DNA of 64,000 nt, from assembly GCA_903813345.2 (NCBI GenBank), contig CAIIXF020000004.1:16291513-16355512 (forward strand), written 5' to 3'. Each line of letters begins with the position of its first letter. Positions within the stretch are counted from its first letter, which is position 1. Both the position numbers and the translations under genes were made by a program. Below the pieces are notes generated by a model. It was not told where the DNA came from, did no database searches, and worked only from the letters and a program-made list of their open reading frames with translations. This DNA comes from Owenia fusiformis. Taxonomy: Eukaryota > Annelida > Polychaeta > Sabellida > Oweniidae. This document shows, piece by piece, positions 1 through 64,000 of this stretch.

Positions 1-898
1 GTGGTTTCACGTCAAAAAGAAAATTATCTAGTTAAATATGAAAGGAATTTTACAATTTTCTTTTTGGAAATATTCAAGAAAGAAAGAGATAAAAAATTAA
101 ATGACTCTAACCAATATTTTTCAATTGTACATATTGCTACAGTATTTAGTCTGACCAACACCATTTACATAGAAAATGGTCAACTTGAGATTTCCTACAT
201 TGTCTAATTACAGGTGCCAAATTCAGCATTATTGAACTGCGACGAAGTGGCAAACGATGAAGGAAAAGATTTCTTCTTGGGGCAATCTAATGAAAACAAA
301 TCTCTTAAGGAGAGGACTGTTGATTAGGGTAGAAAAATACGACTTTGCGACCAGTCTGTGTATGACGTCAGAACTGTGCGTTCGGTAAAGCCAAACATGC
401 ATTAATGGCGCAAAATTCAACTTACTCCATGAAGCCCCAAACTTAAGCTTCATTTACTGTATTAAAAACACCTCTCTTATCCAAATAATAAATAGATTGG
501 AAGTTTAAAGAGGTAAAAAATGACATAGTACCAAAGAAATATATTGCATCAAAAGTTAGAGAAACAAAAAAGATATTGTGGTGTCAACCACACTATGGAT
601 GATTCTATAGAGAGGTTTGAACATCTCACGATGTAGGGTGCTTAATATGCCCCACCTTAAATGTAACGGAACATCCTTTAGAAAAACACGTGAAGAATGG
701 CTACATTAAAGATAATATCATTTATTGCAAGTTTGGTAAGCTAGCATGCATTTTTCTGTGTTTACATATGATATATATTGTGTGTATATATATAGAATAA
801 GGCGCAGCCAGGCTCTTGGAATAGGTGAGGCAAATCTTATAATATAGGGGAGGCTAATTTAACATGAAATAGGATATATTGCTGCTATTCACGGGGTC

Positions 899-1173
899 TA
901 TCCAGGCCCGCTGACATCTCGAGCAATAAGCTTATGTTAGAAGCAGGGCCTTGAGAGATATAATAAAATTGAAATATAAAATTTTGTATGAAACTAGTAA
1001 GTGCAACTCAAAACAACTTCATTTCATAGTACAATGGCTAATTCAATTCCAGGGCAACGACGTCCTTCAACTATAACTATATTTTATCATATCTCTCAAG
1101 GCCCCCCTTCTAACATGAGCTCATCGCTCACCATGTCAACGGGAACTTGCTCGTGATATACGGGGCCTGGATA
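899..1173. mobile_element. Foldback element near 1 kb
   Basis: TATCCAGGCCCG...CCTTGAGAGATATAATAAAAT on the left is mirrored by ATTTTATCATATCTCTCAAGG...CGGGGCCTGGATA on the right, with about 90-bp arms at moderate identity. Confidence 0.6.
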
Positions 1174-1565
1174 GTCACAGTGTACTATTGGACACATAGG
1201 TCCAGGTGAAAATTGGTCTGAATGTTATATTACTATTCTGTGAAATTTAGGTGAGGCAATTGCCTCGCCTGCCTCATGCCTGGATACACCCATGCATATT
1301 ATATTTGAATACATGTGATACAAAGGTAAACAAATAATTACTACTTTCATTCATAAAATTGCACATATTCATTGTAAGATTTCCAAAAACCGCTTATCAA
1401 TAAAGAAAAATAGTATTTTCATAAAACTTTTGATGTTGATTGCATTCTTTCTCTCAAAAATAGAGACTCTGGAATGTGGCATACTCTACAGCAGTGGTCA
1501 GTTTTAACAGTACAATATAACCATACAATGACCATACAATATAACCATACAATGATGCTATTGCA

Positions 1566-1707
1566 ACAGTAAAACCTGTTTAGTGTTCAAGGTGTTCACA
1601 GAGATGTGTTCTCATTTAGAAGTGTTCATTTTTAGTGAATAGAATATCCAAAGCATGGGACATAAATTATTCACATGTTAACATTCACGATCACAGGTTT
1701 TACTGTA
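1566..1707. mobile_element. MITE family with CAGTAAAACCTG ends, copy 1
   Basis: Left CAGTAAAACCTG, right CAGGTTTTACTGTA; interior 'GTGTTCA...' motifs. The same layout occurs at 14976-15165 and 37697-37894, and fragments with GTGTTCCACTTACAGAGGTG occur at 14740-14905, 28430-28545 and 29865-29925. Confidence 0.7.
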
Positions 1708-1859
1708 TTGGTTTACAGTACAATTTATAACAATACAATGAGAAGCTTTAAAACAGTACAATGATACTACCAATTTATTTGAATGTCACATATAAAAAAT
1801 AAAGTTCAACAATTAATATTGTTTTTATCAATTTTTTTTGCCTAGTCATTCAAAGGTTT

Positions 1860-2500
1860 ACAGAATACTTCATGTATATTGCAAAGTTAGATAAACATGT
1901 ATCCCTTTATCCATGTTTTTGGGCCTTGTACATGTAAGTGAGTCGTTTAGAAAACATCATGTATAATGCAAAGTTAGATAAACATGTATCCCTTTATCCA
2001 TGTTTTTGGGCCTTGTAAGTGAGTCGTTTAGAAAACACCATGTATAATGCAAAGTTAGATAAACATGTATCCCTTTATCCATGTTTTTGGGCCTTGTAAG
2101 TGAGTCGTTTAGAAAACACCATGTATAATGCAAAGTTAGATAAACATGTATCCCTTTATCCATGTTTTTGGGCCTTGTAAGTGAGTCGTTTAGAAAACAC
2201 CATGTATAATGCAAAGTTAGATAAACATGTATCCCTTTATCCATGTTTTTGGGCCTTGTAAGTGAGTCGTTTAGAAAACACCATGTATAATGCAAAGTTA
2301 GATAAACATGTATCCCTTTATCCATGTTTTTGGGCCTTGTACATGTGAGTCGTTTAGAAAACATCATGTATAATGCAAAGTTAGATAAACATGTATCTCT
2401 TTATCCATGTTTTTGGGCCTTGTAAGTGAGTCGTTTAGAAAACATCATGTATACAGTAATGCAAAGTTAGATAAACAGGTATCTTTTTATCCCTTTTAGA
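1860..2500. repeat. 81-bp minisatellite, about 8 copies
   Basis: GTATAATGCAAAGTTAGATA recurs at 1961, 2042, 2123, 2204, 2285 and 2368 (period 81, slightly disturbed at the ends). The period is 27 codons, so the minus-strand open frame across it is an artefact. It lies beyond the 3' end of the gelsolin-like gene. Confidence 0.92.
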
Positions 2501-3156
2501 TCTACTCACTGTATAATAAGCTGCCATTTTTGATATTCTACAACTTGAAATACATCTTGAACTGTGCTGAATATTTGAGTGTTCTGAATATGGTAAATCA
2601 ATGACAATAATTATAAGAACTGTGACATTAAATATTCCTTTAGTGGTATAGCCTGTGGTAGAAATAAGCTAACTAGAATTTCTGAAATAGTGTACACCGT
2701 GAACTGTGTAGATTCATGTTTTCTAAATATGGCAAATTTATGACATGCAATGGCACGAAGCTTATGATACTAACATTATTAAATTGTCCATAATGGCAAA
2801 TCATAATGGCAACAATAAATCTGTATACATATACTAAATAAAGTAATTACTAAATAGCTATTCATTGCACGAAGAAATGTGAATCTACTCGAAGGCAATC
2901 AATCTGGCGTTCGATTTAAGTGACAAGGGACAAATATGTCTATACCTTAGCCTTACATGCAGTTTTTATAAAAGTATAATTATATTTCAATATCCTTTTG
3001 AATATAATACTCTCTATATGTATATTACTAACAGAGTCAATTTACCCGAAAAATGACTAAGTAAATAAATCAGGTAAAATATCCCACAATGCATCATTTT
3101 ATAAACACAGGATGTATTTTAGTTCCCATGATGCATTGCAATGTTTCCAATGCTGC

Positions 3157-3258
3157 CTAAGCTGCAATCGCTGCCATGAATGCTTTGTTTTTTGGTGCTT
3201 TGTTCTCTGAAACAATGGCAATAGGGGCCCATGGGTACTCCTTAGCTTGGAGATATTT
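3157..3258 (-). CDS. Gelsolin-like gene, terminal exon
   Basis: The 102-bp exon follows acceptor TTTTTCCAG. It encodes [20 protein letters not shown] then [13 protein letters not shown] and the TAG stop. The 'A.KYL......P..I..V.E....K.F..A' layout is how three-domain gelsolins end. No clear AATAAA was seen on the minus strand below the stop. Confidence 0.88.
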   Translation of the reverse strand, partial: KYLQAKEYPWAPIAIVSENKAPKNKAFMAAIAA

Positions 3259-6200
3259 CTGGAAAAACAATCCCATATGTATGTTATATTGTAAACATAC
3301 AGTAAATGTCCATTGTTTTTTTCTTTATTGTTTTTTTCAACACATATTTTCCAACATTCTAGATCATGTAAGTATCATCTGAATGCACACACATTGATAT
3401 GATGAGTCATGGCATGTACATGTGCTTTGTCCTAATGAATTTCAACCAATCAGTGATCATATATATACACCAATGAAAAAGAATACTTGGAAAAAGGCCA
3501 TGCTTTTTCTTCACTTACTTTATATATAAAAGTTAATAATTATATGCTAAAAATGTATTTCAACCAATCCGTGATTATACACTAAATGTTCAAAAGCGTG
3601 ATATATATGAAAAGATGGCCATAGTAGGACAGGGGCTTTTCGCTTCCACTGATTTTTTATGTTAAAGCTATTAAATACATTCTTACATGAGCATATGACA
3701 TGCTGTTCTTTCTTTCATCAATGGAGGCTCCATTTCCAATCCACACAAACACCCCAGTCTCACTATCTCCACTGTCCAATAGGAACACATCCTGAAAGGT
3801 CAAAGATCAAGCATTACCCAATATGATGACCTCTTTGAAGGTCAGTGTTCAAATGTTATCCAATAGAAACACATCCTGAAACATCAAAATCATCCAATAG
3901 GATCACATCCCTGAAGGTCAACATTCAAAACTATATCCAATAGTAAAACATCCTGGCAAACTAAAAGTTCAAACATCATCCAATAGGATCATATCCTTAA
4001 AGGTCAAAAGTTTAAATGCTGTCCAATTAGGAAAAACACATTTTGAAATAGCAAGGACTAAATTACAACCATTAATTTCAAAGAAAAATAAAAGCTGATT
4101 GCTGCTAAATATCTAGCTGTAAATATTCAAGGAATTTATGCTAAATAATTATAAATAATATTGAGTCTAATCAAGATCAGATATTACATCATAAACTGTC
4201 AAATGGAACACATGTCAAGTTGTTTAGAATATATTACGCTTAAATGGAAATTTACTTTACACTGAAATTTACCTCTGAATCAAAGTCTTCCATGGTGACA
4301 TCACCAGTTTTCCTCTCGGTGAACTCTAGGTTTTCGGTCCTGTCAGACAATCTAAAATATAGTGAACAAGTTCTAGATATGCATGTTGTATTATTATCCA
4401 ACATTTGTACGCCTGGCAGCAAGACTCTGTTAGTATTAGTACCCCCCCACTCTGTTCTCATCTGTGGGTAGTGTTTATGGGGAAGAAATGGGTTGAGAAT
4501 GGGGAAGAAATGGGTTGAGAATGTGGGAGAAATGGGTTGAGAATGGGGAAGAAATGGGTTGAGAATGTGGGATAACAAGGTGTGAGATACACACAGAGTC
4601 TTGCATAATGGCATAAGTACATTTTGCAATCTAGTTTTGACAATCGAGTATATCCTGTAATAGTGTTTGGTAAATTCTGATTCAAATTCTCAAAATTGGT
4701 GAACACATCCCTATTTTACGAATAAATGTATCCTGTATGTACATTGTTAGTTTGTAAGTCATATAAAGAATTGAAATACAATGCTGTCAATAGCCTGAAT
4801 AAGTTTTGAAAAATTCTAAATTCAGTACAATTCTATGTGAATAGTACAATATTAATAAAATGTACAATATAGCTTTACCCCCCACCCCCTCAAAATAAGA
4901 CTGAATTTAACAATAGTGAAAAGTTAAATCTATTTCTTACAGTTCTCATCCATTCTCAGTTGACACATAAAAACAGACACAATTGATCAAATTTTGAGCA
5001 TAAATACAATCAGCCTAATTTGCTGAAAATGCTGAACATGCAAATTACTTATTCAAACCTTAAGTAAATTACAAGCAAATGCATTTAGAGGTGTATTGTA
5101 TTGTTAAACGTAGTGTTTAAGTGCAATATTGCAATATAAAGTGCAAATTTGAATCAAAACTGTAAGCAAAATCATTTGCACAAAATTGTGACATCGATAA
5201 ATTAATACATGCAAAAGAGGATTAATTACAAAACCTAATAATAACCCTACCAGAGATTTATTGATTTGAAGTGCTTCATCATTTTATATTACTAAATAGT
5301 AGTTACTTTAGTTACATAGGGTAGCTAGGTAGCCATAAAAATAGAACCATTAAATAGAAGAGCTTGAAAATGCTTTTTATTTGAAGCTTCTAGCGCAATT
5401 TTGAAGGAAATTGCATTTTGTAAAATTCAAAACAAATCATCAAAAAATATTTTTGCCTTGCTCACGCCATGGTTGATCGCATCCCCCCTGGCTGAAAACC
5501 AAGAAGGATATTGATGATCACACCACTCCCCCTGATTGAAAGCTGGCTACACCCCTGGTGGGCTTTGTAGAGACGTGTTCATAGATATAGTATGTTACAT
5601 ATATCAACTAGAACTGATTACAGAATAGTAATTATAACACAAGCTTTCTACCCCTTGGTGAAAATGACAGAATGGTATGGGAATGTATTTCATACCTACT
5701 GAGGTTCTTGGTACATAACGAGCGGGAATATATACTGTATCTAGCCAAGGCCCGGGGCGGGATGGATACACCATCCCGGTCCCGCTCCTGAAATTTTTTT
5801 TCACAATTTTTTTGAATTTTTTTCAAATTTAAAAAAAAAAAATTCCCATTTTTTCCAGGTATGAAAAAATACATCTGTTATGTACGGTCGGTTTTGGACA
5901 CAGGGTTTATCCCTAGGGAAGTATGTGTATATCCCTTGAGATAAAACCTGTATCCAAAACCTCCCAGTACATAACCCTTATATATTGATATCTGAGGGTT
6001 TAGGCTAGGACCCGGGAGAGCAACCTCCAGCCCCAAGATCCAATATCCCCCATCCTCTAGGCTGTCATCTTGCGTTATCAAGTTTTGGACTTGTAGAACA
6101 TAGTGACTGAGAGTGGGAACTGATGATGCTAAGCTGTGTCAATTTGAAATATGTGACAGGTGAATTGATAGACACATTTCATATTGATAAAAAGATGTCA

Positions 6201-9200
6201 GTGTAATCTATCAGTTTAAAGATACAAACAAGCAACACTGCCATCTTTTAATCCAACAATAAGAAACTTTCTATCAGCTTGGTGTCTGGATTTAGAACAA
6301 AATGTGACGTGAAAAAGTGGAATTGTCATTATGCAGATGTTCTATACAAATTGGCTCTATATTCTAACATCACAATTCAGTGTCATTTCAGCCCTGAATA
6401 CATGTATTTGCCAATGAAATGAACACTGAAATGGCACCAACAGAACAGGTTAGTCTTGCTTCAAGACCTTGGACCAAACCTATCTACTTTACAACAGTAT
6501 ATTTGTTGCTAAAGTAGGAAGGGGTGGAGGTCCAGGATTTTGAAGCAAGACTATGATAGGTGAACTGATTGCATATAGCAAGTGTTTTATACACACGCCA
6601 AACAAGACCTACTCATATAGAGCTCTCTCTCCAGGTTCAGCCGTCTCTGACTCTTCAGCTTCATCTGTGTCATCGCCAACGAGGCTGGAGAAATCACTTG
6701 GCTACAGAACCAGAAACATATGTGTCACTCTAAGGCCAAAGTAATTAGCTCACTTGGTGCTGTTTTTTGTTTGTTTAACACAACACAAATTAAACAGGCC
6801 AGGGTAAATTGAAATTTGGTTTTTGGTACATGATACTTGTTTTTTTAAGTTTAGCAGAGCTAAATTTTGTAAAATTATTGTTCAAATACATATAACATTT
6901 TTGAATGTGATAAATCAGGTCTTTTTCTTTACAAAGTTATGAACAAAACCAATGTTATGCTCTTTTGTAAGCCTCTAACAGTTCAATGTATATAATAATG
7001 CACATTTAATTTAAATAGAAATAATAAAAAACAAATATGAATGTACAATATAACCAAAATCAAACAATTAAAAGTGTAATTTTTAGTCAAAACATAATGA
7101 TCACCAGCTCAAATCTGAAAATAATTACATAGCATGCAAGTCCCCTAAAAGAAGAATGGACGTTTTTATTGGTTTTCAAAAAGGGCAGGGAATTCCCATA
7201 ATCCAACAACTGAACATTACATTGCGGGACTACCTTACTACTTATTGGTTGGGTGTGCTTCTTATTGTACTTACAGACACAAAATGTTTTTATTGCAACA
7301 TCACAAAATATATCCAGGAACTAAAAAAGGGAAGGGGACAGTTAACCCTTCCCATCCCAATTCAGAAAATAATGATCTGGGATTGAGAGGGTTAATGTGC
7401 AAGCAAGCTAAAGCAGATTGACAAATTACAAAATGCCAAAAAATGTTATCAAAATTATTCCGAATAACAAGCAATTAATGCTTTCACAATAATTCCAAAC
7501 TAAAAAAAAAAAAAAAATTAAAACAAATACCAACGATTATGAAATCCTTTATTTGTGATTTGTCAATTAGCTTACAATCTAAAAACTTAACAACTTTTGC
7601 AAAAAACAAGCGGAATTCTACATACTGCATTAAAACTTTTTCAGTGCTGCCATCTACGACATCTTCACCCTCGGCCTCATCATCACCAAGTTTCTCAGTG
7701 AGCTGAGCTTCCTAAAACGCCATCTATATGAATGAATGTTTGTGCAAAAAAGATCCATGGACTTCGGTGTTTAGAAGAAATAGCAAAAAAATATAAAAAC
7801 GTTACAGAATATAATATCACCATTACAAATGTATATCATTTTGGGGATTTTATCATTTCTGACAAACAGATCAGATTAAACTTAAATGGTTTATCTAATT
7901 TTTTATCAATTTTGCTTAAGGGATATAACAATATGCATTCAAAATATTCTAAAATTGTGCATGTTTTTACTATTTCATTGTGATCTGAACCATGTACATG
8001 CATTAATGTATGCCCTAGCTAATGAAATCTATGATCCGATGCTAAAACTCAACATTGACATATTTGGCAAATCTCATTCACAGCTTCGTCCTGGTCAAAG
8101 TCCTTCAGATCCTTGCCTAACAAATGATCAATTTTTAGACTTATATATATATTCCCTTTTAATATTTTTGGGTTGCAGGTTGGATGCATTAATTGAAGCT
8201 TTTATGATTATGCAGATATATATTCTGAACTTGTGGTCAAATTAATATATCAAACATCTAAATCAAAAGCAACACTATAAAAACATAAAACTATAGATTA
8301 TATATGGAAATACTACATAACTAAAATACATATTGAAACAAAATACATTGTAAGTATACTGTATATTTAACACAAGGCATTAACATGACAAAATGTCACC
8401 ACCTAGTTGCTCACGATATAATGTGTTCAATCTTAAGTCAGATTTGAATTTCTGAGATCTTGTAAATGATTTTGAAAAAAATAAATTGGTCAATTGATAA
8501 AAGACTTCCTTGATCCTGAGAAGGTCATTGAAGGCGAAATCTCAAATCTAAAATCAGATTTGAACTTCTGAGAACAATTTGAAGCAAGGTGTAAAAAGAA
8601 CTTTTTGAGATTTGAACTTCTGATAACTTGTATATGATTTTGAAAAAATGGTCAATTTCAAGCAAGTCGAAAAAAGACCTTTTTGACCTTTAAAAGGTCA
8701 AATCTTAAATATAAAGTCAGATTTGAACTTCTGAAAACATGAAGATGATTTTGAAAAAATTGAAGTCTGTCTACAGTATTTGTTACGTTATTGGAAGAAT
8801 TTGTTACAGACGCCAATTGCCAACCACCAACCACTGACCAGCGGAAAAAAAAACGGAGACCATAACAATATGTCACCACTTTTTGGAGGTGACATAATCA
8901 TATTGAAAACTAATTTATTTTAGCTCTTGAAACTTGTTAAATTCTTTGAAGATTTTTTGAAAAAATTGAAGTTGAATTGTTTATGTAGTAATGTATCAAA
9001 GACTATAGAAATGGCATATACAAAATATTCAATAAAACACATTTTATCAGTAAAATATTTAGTGTATCATCAAAAATATTGGAGAAAATATGCGGATTCC
9101 TTTGAGGATGGCGGAAAAAATTGATATCAGCAAGGGAAAAAGTAAACAGGCATGCAGTTAACACTGAACTGCATATAAATGAAAATATCAGTAACTCAAT

Positions 9201-12200
9201 CAAATTCTACAGAAGAAAGGCTCAAAACTTGTGACGTTTTAAAATCAACAGTACAGTAGAAGAGTAGAATCAAAAAGGAATTTAGTAAATTGACCTTGAG
9301 AAGGTCATTGAAGGTCAAATCTCAGATTTGAACTTCCGATAACTTGTGGATGATTTTGAAAAAAAAATTGGTCAATTTTAAGCAAGATGACCTTTTTGGA
9401 CACTAATCTGTAAAGAAATGCCAAAAAATTATGCTCTTCAATCAACTTTTACAGAGAAAAGTGTGAAAACAATGTGACCACAACTAAAAGTGAAATTTAG
9501 CAGATGGACTAACCTCTTCATCTCCCTCATCCACTGTGGTAGCTTCAGCCTGGCCATTCCTCTCAGCCTTCAAGGTCTCTAAGAACTGAGCCGCCTGAAG
9601 ATAAAAAAAATTCAGATAAATCCCTCGCACTGTTTGGCTTGAAACCTGTAGACATGATTAATCGGGATGTCTGCCTGCCTGACCAACCACCCATCCAACT
9701 GACCACCCTCCGGGCAAACAGATCACAAAATAGCAACCAAGGATGCAAGGAGACAAAAAAATATCCCAGAATCCATAGATGAACCTTGCAGCAGCCTAGC
9801 AGTTAGTTATGCTATGTAGAGATACAGCTCATCTATGAATTCCACCTCTTGTACTAAATATAAACAAAAACTACTCTTATACCTACATGTAATCATAATC
9901 CACTTGGAGTCATAATATTGTAACATGTTCACAAATGTGTAGCTGAAAAAGGGATTTCAAACTTGCTACATGTATAGCCATTCCAATTAAAATATCAGTT
10001 TTTTAAAATTAATTTAATGATAACTTCATATCTGTCAGTTGCACTGCACTTTTTCGATACCTTGGTCAAACCAATTTTATTGTATGCCTCTGAGATATGG
10101 TACAGAAAGAAGCATGCAGAAGCCATTGAGGCAATACACTTATCACTTCTTAAATGTTTGCTTGGCGCTGCACCGGTCATTTAAGGGGATGCTAGGACAC
10201 TATCCTTTAAAAATTTGGTTTTTGATTAAATATTGGATCACGATGAAAGCTTATGATTGGATGCATGTAATGTAACCATGGGAGCTTTAGAAAAGAGCTT
10301 TAGAATGATTTTTATTTGAAACTTCTAGCTCAATTTTGAAGGAAGTTACATCAATTTTTGTAAAATTCAAAATAAATCTTATTTTTTGGCTCACCCCTTG
10401 ACTGAAAACCTGTGGGTTCTCTTGGATCACTAAATGCAACCTATAACCACCATGGTATCTCAAGACTGAGAAGAAATGAGATTTCATGATGGTTAATCAT
10501 GATGGTGTACCAATGTAAAACCTCCTCATTATTTCCTAGATCCTCCCTAGAGAGGTTCATTCATAGTTCAATGTAAGAGTGTAAATAAATGGATACAGAG
10601 ACAAAACAAGAAAGATTTTCTGCTACAGCTTTAAATTGCCTTACAAGATATCAATTCAAACACATATGCAGAATGATGGTGAACCAGTGGTGAACACCTT
10701 TCCTTAAAATAACAGGCCAGTTAATGATAATATTTGCAAGGGTCTTATATTGATTAGTGGTCTATGCTAACACTATCCACATTCTAGACATTCAATTCAC
10801 ACATATGCTCTTGGACTATATGGAAATACTGCTAGTAAGTACTGTGAGTACATTACATATACCTTCATTTGTACACATCTTTTTACAATGGGCAGTTCCA
10901 GTAACAGCGAGGTGGAACTCCTGGTTACAGCTGGAAAATAACATTTTGGGAAAAAATTGCTATACCTGCACATGTTATTTTCGGGTACAAAATTAAGTAT
11001 GAAGGCATGTGTGTATTTCCTTCCTTTTTTCAGGAAAGTATCATCACATTGTCTACTTTTAGTAAACCTGGAAACAGGTCAAAACTTCAAAAGAAAATTT
11101 GGAAAGATAGAAAGCGTGGAATATTAGAATATCCTGGAGTTCCCATTGAACTCTGACCAGATTTACTAAAAGAAGACAATGTAATGATACTTTCCTGAAA
11201 AAAGCAAGAAAATTAACACATGCCTTCATACTTTATTTTGTACCAGAAAATAACATGTGCAGGTATAGCAATTTTTTCCCAAAATGTTATTTTCCAGCTG
11301 AACCCTAAATGGTTCGAGAACTTTTTATTTGCATTAATTCACACCATCTTGGAAGTTAAACATTCTAATATTTGGACCTCCTCAAGGTCAAATTAAATTC
11401 TAATGGTTGGCTAAAGTTTCTCCTCTTGTTGATCTTAATGATCATAATGTATAATGTCATGTTAGAAAAGTCCACTTAACTTACTATCTTTCACAAAATC
11501 AGATCCTTACAAACTGAAGGTTGAAGGGTCTAAATTTTGTCAAAACAAAATAATTCAAATAAAAGTAGTTGTAAGCAATGGAAAATGAGCATTAGGGAGG
11601 AATCAAGAGTTAGTTTTAGGTAGGATTGTTTGAAAAAAAGACTATGTAACATGACATATAACTCCATAACATAATTATAACACCTTTTACTAGTGTAATA
11701 TGCACCAATTAGGTGTTACATGTACTCACAAACACTCAAATGTCAAGTTCATGAGTCCATGTTCAAGGCATTGTGTGTTATCAAAACCTGATTATACCAG
11801 CCAAATCAGATGTACATGACAGTAAGCACCAATTATTGAAGTTCAGGATATCATACTCTTTTCATTAGTGATTTAAAAGAGAATGTTATCTATACATTTA
11901 CCCTCAAATCATTGTGACATGGAACTTCTCTCAAAGTCCAGCAGCCATGCAATTTGACAACACACTGGGCATTCATTTAAACCTATACCTCTCTCCAAAA
12001 CGCAATATGTGAACATCATTTTTTTTCCATTTTCAAACGACCGAAGAAATGCTTAAATTTAGGTTTGACATAGATATAAATGTTTTTTTAGCGTAAAATC
12101 AAAGCATAACCATTAACTTAAAAAATAAAAATAGTCGGTGCCGGGATTCAGCCCGGACCTTCGAAGTGACAAGCGAGGACGCTGCCACTGAGCTACCCAG

Positions 12201-15200
12201 GCATTGGTTATGCATCAATGTTATTTTAAGGACTATAATTAAACTTCTTTTTAGTAAGTCACGTGACACTCTAAATTTAGAAATCTACGAAGAAATTTGG
12301 TTACTGGCGAACCTCTCAGCAATTTAATGAACAATCGTCAAAATAACATCTTTATCGTGAGTATTTCTACACAGGTATTTGCTCCATTTGTTCATTATTG
12401 TATATTTTCTCATTAAAGCACAAAATATTACCAGGGACCCCGGGAACAATCTAAGATTGCGTTTCGGAGAGAGGCCTGACTTTAAGTTACACATAGCTAG
12501 GCAAGGTGTGTCCAATTCCACCCAATCAGCACAGGGTATGAACATTGCATGATACTAACTAGTCTTAAATGCACTCCAGGTCATTTTTAGATTACATCAT
12601 TTCATAATGTCAATTTGGCTGTTTAGTTGTTCAATTCACTCCCTCATCTCTTGTATATACAACCAAAAATAAGACTGAACACTGGTGAATCTACTTAAAG
12701 TTCTGACATGTGTACTTTATAAAGTTTAAACAAGCCCATGAGAAAAATGTCACATGGTTCATGCTTTAAAATGTAAAACAGAGTTAAAAAGAGTGTTAAG
12801 GAATAAAGTAAACAGGCATGTAGTCAACACTCTAAATTGTATAGAAATACAAGAAAATTCATTCAAATCTGAGAAGATTGTATAATTATCATGACTAAAA
12901 CAGCCTAGAAAGAAAAATTAAGACTAGGATTTATACACTTATAACATCTTGTAATTTTAGACTCAACAGACAAACATACTCTGGTGACGACAACAGTTGA
13001 ATAATCATCATGGCTGAGAAAAGAAATGTGGATTTGTTGAACCTGCCACTGGCAACAATTGACATGACTGAGGCTTTGGAAAATCCTGAGAAAATAGCAC
13101 CAAAAGTTGTAAAAGCAATGGAAAATGAAGGATTCCTCTACTTGAGAAACATTCCTGGGTTTAAGCCTGATGAATTATTGCAATGGACAAAATGGTTCTT
13201 CAATCTGCCCCTGGAGACAAAAATGGCAATATCGAAGAAATGTTTCAAAGAGGACAATTTGAATAGCTTCAGAGGTTACTTTCCAGTAATTCCTGGAGGG
13301 CATTCCCATAAAGAGGCTTTCGAAACGGGAAGTTTTGGTGATTTCGATCCTGTGAAGCAACAGAATCAAAAACTGATCAATGGCCGTCCATTGATGCGTG
13401 ATGTCACCTCTGAAGGAAACAGTTGGCCAAACACAGGAACTTCCGATGATGAAATCTACAGAAAAGTCATGGAGTATAACTATGATATTTATCGCAAGAC
13501 AGCGAGCCAAGTTCTCCAATTGATTGCAAGAGGTATGGGACTTGATCCAAACTGTTTTGATTATATGTTCAATCCATCCCCCCTTGCAACTTTAAGACTT
13601 ATCCATTATCCAAGCCGCGTGAATTTTCCCCCCGAGGAAATCCCTGATGAGGCCAGAGATGGGGATACCCTTATTACAACAGGAGAACATGCTGATACAA
13701 CATTCATTACCCTCCTTGCAACATTCGAAAACTGGGGGCTACAAATGCTGCAAAATGATACATGGGTTGATGTTCCCCCGATACGAGATGGTCTCGTTAT
13801 GAACATTGGGGCTTTAATGACGGATTTATTTGGCGGTCGATTAAAATCAACAATGCATCGAGTGATTGACCTGGGTGAGGACCGATACTCTGTTCCATTT
13901 TTCTATGAGCCTCAATTCGACACAGACATAAGTAAAACATTCGATGGAAAAGAGATTGAAAGTATTGGACGTTACCATCGGTACGGTCCGTGGATGTGTA
14001 ACAGAACCAGCCAATTTAAAGAATATGCTACAACGGATTTTGGTGTACTTGACTAAAACAATTCAACAAAATATTACACAAGACTTTTGTAACACATTAT
14101 GAATGTGTCACACTGATAAAACTGTATATGGGTATATGCACATGTTTACAAAAGCTCACTATGTAAGCTAAAAATTACACATACACCATTTAGGGGTGAT
14201 GCCCAAAGTTTGACAGTTGTGAATTAATTTCTTCTGATTGAACCCCCCAAAATCTTCCTTTTCCCTCCCCCCTAAACTAGCTCTGTTCTGCCACAACTGT
14301 TGGCAATTTTACATTTTGAATACTCTACAACTACTAATGTATGGTCACTTTTGAAAATTCTCTTCTTTTCAACATGGAAAATCCTCACTTCAGCAAATCC
14401 AGGTGTCATTTATATATGGTCATTTCTGTGTGATTTATATTTTATGTTTTAGAATATGAGTGTTTTAAAACCCCCACTTAACAAATATTAAACTCTAAAT
14501 AGGCGATACACGGAAAATAAATTAATTTCACTGGAATCAGTTTTCCAATATTAACAAAAACATGATGAAAGAAAAATTCAACCGAGACAACCTCTTTTGA
14601 CATGACCCATCATGACACAGCTCTTATGTCATGTAGGTACAAATAATATTTGTTATCTAGACATTGAACATACATGTCAATATAAGACAATGTAATTCTA
14701 GCCCAAGGTTGAATTGACTTTGAAACATACCGATGTACGTGCAGTAGAACATGTGTAAGTGGAACACCCTTTGGACCACTAAAAAGTGTTCCATTTGGGA
14801 GGTGTTCCACTTTCACAGGTTCATTAACATGGAGAAGATGGGTCAGGGAACTTTAAAAACATGGTTCCACTTGTGAGGTGTTCCATTTACAGAGGTGTTC
14901 TACTGTACATGTACTGGCATTAAGGTAATTTCTAACTAGGACACTCCCCTTTTAGGAGAAAAAGCCACGCATATAAAGTAAAACCTGTCTAATCCAAACA
15001 CTATTGGGACAGACCAAAAGTGTTCAGATTAACAAGTTTCTTCACATTTCAAGTTTTTCTCTATATGTGAGTCTATTGGAGATAACATTTGAACCAAGAA
15101 AAAGTGTTCACATTAAGATGTGTTTGGATTAGAGAGGTGTTCAGGTATATAAAGGTTTCACGGTATCCATCTACATAAATACTATCCACAAAATCATTGT

Positions 15201-18200
15201 AAAGTACATGTACCTTTGCACAAATCATATCTTACAAATCTTAATGCATTTTAAAGACTGATTATACCTTGATTATTGAAAATGTTAAAAAATTGCACAT
15301 GCATTTTTGTATCTTGTTATTTTTAAAGTCTGCAAATAACATGTTAAATATGTAACACCTATGCATTGACTAAAATAAATATATCTACATTTGAAAATAG
15401 TTGGTTTATCGCTAGCTTAATATCAGAAACATATTGAAATGTTAGATAATATATCATGGGACCCATTATGTGGTTAACTTAGCAGTACAACGTACAACTT
15501 GGCAGCTCAATGTACCCATTAGTGAAGCTTTCTACCATGGGCTTACTTCACGATATCAATGTCCATTTTTAATAGTGAACAACATCATACATAATGAAAG
15601 ATCTTTATTTAGTGAGTAAAATTGTTATAAGCCTTTCACATGTACAAAATCAAAATTATTGAAAAATAAAGTCTACTTGAATCTTCTCACGTGCAAAATG
15701 TGAATAACTGTAAGAACATTATTATAGAAGTCTGATATATACTTTCAAGTCCGTTCACCATTTTTCTTTCTTTTAAGTCTTTAGACATGCAATTCTCATG
15801 CTATTTTTTAGTAGTAGAATAGAATATTAATTTCATTATGACTTTGATATCATGGTTATAAAATCTGATCACAATATAGCCCCCAAGGGAACTATAATAC
15901 CCAATAATTGTTTTGCATCATAAATAAATAGTTGTCTTTTTATTTATTTATTTTGATTTACTGTAGATAGTAGATAAATGGTACTGCCAAGTTATTTCTA
16001 GGTTGGCATGCATTCTGCATTATCAAATTTACTAAAATTTCATTCATTCGTGGGCGACATCTGCCTTACGTTGTAATAGAATGAAATGGAAGTTGACACA
16101 TGAAAGTACAATGAAATAACAAGATATCCATTGTGAAAATGCCACAAGTTTTTCTCCCAAAATGTAGAAATATAGTCGATTCGTTCTTGGAGTTGAAAAT
16201 AAGAACTAAACCGTAGGAGCTTGTCTAGTTTCTATGTTGCTTTGAATGAATGAATGTACCTGTAAAGACTGGGATATGATTTCATTGGAAATGGTGATCC
16301 CCCATATTTTTACATCTCCCATTGGTAGAGCCCGCAATAATAACTGTACTACTTGTTTTAGCCTCAATTCTTGTATTGGTACCCTCTATTCAACTTCATC
16401 AATTTTTGTAACAAGGCTTTTACATGCAAATGACACCACCTGCCATTTGTAAAGATGCAGATCCCCACTATTGTATAACATGTGAGGTAAACAGGGGTAT
16501 GTACTGTGTGTAGAAGCTTTATCAAATATATATGAGCCTCACCATAGGAAAACCTGTTTTATCACAAAAATTTTAATTGTGCTACAGAGCCAAAAATGTG
16601 CCCAAGATTAGGAGGAAAATGTGCTAGGTTCAAATCAGTCTTTTTGAGTCTATATCTGCAAGGAAAAATTGTTAAGACACCAGCCATGGCTCATTTGAAA
16701 GGTCTCTTTGTGCTTTTAAAGATATAAAAAAATCAAAATCTTGAAAAAATCTGTGATAAGACCCCTTTTCCTGGCCTGGCTCATATACCTTATGTGATAT
16801 TCTGGAACCAAACTCACCAGCTGGAATATGCAAAGGTTATCTCATGGACATAGCAAATATAAGTAAACATATACTAAAATCCCAAAACTGGCATGGCTAT
16901 TTCGAGTTAAAAGGAGAAATAACACTCATATGAACTCATTTTCAGATTCAATAGAAACAAACTTCTGTAGAAATGTCATTACCTTGTATCTTTCCATGCC
17001 GGTGCTTCCGCTTCCGTTCCACTGGATGAAAGTGAGGCCAAGGTCAAGGATGAAGACATCGTCAGAGTTCAAACTCTCCCTCAGTCGGGGAACCTAAAAA
17101 AAATTTAGTTATAAGTAAAATGGAGTAACACTGTACCTCTTCAACACATATGTAAAAAAATGAATTCACACTGTACCTCTTTCGCGCATATGTAAAATGA
17201 ATTCACACTGTACCTCTTTTCGTGCAAATGTAAAATGGAGCAACATTGTAACTCTTCAACACATATGTAAAATGTAAAATGGAGCAACATTGTACCTCTT
17301 CAACACATATGTAAAATGTAAAATGGAGCAACATTGTACCTCTTCAACACATATGTAAAATGTAAAATGGAGCAACATTGTACCTCTTCAACACATATGT
17401 AAAATGTAAAATTGAGCAACATTGTACCTCTTCAACACATATGTAAAATGTAAAATTGAGCAACATTGTACCTCTTCAACACATATGTAAAATGTAAAAT
17501 GGAGTACCACTGTACCTCTTCAACACATATGTAAAATGGAGTACCACTGTACCTCTTCAACACATGAAAAAGGGAGTAACAATGTACCTCTTCAACACAT
17601 GTGTAAAATGGAGTAACAATGTACCTCTTTTGCGCATATGTAAAATGGAGTAACAGTGTACTTCTTTTGCGCATATGTAAAATGGAGTAACACTGTACCT
17701 CTTCAACACATGCGTAAAATGGAGTAACAACGTACCTCTTTTGCGCATATGTAAAATGGAGTAACAGTGTACTTCTTTTGCACAAATGTAAAATGGACTA
17801 ACACTGTACCTCTTCAACACATGTGTAAAATGGAGTAACAATGTACCTCTTTTGCGCATATGTAAAATGGAGTAACATTGTAACTCTTTAGCGCATATGT
17901 AAAATGGAGTAACATTGTACCTCTTTAGCGCATATGTAAAATGGAGTAACATTGTACCTCTTTAGCGCATATGTAAAATGGAGTAACAGTGTACCTCTTC
18001 AACACATGTGTAAAATCGAGTAACAATGTACCTCTTTTGCGCATATGTAAAATGGAGTAACACTGTACCTCTTTAGCAAATATGTAAAATGGAGTAACAT
18101 TGTACCTCTTTAGCGCATATGTAAAATGGAGTAACAGTGTACTTCTTTTGCACAAATGTAAAATGGACTAACACTGTACCTCTTCAACACATGTGTAAAA

Positions 18201-21200
18201 TGGAGTAACAATGTACCTCTTTAGCGCATATGTAAAATGGAGCAACATTGTACCTCTTCAACACATATGTAAAATGGAGTAACACTGTACCTCTTTAGCA
18301 AATATGTAAAATGGAGTAACAGTGTACCTCTTCAACACATATGTAAAATGGAGTAACACTGTACCTCTTTAGCAAATATGTAAAATGGAGTAACAGTGTA
18401 CCTCTTCAACACATGTGTAAAATGGAGTAACAATGTACCTCTTTTGCGCATATGTAAAATGGAGTAACAGTGTACCTCTTCAACACATATGTAAAATGGA
18501 GTACCACTGTACCTCTTCAACACATGAAAAAGGGAGTAACAATGTACCTCTTCAACACATGTGTAAAATGGAGTAACAATGTACCTCTTTTGCGCATATG
18601 TAAAATGGAGTAACAGTGTACTTCTTTTGCGCATATGTAAAATGGAGTAACACTGTACCTCTTCAACACATGCGTAAAATGGAGTAACAATGTACCTCTT
18701 TTGCGCATATGTAATAAAAAGGAGCAACATTGTACCTCTTTAGCGCATATGTAAAATGGAGTAACATTGTACCTCTTTAGCGCATATGTAAAATGGAGCA
18801 ACATTGTACCTCTTCAACACATATGTAAAATGGAGTAACACTGTACCTCTTTAGCAAATATGTAAAATGGAGCAACATTGTACCTCTTTTGCGCATATGT
18901 AAAATGGAGCAACATTGTACCTCTTTTGCACATATGTAAAATAGAGTACCTCCTCAACATATTGCTAAAATGGAGTAACACTGTACCTCTTCAACACATA
19001 CATGTATGTAAAATGGAGTAACACTTACCTCCTTGATGCGAATGTTGCCCTTGGAGCCATTGAATTTGAAGAGACGTGGCTTGTATTCCTCTGGAGTGAC
19101 CTTGTTGAACCCGGAATCAACACCTCCTCGCATTGTCCTGAAGTAAAATGAAGTTAATTAACTCATAGGGATGGTCTCCAAATGTTTTCAACAATAATGG
19201 AAAACCAAAATTAATTACATAATCTAGTTGAAAGCCCATGTTTAAACCTCACCCCTCTTTACAAGAGCAAATCTGAAAATGTTCATTAGCATTTAAATTA
19301 TTCACAATAACTTTCACCCATGAAAATGTCATATCCTCCCCTTACAAAATCAATAAAGTATTTTAAAACGTCTGACATGTTCTCTTAGCAGTACAGTGTA
19401 TGTTGATAACAGATCAATTTGAACTTTTACATGGTCTTTATGAAGCATGTTACTGAAATGTGGCAGAGCAGTACAATGGTTCAAAACTCATATCACAATT
19501 TGGAGAATATTTACATTGGTTCAATCCATCCATAAGACCAAGTAACAGTATTATTTTTATGTTTATTAAATAAATAATACAAACATATTAATGGAATTAA
19601 TAGAGAGGTTTCTCAAAACAGTTTATGGCTAAAACATATCAGCAACAGCATCTATTTTAATTGGTCTGCTATGCATAATTCTGGTGAATGCGTTAAAGAT
19701 TTTGGATATGTTGAACTAATAAAAACATTGTGCAAATCCTCATTAATCAGGCCCGTAGCCAGGATTTGCCAAGGGGGGTTCATTTTCAAAAATTTCCAGG
19801 GGGGTTCACATTTGACAATTTTGGCCCAAATATGGCTAAAATCACTTGATGAAAAACTGCATGATTTTGAAATAATTTTTGGCCAGGGGGGGGTTCACCC
19901 GAACCCTGCCGAGCTACGGGCCTGCAGTAAAATGAACAGATTAAAGGTATGTGTTTGCTGCAAATTCTACATTATACATTAAGTAATGGTGGCAACAGTT
20001 GTGGAAAACAAAATTTATTTTTTGTAAGATGGGCAGGGATGAATGTTGAATGTACACGTACTTAGGTGAAGGGGGTAAGTATCAATTTGCAAGATGGGAG
20101 ACTGTCATGTTCATACTGTTAGGGGAAGGGTGTCAATGTTAGTGGAATCTATGTGAATGACAAACTAATATTCTATGAGGGGGAGGAAATAACTGAAATT
20201 GACTCTGTATTTATAACTCCACAACTGTCAACTCATAAACTTCGTCTCTATGGGTCAACCGCATGCAGTTTGTCTATTCTACTATCATATATTATGAGTC
20301 TCATGCAATTCTACCGCACATGCAAGGCTAGGTGTCTCATTAGTGTTACTAAACTATGGGTTTTAATTATGGGCATCCCATTGCATCATATCTTCCCTGA
20401 CTGGTATGTTTAAATGACAAAGAGGGACGTTTATGATATGTCCATTAAATGTGTGAAATATGCATGATCCAAGAACGATTATATCTCAGGGTTCCAACTT
20501 TTTTTATTTTTTTTTATTTTAATCTCCAAGCAATTTGATCAATGCTGATTTCTCCGGCAAAGAACGTGCAAATGAACTGCAATAAAGATCCATACTAATG
20601 TCTTGATCACTTGTTTGGTTTTTAAAATGGAAACAAGACCAGAACTCACCATTTAAATTCTGAAGTACAAAATGACAGCTGCTTAAATTTGAATTTTGTC
20701 ATGAATACACGGCTCCATATATGGCAGAATATCGAGTTGGAACCCTGGGAGCAGCTCCAATCTTACCAGGAGTGTAAAAGGGAATTTAAAAAGGGAATAG
20801 AAAGCACACTTACTCCATTTGCTTAAAGTAGCCGCAGAATAGCGCACTCTCGTGACCCATCACCTCGCGATGCTGAACGGGTTTGTCATCAAGATAGGTG
20901 TCTAACTCAACTGTTTTATACGCTGCCGTACCATACTCATCCTGTAGCAAGGAGCCAAAGGTCAGAAATAAGCATGGGATAACTTTCAGCCTTGATAGTA
21001 GGGAAGGATATGATATCTTCGCCTTCCTTAGATATAATATTATAGTCTTTGTATGTTCATCAATGGTCAGAAATAAGCATGACATAATCTCGGCTTGATA
21101 TTAGGAAAGGATATGATATCCTGGCCTTCCTGAGATATGGTTCTAATCCTCATTTATTTATCCAGTGTAGCTTTATAGTATTTCAATCAGTCAATGGTCT

Positions 21201-24200
21201 GGCATGAGCATAAGATAATCAGAAGTCAGACACAAGTGTTGGATAATTTTAAAGGCTTTGATAAGTGGTGGATATATTCATATCCTTTCCCCTTTACTAA
21301 TATTCGTCTTGTAGAAGAAGCTGGATACAGAGGGGATGTGGGCAATAATTTCATGTCCAAATAAGGAATTGTCACAGGTTGAGAAAGCTCCACCTATTGG
21401 ATGAAAGCATTAGTAGAAGCTTACTTTAGTAAATTAAATAACCAGCACCCTGTAAACCAACAATGAGAAGTTATCTATTATTTTCTGTGTAAGGAGGTTA
21501 TGTAATTTTACCATGTAGGAAATTATCATAATTATGACATCTATATGCTTAAAACGGTTGATACAAATATGTACAGTTACACTTAGAATCGAAACAACAA
21601 TACCATCTATTGGCCAAAATCTTTTACTATTCTTAACTTATTTCACATTTATAATATGACGACAATCAAACATTTTTTCACATATAGATGTCAGATGTGC
21701 AGACTTATTCCCATCTCAATGGATTCTTACTCAAATGTGTTGAAATAACTTGAAAATAGTTCCGACTCATGGCCACACACTTCCCGATATTGGACGGCTT
21801 TGTCATCAAGGAATGTATCAAGTTCTACCGTTTTGTAAGCGGCAGTTGCATACTCATCCTATCAAATCAGGTGAAATATCAGTAATATGCAAAAAAGTAG
21901 AACCCTATGAATGCAGGCAGGGGCAGGATATGATATCCTTTCCCTCGTTTAAATTTCAGAAAATAGTCACACATAAGCATTGGATAAATCTGTGAATGTT
22001 ATTCTATACTTTTTCTCATTAATCACATTAATGGCTTATTAGTTTTTGTTTTGACTTTTTTTCTACTTTGGTTACGCCCCAGCATCAAGAGCCACTGGTT
22101 GGTCAATATTATATGCCATTCTTACATTTGGACATTACATAAGCAAACTGCTCACAATATCAAGTATTTCCTGTACACATGAAATAAGAATAAACTCAGT
22201 ATTTCTTTTAATTATAGAGCTACCTAAAGGTGGTGCCACTAACCTGTGAGCTATATCGGCCAATCCAGAAGTGGACATCATACTCGACGGATTCCTCATC
22301 CAGGTATTGCTGTAACATAAATCATGACATACTATATTTTTTCAATATTCATAAATAAAGGTACCTCAGCGGGAGATATATATATATATCACCCGCTCAC
22401 CTCAGATATCAATTATATTCCCGCATGTTATTTACCTATAACACTACTAAGTATGGGATAAATTTCAATATTCATAAGGTAGTCTGATGTATTAAGTGTG
22501 TCATAGATTTAATGAAGAATGCCGATGTACAATGAACAGGCAATAAAGACCAAGTAATAAAACCAAGCAAAAAAAGTCAAACAACAAAGACCAAGCAAAT
22601 AAAACCAAGCAACAAACATCGCTCAAGACATGGCAACAATCACCAAACAAGGCAACATGACAAAATGTCACTACCTAGTTGCTCATAATATTATGAGTTC
22701 AATCTAAAGTCAGATTTGAACTTTTAAGAACTTGTATATGAAATTTTTAAAAAATTGGTCAATTTGAAGAAAGTTGAACAATACTTTTTTACCTTGAGAA
22801 GGTCAATGAAGGTCAAGTCTTAAAATAAAAATCAGTTCTTAATTTCTGAGAACTTGTATATGATTTTGAAAAAATGGTCAATTTGAAGCAAGTTGAAAAA
22901 AGAAGAGAAGGTCAAATCTTAAATCTAAAGTCAGATTTGAAATTCAGAAAGCTTGTAGAGGATTTTGAAAAAGTCTGTCTTAACAGGTTTTGTTGAATTA
23001 TTGGAAGTTGTAAGAATTTGTTACAGATACCGGATGCCAACCACCAACTGCCAACCAACAACCACCAACTGCTGCCATAAAAAATGGAGACCATCACCAT
23101 GTTTTATGGCATAACAACAAATACAAAGCAATCAACAGAGCCTTAGCAACATAGACAAGCTAAATGGATAAATCAAATGCAATATTTTGCGTCCATCAAT
23201 TAGTTTCCCTGTGAAACTGATAATCATATACATAGTATGACCAATACATAGTGTTATCATCATATGCACAGTATCTTGTATGCAGACCAATACATGGCTC
23301 TAGGGCCTTGTTGAAAATTGCAAATTAGTGAATTATTCATGGTAAGATAATTACTAATAGAACCTAGCACAGCTTGTTGTATTTACTACATACAGGCATG
23401 GTATATGAGATACATACAGGTTGTTCATTATTTGTTAATGGGAAAATGCTCTCATTTCTATGAGGCTTGGAATCTCCAATGTCATATTGCTAAATATGGC
23501 ACTTGGTGAGCAGTATTGTACACTACAATACACAGAATGGAAGATTGTGTTACAGATATACAAGTGTAACTATCTATTACAGAGAAAATGGTTGCAATAT
23601 CAATATCAAGGTTAAGACATAACAAGAATTAAATCACTTTTTGTGTCTTGTAATATTACTATACCGCATCTAGCCTGACAAAAACACTGCTGCCATCTAT
23701 ATCCATAATCTATATCAAAACTGATTTCGATCATTAAGTTTTGAAAATTGAACAGGTTGGTGAAAGAGTGACGAGAATCTTTTAAACCATTACATCCACT
23801 TATGTTATTTTTGGCCATAGCAAGGCATGAGGCAATCATTACCTCACCAAAATTTCACTGAAAGGACGATTCTCGGTTTGGAGAACAGTCTCCTGGGCTA
23901 ATAATTTTTTTCATGAAAAATATAGAAATATTACCCAAATTAAACTATGAATATTCAAAAGAGGACATTTAAATCTACAAGATGTAAAAATAACAAATTG
24001 GTCTGAAGCAGGGATAATGCTCAATTAGACCGATTCAATAAAATACAAGTCTCGATTTGGGGAAAGAAGTTCATCAGTGTACTACACTAATATTTTTTTG
24101 CGAAAAATCTAGAAATATTACCCAAATTAAATTATGACTATTCAAAAGAGGACATTCAAATCTATATTATGTAAAAAAAATCAAATTTGTCCGAAGCAGG

Positions 24201-27200
24201 GATAATGCTCATTTAGATTGATGAACTTGGTTCTCCAAACCGAGAATCGTCCTTTATTTACTCAGATATTTTTCAACACAAACTGTGGGGATGAAGTCCA
24301 AAAGTTGTCATATATGTCCCTTAGGCTCAATTAGCCTCATCTATTTAATGTAACTTTGCCTCACCAAATCTTGCTATGTTCCTGTTATTAAAACCAACTT
24401 ACATTAAGCACAATGTATGAGTCTCCCTCGAAGAATTTCCCATATTGATCTTCTGGCCATGCTTCTACCTGGAAATTCTGAAAAATAATTGTGTTGAATT
24501 TTAATTTGCATTTTTTGATTTATTATTAATGGATGTTGAGTTACAGAATTCATACCTTTTTTTAAGGTTAGTTTATTTCATATTAATCATATTTAGAAAA
24601 CAATATAACAGTGGGTAAATATATGAAATGCAAGCCGAGGTCTTGTGACATTTTTGGCTTGTAGAGAATTCACATCTTGTTGTCGTATTCACATTTTCAA
24701 GTGCTAATCGCCTTGTCATGATGGCATTATAGGAATTTAAGTATTGGAGGAAGGGATTCAGCTTAGGGGGATAATGGAAAACAGGAGGAGGAATATGATC
24801 ACTTTGCATACAGAACAACACACTTTTATCATAGCATTCATATTTTGAAGTATAATGCAATAAATTTTGAAGTATTTTTCATTGTAAAATTAGATTTCGC
24901 TCTCAAACAGCCTGATTTTCTCGAAACTACTCACAACTGGGATATTTTACTACCATCTTTTAAAATCTTTCAAATGTCTGTATGCTCTTATAACTTCTAG
25001 ATTTTTCTAAAATCTTACTCATTTTCTGGCAATTCTACACAATCCAGAGAGTTGACTACATGCCTGTTTACTTTATTTCTTGCTAATTCAACTCATTTCA
25101 CTCTATAATTTGAATGAACTGTCTGATTTTCTTGCATTTCTACACAATCCAGAGAGTTGACTACATGCCTGTTTACTTTATTTCTTGCTAATTCCACTCA
25201 TTTCACTCTATAATTTGAATGAACTGTCTGATTTTCTTGCATTTCTACACAATCCAGAGAGTTGACTACATGCCTGTTTACTTTATTTCTTGCTAATTCC
25301 ACTCATTTCACTCTATAATTTGAATGAACTGTCTGATTTTCTTGCATTTCTACACAATCCAGAGAGTTGACTACATGCCTGTTTACTTTATTTCTTGCTA
25401 ATTCCACTCATTTCACTCTATAATTTGAATGAACTGTCTGATTTTCTTGCATTTCTACACAATCCAGAGAGTTGACTACATGCCTGTTTACTTTATTTCT
25501 TGCTAATTCCACTCATTTCACTCTATAATTTGAATGAACTGTCTGATTTTCTTGCATTTCTACACAATCCAGAGAGTTGACTACATGCCTGTTTACTTTA
25601 TTTCTTGCTAATTCCACTCATTTCACTCTATAATTTGAATGAACTGTCTGATTTTCTTGCATTTCTACACAATCCAGAGAGTTGACTACATGCCTGTTTA
25701 CTTTATTTCTTGCTAATTCCACTCATTTCACTCTATAATTTGAATGAACTGTCTGATTTTCTTGCATTTCTACACAATCCAGAGAGTTGACTACATGCCT
25801 GTTTACTTTATTTCTTGCTAATTCCACTCATTTCACTCTATAATTTGAATGAACTGTCTGATTTTCTTGCATTTCTACACAATCCAGAGAGTTGACTACA
25901 TGCCTGTTTACTTTATTTCTTGCTAATTCAACTCATTTCACTCTATAATTTGAATGAACTGTCTGATTTTCTTGCATTTCTACACAATCCAGGGAGTTGA
26001 CTACATGCCTGTTTACTTTATTTCTTGCTAATTCCACTCATTTCACTCTATAATTTGAATGAACTGTCTGATTTTCTTGCATTTCTACACAATCCAGGGA
26101 GTTGACCACATACCTGTTTACTTTATTCCTTGCTGATTCCACTCTTTTTCATTCTATTTTGTATTTTAAAACATGACTACCATGACATTTTTCTTCCAGA
26201 TAGAGAAATATGTAATCATGAACATCTGTTGCACATTTAGTTAAAAAACAAATCATTTATGATTTTATGTGCTATTGATTACCCTTTGAAAAACCTCTTC
26301 CAGGTTCTTCACTCTTAAAATAAGTGATCTCCCCTGCATTAAGGGAAGTGGGCACATCACCCACCTGAGATTTTGATTAAAGGCTAGCACCTACCTGAAA
26401 CTCTATTTACACCCACTCAAAAATGAGAAAAATCATGATGAATTGATACATTTTTACCAATTTTTACCAATTCGGTCTGAATCTTGTACCAACTTGAGGA
26501 AAAATCCTGAGGAAAACGCTAAATATTAGAAATTTAGCATGAGTTAGGGCAGAATGTGAGACAAAGCATGGTCAGGTTTCAAAATTCTAAAATCATCATT
26601 TGTGGTCAGAGATGAGTGTGGCGAGCCAATGAAGATTCAGGGTTAACAAATCTCTGACTTTCAATTCTATTGATTTGCATTAATAAGCGCCTTGAGACTT
26701 ATATATACAATTACGAGTTGAAAAAAGAGATCATGTTATTATTATCAGAATGTATCAGAAGTGCATTCATTTATGTTGAAAACATATTCATAAGGGTATT
26801 CAATATATTTTATTCATGCACTTTCAACAAGTACATATACTCATTGATCTTCCAATGCTTTTTCCTCAGCAGAGTGCTTCATACTAATATTGTGGTCAAA
26901 ATATATAATTTCTCCCCCTTTTGCATAGTGAAACAAACAAAAGGGTGTCATGTAATTTTGGCATATCACAGCTTTGATGCATTAGAGCATGACTTACATT
27001 GATTCTCCATATGTAGAGCTTGTTCCCAGCATCTGGGTCAACTGCATGCCACGCTGGCTCTGCCTCAGCAGACTCCTCTGCAAACAAATATGACAATTTA
27101 AGTAAACAAACAACATTCAGGAGGCAAACATGTAATATAAACAAACATTTTAAGTAAATAAACAAAAACAAATTCACCATAAGCAAACTCTAAAACATTC

Positions 27201-30200
27201 AACATAAGCAAACATGTAATATAAATAAACATTTCATGTAAGCAAACAATATTCCAAACAAACATTCATCATGGACAATCAAACATTTACATGAAATCAT
27301 TAAATTTAAACCAAATTGATCCTAACATTTTATGCAATTAAAAATTAAACATTACACTCATCAATATTGAAATATACAAACAAACAAATAAACGAAAACA
27401 AACACTTAAAAATACAATCTGACACTGACAGCCATAAATAATAGCATAGCCTATGTTAGTGTACCCTTTACAATGATATATTTACAATAGAGTCAAGTTT
27501 ATTCAAATATAGTTTTATTATAGTTTTTCAATGGTGAACCTGTACCTGTCTAACTAATTCAGGTTTTAAAACTTAAGATTTGTGAATGTAATTATTTGCA
27601 TGTTTTCCTCAGGATTGATACAGTAAACCCTATGTTTGGGAACACCTTTAATTCAAGTTAAAATATGAACACTTTTGGAGTCCTTCCACCAACTGATTGA
27701 CAAAATCCAAAACTGCACACTTTTTTTCATCATTTCCCTAGTTTCAAATATATATTTATAAATATAACTGAAGCCTAACTGACACCTCTTCATTTCAAAA
27801 ATAGTACAAATTTAAATTCAAAAATGACAGAGTGCTAACTTGTCTTATTTTTCCAGGCTTAGTCTACATAGGGCAACTACTGCATTAAAAAAATAGCAAG
27901 GCATGGTCAAGATTCAGTAAAGCAAAACTGTGATGAGTGGAACAACTTTGGTCCCTCAATGTTCTACTTAGGAGGTGTTCATCTTACAGAGGCACGTGGT
28001 ACTAACTTCGACCGTTAATTTGAAAATCAAGGCCTGCGATTCCATACTGCACCGTTTTTCTTCAAACTTGTTCCATTCAAAGTAAAACAAAATTGCCTTT
28101 CTGTTGGTACATTGCTTTATTGTAAAGAATCCTTCGTTTTAGCAGCGTTTCGGTCCCCAGTTGTGAGAAGCCCTCCTAGCAGCTGGGGACCCAAATGCTG
28201 CTGAAAGTAGGGACTCTGTATAGCACAATAATGTACCAACAGAAAGGCATTATTGTTATGCTTTGAATGGAACAAGTTTGAAGAAAAACGGTGCAGTATG
28301 AGACTCGCAATCCTTGATTTTCAAACATCTGGTAGGTCAAAAATTCAAATTAACGGTCGAAGTTAGTACCGCATGAGAGGTTCATTTTAAATTTATGATG
28401 TCAATAGATAAAAGGATTTTAAAATGTGTTCCAAAAATGTGTTCTACTTACAGAGGTTCATTTTACATCATGCCCATGGGTAAATGTGTTCCACCTAATG
28501 GAGGTGTTCCACTTACAGAGGTGTTCCACTCAACTGGTTTTCCTGTATACTAATGAGCTTATCTCTCTGAGCAGACCAACATGGATTTATAGCATCATAT
28601 ATTGTATCACTTTATGAGTCACTCTACTCTAGTAGGTTAGTTATTAACAATGAAATCAGGCAACTTTCTCACAATACTTGTATATATACTGTATGCTTCC
28701 CATACTAAGGTTGAAAACATGATTGAATGAGTCCTTGCTTAATTGAGCCCAAAACTCAATAAAACATAATTTTAAGTAAGGTTAAACAAGGCATTAACAT
28801 GAAAAAATGTCAGCACCTAGTTGCTCATAATATAATTAGTTCAATCTGAAGTCAGATTTGAACTTCTGAGAACTTGTACATGATTTTGAAAAAAAAATTG
28901 GTCAATTTGAAGCAAGTTGAAAAAAGACCTTTTTGACCTTCTTTAACCTTGAGACGGTCAATGAAGGTCAAATCCCAAATCTAAAGTCACATTTGAACTT
29001 CTGATAACTTGGAGATGATCTTGAAAAATATTTGCCAGTTTAAAGCAAGTTGAAAAAAAGATCTTTTTGATCTTTTTTGACCTTGAAAAGGTCACTGAAG
29101 GTGAGAGAACAGTCACAAGATTGATATTGAAGGTGTATATTATATATCATATGCGGTAAATATAATTTATGAAGATTATAAAGATTTGAACTTCTGAGAA
29201 AAACTGAAGTTAGTATAAACACTTATTTGTTAAGTTATCGGAAGTTTTAAGAATTTGTTACACTTTTTGGTGGTGACATAAAAACATGATAGCTCAATTT
29301 AACATTTTGCTGCCTTACTGGCGATGGCAATCACATCTTGTCAATGAACTTGGAAAATGAGTTGCCTTTTGAACAATTGGACTGAATTAAATGCCATAAT
29401 GTTAGATTGGGCGATCATGTTTTTAGCATTAGTCACAAAATCTGGAGTTAATGTACTATTCTTTTAGACCAGGAAGTTTGGCCAAGTTAAGTTCTAGCTC
29501 ACAGTGGCTTATTCTGATAAACATTGAAAATACAATTTTGGGCTCAATTTAGTACCTTACTTATTCAAAACATGTACCTTTTCTATCACAAATGTACTCA
29601 TAATATTTATTGAAATAGGTTACTCCTAGTACTATAGTAATTAGTTTCATTTCTTAGCTTATGTTTTTTATATTCAAGAGAAGTCATGAGATTGATATTG
29701 AAGGTGCATATTATATTAAATATAATTTATGAACCTTTTCTTTCATGAAATTGAAAACGTTGAATCACATCCGTGGGTGTACTGATTACACTTTAAGAAA
29801 TGTGTTAAGTTTCATTTCTAGTATTTTTGTAAAGTGACAAATGCATCATGTAAAGTATTGGGTGTCTACTAGAGACAGGTGTTCACTGCAAAGAGGTGTT
29901 CACTAAGACATGTTTTACTGTATTTGAGACTTAGTTTATATCAGCAAATGATACATAGATACTATAGTATGAAATCAATGACAATAATTATCACATGATA
30001 ATTGTACCTCATATGTTATATTTCTTCTTAATATCTATATGCTTTCCGTTGTTTAATATCACTAAATCCAGGCTCAAAAGCAATGAGTTAAAGGGACATG
30101 CAATTGTTTTATCCAATAATCCAAAACCCTTAACAGTTATAGATAAGACTATACATGTGTCATATATTGAGATAAAGAAAATGTATTGTGGTGCAAATAA

Positions 30201-33200
30201 TGAAAAAAAGAAATAAAAATGTTTTTTAGCTCCAGAACCCATACGAATAGAAAGGTAAGACTATTTCCTTGAGACATATTGTTTGAAATCTCTTTTCAGT
30301 TAATCTCCCTATAAAGTACTTGAAAGTTCCTTTCAGGGTTCTCACTAGGCTTTTAGACTACCAAGATTCTCTCTAATGTCTAAAGACCGTCTTGCTCCAG
30401 AGTCTAATAGCTTTTCTGGAGTCTAAAGTGTTTTTTCCGGAGTCTAATTTTACAATTTTATCACATTATTTGTGGTAAAACTCTTGAGAAAACACATAAA
30501 ATTGGATACAAACAAGGAATAGGAAGTCAGAAACCTTTTATAAATGTATATTATGAAGAAAATAGGAAGATAATCTTAGTTGTATTTTGAAAAGTTTACA
30601 AATGGGATATCTCTGATCTTACATTGGGGAGAAGTAGTTGTGATACCACAAAAAATCTGAGGTCTAAAAATTTCCCCTGGTGGGAACATGGCACCTTTAA
30701 ATGGGCCCTTCATATCACTAGATGGATTTAGGTCAGAGGTCATGAGTGTGGAAAGAGTGTAAATTTTAGCTCCAGATATTTGTGTCATTTCTATGTGATA
30801 TATTCATGGATATTAATTGAAACTTTGCATAGTTGACTGGAATACACATAGCTACATGCATGGAATCTACCAATACAAAATAATTATTGGATATTCTGAT
30901 ATTTGATGGTGAAACAACAAAGACATTTGTAGCTAGTTCAGGGACCTGTTATTGTGTTTCAAAAATAAATGTCTTCAGTGCAACCTACAATATTACGAGA
31001 TCGAAAACACGCCAGATCTTCAACAAGTTCATCTATATCGGATTCTGAGCGTAGCCCACATCCAAAAATGGCTAAACCTGAAAACGATGTTCTCAAAACT
31101 ATCTTGGAGACTGTCGAGCAAAACAACAAAGCTTTGGTAGATATAAACATCAAATTAGATAGTGTCTCTTCTACTAACACCCAGTTGGAAGAGAGGATTA
31201 AACATTTGGAGGATACTAACACTAAATTGGTATGTACTGTAAATTTATTATGCCAAACGGTGTCTGATCACAACGTCCATTTCACTGAGCTCAAAGATGA
31301 TATAAACGACATTCGTTTTCGCTCGATGAAAATGAACCTCATCTTCTTTGGTGTGCCACAACAGTTCAACAAATCTCCACGATATTATGAATCACTTATT
31401 GAGGGCGTTCTCATAAAGTGTATGAAGGTTCCTCAAGATCTAGTGTTTAACCCAGAAAACCTTGGTGGCACTATTCGTATAGACATTGCACACCCCATTG
31501 GAAAATCTGGAAAAGGCCCTAGGCCAATTGTTGTCAAATTCTCTGATAGGTCAAGCGTTGAGGCCATTTTCAAATATGTGCATAACCTAAAAGGATCCAA
31601 GATACGAGTTTCAAGACAGCTTCCGAAAGAGATGCAGTCTCGTCGTGATGCCCAATTTGCAACCTTTAAGGACTTAAAGGGGACGGTAGACAACCCAAGT
31701 GCTGTAAAGCTTGTTCAAGACAAGCTATATAATGCAAGTGGACTTGTAAAACACAACTTCTCAAAAAATCCACTTCCTTTCCCTTCAAAATTGTTGCAAT
31801 CCCAACCCCCCGAACCAAGCCCTGGTGACACAGTCGATGGATTCAAGGCGTATATTTACAACATTGACAATCTTGAAAAAGCTACAGCAGCCGTGGCAGT
31901 CTTTCAAGCTTCTAGCCAAAAAGGCGTATCTCCATATGCTTACAGAATCAAAGATGATTCCAACCTTGTGGTAGGAAATGATGACTTGGGAATGATTGGG
32001 GCAAGTTGTGAGTTGGCCGATCTACTTGAGCAAGCTGAACTACAAGATGTTCTTGTTATTGTCCACAAGCCAAGTTCCAATATCATTGGACTTAACAAAT
32101 ATAATAGCCCAAGTCTCATAAATGCAGCAAAGAGTGCGTTGGCAAACTCTTTCCTAACTGATGCTGCCATTCTTGACACTCTGTCATAAATGGTTAATTA
32201 TTTACCATTCTTTAAACAGACAGGTGTTGGACTTTTGCTTTTTTGTTTTGATTAGAGACCTAGTATTATTTTTTATGGGTAAATCAGATTGATCAGTCCC
32301 CGGTTATACAATAAGTGTATGTAGTCACCTCATACCTGTACATAAACACTGTACATGTACTTTGATTGGATTTGGCCTTCTGTTTTTTCAGAGGTTACTA
32401 TTGATCTGTACAGGTTTACTGAACTGTGTAAATAGCCACTGTATATAACTATGTGATTATCTATGAAATACAAACTCTTTATAATTGGTAGTTACATGTT
32501 TTTGCGAGTTAGCAAAATATTATGGGATCTTTCAGTTCACATAATTCAAATGCTGAGATATAAGCAGTAAAACATTTACTTTGTTTTGAATTTTCAGATC
32601 AGGTTATTATCATATGAAATTGAATGAGTTTGCCTAATTTTATTTGCCTATTTTTGAACCAGCAGTACTCCATATTCTCATTCAGTTTGAAGTGAAATAT
32701 GCGATATTTCTTTTTTACTCAAAGGCTTAAAACAGTTTTGCTTGACAAACCTGATTACAAGCTGTTTTCTTTTTACTGTTGAGTTCCATTTAGAGTTATG
32801 AATTCAGTTGTAAATAATTATATATCAAAGCTACTTGATGCTTATAAGCATGTGCTTCATGTATTAAATACTGTTCATGTTCTTTGCATTTTTTTTAAAA
32901 AATTGTTTCAATTGAAATGTCACATTTTTCTGGTTTTAACTTTGCCCAGCTCCTACTCTTAAAATATGTGTGCTATTCCTTTTATTGTTTGGTTGGGTCT
33001 AGTTGATTGCCTTTGGAGATCACTGAGGAAAGGTGAGGGTTAATGCCAAGTGAACAAGTCACATGGAGGGCTATCATTGGCTTATTTAATGTATATAAAG
33101 TGTATTTAAGAAATGATAGCAAACCTGACGAGTGGAAATCAAACATCAGAGCACTGAAATATGATGGTTTCATCCTTCTTATGATATCTTTTTTCATTCT

Positions 33201-36200
33201 GATTCTTACTTTACTGAAAATTAACATCCAAGCAGAACGTTTCTGGAAACTTCAAATTATGCTCCTATGTGTATTATATCATTCAGTTATTGGCCCGTGT
33301 CTTGTATACTGTATTTATGCTATTGCTTGGTCATCTTGCACTAAATCGTATATTCTTTTCAGTGTGAGATTCCACAGAATACTCTGTATTATGACTATTT
33401 TTCCAGGTTCACCACTTTTGATGTACCTAGTTGATTGCACATTTATATTGAAACTCAGCGGGGATATTGAATCAAATCCTGGACCTCATATTGAAAACTC
33501 TATAAATGAGTTACCAATCCTATTTTCTAACATAAATAGTCTTAAAGCAAATTACTTATCAAGATTTGAAGCCCTTAAATTTAGGGTTAAGCAACATGAC
33601 ATAAAAGTAATTGGTCTCTGCGAAGTGGGAAATCTCACAAAAAATGATGTGGAAAACTCCTTGATTATCAACGATTTTCAAATCCTCTATTATACTAATA
33701 AAAACCGTGGATTAATTATTTATGTTCATAACTCAATTGAATCTGAAATAATTCATGATCTTATGAATGACATTCTTGGAAACGTTTGGATAAAGCTGAA
33801 AATAAGTGGAAAATATTTTAATTATGGATTATTTTATCGGTCTCCCTCTCAGGATCAAGCAACTCGCAATACATTTTTTCAGTTGTTGTCAACAAATCTT
33901 GAGACTGCTCAGAAATTGCCTGGAACCTTAATTGTAAATGGCGATTTCAATGCTAGAAATAGTTTTTGGTGGAGTGATGATAAAACTGATAATCCTGGAT
34001 TAAATCTTCAAAACTTAACATCTGACTTAAATATCATTCAACTTATAGATGAACCAACTAGAATTCGGAAGCGAGAGGAATTATTAACCAAATCATGTAT
34101 TGACCTTGTTTTTACTGATGAAATCAATGTTATCTCTCATTTTAAAGTGATGGCCCCTATTGGAAATTCAGATCACTGTTCAATTTTGACAAACTTAAGG
34201 GTAAATATTCTAAAGGAACCACCTACTAAGAAAACTATTTGGAAGTACGATCATATGGACTCAAATGACTTAAATGATAGAATTATCAGCTTCAATTGGG
34301 ATGAAATCCTTCTTTTGGATGATGTTGACATTGCTACTGAAAGATTCTCAAATAGCCTTTTTGATATTTTCAAAAATTGTATACCCAATTTTGAGATTAA
34401 TCACAAATCTACAGATCAACCATGGTTCTCCCCTAACATCAAAAAAGAGATCAACATTCGTGACAGATTGCATCACAAATTCAAACGTTCAAATAATCCT
34501 GACTTTTTTACTAAATTTAAGACACAGAGTGATAAGGTAGTCAAATTAATTAAAGAAGCTAAACAATCGTATATTGAAAATACTTGTGAAAATATATCTA
34601 TTCTTAATTCAAACTCATCAGACTATTGGGTACTTCTTAAGAAATTGCTAGGTAAATCCTTTGACACATCACTGCCTTTTTTACATTTAGAAAATCCTAA
34701 ATTATCAGCTGGTACTTCTATTGAAAAGGCTGAACTTTTTCTCAAATTTTTTACCCAGAAAAATCATATTAATATTGTCCATCCAGAAGTGTTACCAGAG
34801 TTTCCTACTTTATGCAACAATAATTTATGTAGTATACAAACTAGTGAAGAAGAAGTTTTAAAATTATTGAAAGATTTAGATTTATCAAAGGGGGGTGGCA
34901 GTGATGGTATCACAAATAGGATGTTATTTTATTCTGCAAACAGTTTAGCCAGTCCTCTTTCATTATTGTTTAATAAGATATTAAATTCACATTCATTCCC
35001 AAAGGTTTGGAAAGAGGGTATCATAATACCTCTCCATAAGAAGAAAGATAAATCAAATATTGAAAACTATCGACCAATAACAATTTTAAATTCAATGTCC
35101 AAAATCTTAGAAAAAGTGCTTTACAATAGAATCTTTAATCACATGAGTCAGAATAATCTTTTCTATGACCTCCAATCTGGTTTTCTCCCTTTACATAATA
35201 CCACATCTCAACTTGCCTATATTATTCATTGTATCCACGAGGAGTTAAATAATGGTAACAATGTCCGTACAATCTTTTTGGACCTTGCATCAGCATTTGA
35301 TGTTGTCCCTCATCATCTTTTGCTTCATAAAATATCAGCTTATGGTATAAAAGATGACTTACTCTTGCTTTTAAAGTCCTATCTTTCTGGTAGACAGGTT
35401 AAAGTCAAGATAAATGAAAAACTTTCAAATTTGTCTGAACCAAACTTTCTAAATGCAGGTGTACCCCAGGGTAGCATCTTAGGGCCTTTGATGTTTCTTA
35501 TCTATATAAATGATCTACCAACTAATTTAAAATCCAAAACGTTTATCTATGCAGATGATACTTCAATTTTTAGCCCCTATCCAAAAGATCAGCCACAAAA
35601 TTGTCTTGATTTACAACAAGATCTTAACAAAATATATAACTGGGCCCAAACATGGCAAATGAACTTTAAAGCCTCAAAATCGGTTGACTTGACTTTCACT
35701 TCACCAACAACTGTTATTCAAAATGAACCAATTTTATTTTTGGGAACTAACGCAATAGATAAACAAAATACCCATAAGCACCTGGGTATCATTTTAGATC
35801 AAAAACTAACCTTTAAAGAGCATATTAACGAATTAATAAAACAGTCTCAAGCTCTGCTAAACCCTTTTAAAAGGTTGACTCATGTTTTAAGATCTAAACA
35901 CTTAGAAACCATTTATAATGCCTTCATTTTGAGTCGAATTGACTATGGTGATATCTTATATTCTAGTGCTCCTGAATTATCTTTGATAAAGTTAAACAGA
36001 CTTCAATATAATGCAGCTTGTTTGATAACTGGCGCTTTGCATGGCTCTAGCACTGAGAAGGTGTTAGATATTTTAAATTGGACAAAGTTACCAGATAGAA
36101 GAAAATCTCATTTATGTACTTTTCTTTTCAAAAGCAGACATAATTTAATAGCACCATATGTAAGTCAAGTTTTCAATGGTTGCAGAAATATTCCAACTCG

Positions 36201-38551
36201 AACTCTAAGAGCTTTCAGAGAATATAATATTCCTTTAGATATAAGTAAAAGATTTGAGAAATCTACTTTCTATGCAGCAATTGAAACTTGGAATACTTTA
36301 CCTGATGATATAAGAAATTGTGAGCGAATTTCAATTTTTAAACGTAGGATCAAGGCACATTTTGAAAATTTCAATGGTACTAATTTCATAACTTATAGTA
36401 ATGTTAAAAGAAAAAATGAAGTCTCATTTAATAGACTCAGAGTAGATCTTTATTTGAAAAGCCAGCTTTTTGCACATAATTTTAACAATGTACCTTCACC
36501 AGAATGTGCCTGTGGTCATCGCTCTGAAACACCAAAACACTTTTTTCTACAGTGCCCTCTATACATGAACCCAAGATGTCAACTCCTTAGAGATCTCCAT
36601 ATGGCGGATTGCTTAAGTGCATTTTTAGATTGTAATTCTTCTGATAAAATAGATATGCTTTTATTTGGTCACCCGGATTTGGATCATAATACTAATATTT
36701 TAATAATCAAAGCAAGTGTGTCATTTTTGCAATCCACCAAAGACCTACTGGACCCGTAACCAAACTCTACACATTAAGCACACAACTTGACCATTTTAAA
36801 TAAAATAATGAATCTTTCTTTCTAAAGTAAAAATTATGAATGTAACTACATTAAGGTTTTCAGTTTGACAATAATGTTATTTTTAACCTTGTCAAACGTT
36901 ATTATTGTATTATTGTATGTATAGTATATATTTGAAATAAATGATTATTAAAAAAAAAAAACTAGATGGATGGTAAGTACCAGATGAGCCTTTAAGCTAA
37001 TAACACTTGAGCATGATCGTGTTGACATAGCTCTTGTTCTGATAACACAATTCTGATTATTTGAATAATACAGAACAGACTATCTCCCTAACACTGAATA
37101 TATATGTGTCAGGCCCATAGCCAGGATTTGCCAAGGGGGGTTCGGTTTTCAAGAATTTCCAGGGAGGGTTCACATTTGACAATTTTGGCCCAAATATGGC
37201 TAAAATCACTTGAGAAGTGCTCAAAATGGTGAAAACTGCATGATTTTAGAGAATTTCTGGCCAGGGGGGGGGGGTCGTCCGAACTCTGCAAACCCCCCCT
37301 GGCTACGGGCCTGGGTGCGATCCAAGCATTGCATGAAGCAATGGGTACTATAGTATATGTCCATAGCCAACTTTATCTCTATGTGATATATCACGAAATA
37401 AGGAAGACTAATTTCATAAGGATTGAAATCCAGCTTGATTTATCATAATAATAAGGAAGACTAACAAATTGTAAATAAATTCATCATGCTGTCATATTCA
37501 AGGAAATCAAGCAATTTAGTTTCGGAGGAAAATTTAAAAATAATGGAGGGTCATCATGATTATTTTGTAAAGGAGACACTCATTTTACACTCCTCTAATT
37601 CAATTTCTTAAGACCAATATATTTCATTTTCAGATAATATCTGCTTTATCTGTGATTTCTCAAGAGGTCAGGTTTAGTAAATAAATAATTAAGAGACAGT
37701 GAAACCTGAATACCCAAATGGAGAACACCTTTCTTATCTAAACATCTCTAAATATTACACTTTTTCTCACTCCCATATTTATTTTTCTCATTGACTTACG
37801 TAATGACCTCTTAAAATATGAACACCTACTAATCCATACACTTTCGGCAGGTCCCATGTCCCAGAGGTGTTTGGATTTGACAGGTTTTACTGTACATAGT
37901 ACATGAAGATTTCAGACAACATATTTTCTGAATGTTTCAAGTACAGTATGCTACAATCAGTCTGTGAATCAGAAATATTACAGGATGTAGGCTTGATGTG
38001 AGACAGGCAAGGCAACTACCTGCTAAAATTTTAGAGAATAGTTTTCTGATTAAAATCGACTTCACCTATTTTTGATCATGTGCTAAATTTGGCTTGCCTA
38101 TTTTTGATCATTTGCTATTTGACTTACCTATTTTTGATAATTTGCTATTTGGCTTGTATATTTTTGATCATTTGCTAAATTTGATATGCCTATTTTTGAT
38201 CATTTGTTAAATTAAGCTTGCCTATTTTTGATCATTTGCTAAACTTGGCCTGTATATTTTGATCATTTGCTAAATTTGATATGCCTATTTTTGATCATTT
38301 GCTATTGACTTGTATAATTTTGATCATTTGCTAAATTTGATATGCCTATTTTAGACCATTTGTTAAATTAAGCTTGCCTATTTTTGATCATTTGCTAAAT
38401 TTGGCTTGTTTTGATATGCTAAATTTGCTGGGCTATTACATTTTCAAAGTTATCAAATTAAAATATTCTTACTTTTTACTGCCTTTTCTGTGTCACTTCC
38501 AAAGAGTGCCAGGTTGGAGTCTTTCCAGTCATATTTCTTGGCCTTTAACAT
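3157..38551 (-). CDS. Three-domain gelsolin-family actin-regulatory protein (split gene)
   Basis: Calcium-regulated actin severing/capping protein family of the cytoplasm. Minus-strand exons were joined by AG/GT sites and reading phase: 38473-38551, 26998-27077, 24403-24477, 22244-22309, one of 20814-20941 or 21731-21858, 19029-19137, 16983-17093, 9514-9594, one of 6613-6701 or 7626-7711, 4273-4351, 3687-3791, 3157-3258. Every junction keeps frame and the total is 366 or 367 aa, the usual size of invertebrate three-domain gelsolins (G1-G3). Recognisable marks are [12 protein letters not shown] at the N terminus, [25 protein letters not shown] and [11 protein letters not shown] (G1), DDVFILDLG and FIQWNG (G2), and DVFLLDSG and FVWIG (G3). 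G4-G6 are absent. An AG acceptor sits directly before the first ATG, so a further upstream exon is likely and was not found. Introns are long and hold a LINE, a nested gene and minisatellites. Family assignment is firm; severing activity is inferred. Confidence 0.93.
3687..3791 (-). CDS. Gelsolin-like gene, exon 11 (G3 core)
   Basis: The 105-bp phase-0 exon encodes [20 protein letters not shown] then [15 protein letters not shown], the diagnostic gelsolin-repeat signature (DVFILD.G...IYVWIG..AS..E+..AM.YA). Acceptor ACCTTTCAG, donor GTAAGA. Confidence 0.95.
3755..4045. repeat. Short tandem repeat of ~60 bp in gelsolin intron
   Basis: Four to five diverged units share CCAATAGGAACACATCCTGA and AAGGTCAAAGTTCAAA. 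The first unit overlaps the 5' edge of the exon ending at 3791, so the exon's acceptor region was the likely source. Confidence 0.6.
4273..4351 (-). CDS. Gelsolin-like gene, exon 10 (G3)
   Basis: The 79-bp exon encodes [20 protein letters not shown] then EDFDSE, the first strands of G3. Acceptor TATATTTTAG, donor GTAAAT. It ends in phase 0. Confidence 0.91.
4478..4572. repeat. ~23-bp minisatellite (GGGGAAGAAATGGGTTGAGA)
   Basis: Four units of GAATGGGGAAGAAATGGGTT/GAATGTGGGAGAAATGGGTT in tandem, in the intron upstream of 4273-4351. Confidence 0.8.
4740..6600. other. Gelsolin intron, no gene recognised
   Basis: AT-rich intron sequence with a repeat at 5340-5480 and a T/A-run region near 5790-5850. 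Small open frames at 5600-6080 have no recognisable domain or splice pattern. Confidence 0.5.
5340..5480. repeat. Dispersed repeat shared with 10285-10400
   Basis: GAAGCTTCTAGCGCAATTTT+GAAGGAAATTGCA resembles GAAACTTCTAGCTCAATTTT+GAAGGAAGTTACA at 10317, both followed by TTTTGTAAAATTCAAAA and a 'CTCAC...TGAAAACC' stretch. Confidence 0.6.
6613..6701 (-). CDS. Gelsolin-like gene, exon 9b (alternative G2-G3 linker)
   Basis: The 89-bp exon encodes [20 protein letters not shown] then AEPGERALY plus GA, the acidic linker leading into the first strand of G3 (ERALYELSD, compare 'KLYKVSD'). Acceptor GTTCTGTAG, donor GTAGGT. The two-base overhang pairs with the single leading A of 4273-4351. Using this exon gives a 367-aa product. 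Confidence 0.85.
7626..7711 (-). CDS. Gelsolin-like gene, exon 9a (alternative G2-G3 linker)
   Basis: The 86-bp open segment has acceptor GCGTTTTAG and consensus donor GTATGT. It encodes [20 protein letters not shown] then GSTEKVLM plus CA. Phase is 0 in and 2 out, identical to 6613-6701, and the ends are similar ([10 protein letters not shown] versus [20 protein letters not shown] versus ERALYE-LSD). It therefore looks like an alternative version of the acidic G2-G3 linker. A shorter 54-bp cassette ending at 7658 (weak donor GTAGAT) would also be in frame if added before exon 9b; the 86-bp version fits better. Confidence 0.7.
8373..8897. repeat. Dispersed repeat family R1 (GTCACCACCTAGTTGCTCA), copy 1
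   Basis: It starts CAAGGCATTAACATGACAAA and ends GGAGGTGACAT, giving short inverted ends ATGTCACC. The inside repeats AGTCAGATTTGAACTTCTGA, TGATTTTGAAAAAATTGGTC and GACCTTGAGAAGGTCA. Full-size relatives are at 22649-23112 and 28786-29280, with a fragment at 9285-9410. Confidence 0.75.
9285..9410. repeat. Dispersed repeat family R1, fragment
   Basis: Internal part only (CCTTGAGAAGGTCATTGAAG; CAGATTTGAACTTCCGATAA). Confidence 0.65.
9514..9594 (-). CDS. Gelsolin-like gene, exon 8 (end of G2)
   Basis: The 81-bp phase-0 exon encodes [20 protein letters not shown] then VDEGDEE, matching the closing helix and acidic strand of G2 ('..I.D.ERSG.A.V.V..EG.E'). Acceptor CTTCAG, donor GTTAGT. The intron on its 5' side (9595-16982) hosts the antisense dioxygenase gene. 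Confidence 0.9.
10928..11300. mobile_element. Foldback element (CAGCTGGAAAATAACATTTT ends)
   Basis: About 140-bp inverted arms: CAGCTGGAAAATAACATTTT at the left, its complement at the right. CCTGCACATGTTATTTTC, ATGAAGGCATGTG and TTTTCAGGAAAGTATCAT are all mirrored. No ORF. Confidence 0.8.
12134..12202 (-). repeat. tRNA-like sequence (tRNA pseudogene or SINE head)
   Basis: The minus strand reads GCCTGGGTAGCTCAGTGGCA at its start and ends GCTGAATCCCGGCACCGAC. This gives an A-box-like TAGCTCAGTGG and a degenerate B box. The 5' GCCTGGG and 3' end do not form a full seven-pair acceptor stem, and an AT-rich tail follows, which favours a decayed tRNA or tRNA-derived SINE. Confidence 0.5.
13010..14056 (+). 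CDS. Fe(II)/2-oxoglutarate dioxygenase, isopenicillin-N-synthase-like
   Basis: A single uninterrupted 348-aa ORF. Residues about 13-130 match the DIOX_N-type N-terminal region ([10 protein letters not shown]..., FRGYFPV). Residues about 190-300 form the double-stranded beta-helix core. The iron ligands are intact: HAD at H227/D229 and H283 in TMHRVIDL. R292 and S294 (RYSVPFF) are the expected co-substrate-binding pair. Such enzymes oxidise small molecules using O2; IPNS/ACC-oxidase-like members occur in many invertebrates, and this one's substrate cannot be deduced. The start follows CATC with a short leader, and a TTTTAG acceptor at about 12960 could bring in a 5' UTR exon. A possible AATAAA lies near 14516. 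The gene sits antisense inside a gelsolin intron. Confidence 0.93.
   Translation: MAEKRNVDLLNLPLATIDMTEALENPEKIAPKVVKAMENEGFLYLRNIPGFKPDELLQWTKWFFNLPLETKMAISKKCFKEDNLNSFRGYFPVIPGGHSHKEAFETGSFGDFDPVKQQNQKLINGRPLMRDVTSEGNSWPNTGTSDDEIYRKVMEYNYDIYRKTASQVLQLIARGMGLDPNCFDYMFNPSPLATLRLIHYPSRVNFPPEEIPDEARDGDTLITTGEHADTTFITLLATFENWGLQMLQNDTWVDVPPIRDGLVMNIGALMTDLFGGRLKSTMHRVIDLGEDRYSVPFFYEPQFDTDISKTFDGKEIESIGRYHRYGPWMCNRTSQFKEYATTDFGVLD
14060..16980. other. Downstream of the dioxygenase gene, within the gelsolin intron
   Basis: 3' flank of the nested gene (possible AATAAA near 14516), then dispersed 'GTGTTCCACTT' repeats (14740-14905) and a MITE (14976-15165). I see nothing coding from 15170 to 16980. 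Confidence 0.5.
14976..15165. mobile_element. MITE family with CAGTAAAACCTG ends, copy 2
   Basis: AGTAAAACCTGTCTAATCCA at the left, AAAGGTTTCACGGTA at the right (degenerate), with AAAAGTGTTCAGATTAA inside. Confidence 0.65.
16983..17093 (-). CDS. Gelsolin-like gene, exon 7 (G2)
   Basis: The 111-bp phase-0 exon encodes [20 protein letters not shown] then [17 protein letters not shown], the G2 core ([14 protein letters not shown]...ER.K). Acceptor TTTTTTTTAG, donor GTAATG (weak but acceptable). Confidence 0.94.
17100..19027. repeat. 37-bp minisatellite filling a gelsolin intron
   Basis: About 50 units of ACACTGTACCTCTTTAGCGC+ATATGTAAAATGGAGTA and variants (35-44 bp). A run at 17490-17760 recurs almost unchanged at 18455-18720, so larger blocks were duplicated. 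The array runs from just inside the acceptor of 16983-17093 to the donor of 19029-19137. Open frames inside it are artefacts of the repeat. Confidence 0.92.
19029..19137 (-). CDS. Gelsolin-like gene, exon 6 (G1-G2 linker, G2 start)
   Basis: The 109-bp exon encodes [20 protein letters not shown] then [16 protein letters not shown]. The GGV.SGF linker followed by RLF.V.G is the standard G1/G2 junction, a region that contacts the side of actin filaments in characterised gelsolins. Acceptor TTACTTCAG, donor GTAAGT. The intron on its 3' side is nearly all minisatellite. Confidence 0.94.
19748..19924. mobile_element. Short MITE, CAGGCCCGTAGCCAGG family, copy 1
   Basis: The ends CAGGCCCGTAGC and GCTACGGGCCTG are inverted. 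The inside is G-run rich (GGGGGGTTCA) with TTGGCCCAAATATGGCTAAA. It is closely related to 37110-37313. Confidence 0.8.
20487..20747. mobile_element. Short inverted-repeat element (CAGGGTTCCAAC ends)
   Basis: CAGGGTTCCAAC at 20487 and GTTGGAACCCTG at 20736-20747 bracket 260 bp of AT-rich sequence; only the ends are clearly inverted. Lies between gelsolin exons 6 and 5b. Confidence 0.55.
20814..20941 (-). CDS. Gelsolin-like gene, exon 5b (alternative copy)
   Basis: This 128-bp exon begins [20 protein letters not shown] and continues through [18 protein letters not shown]. It closely matches the classic gelsolin G1 helix region ('VQHREVQGFESATFLGYF'), so it is the more canonical copy. Acceptor TTGCTACAG, donor GTAAGT. 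The two-base overhang joins the single leading G of 19029-19137. Confidence 0.93.
21731..21858 (-). CDS. Gelsolin-like gene, exon 5a (alternative copy)
   Basis: This 128-bp exon is a tandem, diverged copy of the one at 20814-20941. It begins [20 protein letters not shown] and ends with YFNTF plus two bases. It is fully open, with acceptor GATTTGATAG and donor GTAAGA, and has the same length and phases (0 in, 2 out). It encodes the long actin-contacting helix of G1 and the start of the G1-G2 linker. Differences cluster near the end: [16 protein letters not shown] in the other copy versus [16 protein letters not shown] here. Using both copies would break frame, so mutually exclusive use is inferred. 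Decay is not evident, but expression cannot be shown here. Confidence 0.85.
22244..22309 (-). CDS. Gelsolin-like gene, exon 4 (G1)
   Basis: The 66-bp phase-0 exon encodes 22 residues, [20 protein letters not shown] then SQ, corresponding to the 'DIHFWLG..SSQ' strand of G1. Acceptor TGTTACAG, donor GTTAGT. It can splice in frame to either copy of the duplicated exon that follows (21731-21858 or 20814-20941), both of which start DEY. Confidence 0.94.
22649..23112. repeat. Dispersed repeat family R1, copy 2
   Basis: Same start (AACATGACAAAATGTCACTA), same interior (CAGATTTGAACTTTTAAGAA; GTCAATTTGAAGCAAGTTGA) and a right end carrying CCAACCACCAACTGCCAACC, as in copy 1. Confidence 0.75.
23861..24255. 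mobile_element. MITE with AAAGGACGATTCTCGG ends and internal duplication
   Basis: The left end AAAGGACGATTCTCGGTTTG is matched by CAAACCGAGAATCGTCCTTT at the right. The inside consists of two ~165-bp direct repeats (each with AGAAATATTACCCAAATTAA and GAAGCAGGGATAATGCTCA). Confidence 0.8.
24403..24477 (-). CDS. Gelsolin-like gene, exon 3 (G1 core)
   Basis: The 75-bp phase-0 exon encodes [20 protein letters not shown] then YIVLN. The WP...YG.F..GDSYIVL pattern is the classic G1 core, and its GDSY acidic position belongs to the conserved gelsolin calcium-binding site. Acceptor TTTTTCAG, donor GTAAGT. The intron separating it from the preceding exon carries the 105-bp satellite array. Confidence 0.94.
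25015..26150. repeat. 105-bp satellite, 11 tandem monomers
   Basis: GTTGACTACATGCCTGTTTA recurs exactly every 105 bp from 25051 to about 26101. Monomers are nearly identical, with single-base changes in the first and last ones. It lies in the gelsolin intron between 24477 and 26998. Single diverged relatives in reverse orientation occur near 12800-12880 and 9135-9190. Confidence 0.93.
26998..27077 (-). CDS. Gelsolin-like gene, exon 2 (G1 start)
   Basis: The 80-bp exon encodes [20 protein letters not shown] followed by YIWRIN, the first beta strand of G1 with the hallmark EPAW and IWRI motifs. The acceptor is TTTGCAG and the donor GTAAGT. It starts in phase 1 and ends in phase 0. The intron on its 5' side (27078-38472, 11.4 kb) contains the full LINE. 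Confidence 0.93.
27998..28370. mobile_element. Foldback MITE (GGTACTAACTTCGACC ends)
   Basis: The left end GGTACTAACTTCGACCGTTA is matched by its reverse complement at 28351-28370. The arms extend about 90-150 bp with small indels (ACGGTGCAGTAT, GGAACAAGTTTGAAGAAAAA, TACCAACAGAAAGGC also mirrored). 373 bp, no ORF. Confidence 0.8.
28786..29280. repeat. Dispersed repeat family R1, copy 3
   Basis: Starts CAAGGCATTAACATGAAAAA and ends CTTTTTGGTGGTGACATA. A TTGATATTGAAGGTG segment inside recurs at 29690-29745, so a small piece was also duplicated nearby. Confidence 0.7.
29285..30716. other. Intron sequence left of the LINE, no gene recognised
   Basis: Contains a small duplicated piece (29690-29745, like 29110-29175), a MITE fragment (29865-29925) and short repeats of GTCTAA near 30350-30450. 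No coding signal. Confidence 0.5.
30969..32189 (+). CDS. LINE ORF1 protein with C-terminal UPF0029/IMPACT-like domain
   Basis: The 406-aa protein has a Ser-rich N terminus (1-35), a predicted coiled coil (about 40-118), an RRM-like segment starting MNLIFFGVP (122-200), and a basic L1-ORF1p-style C-terminal nucleic-acid-binding stretch ([11 protein letters not shown]..., [15 protein letters not shown], about 180-235). Residues about 290-396 resemble the UPF0029/IMPACT N-terminal fold: GFKAYI, then PYAYRI, NDDLG..GAS.ELADLLE, then a VLVIVHKP strand. The usual WYGG..LG motif is replaced by [10 protein letters not shown]. The first part suggests RNA chaperone/RNP assembly; the role of the last domain is unknown. 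Confidence 0.85.
   Translation: MSSVQPTILRDRKHARSSTSSSISDSERSPHPKMAKPENDVLKTILETVEQNNKALVDINIKLDSVSSTNTQLEERIKHLEDTNTKLVCTVNLLCQTVSDHNVHFTELKDDINDIRFRSMKMNLIFFGVPQQFNKSPRYYESLIEGVLIKCMKVPQDLVFNPENLGGTIRIDIAHPIGKSGKGPRPIVVKFSDRSSVEAIFKYVHNLKGSKIRVSRQLPKEMQSRRDAQFATFKDLKGTVDNPSAVKLVQDKLYNASGLVKHNFSKNPLPFPSKLLQSQPPEPSPGDTVDGFKAYIYNIDNLEKATAAVAVFQASSQKGVSPYAYRIKDDSNLVVGNDDLGMIGASCELADLLEQAELQDVLVIVHKPSSNIIGLNKYNSPSLINAAKSALANSFLTDAAILDTLS
32190..33042 (+). other. LINE inter-ORF spacer
   Basis: 853 bp of AT-rich sequence between the two LINE ORFs, with stops in all frames and no recognised domain. It is unusually long for an inter-ORF gap and may carry the signal for ORF2 translation or an internal promoter. 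Neither is visible by eye. Confidence 0.5.
33043..36759 (+). CDS. LINE ORF2: hydrophobic leader, 2A-like motif, AP endonuclease, reverse transcriptase
   Basis: 1238 aa. Residues 1-136 include several hydrophobic segments (about 42-62, 72-97, 113-136). GDIESNPGP follows at 140-148, matching the 2A ribosome-skipping consensus. The endonuclease spans about 158-388, with N163, E194, GDFNA (300-304) and SDHCS (376-380). The reverse transcriptase spans about 655-900, with FLDLASAFD (745-753), GVPQGS and YADD (836-839). A Cys/His motif CACGH...HFFLQC lies at about 1155-1171. The enzyme nicks target DNA and reverse-transcribes its own RNA. All catalytic motifs are intact. The ATG used is the first in the open frame; a later start would lose the leader. 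Confidence 0.93.
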   Translation: MPSEQVTWRAIIGLFNVYKVYLRNDSKPDEWKSNIRALKYDGFILLMISFFILILTLLKINIQAERFWKLQIMLLCVLYHSVIGPCLVYCIYAIAWSSCTKSYILFSVRFHRILCIMTIFPGSPLLMYLVDCTFILKLSGDIESNPGPHIENSINELPILFSNINSLKANYLSRFEALKFRVKQHDIKVIGLCEVGNLTKNDVENSLIINDFQILYYTNKNRGLIIYVHNSIESEIIHDLMNDILGNVWIKLKISGKYFNYGLFYRSPSQDQATRNTFFQLLSTNLETAQKLPGTLIVNGDFNARNSFWWSDDKTDNPGLNLQNLTSDLNIIQLIDEPTRIRKREELLTKSCIDLVFTDEINVISHFKVMAPIGNSDHCSILTNLRVNILKEPPTKKTIWKYDHMDSNDLNDRIISFNWDEILLLDDVDIATERFSNSLFDIFKNCIPNFEINHKSTDQPWFSPNIKKEINIRDRLHHKFKRSNNPDFFTKFKTQSDKVVKLIKEAKQSYIENTCENISILNSNSSDYWVLLKKLLGKSFDTSLPFLHLENPKLSAGTSIEKAELFLKFFTQKNHINIVHPEVLPEFPTLCNNNLCSIQTSEEEVLKLLKDLDLSKGGGSDGITNRMLFYSANSLASPLSLLFNKILNSHSFPKVWKEGIIIPLHKKKDKSNIENYRPITILNSMSKILEKVLYNRIFNHMSQNNLFYDLQSGFLPLHNTTSQLAYIIHCIHEELNNGNNVRTIFLDLASAFDVVPHHLLLHKISAYGIKDDLLLLLKSYLSGRQVKVKINEKLSNLSEPNFLNAGVPQGSILGPLMFLIYINDLPTNLKSKTFIYADDTSIFSPYPKDQPQNCLDLQQDLNKIYNWAQTWQMNFKASKSVDLTFTSPTTVIQNEPILFLGTNAIDKQNTHKHLGIILDQKLTFKEHINELIKQSQALLNPFKRLTHVLRSKHLETIYNAFILSRIDYGDILYSSAPELSLIKLNRLQYNAACLITGALHGSSTEKVLDILNWTKLPDRRKSHLCTFLFKSRHNLIAPYVSQVFNGCRNIPTRTLRAFREYNIPLDISKRFEKSTFYAAIETWNTLPDDIRNCERISIFKRRIKAHFENFNGTNFITYSNVKRKNEVSFNRLRVDLYLKSQLFAHNFNNVPSPECACGHRSETPKHFFLQCPLYMNPRCQLLRDLHMADCLSAFLDCNSSDKIDMLLFGHPDLDHNTNILIIKASVSFLQSTKDLLDP
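33460..33486 (+). other. 2A-like ribosome-skipping motif in LINE ORF2
   Basis: The codons spell GDIESNPGP, a full match to D(V/I)ExNPG|P. Skipping would release a ~147-aa hydrophobic leader from an endonuclease-RT protein starting at Pro148. 2A-like motifs in APE-type LINEs of marine invertebrates are known. Confidence 0.8.
37110..37313. mobile_element. Short MITE, CAGGCCCGTAGCCAGG family, copy 2
   Basis: Same ends and interior (GCCAGGATTTGCCAAGGGGG, TTTGGCCCAAATATGGCTAA) as 19748-19924. It lies 140 bp beyond the LINE's 3' target duplication. Confidence 0.8.
37697..37894. mobile_element. MITE family with CAGTAAAACCTG ends, copy 3
   Basis: CAGTGAAACCTGAATACCCA at the left, ATTTGACAGGTTTTACTGTA at the right, with AGAACACCTTTCTTATC and CAGAGGTGTTTGGAT inside. 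Confidence 0.7.
38030..38425. repeat. ~30-bp tandem repeat (TTTGATCATTTGCTAAAT)
   Basis: About 12 degenerate units of TTTTTGATCATTTGCTAAAT plus a GATATGCC/GGCTTG variant tail. It lies just inside intron 1 of the gelsolin-like gene, 3' of 38473. Confidence 0.8.
38473..38551 (-). CDS. Gelsolin-like gene, first recognised coding exon
   Basis: This exon encodes the 26-residue N terminus starting [18 protein letters not shown], the conserved lead-in to gelsolin domain G1, and ends one base into a Lys codon. The donor reads A|GTAAGA. The acceptor TTTTCAG lies directly before the ATG, so an untranslated or short coding exon probably precedes it upstream (above 38551). The one-base overhang joins the two leading bases of the exon at 26998-27077 to restore a Lys codon. 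Confidence 0.9.
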
Positions 38552-38596
38552 CTGAAAATGGTACAACAGTATTTTATTGGCCATTCTATGGAGTCG

Positions 38597-38770
38597 GGGG
38601 TTTCATTAGCAACAGGTAACAGGCGATTTTTGCTAGTAATTATGTAGCAAAATCACTTGTTATTTTAGAATATGTTTCCATGTTATTTGAAATAGGTTTC
38701 CATGTCAAAATTACAATTTCAAATATTTTGGGCTTTTTATTTTACCAGCTGTTGGAAACTCATGAAACCC
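38597..38770. mobile_element. Short MITE (GGGTTTCATTAGCAACAG ends)
   Basis: GGGGTTTCATTAGCAACAGG at the left is matched imperfectly by CAGCTGTTGGAAACTCATGA+AACCC at the right; 174 bp. It sits just upstream of the first recognised gelsolin coding exon. Confidence 0.5.
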
Positions 38771-38779
38771 TATTCTAAA

Positions 38780-40190
38780 ATTGCTTCTTAAAAGAGAGCT
38801 TCACTCTGAGTATCCTTTGATCTAGACTAACGTGATGAATACGGAGAACATAGTTGATAAATATCAAGCTACCCAAATACAAAATATAAGAAGGTTTACT
38901 GATTGCTCTTCGCAATCATAATTCAGAGACTGAGAAAGTAGGCGTGGTTTGAGGTGTGGCCTATATTTAAAGATGTGACACTGTGCGCTTGAATTTTTAG
39001 TATCTGAGACTTCGGAATACACCCCCCTACGACTTCCTGGGTATCAACTATGCAACATTAACGTATTATCACCATGCATGGCCTTACTGGAGTCTCTTGC
39101 CAATTCTTGGCTAGAAGTAATTTCATCTGGAACACCATGAACCATTTGAAAAAAGCTGGCTGTCGTGTTATAAATTTATTAAATATTTAAAAAATCGCCA
39201 GATAAATAAATCATAAATTAAAATGGAACTGACTGGGCTCCTTGATGAGATATTGAATGTTTTCATCAGGATTTCGTCTAAAATTAAAATAAACGGCTCT
39301 AAGAAAAATGGCGATATTCGAAAACTGGGCAAAATGTCGTTAATTGTCTGACATTAGTAACTGGCTGTAAATTCTAAGTTAGCGATCCAGAAGATGTGAA
39401 CTAATACATTGATCACTTCATGTGTGTTTTGGAATTTTTGGTGGAAACTCGAAATTCAAATTGTGATGTGGAAAATGGCAAACATTTGATTTCAAATTTT
39501 ATGATTACAACATGAGCCGTATATAGCAGTAAAAAAACATGCAGGGATTTATCTTTGGATGAATGCCACAATATAGTGGCCTTAGAAGAAGGTAAGCATG
39601 GCCCATGTGCTTATCGAGCAGCCCTGGTCTAACGCTTTACTTGTTTGAGCTGCCCCGGTTGGGTTGTGACAAAAGCTCACTAAGCCTGAATAACAAACCA
39701 AATACTTTTTCCTATCAAATAACAGTTGCTTCTCCAAATAGCTATGCTTCAACAACAAGAACTGTTACCAAAAATAGAATGAACTGAACATTTATTTTTC
39801 ACGAAAACCAGGAAGTAACTTCGGTTCAGAATTGCAAAGTTTTGAAACATGAAAACACCGCTTATTACAATAACAGACCGGTCGAACGTCATGGTTATAT
39901 ATTCCCTATATGTCATTTATTACCTAAGCGCATAAAAATGGATAAATAGGTTATATTCACCTCTGCTTTTGCTAATTGCTTGCTGGACTAAGATACCGGG
40001 AAACTGCCTTCCTGTCAAATCAATTAGCACTCTTCAAAGTGGAGACTGTAAATTATCAAAAATACTCTAAACGAAACTGTTTAAATTACCGGGTAGTTAT
40101 TTAAAAACTTGTATTATTTCAAAGGCATCCATAGGGATAAAGGAATTTTTCAGATAAGCCTTAATTGAGCTGTTTCCTCCTGTTCATCCT
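38780..40190. other. No gene or repeat recognised
   Basis: AT-rich sequence without convincing exons. It lies upstream of the first recognised gelsolin exon and could contain the missing 5' exon or promoter, but I cannot point to one. Confidence 0.5.
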
Positions 40191-41036
40191 GCAATCGTTT
40201 TGATGAGTTTAAATGATGAAACATATATTCCTGCACACGTTTTCACTTGTTGAGCACTCGTCAACATTACCGTTTAATTATAATTGAGGGGTTTAACAGG
40301 GGTCCACAAAAATTTAAAAATATTAGATTTTGATATTTTTGAAGTTTACAACGGATTATCTACTTATGAATCGGATTTTGGGAAGGTTATTAGCATGATA
40401 TATTGATTTTATCTGTTAAATTGAAAATAAGATCGTCTGTCTGATTATATTTTGCATTCAAGATGATTAAAAATAATTGTTCCATTAAGTTCATTTTCTT
40501 TTAACATCATCTTGTTTTTTGTTGATCCGCCAATTGTTTTGATATCTTTAAATGATAAAACATATATTCCTACATACGTTTTCACATGTTGAGCACTTGT
40601 CAACATTACCATTTACTTATTATTGAGGGGTTTGACAGGGGTCCACAAAAAATAAAAAATATTAGATTTTGATATTCTTGAAGTTTACAACAGATTATCT
40701 TCTTATGAATCGGTTTTTGGGAAGCTTATTAGCATGACGTATTGATTTTATCTTTTTAATTGAAAATAAGATAGTTTGTCTGATTATATTTTGCATTCAA
40801 ATGAATGGTTCCATTTAGTTCACTTTCTTTTAACATCATCTTGTTTTTTGTTGATCCGCCAATTGTTTTGATATGTTTAAATGATAAAACATATATTACT
40901 ACATACATTTTCACCTGTTGAGGACCTGTCAACATTACTGTTTACTTATTATTGAGGGGTTTAACAGGGGTCAACAAAAATATTAGATTTTGATACAACA
41001 GATTATTTACTCATTAATCGGCTTTTGGAAAGTTTA

Positions 41037-41815
41037 TAATTATCCCAACGAACGAAGTTCAGTAGGGATATAGTGAAGCCCTCCCTCCGTCAGTCAGTCA
41101 GTCCATCTGTCCGTCTGTCAGGAAGATAACTTGAATACTGGTATACAGATTTTCTTCATTTTTGGTGAAAAGATGTATATTGGTGAATAGTTATAAGCAA
41201 AATAGAATATTTCAAGATGGCCACCAGTTTAAAAATGGCGGGAATTTTTCTCAAAAATCTTATGTTTTTCATTTTAAACTAAAATAAGAAACATTATTAT
41301 TTGAAATTTTGGTAGTATATTAACATTATCTATCTATTTCACATATATCCTGGATTTTTAATCCTGACCCCCATGGGCCATAAAGGGGGGGGGGGGTTGG
41401 GAAAACACAAATTTGCATTAATTTTGAGAAGTTTTTGGAGTATAGCTTCATTATACTCAAATGAAAGACAATTTAGAGTAGATTGCAAATATTGTAGCGT
41501 TTTTCTGATTCAGGCCTAAAAAATTCAAAATGGCTGTCTAATGCGGAATTTCGCAATTATTTTCTGATCTCTTAAAAGTATGGGTATATTATACTAAAAT
41601 TGAAGGAATTTCAGAGTAGATCACAATTATGGCAGTGTTTTTGGGATTTGTGCCTCTGAAAATTCAAAATATCTGACTAGAGCAGAAATTCGCCATTACT
41701 TGAAAGTATGGTTACAATGATCTAAAATATTTATTGAAGGAAAGAGTAGATGGTAAATATTACATTGTGACTGTACAGATTGATGATTTATAAAGTGTTC
41801 GTTGGGATTTGCTAC
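41037..41815. mobile_element. Non-autonomous element with TCCCAACGAAC inverted ends
   Basis: The left end carries ATCCCAACGAAC and the right end GTTCGTTGGGAT. The left side holds a CAGTCAGTCAGTCC-type simple stretch, and the centre is AT-rich with no ORF. Similar 'CGAACGAAGTTC...' repeats are widespread in marine invertebrates. It is nested in the 330-bp array beside the LINE tail. Confidence 0.55.
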
Positions 41816-41854
41816 TCCGTGGAGTTGCCATTTTCTAATTAGTATATAGTACAT

Positions 41855-43140
41855 TTGCTAAATATCATATATGAATATAGCCCGAAATGGAGATACCAGT
41901 ATCATCCAGAAAAATGTCAAGCTATAGTCTTCTCTAAAAGTATGAAAGTAAAAAATCCAACATTAGTCCTTGGAGATAAAAAAATTCCAATAAATAGTGA
42001 CTCGATTCAACATTTTGGATTACCTATTTGTAATAAATCAAATTTAGAACATATAGAAAATGCTTTGTCAAAAGGAAGGAGAACAATTAATGCGTACATT
42101 GGTGTGTCATCTACTGTAAATAACCCATCAAATCCATTAACTGCATCAAGGCTATGGAACTATTACCCTTAAAAGAGTCTGATTTAAAGTGTATTGAAAA
42201 TGGTCATAGAAGTATTGCTAGGAAAATTCAAGGGATTCCAAAACATTCAAGTAACGCAGCATCAACATCTATGTTGGGCTGGCACTCCCTTACCTCCAAA
42301 ATAGTCATCAATAAACTAATGCTCTTATGGCAACTACTATCTCTGCCATTTTCAAGCATCTTTAAAAGGGTAGCTGTATTACGTATAATCAATGCATCCT
42401 ATGAGAACCTAAATAGCTTATCACCAATAGGAAACTGCATCCAGATAGCAGAAGCATATAACCTTGAAAGTTATATACAAGTATATAGAATGATATCTCA
42501 TGAATTTGAATTACCTAAAGTAAAATGGAAAAATATTGTTAAAAACAAAGTGCACCAAATTGAAATACGAAAATGGCAAATGGAATGCATACTTTCAATT
42601 TTTAAACCCATAATATGGTGGGATATTGCAAAATCAGACCCAAGAGTCTTAAAGTGTTGCAGAACTGTAATTAAATTGGTTATTGGAGAGGGAAATATTA
42701 TGGTAAATGTTAACAAATGGACAAATGGTAGGACTTCGAATATATGTAAAGTATGTAACCTAGAACCTGAAACTCTGAGTCACATGATCCTTAGATGCCC
42801 TGGCCATTATGAGGAAAGGGATGCAATCCTAAGGATTCTTAAATCTGCTGTTAATACAACACAGTATATCCCTAATGATGTCCTTTTAGGCTGGATATTT
42901 GGAGTCTGTGATGTATTTAATGTACAGCAGTATAAAGAAATATCTGTATATATTCATAAAATTTACATAAATAGACCAGACCCTTGGCCTGGCATCACAT
43001 AATACCATATTGTATATATGTTTACCAATGTACATGTATCACTGTATATATGTTAATTTATCCATTGTAAATTTTATATAAAAAATTAATGTATAACACA
43101 TCAGAAATGTTGGATAAAATAAACAAGTAAATAAAAAAAA
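41855..43140 (+). pseudogene. 5'-truncated LINE reverse-transcriptase tail
   Basis: Two overlapping open stretches (41855-42172 and 42154-43002) read as the C-terminal third of a LINE ORF2. They carry a YHPEKCQAIVFSK thumb-type motif, then a C-terminal zinc-knuckle-like CKVCNLEPETLSHMILRCPGH and the end RPDPWPGIT. A -1/+1 shift near 42160 separates them. The 3' end is a TAAATAAAAAAAA tail at about 43130-43140. It is a different family from the 30.7-37.0 kb LINE. No 5' part of the RT remains. Confidence 0.75.
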
Positions 43141-43724
43141 TGACATATTGATCTTATCTGTTTAATTGAAAATAAAATCGTCTGTCTCATTATATTTTGC
43201 ATTCAAAATGATTAAAAACAATTATTCCATTTACAGTTCATTTTCTTTAACATCATCTTGTTTTTTGTTGATCTGCCAATTGTTTTGATGTTTAAATGAT
43301 AAAACATATATTCCTATATACATTTGGACCTGTCAACATTACCTTTTCCTTATTATTGAGGGGTTTAACAGGGGTCAACAAAAATATTAGATTTTGATAT
43401 TTTTGAAGTTTACAACAGATTATCTACTCATTTATCAGCTTTTGGAAAGTTTATTAGTATGACATATTGATTTTATCGTCTAATATCGTCTGTGTGAAAA
43501 ATAATGGTTCCATTTAGTTCACTTTCTTTTAACATCATCTTGTTTTTCGTTGATCCTCAAATTGTTAAATAATATGTTTAAATGATATTAAACATATATT
43601 CCTACATACGTTTTCACCCGTTGAGGGGTTTAACAGAGGTCCATAATAATGAAAAATATTACATATTGACACTTTTGAAGTTTACAACGAATTATCTACT
43701 TATGAATCGGCTTTTGCATTTAAA

Positions 43725-45355
43725 TTATAATCTAAGGTGAATGAAGAATTTATTCCCATTATTTATAAAATTAGATTTTAACATCAATAAAGCATATGAT
43801 TTATTTAGTAGAAAATAGACTATCCCATGAGGCAATGCTAGAACCCAAACGCTCTACTGAAATTAATTAATACCGCCTCGCCCAATCTTTTTTTCTCGAA
43901 TAGGTATTCTGCCATATCAAGCTCCTGATCATCCAGTATATGTTTAATATTGCCCGCAGAAATGAGGTTATTAGTATCACCACACATAATGCCCCGGCTG
44001 AAATAGCAAAAATTATATGCATTGAACGATATGTCATTTCCCAGGGAAAATTGCCGGGCGCTAATGCATAATTGGCCCGCCACTATGGCCCGCCACTATG
44101 ACGTCACATATTGCTCGGATCGATTAAGTAACATAAATGCCTTCTAAACTAGCACTTATACCCCTATAACGTTCCCGGCAACAAGGTGGTTATAATAGTA
44201 GTTGATCTGAGAACTATCCACTAAAATATTCATCTTTTTGAATTAGACTTGAATTAAATCTTCAATAAATGAAAATCTGAACCACTTTAAGATATTCGAA
44301 AAATTCAGAAACTGCAAATGATTCAATTATAACTATTTAAACCAATTAAAATTGCTAGGATATGATAATAAGCTTAAAAAGTAAACATTTGATTAGTTAT
44401 ACCAATTATTGTGATTTTAGAGCCCAAATGTTATCTCGTTTTACAGTTTCAACTGTATAAATCTTCTTGCTGTCAACGTATTTATAATAGTCTACACTTA
44501 TTTAGTGCCTGTTTATAATGATACCGACATTATTGTAATATTGAAATCATATAAGTAATAAAGATCCACAAGTCGAGGTCAATGTCCCCCGCCCCCAATT
44601 TGTGACATGGCGTTTTACGAAGAGACATCAAGATGAAACCTGTTTTCATGATTTATACAACTTAATGATGTAATTTAATCGTAACAATGTACTAGCTTTC
44701 CATCTAAGAACTATCCGGAAAAATATTTAATTTTCGTAAAATAGATCCCTGCTGAAATCGTTCATAAATGAAGTTCTGTAACCTTGTATGGTGCACAAAA
44801 ATTCGCAAATGGTCAATGATATAATCCTAACTAACAAAAGCAAATTAAAAACACAAGGCTGTAACAATAAGCTTTAAAAAAATTATACAGTGTTTGATGA
44901 GTTATACACCCCACTGTGAACTTGGATTCCATTTTGATCTAACTTTTCAGTTGAAATTTTACATTATGCTCTTGACATATAATAATTCATACTTTTTGTA
45001 CTTATTTATTATCTATTCACAAGAAATATTTTAAAATGATTATTTCTTTAAAAAATGGACCCCTGCTTAAATCTCAAATAAATGATAAATGGTAATGTTG
45101 TGTGGTTCTCAACAAGCAATACAATATTCAGTGATATTAAATCTATCAATATAATTTATAAAAATGATTGCAACTTGAACAGGAGGTAATTTTAAAATTA
45201 TTGTCAATTCCTTTATCCCTAAAGGGGAAATACATAAACTAACTGGTTATGATGATGTTGTGTTTCAATTACCTGGAAACATAATGAATAAAGAGCAATA
45301 CTGTGTTCAACAACCAATCATAAAAGTTGTGTAGAACAGTGACATGAAATATTGT
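43725..45355. other. No gene recognised; CRE-like site near 44097
   Basis: Unannotated AT-rich stretch. GCCCGCCACTATGG is immediately duplicated, followed by ATGACGTCACAT (a CRE/ATF-type octamer TGACGTCA) near 44097-44108. This is the only promoter-like patch noticed and is not tied to a gene. Confidence 0.35.
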
Positions 45356-45359
45356 CTGA

Positions 45360-46260
45360 CTTGAACAACAAAACATGAAGTGTTATTGGATCAATCAAAA
45401 ATGAAGTATTGGTTGGAACAACCAAACATGAAGTATTAGATGGAACAATCAAACATGAAGAATAACAATCAAACATGCAGTATTAGGTGGAACAATCAAA
45501 CATGAAGCATATGGTGGAACAATCGAACATGAAGTATTAGGTGATACAATCAAACATGAAGCATATGGTGAAACAATCGAACATGAAGTATTAGGTGGAA
45601 CAATCAAACATGAAGTATTAGGTGGAACAATCAAACATGAAGTATAACAATCAAACACGCAGTATTCGGTGGAACAATCAAACATGTATTAGGTGGAACA
45701 ATCAAACATGAAATAACAATCAAACATGCAGTATTAGGTGAAACAATCTAACATAAATTATAAGTTGATACAATCAAACATGAAGTACATGTATTAGGTG
45801 GAACAATCAAACATGAAGTATGAGGTGGAATATTCAAACTGGCATGAATAATGTGGAACAATCAAACATGAAATATTAAGTGGAACAATCAAATATGAAG
45901 TATTAGGTGGAACAATCAGATATGAAGTATTAGGTGGAACAATCAAACATGAAGTATAACAATCAAACATGCAGTATTAGGTGGAACAATCAAACATGAA
46001 TTATAAGTTAAAACAATCAAACATGAAGTACATGTATTAATTAGGTGGAACAATCAAACATGAAGTATTATGTGGAACAATCAAACATGAAATATGTAAT
46101 GTTTAAATCTTCACCTATGTGGAGGAAATAAAGACACTGAACTGAACTGGTGGAACAATCAAACATGAAGTATTAAGTGGAACAATCAGACATGAAGTAT
46201 TATGTGGAACAATCAAACATGAAGTATTAGGTGGAACAATCAGACATGACGGTATTATGC
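45360..46260. repeat. 27-bp minisatellite, subfamily A
   Basis: About 30 units of GAACAATCAAACATGAAGTA+TTAGGTG with truncated units. Because 27 is a multiple of 3, frames stay open by chance. A short non-repeat interruption lies near 46090-46150. Confidence 0.9.
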
Positions 46261-46504
46261 AGAACAACCAAAACTAAACTATTGCGTAGAACAGTCAAAC
46301 GTGAAGTATAATTAGTACAACAACAAAGAACATAAACGTTTGTGTACAGTAGAACAATCGAACAAGAATTATTGTGGAGAAACACAAACTTGAAGTATTG
46401 CATTGGACAAAAAACATTGTTTGATTGTTCAACACAATATATCTATTACATGAACTATATTTAGGACAACAAATGATGTACTCACTTAACATTTTTCTTT
46501 CATC

Positions 46505-47335
46505 CAAACATAAAGTATTGCGTTGATCAACCAAACATAAAGTATTGTGTTGATCAAACAAACATAAAGTATTGTGTTGATCAACCAAACATAAACAATT
46601 GTGTTGATCAGCCAATTCATAAAGAATTGTGTTGATCAACCAAAGATAAAGTATTGTGTTGATCAAACAAACATAAAGTATTGTGTTAATCAACCAAACA
46701 CAAAGAATTGTGTTGATCAACCAAACATTTGGTATTGTGTTGATCAACCAAACATTTGGTATTGTGTTGATCAAACAAACATAAAGAATTGTGTTGATCA
46801 ACCAAACACAAAGAATTGTGTTAATCAACCAAACACAAAGAATTGTGTTGATCAACCAAACATAGGGTATGTGTTGATCAAAAAAAACATAAAGTATTGT
46901 GTAGATCAACCAAACATATACTATTGTGTTGATCAACCAAACATAAAGTATTGTGTGGATCAACAAAACACAAAGAATTGCGTTGATCAACCAACAAACA
47001 TAGGGTATTGTGTTGATCAAAGAAACATAAAGTATTGTGTTGATCAACCAAACATAAAGTATTGTGTTGATCAACCAAACATAAATGTATGTGTTGCTCA
47101 ACAAAACATATAGTATTGTGTTGATCAACCAAACATAAATGTATGTGTTGCTCAACAAAACATTAAGTATTGTGTTGATCAACCAAACATAAAGTATTGT
47201 GTTGATCAACCAAACATAAAGTATTGTGTTGATCAACCAAAGATAAAAGTATGTGCTGCTCAACTAAACATATAGTATTGTGTTGATCAACCAAACATAC
47301 AGTATTGTATTGACATGATTGATCAACCGATGAAA
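46505..47335. repeat. 27-bp minisatellite, subfamily B
   Basis: About 30 units of GTGTTGATCAACCAAACATA+AAGTATT. Both strands show long open frames (repeated WLINTILYV on minus, YCVDQPNIK on plus) that are products of the 9-codon period, not a gene. The core CAAACATAAAGTATT matches subfamily A (CAAACATGAAGTATT). Confidence 0.92.
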
Positions 47336-49070
47336 TATTGCATTGAACAAAAACATTCAAAATGCGCAAACAAATGGGATTTGGGCATCCATATTTAGGC
47401 CTATGCCATTGAGTTTATATAATTTGTCAATCAAGTGCTATAATTCGAGACTAAGCATGATCAAATATTGTGTCGAGTAAATTGATTTCGTGTTGATTGG
47501 CGGAAAGAATCTTTTAAAAATCATGTCAATTTTCCTTACAATGCAAATGTTTTTGAAAATGAGATATCTGATCGATCAAATACAGAAGATATGACATGCC
47601 AAAATGTCCAATTCCATTGAAATTAAAAAACTGACGTTGCATTTGCCAACTTTTTGTCAATTAACCTTTGAAAAAAGTTATCTGAGTTTGCGGGAGACGC
47701 CCGCTTTTCAATGGAAAACATTGTTTTGCACTTCTTTGACGATAATCATTATTACCAAATACTCATAACAGGAAAATTGGTTCCAAACAATTCCTGGCAA
47801 ATGAGCAGTAATGAAATGTGAAATAATGTTTTCGATTTAAAAGTGGGCATTGCACGCAATGTAATCTAATGGGATGGAAAGAATGACCGAATGAACTAAT
47901 ATCCGGGCTCTAGATATGTCATTCAATATTTACATGGCTTTCCTTTCAAAGCTAACATCTTGGAATGTATTCTGACCTTAAAGGCAGAATCAGATATATA
48001 TGGGGTGACAAAATTACAACGAGCAACTTGTTTAATTGATCTACCAATCTATTCCTTACAATATCAAATACAACATCTCCCAAAAGATTCGCAATATGTT
48101 ATAAATTGGTGAAGTTATTAATGATTCAAAGTGCCAAAATGTGTGAAAAATGTTTAGATTCTCCCAAATAATAAGAATGGTAACCATTCTTATAGAAAAA
48201 TAATACATTATTGCTTTAGTTTTCCTTGAATAGAATATGCAGTTTTGTGGTTTTTAGAAACTAGACATGACAAGGAATGTCATGAGCCAAAAATATACTA
48301 AAATTGAAATAATTTTTTGTTTGGCCTGCTCGCTATATCTTATTCTCTCTTTAAATTCATGACACCAAGCATTTACAAATAATGCTTACTTTATGATGTG
48401 TTCTTTCTCAATCAATCGGGTAACAGCACTTTGTGAGACATATGGTTTATGAAAGCAAATGGCATTCAATGAATTTAGTTTTATAAAAATCAGCGTATCA
48501 ATCGTTTTATACTGACATGCAACGCCACTGTGTTTATAATTGTTTACAACTTTCTAAATTTCAAATTCTCCGCCAAAAGTATCATCCGACAAAAGTACGA
48601 GCGTCTTTCAATTCGGCATTTCTCACTCAAAATTTGCCATTCTTTTGATTAAGTAATTACATAAATCGTATTGCAACATGAACACATATTTGGATAAATC
48701 ATAAATTATTTGCATTTACTGATATAATTGTATTCAAATCGGCCAAAGAAAACAATAATGATTCGACTATATAATTGTTAGATGCTCGTTCGCAATTTTC
48801 ATGCGTTTTAGTTCCCAAAGTTCACGCCAGGGTAAAATTGAGAACGTCCAGTGGACGGTGGAAGTACCATAGCAAATTATTATTTGAAATTAGGCCTACC
48901 AACTAGCCTATACTTGTTGTATGGAAGAATCATTCATTGATATGATGTTACACTGGATGGGACTGGATGTGTCTTTTCAAATGTGTTGTTCAGATGATGT
49001 GTGAATTTATGTTTCCAGCGGTAAGATTTTGCATTTTCAAAAATCGAAGGGGGAAATGGGGCCATCTTAT
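47336..49070. other. No gene recognised
   Basis: AT-rich unique-looking sequence between the minisatellites and the CTACCG element. No exon with splice sites and coding character was seen. Confidence 0.5.
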
Positions 49071-49079
49071 CCCGTACCA

Positions 49080-51350
49080 TACCTGCCAACCTACCGTATT
49101 TTTACGGGAATCTACCGTAAATTTTTCGTTTTTCCGTAAAAAATGACAAACTACCGTAAGAAAATGCCATTTTTTCCCGTAAAAACGCCCGTAAAAAAAT
49201 CTACCGTATTTTTTCCGAAATCTACCGTAAATTTTTTTTTAAAAACTCGTTTTTTCCATGAGAACGGCCGTAAATTCTACCGTAAATTTTTATAAATCTA
49301 CTGTAAATGTTTGAAAATCTACCGTATTTCTGCTAAAATCAACAGTATTTTTGTTCAAACTACCGTAAAATCTCCCGTTTTTGTTTGGAAATGCTTAAAA
49401 TTGAAGTCTTTCTGTACTGTCCCTGTAATAACCTTTACCAAACCGAATATAAGGTATCGGCAGGATATTGAATCGATTCAAAATTCTAAATCACATTCCC
49501 CGTCCGGGAAAGTCCATGAAGTTCGTAAACAGACCGCAGAACGTTGTAGCTACGTTCATTCAGTTCGCACACAGTTTAAAACCGATTCGGCAACGTTTTG
49601 CAGAACGCAGAGACAACTGTTTCTGGTGTGATAGCTATTTTTGTTAATTCGTTCATAAGCAGTTCATCTCGTCTTTATTCCGTCTGCAGTACGTTGGTAT
49701 CAAGTTTAGATGGGGTAAAATTGTGCTTTCGTCTGGTCTACACAACGTAACCAAGCAGTTCAATTACGTCCTTAATCAGTTTAAACCAGTTGACAATTAG
49801 CTGTACATCGTTCTCAATACGTCCTAATATGTTACTGAATTATCCACCAAATTTCCATACAGTTGAACTCATTCTAAAATAGTAAACATCGTGTCCCTAA
49901 TCCGTGCAGAACGCATTTATTTTTTTCGGTCGAGTTGGGTCTGTCTACGAACAGAATGAATGAGCTACAAACGGACTAGATTGGGGTACTCACGGCTGCA
50001 ATTTACGCCTGACTACATAACGTCGTAATACGTCCCTAGTAGCTTTGAAGTACGACACTTCCGTTCGTAGTGTGTCCCCAGTGCGCCCAGGTCGTCTTAA
50101 GTACGTTATCACTCGTGCTGATTGCAGAACGTGACGATCACCAGAAAATTTTGAGCATGCTCTAAGTTCTGGAGGACCTACTCGTTCAAGTAGTTTCATG
50201 AAGTTTGTAACAGATCCCAAACGATTCTTAGTGGGTTCTTAGTACGTCAAATCCGTTCGTGCACAGTTTAAGCCCGTTTTCGAGAACGTAGTGAGAACTA
50301 GTTTGGTGTGATAACAGAGTTAACATACTGTTTTATTCATTAGTTTTTTAGAAATCTACCGCAAAAACTACCGCATTTTTTCAAAATCTAACGCAAAACT
50401 ACTGCATTTTTTCAATTTTTTCCGCAAAACTAGTTTCTTTAAAATCTACCGCAAAAACTACCGCATTTTTTCAAAATCTACCGTAAAAGTACGCATCTTT
50501 TGCATATCTTCCGCAAAAGTACCCGTTTTTCAAAAAATTACCGTAAAAAACGGGTACTTTTGCGGAAGATATGCAAAAGATGCGTACTTTTACGGTAGAT
50601 TTTGAAAAAATGCGGTAGTTTTTGCGGTAGATTTTAAAGAAACTAGTTTTGCGGAAAAAATTGAAAAAATGCAGTAGTTTTGCGTTAGATTTTGAAAAAA
50701 TGCGGTAGTTTTTGCGGTAGATTTTAAAGAAACTAGTTTTGCGGAAAAAATTGAAAAAATGCAGTAGTTTTGCGTTAGATTGTAAAAACTACAGCATTTT
50801 TCGAAATCTACCGTAAAACTACAGCTTTTTTTCAAAATCTTCCACAAAACTACCGGTTTTTAAAAAACCACCGTAAAAACTACCGCATTTTTTCAAAATC
50901 TACCGTAAAACTACCGCATTTTTTCAGAATCTTCCGCAAAACTACCGATTTTTCAAAAAACTACCGTAAAAACTACCGTATTTTTAAAAATCTACCATAA
51001 AACTACCGCATTTTTTCTAAATCCTCTGTAAAACTACCGCTTTTTAAAAATTTCTACCGCAAAATTACACTTTTTCCAAAAATCTACCCCAAATCTCTGA
51101 AACTACAGTATTTTTTAAAATCTACAGCAAAAACTACAGTTTTTTAAAAAATTTCCTGCAAAAAAACTACCGTATTTTCTAAATCTACCGCAAAAACTAC
51201 CGTTGTTTTTACAAATCTACCGCAAAAACTACCGGATTTTTGTTGAAAAATACCGTAAAATCTACCGCATTTTGAAAAAATCTACCGCAAAAATACAGCA
51301 ATTTTAAAAAAATCTACCGCAAAATTTTGGTCTTAGGTTGGCAGGTATGC
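49080..51350. mobile_element. CTACCGTAAA-rich element with terminal inverted repeats
   Basis: The ends are TACCTGCCAACCTA (left) and TAGGTTGGCAGGTA (right). GTACCA is present on both sides (49074-49079 and 51351-51356) as a probable 6-bp duplication. The arms (49090-49380 and 50340-51340) are short degenerate units of CTACCGTAAAA/CTACCGCAAAA alternating with T-runs. The middle (about 49390-50330) is different sequence, with two diverged ~115-bp copies of a GAAGTTCGTAAACAGA-type segment 680 bp apart. No ORF with a known transposase motif. Confidence 0.7.
50352..50724. repeat. Perfect 179-bp inverted repeat (palindrome)
   Basis: The left arm 50352-50530 and right arm 50546-50724 are exact reverse complements by direct reading, with a 15-bp spacer. 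An ~85-bp part of the right arm (about 50607-50691) is repeated directly after itself, ending near 50779. The whole can form a very stable hairpin or cruciform. Confidence 0.9.
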
Positions 51351-51426
51351 GTACCAGGACTATAGACAGTTGTGGTACGGGATAGGGGCCATCATCATTT
51401 ATGTTTTCCAAAGGTTGTCTTATAAC

Positions 51427-51835
51427 TGCTATGGGCGTAGCGCTATTTTTCTAAGTTGTACGCCACCACCACAGGGACAACAGTTGAGTGGATCAAAAAA
51501 CGAGCACTCAGATATTTGGTTGTATTTGGAGCGAATTTGCAATCATCTGGTACAGTTGGGGACAAAAATAAATGACAGGTCGATTTTCGATCACCATTTC
51601 CTAATTATGGTGGTCTGAAAGCCCATAATTTCCAATATTGTCTAGATATATATCCCTTAAAATTTGTATATTTTACATTTTGTATAATCTCATCCACTGA
51701 TGTATGGCCTCTTGTAAATTCTCTTATTTTTAACATGGGAAATCCTCACTTCATCAAATCCACCTGTCATTTATTTATGTCCCCAACTGTACGCCTGTGC
51801 GTACCCAGCGTACAGGGCGCTATGCCCATGACTGC
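51427..51835. mobile_element. Short inverted-repeat element (ATGGGCGTAGCGC ends)
   Basis: The left end GCTATGGGCGTAGCGC is mirrored by GCGCTATGCCCATGAC at the right. Its interior near 51690-51785 (AAATCCTCACTTCATCAAAT) is shared with 14335-14420, so this sequence is dispersed. Confidence 0.55.
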
Positions 51836-54200
51836 TAATGTGCCATAAAGGAGTCGCTCACTTAACCTACTCAGAGGTGGCGTTAACGCAATTTTTTACG
51901 TTTTTTACTCACATTTTTGCAACTCTGACGCAAATATTCATTGTCTACCGAGTCTTTCTGACGCACGTTTGTTTCACATGCAAAATCCCCGCTTGGTACT
52001 TGGTTAAATTGATCCCTATACGTGAAAATACGTGATTGATCAAATTTATAATTTTGCTAATTCCGGAAATCTAACATTTCGTTCAGCGCAATCGAGCCTC
52101 CTTCCTACCGATCATTTTCTTATTTCGGTATTTCATATAATTTTTAAAGCCCTGTGATTCAGATTCAATGATAAACTTGAAAACATTGATGGATCCCTCG
52201 ATTTGTTTATCTCGTGTGCTAGGGGGCGTATCAAAAATGCAATAAAACGAACATAACATTGAACAATAATTTATTAATTTCATACTCCCTTCTAAGGATT
52301 TTAGTGATCGTATATTTATCTAAATTACCGCATAAAATCTTTCCTTGAATGTTCACACGCTAGATTTACGAACCTTTAGTTTCCTTCGCAAGTTCGCAAA
52401 ATTCCTTCGCTAAGTTAGCAAGTTTCCTTGAGCCGTCCCCTTCATCAGCATGCGCAGATGTAATGCGCAGTAGGTTTATCAATGGTGCTCACAGTGACCG
52501 ATCTATCGTAAGTTTTCACCAAGTATTTTCAATTAACTCCCTCAAGTTAAGATCTTCGATTCACTAGATCTGAAGCTGATCCTATGAAGATAGATAATGG
52601 GCACATGAAAATCCAGTCGATCGCACATTAAGGGGGGTAATGATGATAAATTAGGTATGAAAACAAATCTACTTTCGGTTTCATTTTATAATTACAAGAT
52701 TCTACCGTATTCAATTTAAATGATGCCCAGTATTGTGGTCGGACTTATATTGCCGTTTTAGACTTTGGAATGATTGCAAAAATGTTGAATTTCAACATGA
52801 AACGCTTTGACCCCAATTTGTGTAACTCCACACAGGGAGAAACTCCTCTCCCACTCCATTCACACCCATGACTCGCTGGACCAGAAATTCAGATGATTAA
52901 TAGTGACATTTTTCTTGCAATTGCCTAATTAATTAATTGTTAGTTGTTAATGTGCTATAAGAGTACAATAAAAGGTATGCACAAAATCAAAAAATAGATT
53001 TTGTATGTGGTTTCTACATTTTGTATGCATTTTTACTCAAGAAAAACACTTTTATAGCTTTGACTCAACTTTTTTTCTTGTGACTCACTTTTTTGAAACT
53101 ACCTGAGTCATGATGACTCACAAAAATATATGCCTACCGCCACCGCTGCTACTACTAGACAACCTAAGCAAACAGGTAGAAAATAATTAACTTCCTGAAG
53201 GCAAACCCACCCTATCATACTGCTATGTATGCATTACTTACCCGGTGTGGACAATCCGCCTCTCCAAAATTATCCCCAGGTTGAGTGAATACTTATCTAA
53301 TTAGCGTTTCTGGACCACGCTATTATTGTTGATATTAGTACTCCAAATGATTAGCCATGTGTTGCCACAAGATTAGCCATGTGTTGCCACAAGATTAACC
53401 ATGTGTGCCACACGATTAGCCATGTATGTACTCGCCTAAGTTCACTATCTATTCCCACCTGAATGCCTGTAAGTTCCATAACCCTTTTTTTGTGAAAGGC
53501 AACTCACGCCGCAGCACGCAGGCGCACATCCTCTGTGCGATGCAAAGTGCCGTCACAAAACAGTATACTATGTATGCTAACTCATTTTTGTATTTAGGAA
53601 TGTTCATTTATTCTGACTCTACAACTCTGGAGACACTCATTGTTGGATATTGAGGATAGGGGTACCTTTTCCCCGATCCTCAATGAATGTCCGAAAATGT
53701 ACAGTGTTTCCATATGTATATTTCTTAGAATCTCCCTTAGAATCCGCCGTGGACCCAGAAGATAGGGGGTATCTCCGCCCTCCTGACCCCATTCTTAACA
53801 TGTGCAACATGCAATTAATCCAAAGAATAAAAGATTTCTTTCCTTTGCAATATCCGGTTAACTCAAGGTTTATGCGTTAAAAGTGTTCACCTCACGTATT
53901 TCTTAAACGCCGAAAAAGACTTCCACCTGCCCATTTTCATAATTTGTATATCCGTCAAGCCCAATTGGCTGTAAAATGTGCCCCCCCCCCAATTCTAAAG
54001 CTGTTGGAAGAAATTACGTTGTGTTGTATTCCAGCAAGAGAAAGAGTTTCTCGAAGAACTGACCTAAACATTTGATTTGATATTGGATCCCCTCTGTAAA
54101 TAAATAAAGGTTCATCCAAGATGGGGCCAACATTTATTTCAACTTTGAGTATGAACTTGCCACAGGTACATATCTAGTTCAACGAGTTAAACGCAATACC
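51836..54200. other. No gene recognised; possible promoter patch near 52450
   Basis: Around 52445-52475 CATGCGCAGATGTAATGCGC contains two TGCGCA cores (NRF-1-like). It is followed by ATGGTGCTCACAGTGACCGA and a GTAAGT at about 52509, which could be a first exon on the plus strand, but no second exon was identified. The remainder shows nothing firm. Confidence 0.3.
53345..53425. repeat. Short tandem repeat (GATTAGCCATGTGTTGCCAC)
   Basis: Three to four ~23-bp units of GATTAGCCATGTGTTGCCAC followed by AA, degenerating to the right. Confidence 0.75.
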
Positions 54201-54204
54201 ACAG

Positions 54205-54806
54205 CTTTCATTTGTTAATCTGAATGTTCTTGTTGCCGTGATTGGGCGGGCCACAAGATATGTCAGAGATAAGAAATAGAGTATATGTTCATCCCTGTCC
54301 ATCTTCATTGTCAGTGGTTGTGTCTGTCTCACTTTATCCATCCGTGTCATCATACGTGCCGTCATCTGTGTCATCATCTTTGTCAGTGTCAGTTGTCGTG
54401 TCTGTCTCTCTCTGTCCATCATTGACATCTCCACTGTCACTGTCTGATTGCGAATCTGCATCTTTTTGTCTCTCAAGCTATTCTTCAGTGTCTGTTGTAG
54501 TGTTGATGTCACTCTCTGTGTCATCTTCGTCCTCAGTCTCATTGTTGTTTGTTTGACCATCCATTTCATCTTCATTGTCTGTGCCAGAACTGTCCTTGTC
54601 ACTCTGCCCATCCATCACATCTTCATTGTCGGTGTCATTTGTTGTATCTGTGTTGCTCTGTCCATTTGTTTCATATTGATTGTCAGTCTCTGTTTTCGAG
54701 TTGGTGTCTCTATGTCCTTGCAAGTCTTCTCCAATGTCAGTGTCACTCCTTGTGTCTGCGTTGTCAGTGTTTGTGGCCATATCTGTATCGCTATTATCAT
54801 CCAATA
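54205..54806 (-). pseudogene. Acidic Thr/Asp-rich repetitive coding exon, interrupted by stops
   Basis: After acceptor TTTCAG at 54807-54809 the frame runs open to TAG at 54478, reading low-complexity TDT/DNEDxMDGQS repeats (for example TDNEDVMDGQSDKDS and TDNEDEMDGQTNNN). The same frame then continues with the same character (DGQRETDTTTDTDKDDDTDD) across TAG, TAA and TGA codons to about 54280. It looks like a degenerate repetitive exon or an expanded coding minisatellite. Family unknown. Confidence 0.4.
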
Positions 54807-54889
54807 CTGAAACCAAACCAACCATAACAATTGTAACATTTAAAGCACTTGATTGATATGTCACCAGCATTTGCTGATACCAATTCAAA

Positions 54890-56310
54890 ACATTTTGCCA
54901 AAGTTATCCATTTTTCATGTTGAAATATTTTCAAAATATTCTCAACCTTCCAAATAAGCAATACTGAATGTCTATATATGTTGAAAATGAATATTAACAT
55001 ATTGCCCCAACATTGTATTTAATGAGAACTGAAATTTCTTTTCCCTGAATCACTCTCTCATTGCTTAACAATGTATATGACAGCGAAACCTAATTTATAA
55101 AAATTTCAGATACCACATATTGATGACACTCAGTATGACAATAATAAAAAGTGATATGTTGGGGTTTGAGAAATGTTATAATTTATTCGGTGTACTGGTA
55201 GTATATGTGAGCTGGGCGAATGGGGGGCACGTGGGCAACGGCAATAAAAACTACACTACACACAAGTTCAGTCATATGATATCTTTATTCTTTGACAGTC
55301 TTAGTTGTAACATCGAGTATCATAGGATGTAAACAGGCAACAAGAAGAAGAAGTCTGCAATGATACAAAATAATGTTCATTTATATTTCGTAATGTCGAG
55401 ACTATAAAATACAAGAAAGATGTACGAATATTATTGCATTTTATATTTTTATCCCTTAGACTAAACCAAACACAGTTTCATGTACTTTACACAAATAATA
55501 CAATAATATATTTTAAGAGATATGCATACCCTAATGACTAGTCTAATGGAGACTATAACTATGGAGACTAGTGGAACCTCAATGTCAGAAAACATCCAAT
55601 CTCCAGTACTAAAATTAGAAGTAACAAAAGTGCAGCAATGTATCATGTTGTCAAATGAACAAACATGAAACAATTAATAATATTCACCAATACAACATAA
55701 TTATTAGAACCATTAAAGTGTGACATAACATTACGTGTATTCGAGCTCTGGTGAAAATATTATAAAATTATTTTACAAAATGGCTGCACCTTAAAATACA
55801 AAATGGCTGACACAAAAATGATATAAACTTACAAATAGTCCTTAGGACTTTTGGAATATAGTTAGACCCTGACTGAGAGTACATATGTGTACTTAAACCA
55901 TGTGTCTGCAATTAACAGGACATAATTATAAAATGTGTACATTATTTCCAGTTGTAAAAGTAAGCCATATAAGCATTGCAAAATTGGGCGTGACCCGTAT
56001 TCTAATTTACAAAACTGGTTTACAAAAAGTTGTAGTCTAGGGATATGAAATATTACCTTACCAGAAAATATGATATAAAAAGAAATTGACATTCTTCTAT
56101 AATGATAGTATAGGATAAACTGGTAAAAAGTACAACTTGACTGAATAAATTGGGAAAAATGCAAAATTGTATTTACCTATACACAGAGGTGTTTCCAGTT
56201 GAAGCTCAGCCAGTGGACTGAGGTCAGTTTGAAAAATAGAAACCACTGCTAATGCAGGGTTATAAAACCAGCCACAAACTTACAAAATATAAGAATCAAA
56301 AATAAGGTTT
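54890..56310. other. No gene recognised
   Basis: AT-rich sequence with only short chance open frames. Confidence 0.5.
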
Positions 56311-56311
56311 A

Positions 56312-57309
56312 CAGGGTGGTCCAAAAAAAAGTGAACCCCTGCAACTGGCCATATTTTCCTTTTTACTTGCAGGAATTCTTTTTTATTTTCACATGTTGTA
56401 GAGGAAGGTCTAAAATTTATGTTGGTACCATACATTTTTCTTAGTCTTGAAATTTGCAGAAATTATAAGCTCTAACCAAACATTACTGAAAATGGACAAA
56501 TTGTGATTTTCAATATCCGCGATTCTTCAACCCTTTAACACCTTTCCCCTGAGAAATCTTTAAGCTGCAGTCTTAAAGAACTAATATTTTCTGACTTTGT
56601 TCAATTTCAAATCCTGCACATTATGGCTTAAAACTAGCATTCTACATTTGTTAGTTGCAAAGTTATTGTGATCCAAAGAGATGTGCTAAGCTTCCACAGA
56701 CGAAAACATTTTCCAGTGAAATCATGAACATACCCCTATATGATCTTGAAATGTCAATATCTTCATAAATCATGGACCAATTCTAATGATATATGGCTCA
56801 AAACATTGAATATTGAATTTTCTTTTGATTTTTTAAAGATATTTGATGAAGGAGTTATCAGATTCCTGGTCACAGGGGGCAACTTCCTTCCATAAGAGGC
56901 CCCCCTCTAACTGTTGGTGTAGGTAACATACCCCTGAACTGTTGAACAGTTTAAAATGCTTCAAAATGATCAATGAAAGTGTGAAATGTGTTTTCTGCTT
57001 GAATAGTGTCCCTTTTGTCATATGGTAGGGTTTTTAACTTGTATCTCTAACTGAAAGCTGTTTAAAATCATCCAATGTGTTTCAACAATTTCCGTGAATC
57101 ACATTTGTAAAATTTTGTACAATATCTAATTTCCAGGCATGTTTGTTAAACGCTTGTAATTTCTTCAAAATTTAAGACTGAGAATAAATTATGGCATCAA
57201 CCAAAATTTTAGACCTTTCTCTACAACATGTGATAATATGAGCCAATTCATGCATGTATTAAGAAAAATATAGCCTGTTGCAGGGGTTCACTTTTTTTGG
57301 ACCACCCTG
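56312..57309. mobile_element. Tc1/mariner-like non-autonomous element with TA duplication
   Basis: It begins CAGGGTGGTCCAAAAAAAAG and ends with the reverse complement (TTTTTTTGGACCACCCTG), flanked by TA on both sides (56310-56311 and 57310-57311). Imperfect inverted similarity extends about 190 bp inward from each end. The 998 bp contain no transposase ORF. Confidence 0.8.
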
Positions 57310-57506
57310 TACATGTTATTATCCTATACTGAATGGAAAATCTAACCCAGTAAGTGGGGTTCTAAAAATAGCATGGTTCACTTAAATGCATATGTGTAAA
57401 AATACAGGCTGTCTCATGAACCATGTAACTATCCTTGTCCATACAGGGTGTTACACCTAACCTGTCACATATATTATCAATTTCACTGTTATCAATGATC
57501 AATCAA

Positions 57507-58264
57507 TCAAAAATGTCGTTCCAAATACCTTGTCTTATGAACATTTGGTCCTGTTCGGGAAATAATCTTAAGTTTCACAAACAGTGCTGATGTTGAAGTG
57601 CTCTTGTTCATGAAGTGAGCTGATTTATGTGAGATGAATTCTGTGGATTCCACATTTGTCTTGAGTTCTTTTCTCATGGTCGACTCTGATGGTGTGGGTA
57701 TTCCCATTTCCTTCAACTCTGACAGTATTGGTTTCACTCTTGCAGTCACTCACTCTGCTCTTCTGCCATCGCTAAATGTAGCTTTAACCAAGCCAACATT
57801 CTTTCGCACCTGTAGACAATAATTATTTATAGCTTTAAATAAAAACAAATAAGATCAGCACTTAATGTTTGACATAATTATTTTATTCCAGCCAAGAAGC
57901 ATCCCTAATTTATCTTGAACAAAACAGGCATACATTTTAACTGACCACATAAGCACTGATTGGCTGAAGTGTGACACTTTTACCGATAGCTGTTGTCTAT
58001 TTTATTGTGGGCCTTTAAGCAAAATACCAAGTCATTATATTTCATTGCAGTAAAAAGTTCAACCCCATATTTTAATATTTAATTCTTACAACTGCTCTCC
58101 GAGTTCTCGATGAACTGTAAAAACGCAGCACATGCCGGGCCCTTCCTCTCTCTCCCCATTTGTCATTTGGAACTCCCGTTCATATCCTGACTATCTCTTT
58201 AATAAAGAAGTTCCATAGTTCTTCCTGTGATACATTTATCTTCAGAAACTTCTCTACCACCTGT
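57507..58264 (-). pseudogene. Two unrecognised exons with in-frame TGA codons
   Basis: Segment 58092-58264 (after acceptor TATTACAG) reads VVEKFLKINVSQEELWNFFI, then a TGA, then TGVPNDKWGERGRARHVL. Segment 57507-57822 (after acceptor TCTACAG) reads VRKNVGLVKATFSDGRRAE, then a TGA, then VTARVKPILSELKEMGIPTP and onwards to a stop. In both the protein-like character continues past TGA, as expected if CGA codons had mutated to TGA. The second TGA also overlaps a GTGAGT donor. Family unknown. Confidence 0.4.
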
Positions 58265-59154
58265 AATATAAAGGTTTCATTTAAACAGTCAAAAAATTAA
58301 ATGCCTTTAAATCCCACTTGGGTAGCAACACAATAGAATTTGCTGTGGTTTATTTTTAAGAATGTATGGTTTTATCAAAAGGAAAGTGCGTTATTTTTCT
58401 ATTGTTTTTAAAGAATGTACACTTGGCAAGCTATCAAAAACAAGTGAGACATAAATGACCATTGACAGTTTTTGATAGTTTTCATTCCCTAAAAAACAAT
58501 ATACTAAAATACATGTACCCTTCTCTTGTTACTGTGCATTCTTTAGAATAAAGCAATTTATCAATTTTTGTTGCTATCTACATCATTGATCTTATCTTAC
58601 TTACAAATATTCTGCTGTATTCAAATTCAATGTTCTGGACTGGACAGTCACTGAAGCTAGACTAATTATAGCCCACTCAGTCACTTACATCAACTCACAC
58701 TCATGAGGTCAATCCAACCAACTCTTTTTGTTGTTACAATTAATGGCTATATAACAACAAATTTTAACTAATAAGAGCCAGGGTCATTGTGAGCCTGGTT
58801 GAAGTTTGCAAAATTCACAGTTTGAATAGTCAATACAAAAGAAATCACATTTTTTCCGGATTAAAGACCTTTTAACTGTAATATAATAGACAATTTATAA
58901 GAATGTGTGTGATTTAAGTAAGATAAAGCATTCAAATTTGATTTGATAAGAAATAATTACCTTCGGCCTTCAGTGTATTATTTCTTATAAAATCTCATTC
59001 TTATGCTTTATCCAGTACATAACACTCGTTGTTGTCACTTCCAATTGGTAACAAAGAAACAATATTTTAAGCATGGATACTTTATGTCACATAAATCTAC
59101 AAATTAATGAATGTTATGTTAATTGTTAAAATTGAATACCAATTCTGTCGTTGC

Positions 59155-59394
59155 CAGAAACAGGCTGTAAGTGTTTGACAGCCATCCAGCATAGCGTTCT
59201 GTCAGCTGGTTGCTGATCTTCTCAGATAATGTATTCTTGGTGTTGCTCTCTCGAGATATTTCCTGAGGTTCACAAACTGGCCTTTACTCGATGCTTTCGA
59301 CATCAGGTCATTTGACTCAACTATCTGTGCCTGCGTCACATTTATACTTCCTTCTAGTAGTGGTATAACTTCTAACTGTGAAGCTTCTCTCAAC
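59155..59394 (-). pseudogene. Possible further exon with internal frameshift
   Basis: After acceptor TATTGTAG the frame reads LREASQLEVIPLLEGSINVT then QAQIVESNDLMSKASSKGQF, and near 59250 coding character switches to another frame (SNTKNTLSEKISNQLTERYA). This suggests an indel. The family was not recognised. Orientation matches the SANT-type exons. Confidence 0.35.
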
Positions 59395-59815
59395 CTACAA
59401 TAGTTTACCCACAATTATTACACAAAATAAAACAGATTTTTAAAAAGTATTCTGCTTCATTCATTCTTCAGTAATAAAACTATTCTTTGGATTCAGCTTA
59501 TTTTGATCAACCAAACGCAGTCTTTTCAAACCTTGGAACAAGCTACCTTTCTTTTAAAGCCTACCCTCTCATCCTCTTTGACCCCCCCAAAAAAATTTGA
59601 AAAAATCACATTTTTTTTATTGACTTACATTTTGAAAGTGCAAAGCACCAAATAGCATCTCAAAAGTGTAATATTTTCTACGGGGAATTGGCCACTCCTC
59701 ACACCACATACAAAACAACTGGAAAGTTTGGAAGTTGCATTTGTTAAATTAAACACTTAAAAAAGTGCTCAGAAATCACCAAGTGACATAATGAAATTAT
59801 AAAAATTTTAGATAC

Positions 59816-59893
59816 TTGTTCTTGATTTTCTTGCACTTGCGAAGGCATGCTGCATAGTCTCCTTGACTTCTTCTTCAAGCTGTCGCTTCTGAC
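59816..59893 (-). CDS. Putative coiled-coil exon downstream of the SANT exon
   Basis: The 78-bp segment has acceptor ATTATAG and donor GTATC. It encodes GQKRQLEEEVKETMQHAFAS then ARKSRTS, like the basic/coiled region that follows SANT domains ('...K+......RK.........TGGG'). Phase does not join directly to 61040-61245, so an exon is missing or this is decayed. Confidence 0.4.
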
Positions 59894-59899
59894 CTATAA

Positions 59900-60470
59900 T
59901 TACCAGATCTCATTTAGTTTAATGAAATTCTCCGAGACATGCCTTTTGACTCTTTGACCCACTAATTCGATTGCCTTACATTTGTGTACAGGAGATTCCC
60001 ACCACCTAGGTAAATGATCAGAAATCCTATTATAAACCCTTTCAATGTGTACTGCTCTAATTTGAAAGTTGTTGCATGCAGCTTGAAAACTGATCTGTCT
60101 GAGCATAATGGAATCCCTAGATTTCCCTGTATTTAAAACATCTACAGACGCTTGATTATCACAAAATACTTGTATTCTACTTCTATTCCACTGAACCCCC
60201 CATGCATTTATATGCCACTGTCTGTCACTTTGCAAGTATTCTGGTATGTTGTAAAATATTCCTGAGAGGTATACCCTCCCATGCCTACAAGACAACTATC
60301 AGTAGAGACTACTTGATCCGGCTTTTTCCAATTTTTTTCTAATTCAGGAATGATAGTTACGCCAATAGTTACGCCATTGTATTGAATCATGGAAGTTTTC
60401 CATCATTTTAAGTCTTTTGAATTACGTGGTAAGCCTGAATTTGTGATTACATTCATAGCTTTCTAAGTTG
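59900..60470 (-). pseudogene. DIRS-type retroelement RT/RNase H fragment
   Basis: Minus-strand frames carry STDSCLVGMGGYTSQEYF (60208-60390) and, shifted, FCDNQASVDVLNTGKSRDS with LRQISFQAACNNFQIRAVHI and RISDHLPRWW (59900-60295). This is the RNase H region typical of DIRS/Ngaro tyrosine-recombinase retroelements. At least one frameshift breaks it. No recombinase domain and no terminal repeats were found, so it is a fragment sitting between SANT-type exons. Confidence 0.8.
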
Positions 60471-61039
60471 TTCTTGGAGTCTATTGATAAAGACTCGACT
60501 ACCCATATGCTTCCATTTGTTTTTTATCTAGAATTATACAACATTGCACTTTATCTATTAATTTCAAGTATAAATATATGACAAATGGGAATAGATGTAT
60601 TGTATTGCCGTTAAAACGAGGAACTCAATGCAAATTAACGGTTTGGCTGGCCATATTGGTCTCGACACGCCCCGGAGAAGTTGGATGCCCTTGTATACTT
60701 CATTTATGCCATACGTCAGGAGAAAAACTGAAACGATTTTCGTCTTTGGATATCAGTGCAAAACACTGATTTAAATGCTCTGGAAGACTATTGTAATTCA
60801 TATAAATGATGTCCTAATGAAGCAACTAAGACCAGTGAGTAAAATGTTGGGATCAATCTTAACATGTTAACCAATGTTAACATGACTAGGATATATGAAA
60901 AGATACACATGGTATGGAATGAATTGAGAGTAAAAGTGTATGTAAAAATCCGACATTATTACTTTAATGTTATTCTTACTTGCATCTAGTCTATTTGATA
61001 TTCAAATCAATGAAGAACCTTTAATTTTATCCCACTTAC

Positions 61040-61245
61040 GGCATCGGGAGCCCTATGTACAATACACTCCTTCATAAAATGCTCGCTTATTGTCTCAAAC
61101 AGCTTCGTCTTTGCAGCAGCTCCCTCACTGGTTCCAGTGAACGACCCCTGGAAGGAAGCGAGATTACCTTCTACCTCTTCTATCATTATAAGTTTCTCCC
61201 TCTCTGACCAATTACTTTCTCGCTGTTTACACTGGTTTAGGCATG
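61040..61245 (-). CDS. Myb/SANT-like DNA-binding exon
   Basis: The exon is flanked by acceptor TTTCTGTAG and donor GTAAGT. It reads CLNQCKQRESNWSEREKLIM then IEEVEGNLASFQGSF, followed by AKTKLFETISEHFMKE and HRAPDA. The NW...EK..L...VE....L.G.F pattern with a K..W/F..I helix is the Myb/SANT-like domain of many transposon-derived nuclear proteins. No upstream exon joins in phase with certainty. It could be a real gene or a decayed transposon accessory ORF. Confidence 0.6.
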
Positions 61246-61504
61246 CTACAGAAAGAAATGCACATGTAGTCACATTACTGGAGTTTATGAAGAAATAGGA
61301 TAATATGCCCTAAGCTTAGTCAGTTGTTGAATCTAACACTGCAATAGATCAGTTTGGCACTGTGGTTTATTATACAAATAGTGACTGCCAAGGGAACATG
61401 TCAGTGGACAGGATATTCCCAAGGGGAAAATTGTTTGCCCTATTGCCCGAAAATTTGGCAGTCACTATTTGTTTTATTACATATCTCATATGCATTCCAA
61501 ATAA

Positions 61505-61811
61505 AAAATATTAAGACATTTCTTGTTTCCGGCAGGCCCTCCAAAATTTCTCCAATATAGATCCTATCATTTCTGGATTGTCTGAGTCAGCATCGCAGTT
61601 AGTTTCTCCACAGTACTCTTCAAAGAGTTTCCTGAAGATTTGATAATGTTGATAATGTAGCCAAAGAATCGGCTTGGTCCATCAATTCATCCAAATCATT
61701 GTCATTAATCGTTTCGAAACGACCAGCCATATTGTCGTCTGAACTGAACTTTGAATGCGCACTAATGATGCGCAGTCGTTTTCCTGGGATTTCAATGACG
61801 TCATCGGTCAT
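61505..61811 (-). pseudogene. Crypton-derived / KIAA1958-ZMYM-type N-terminal fragment
   Basis: It starts MTDDVIEIPGKRLRIISAHS and contains GRFETINDNDLDELMDQADS, the acidic lead-in seen in Crypton-derived (DUF3504) proteins. After a shift around the TTATCAACATTATCAA duplication (about 61640-61660), another frame reads FRKLFEEYCGETN, then IGSILEKFWRACRKQ. This matches the next part of the same domain ('..LF.EY......L..FY.E.RK.DG'). The break suggests an indel or a missed splice. No recombinase domain remains. Confidence 0.5.
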
Positions 61812-62339
61812 TAGTAGCTTTTATCTTCCCCGTAATCTGCGAAAGCGGGGGTTTAGTACTTTCCAGGGAATTAGTCTATCTATTTCATATCGTGTGACCA
61901 TGAATTGACCAATAAGCGTATAGAATACATATGAGGTATGTAATAATACCCTATAATAACCCTAAGATCAGTAAAGTTGAATAGTAATTTACAGAATAGG
62001 TTGTTAACATTTAACAATCTAGAATACGTTTTAAAGAAGGAAGTATAAATAGAATCGATACTCACATGGAAATGTACTGAAATATGAATTCAAACCGTCA
62101 ATGATCAGATGAATTTTTTAATTCCAAAATGGTGCGCTTTAATCGTAAAAGAGTCACATGAGCATCATGTGATTAAACGTTTCTACTTACGACCGGTTGT
62201 AAGTATGGCTATTTACGACGAAGATACGACAGCTTCCAAAAACATCGTAAGTTACAACGGTCATAAGTTACAATTGTATCAAGAACGGCCCCCTGGGTAC
62301 ACATTTTGAAATATAAATCAATTTCCATAAAGCTGCTCA

Positions 62340-64000
62340 AGTTCTTTCCTTGAAGCAGATTTTTACTAACCAAAGCTTCCCGAATGGAAAACATCTCAGC
62401 AAGTCTATCTTGAGTTACAGACATGGTCATATTGCTTGTACTGTACAAAATTCCTATGAAGGGCATAGAAAGGCTGCGTGGTACAAACTTTTCTTCTGAT
62501 TCTTGTAAACCTAATCTTTTCAGAACTCATGACTTTATTGATCTGTAAAAATAAAAGGTTTGGTCACCCAGAGATTTGCTTTCATTACTCACATGAAACA
62601 GAATTTGAAAAATACATGACATCTCAAATTATTACTTTCGATACAAGAGAAACTTCAAAAGTTTAATATACATTTCTGAAGCAAATTAGAATATCTTTAT
62701 ACATTCTTAAATAACTTAAGTATTCAATGAAGTAAGTAAATAACAATTCAATAACATATCAATTCCGATACAAGGGAAAGAGCAAAAATTTCAAATTACT
62801 TTACCTGTAAAAATAAAATGTTTAGTCACCGAGAGATTTGCTTCAGTACTGATGTAAGAGAGAAAAGCCCGCAAAAAGAAAGAAATATTTGGCGCAAAGT
62901 AATTTGATTGGTTGTAAGCAAATTAAGCTATTTTAATCCAAGATAAAAATAGCCTGCTTTAGCTATTTCGAGTTCTGATATGTTCCCTTGCCCCGGTATC
63001 CCCTGGGGCTGGGATCGTACCTCGCACCCCCTTCTAGTTGCTGCCTCCGAAGCTGATTGACATATGCTACATAGTGCCTGTGAGGTTAAGTTCTGCCCTA
63101 GTCCTAGTTATTACCCACATTACCTCCCATATTGTGTTGTGAATTCCCATTTCACCCAGGTAGTCCCTGGGGTTGGTACTGAAAATACTGTTGTTGCATG
63201 TTCCAAGGCCAGGGATTGGCCCACCCAGCGTTCCATCCTGGCATCCCCTGAGATGAAGTTGCTGGTTGCAAATATCCCCCTTCCCACCAATTCTTTGTTT
63301 GGGGAATCACTGGTTGTTACCATTCATGCTTCCTTTGACCCTCTTCAATGTCCAAGTCTATTGGACCCATCTCTGCGTTACTTTCTACCTCTGACCTATA
63401 TCCTCTTGAAATCATTGCTAGAGCTATCACCATGTATTGAGTTATCCATATACTTAACCTCTATAACTATGTTTTATGCCATTTACCTATTCAAATATAC
63501 GCGCTATATCAACAAAATATTTTACTTCCTTGTATCACTATGCATTGCACATCCTATCCCTAGGAAGAGGCCATCCTTTATACTCTCCCTAAGAATTTCA
63601 TGAACAAATGTTTGGAATGCACCCTATCCAATAGCTTAGTTTGTATATCTTTCTCAACCCCCTTGTTCTAAAGAATATGATTCTTTGGTCTCCCTTTGAT
63701 GCTTTTTCCTGCAATAAAGCATTGACCCTATCTGTGACCAAATTGTGCCTTCTGGCATGCTCTGGGCTTTTTATTCCTTTCAAATATTTCTGTTATGATG
63801 CCCTATGTATTAACTTGCCAATCAGAACCCTCCCCCTGTGATTTAGATGTTTCTTGTATTTCTTGCCTAATTCCCAAAGCTTTTCCACTATGTCCTGGCT
63901 AATGACCTCTAAGTCCCTCTTTTTCTTTGTAATGTCTCCCTACAATTAAAGTAAAAAAAACTTTTAGATTGAATAGAAATGTTGTTGTATAAACGTTTCC
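62340..64000 (-). other. Degenerate coding-like stretches, unassigned
   Basis: On the minus strand, acceptor TTAATTGTAG near 63950 precedes RDLEVISQDIVEKLWELGKK, then a stop, then SPEHARRHNLVTDRVNALLQ (63598-63783). Around 62950-63330 other frames read Gln/Gly/Pro-rich segments (WANPWPWNMQQQYFQYQPQG; RYDPSPRGYRGKG). These look like a broken retroelement gag/ORF1, perhaps of the DIRS element nearby. A short exon-like MTMSVTQDRLAEMFSIREAL followed by GTTAGT lies at about 62360-62430. None is an intact gene. Confidence 0.3.

Follow-up and report, generated by a model that had tools for sequence, protein, structure and literature searches.

A tandemly duplicated G1 exon in a three-domain gelsolin-type gene of Owenia fusiformis, very likely used one copy at a time

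Gene layout and the duplicated exon

The stretch of Owenia fusiformis DNA analysed here, referred to as the window, comprises 64,000 nucleotides of contig CAIIXF020000004.1 (positions 16,291,513 to 16,355,512) and carries a gelsolin-type gene on its minus strand. The exons were placed by tblastn with open frames from five paralog loci, and five exons were shifted by one base to meet splice sites (Table 1). Short coding parts between exons 7 and 8 and between exons 8 and 9 were not located in this placement within the window. Run against the genome with an E limit of 10, the Pfam Gelsolin profile gives 30 matches, and three of them fall within the window. Taken as single matches, G2 (29.6 bits) and G3 (25.5 bits) are above the cut-off of 21 bits and the unspliced G1 exon (18.6 bits) is below it. 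Spliced G1 exceeds the cut-off with either version of its duplicated exon, at 41.5 bits for the version with the copy termed A and 49.5 bits for that with the copy termed B. Three gelsolin repeats precede a stop codon at 3157, after G3. The position of this stop suggests a three-domain gelsolin of the fragmin/severin/CapG type, which leaves the contrast drawn in an earlier, sequence-only reading with the secreted and cytoplasmic gelsolins of vertebrates only partly apt.

Table 1. Coding exons of the gelsolin-type gene and intronic elements near exons A and B, in window coordinates
Feature	Position	Strand	Remark
First coding exon found	38473..38551	(-)	actual start may be further upstream
Upstream coding exon	26998..27077	(-)	tblastn placement
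G1 start exon	24403..24477	(-)	one copy here; duplicated in C5 paralogs
Exon 5' of the A/B pair	22244..22309	(-)	phase 0 at its end
D1-D2 elements, near-palindrome GGATATCATATCC, 5' of exon A	21911..21987	(-)	21921-21943 can pair with 21104-21126, looping out A
Exon A, derived copy, gelsolin G1 helix aA to linker start	21731..21858	(-)	128 bp, phase 0 to 2
Related D1/D2 elements 5' of exon B	20956..21246	(-)	pairing partners to either side
Exon B, canonical copy of the same G1 exon	20814..20941	(-)	128 bp, phase 0 to 2
Three TGCATG hexamers within 63 nt, intron after B	20262..20324	(-)	motif count
Element 3' of B	19322..19342	(-)	can pair with 21000-21020, looping out B
Exon 3' of the A/B pair	19029..19137	(-)	phase 2 in
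G2 exon	16983..17093	(-)	tblastn and Pfam
Exon after G2	9514..9594	(-)	tblastn placement
G3 start exon	4273..4351	(-)	tblastn placement
G3 exon	3687..3791	(-)	overlapped by Pfam Gelsolin match
Last exon found, after G3, stop codon included	3157..3258	(-)	tblastn placement

The pair of 128-bp exons claimed for G1, both open, both running from phase 0 to phase 2 and both bounded by an AG acceptor and a GTAAG donor, is borne out in its coordinates and in all of these features. With a slash for the splice border, exon A reads ATAG/GATGAG...TTGA/GTAAGA and exon B reads ACAG/GATGAG...TGGA/GTAAGT. The flanking exons (22309-22244 and 19137-19029) match either copy in phase. A and B are identical at 85 of 128 bases (66%) and at 31 of 42 residues (74%); the earlier figure of about two-thirds identity, given for the protein, holds for the DNA and is too low for the protein.

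Paralogs, age and selection

Matches to the exon elsewhere in the genome fall at five places, namely two tandem genes on C5, one place on C9 and two on C7, and the stretches fetched from these paralog places contain one copy each of the G1 exon of the pair. The exons of the two C5 genes are alike at 125 of 128 bases, and the single C5 exon has the length of 128 bp and the phases (0 to 2) of A and B. Over 42 residues, 31 are identical between A and B, 34 between A and the C5 copy, and 35 between B and the C5 copy. A tree of the exon (7 rows, 42 residues) places A, B and the C5 copy in one group, with support of 93/93 and without inner resolution. The exon duplication would be roughly as old as the C4/C5 split, the one between this gene and its C5 paralogs, because the three distances are near-equal, which is the only basis of this dating, and the tree gives no order within the group.

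Both C5 genes also possess a tandem second copy of a different exon of the same domain. This G1 start exon is 75 bp long, is in phase 0 at either end and begins at the position of Phe49/Asp50, residues that touch actin (PMC5368644). As this length is divisible by 3, the reading frame does not force a choice within this pair. The second copy in C5b (L002:9355-9281) is open between its AG and GTGAG sites and is identical to the first at 17 of 25 residues, with 6/7/15 differences at the three codon positions. In C5a, the second copy (L001:7069-6995) contains an in-frame stop and has lost its donor, and the second copies of the two genes differ at only 7 of 75 bases. The broken C5a copy is a natural control: an unused exon copy decays quickly and looks dead, and A and B show no such decay although they have diverged to saturation. 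The gene in the window has a single G1 start exon, and no clear relic of a second was found in the two adjoining introns.

Differences between A and B are distributed over codon positions 1/2/3 as 8/7/28. Synonymous differences amount to 0.955 per site and are saturated, and dN is 0.21. In a neutral simulation, in which 43 differences were placed at random on B 20,000 times, not one of the 20,000 sequences came up to 31 of 42 residues (at most 24, on average 16), the observed 28 third-position differences were never reached, and 20% of sequences were still open. The codon pattern, the synonymous saturation and the outcome of the simulation together indicate that the pair is old and that, ever since the duplication, selection has acted on the protein encoded by each copy. 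This bears on the possibility that A is a fossil exon, no longer spliced, with B alone in use. B does resemble the family profile and vertebrate gelsolin more closely, the pyrimidine tract of the acceptor is slightly poorer in A (11 of 16) than in B (13 of 16), and the fossil copy in C5a offers a precedent. However, free evolution would erase the protein identity, as the simulation illustrates, and the splice sites are intact in A, which is not so in the C5a fossil, so that only a very recent loss fits. We consider a fossil A improbable. A lies below B in every family comparison made (Pfam, solved structures and vertebrate gelsolin). Both versions match solved structures of villin and gelsolin, at 147 bits at best with the A version and 157 with the B version, and identity to vertebrate gelsolin is 26 of 42 residues for B and 21 of 42 for A. 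By these measures B is the canonical version and A the derived one.

An assembly error, or alleles placed side by side, is a general source of false tandem copies, and no support for it was found here. The 66% DNA identity and the synonymous saturation speak against it, as do the introns around the pair (385, 789 and 1676 nt), which have only short elements in common, and the protein searches of the assembly, which located each copy a single time, at its respective position, among the best candidates scored. An origin of this kind is hardly credible. The same holds for the notion that the pair is left over from a tandem gene duplication, with A derived from a separate gelsolin gene. The tandem arrangement of the two C5 paralogs lends it some plausibility, but A and B lie between a single upstream and a single downstream exon with matching phases, and a comparison of 12 exon peptides of the gene with window bases 1-45000 gave a single match for every peptide except those of A and B, which matched each other. 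On the simulations, the synonymous saturation and the single flanking exons, A was rejected as a decayed copy, as an allele and as part of another gene.

Frame logic and the protein encoded by A and B

Translation of the four splice forms reveals that the forms with A only and with B only are open through the next exon, and the other two stop. The form with both exons meets a premature stop within B, and 88 nt lie between this stop and the next exon junction; that joint inclusion breaks the frame had been deduced from 128 not being a multiple of 3. The form skipping both exons stops in the next exon, 88 nt before the following junction. As a result of the premature stop, transcripts of either kind would, by the usual rule, presumably be directed to nonsense-mediated decay. 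One-at-a-time use of A and B is thus very likely, and both the reading frame and the selection on the two copies lend good support to the mutually exclusive splicing proposed earlier, as judged from genomic sequence. The frame rule for recognising mutually exclusive exons is already published (PMC5740500, PMC6071210). Exclusivity is not explained by too little space between the exons or by a mixed U2/U12 pair, the middle intron being 789 nt long and the sites GT-AG. We hold with considerable confidence that this is an old tandem-duplicated G1 exon of a three-domain gelsolin gene, of which each productive transcript would take exactly one copy.

Numbered as in plasma gelsolin, the residues that differ between A and B are 99, 111, 116, 119, 123, 128, 131, 132, 135, 136 and 137. 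The long helix, which we take to be residues 96-112 (17 positions) of mature plasma gelsolin, its start being presumed, differs at two of the 17 positions, G99A and Y111F. The other 9 of the 11 changes come after the helix, and most changes fall in the strand that follows it, the second helix and the linker start. Asp109, Glu97 and Glu121 are identical in A and B. The long helix of gelsolin G1 inserts between actin subdomains 1 and 3, Asp109 is an interface Ca2+ ligand, and His119 is buried next to His86 and faces the second helix (PMC5368644). At position 119, A has Tyr in place of His119. The two isoforms had been said to differ in the main actin contact and in the linker start; the latter stands, and the former is overstated in view of only G99A and Y111F in the helix, so that the claim is best narrowed to the second helix and the linker start. 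Both versions probably grip actin in the same way and diverge in how the second helix packs and in the linker start. Because A retains the Ca2+-binding positions and the helix core, and its alterations lie after the helix, in the following strand, the second helix and the linker start, A probably modulates activation, the Ca2+ response or severing without replacing the actin contact.

Intronic elements and possible control of the choice

Related elements, including the near-palindrome, are common to the introns before A and before B. With an ungapped helix score as the measure of pairing, the top-scoring helix of the intron before A with the middle intron pairs 21943-21921 with 21126-21104 (-29.9 kcal/mol) and flanks A, and that of the middle intron with the intron after B pairs 21020-21000 with 19342-19322 (-27.1 kcal/mol) and flanks B. 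The score of the helix around A was reached by 1 of 200 shuffles and that of the helix around B by 0 of 200. The third pair, the introns before A and after B, is unremarkable, its helix score being reached by 43 of 200 shuffles. When 300 layouts of matching sizes were drawn at random from the window and the paralog loci, 16 reached the score of the first helix, 33 that of the second and 1 both, and in another control the score of the helix around A was reached by 8 of 160. The core of the palindrome has 44 sites in the genome at up to 1 mismatch, compared with 13 for the reversed control, and its surroundings are similar in some of the 8 places fetched. A 211-base intronic stretch 5' of B matches itself only, in a whole-genome DNA search that skips common words, but its palindromic core recurs in the genome as just described, and uniqueness is not asserted for the elements. 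The C5 introns that flank the single exon lack both the pairing elements and the TGCATG group.

The hexamer TGCATG is an RBFOX-type site. Apart from the trio after B, no place in the window, on either strand, has three such hexamers with starts inside 100 nt. Counts in nine introns or intron stretches are 2, 1, 3 (after B), 6 and 5, with 0 in the other four, and the intron before A and the intron between A and B contain none. The pairing and TGCATG signals were both found post hoc, and as regulators of the A/B choice they are suggestive only.

Each helix uses a different copy of the middle element, and the two need not strictly compete and could co-form for that reason. The pair might be mainly an on/off switch, in which regulated joint inclusion or skipping leads to decayed transcripts and the difference in protein is minor; both helices forming together might skip A and B, and both faulty forms have their stop 88 nt before the next junction. 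Such a switch, however, has no need for a second exon under protein-level constraint, and we give it even less credence than a fossil A.

On the reading of A and B as exclusive exons, the G1 exon of a three-domain gelsolin gene would have been duplicated in tandem long ago, and A and B would encode the latter half of the first actin-binding domain in two alternative forms, every productive transcript containing A or B, never both or neither. Pairing of complementary stretches in the introns, looping out A or B, may govern the choice, and an RBFOX-type protein at the TGCATG cluster after B may also set it, both steps being suggestive only. A broader scheme is offered as speculative: the first domain of the three-domain gelsolins of this lineage may consist of swappable exons (A/B in one gene, the part with Phe49/Asp50 in the sister genes), and loop-out pairing at A/B, with an RBFOX-type factor favouring B, might allow the Ca2+ or activation threshold of severing to be adjusted tissue by tissue. 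We think this scheme rather unlikely as a whole.

Exclusive exons that keep active residues and vary the surroundings constitute a natural mutagenesis experiment. If used, A and B would reveal which parts of G1 are tunable without loss of actin binding, and splicing would join gene duplication and Ca2+ as routes to diversify animal actin severing. Within a single genome there is an exon pair in one gene and a different pair of the same domain in two tandem sisters, one of the latter already dying; the birth and death of exon choices are comparable there side by side.

Exons 5a and 5b of SNAP25 are tandem-duplicated mutually exclusive exons (PMC10676425), and 236 substitution events of such exons are described in human (PMC9741552). 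A and B are like exons of the SNAP25 type in that they are adjoining homologous exons of equal length and phase, ancient, with key residues kept and, by the frame logic, one used at a time; they differ in belonging to a three-domain gelsolin-type gene and in being read here from genomic DNA only. The word gelsolin is absent from the main text of PMC9741552 and PMC5740500, and the exclusive exons in PMC3203266 belong to coronin-1D. Among the matches listed there is no report of a duplicated or exclusive gelsolin exon, which is weak evidence of absence, as subscription literature lies mostly outside this scope. We strongly infer that A and B are a real, old pair of exclusive exons maintained by selection. 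The pair belongs to a known kind, that of exclusive tandem exons, and its occurrence in a gelsolin gene is without earlier report among those matches.

In Dscam and srp, bidirectional or competing intron pairing governs exclusive exons (PMC6071210). The likeness lies in putative complementary intronic elements that flank each exon and in related elements 5' of both copies, as if co-duplicated. In contrast to Dscam and srp, pairing at A/B is only predicted, with weak statistics. The elements, found post hoc, fit the duplication model of PMC6071210.

Gelsolins have three or six domains, and fragmin and severin have three (PMC4654503). The gene in the window resembles fragmin, severin and CapG in having three gelsolin domains followed by a stop, and its G1 matches the structures of fragmin, CapG and gelsolin; it differs from them in encoding two versions of half of G1. 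The isoforms of vertebrate gelsolin arise by alternative splicing and start codons (PMC12211294). Vertebrate gelsolin (GSN) has a homologous G1 with the same Ca2+ residues, but it is a six-domain protein, whereas the gene in the window apparently encodes three domains.

Minisatellite in the intron of the window gelsolin gene

The intron 3' of exon 19137-19029 is almost completely filled by a 37-bp minisatellite of 48.5 copies. This intron contains 44 GAGGTA donor-like sites, in contrast to a density of 0.19 per kb across the rest of that strand, and the repeat may have been seeded at the splice donor of exon 19137-19029 itself.

Coordinates of the features
Feature	Position	Second copy
Intron 3' of exon 19137-19029, window gelsolin gene	17094-19028	
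37-bp minisatellite	17111-18948	
Oxygenase frame, plus strand	13001-14056	
Two long frames, plus strand	30969-36759	
G1 start exon, C5b	L002:9967-9893	L002:9355-9281
G1 start exon, C5a	L001:7678-7604	L001:7069-6995
Minisatellite-like run, L006	G000:C7:27909000-27909800	

Frames nested in gelsolin introns

An intronless 2OG-Fe(II) oxygenase frame, matching Pfam 2OG-FeII_Oxy and DIOX_N, is nested within a gelsolin intron. The first gelsolin intron found harbors two long frames that resemble a non-LTR retrotransposon; the second carries, near its start, what is presumably a 2A-like motif of 10 residues.

Repeated elements on C5 and C7

The 75-bp G1 start exon is tandemly duplicated in both gelsolin paralogs on C5. 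The second copy is intact in C5b and broken in C5a (a stop and a lost donor), and TGCATG lies immediately upstream of the acceptor of the first copy in both genes. The minisatellite-like run on C7 contains ATATCATATCCT units, which resemble the near-palindromic elements flanking the window exon pair A/B.
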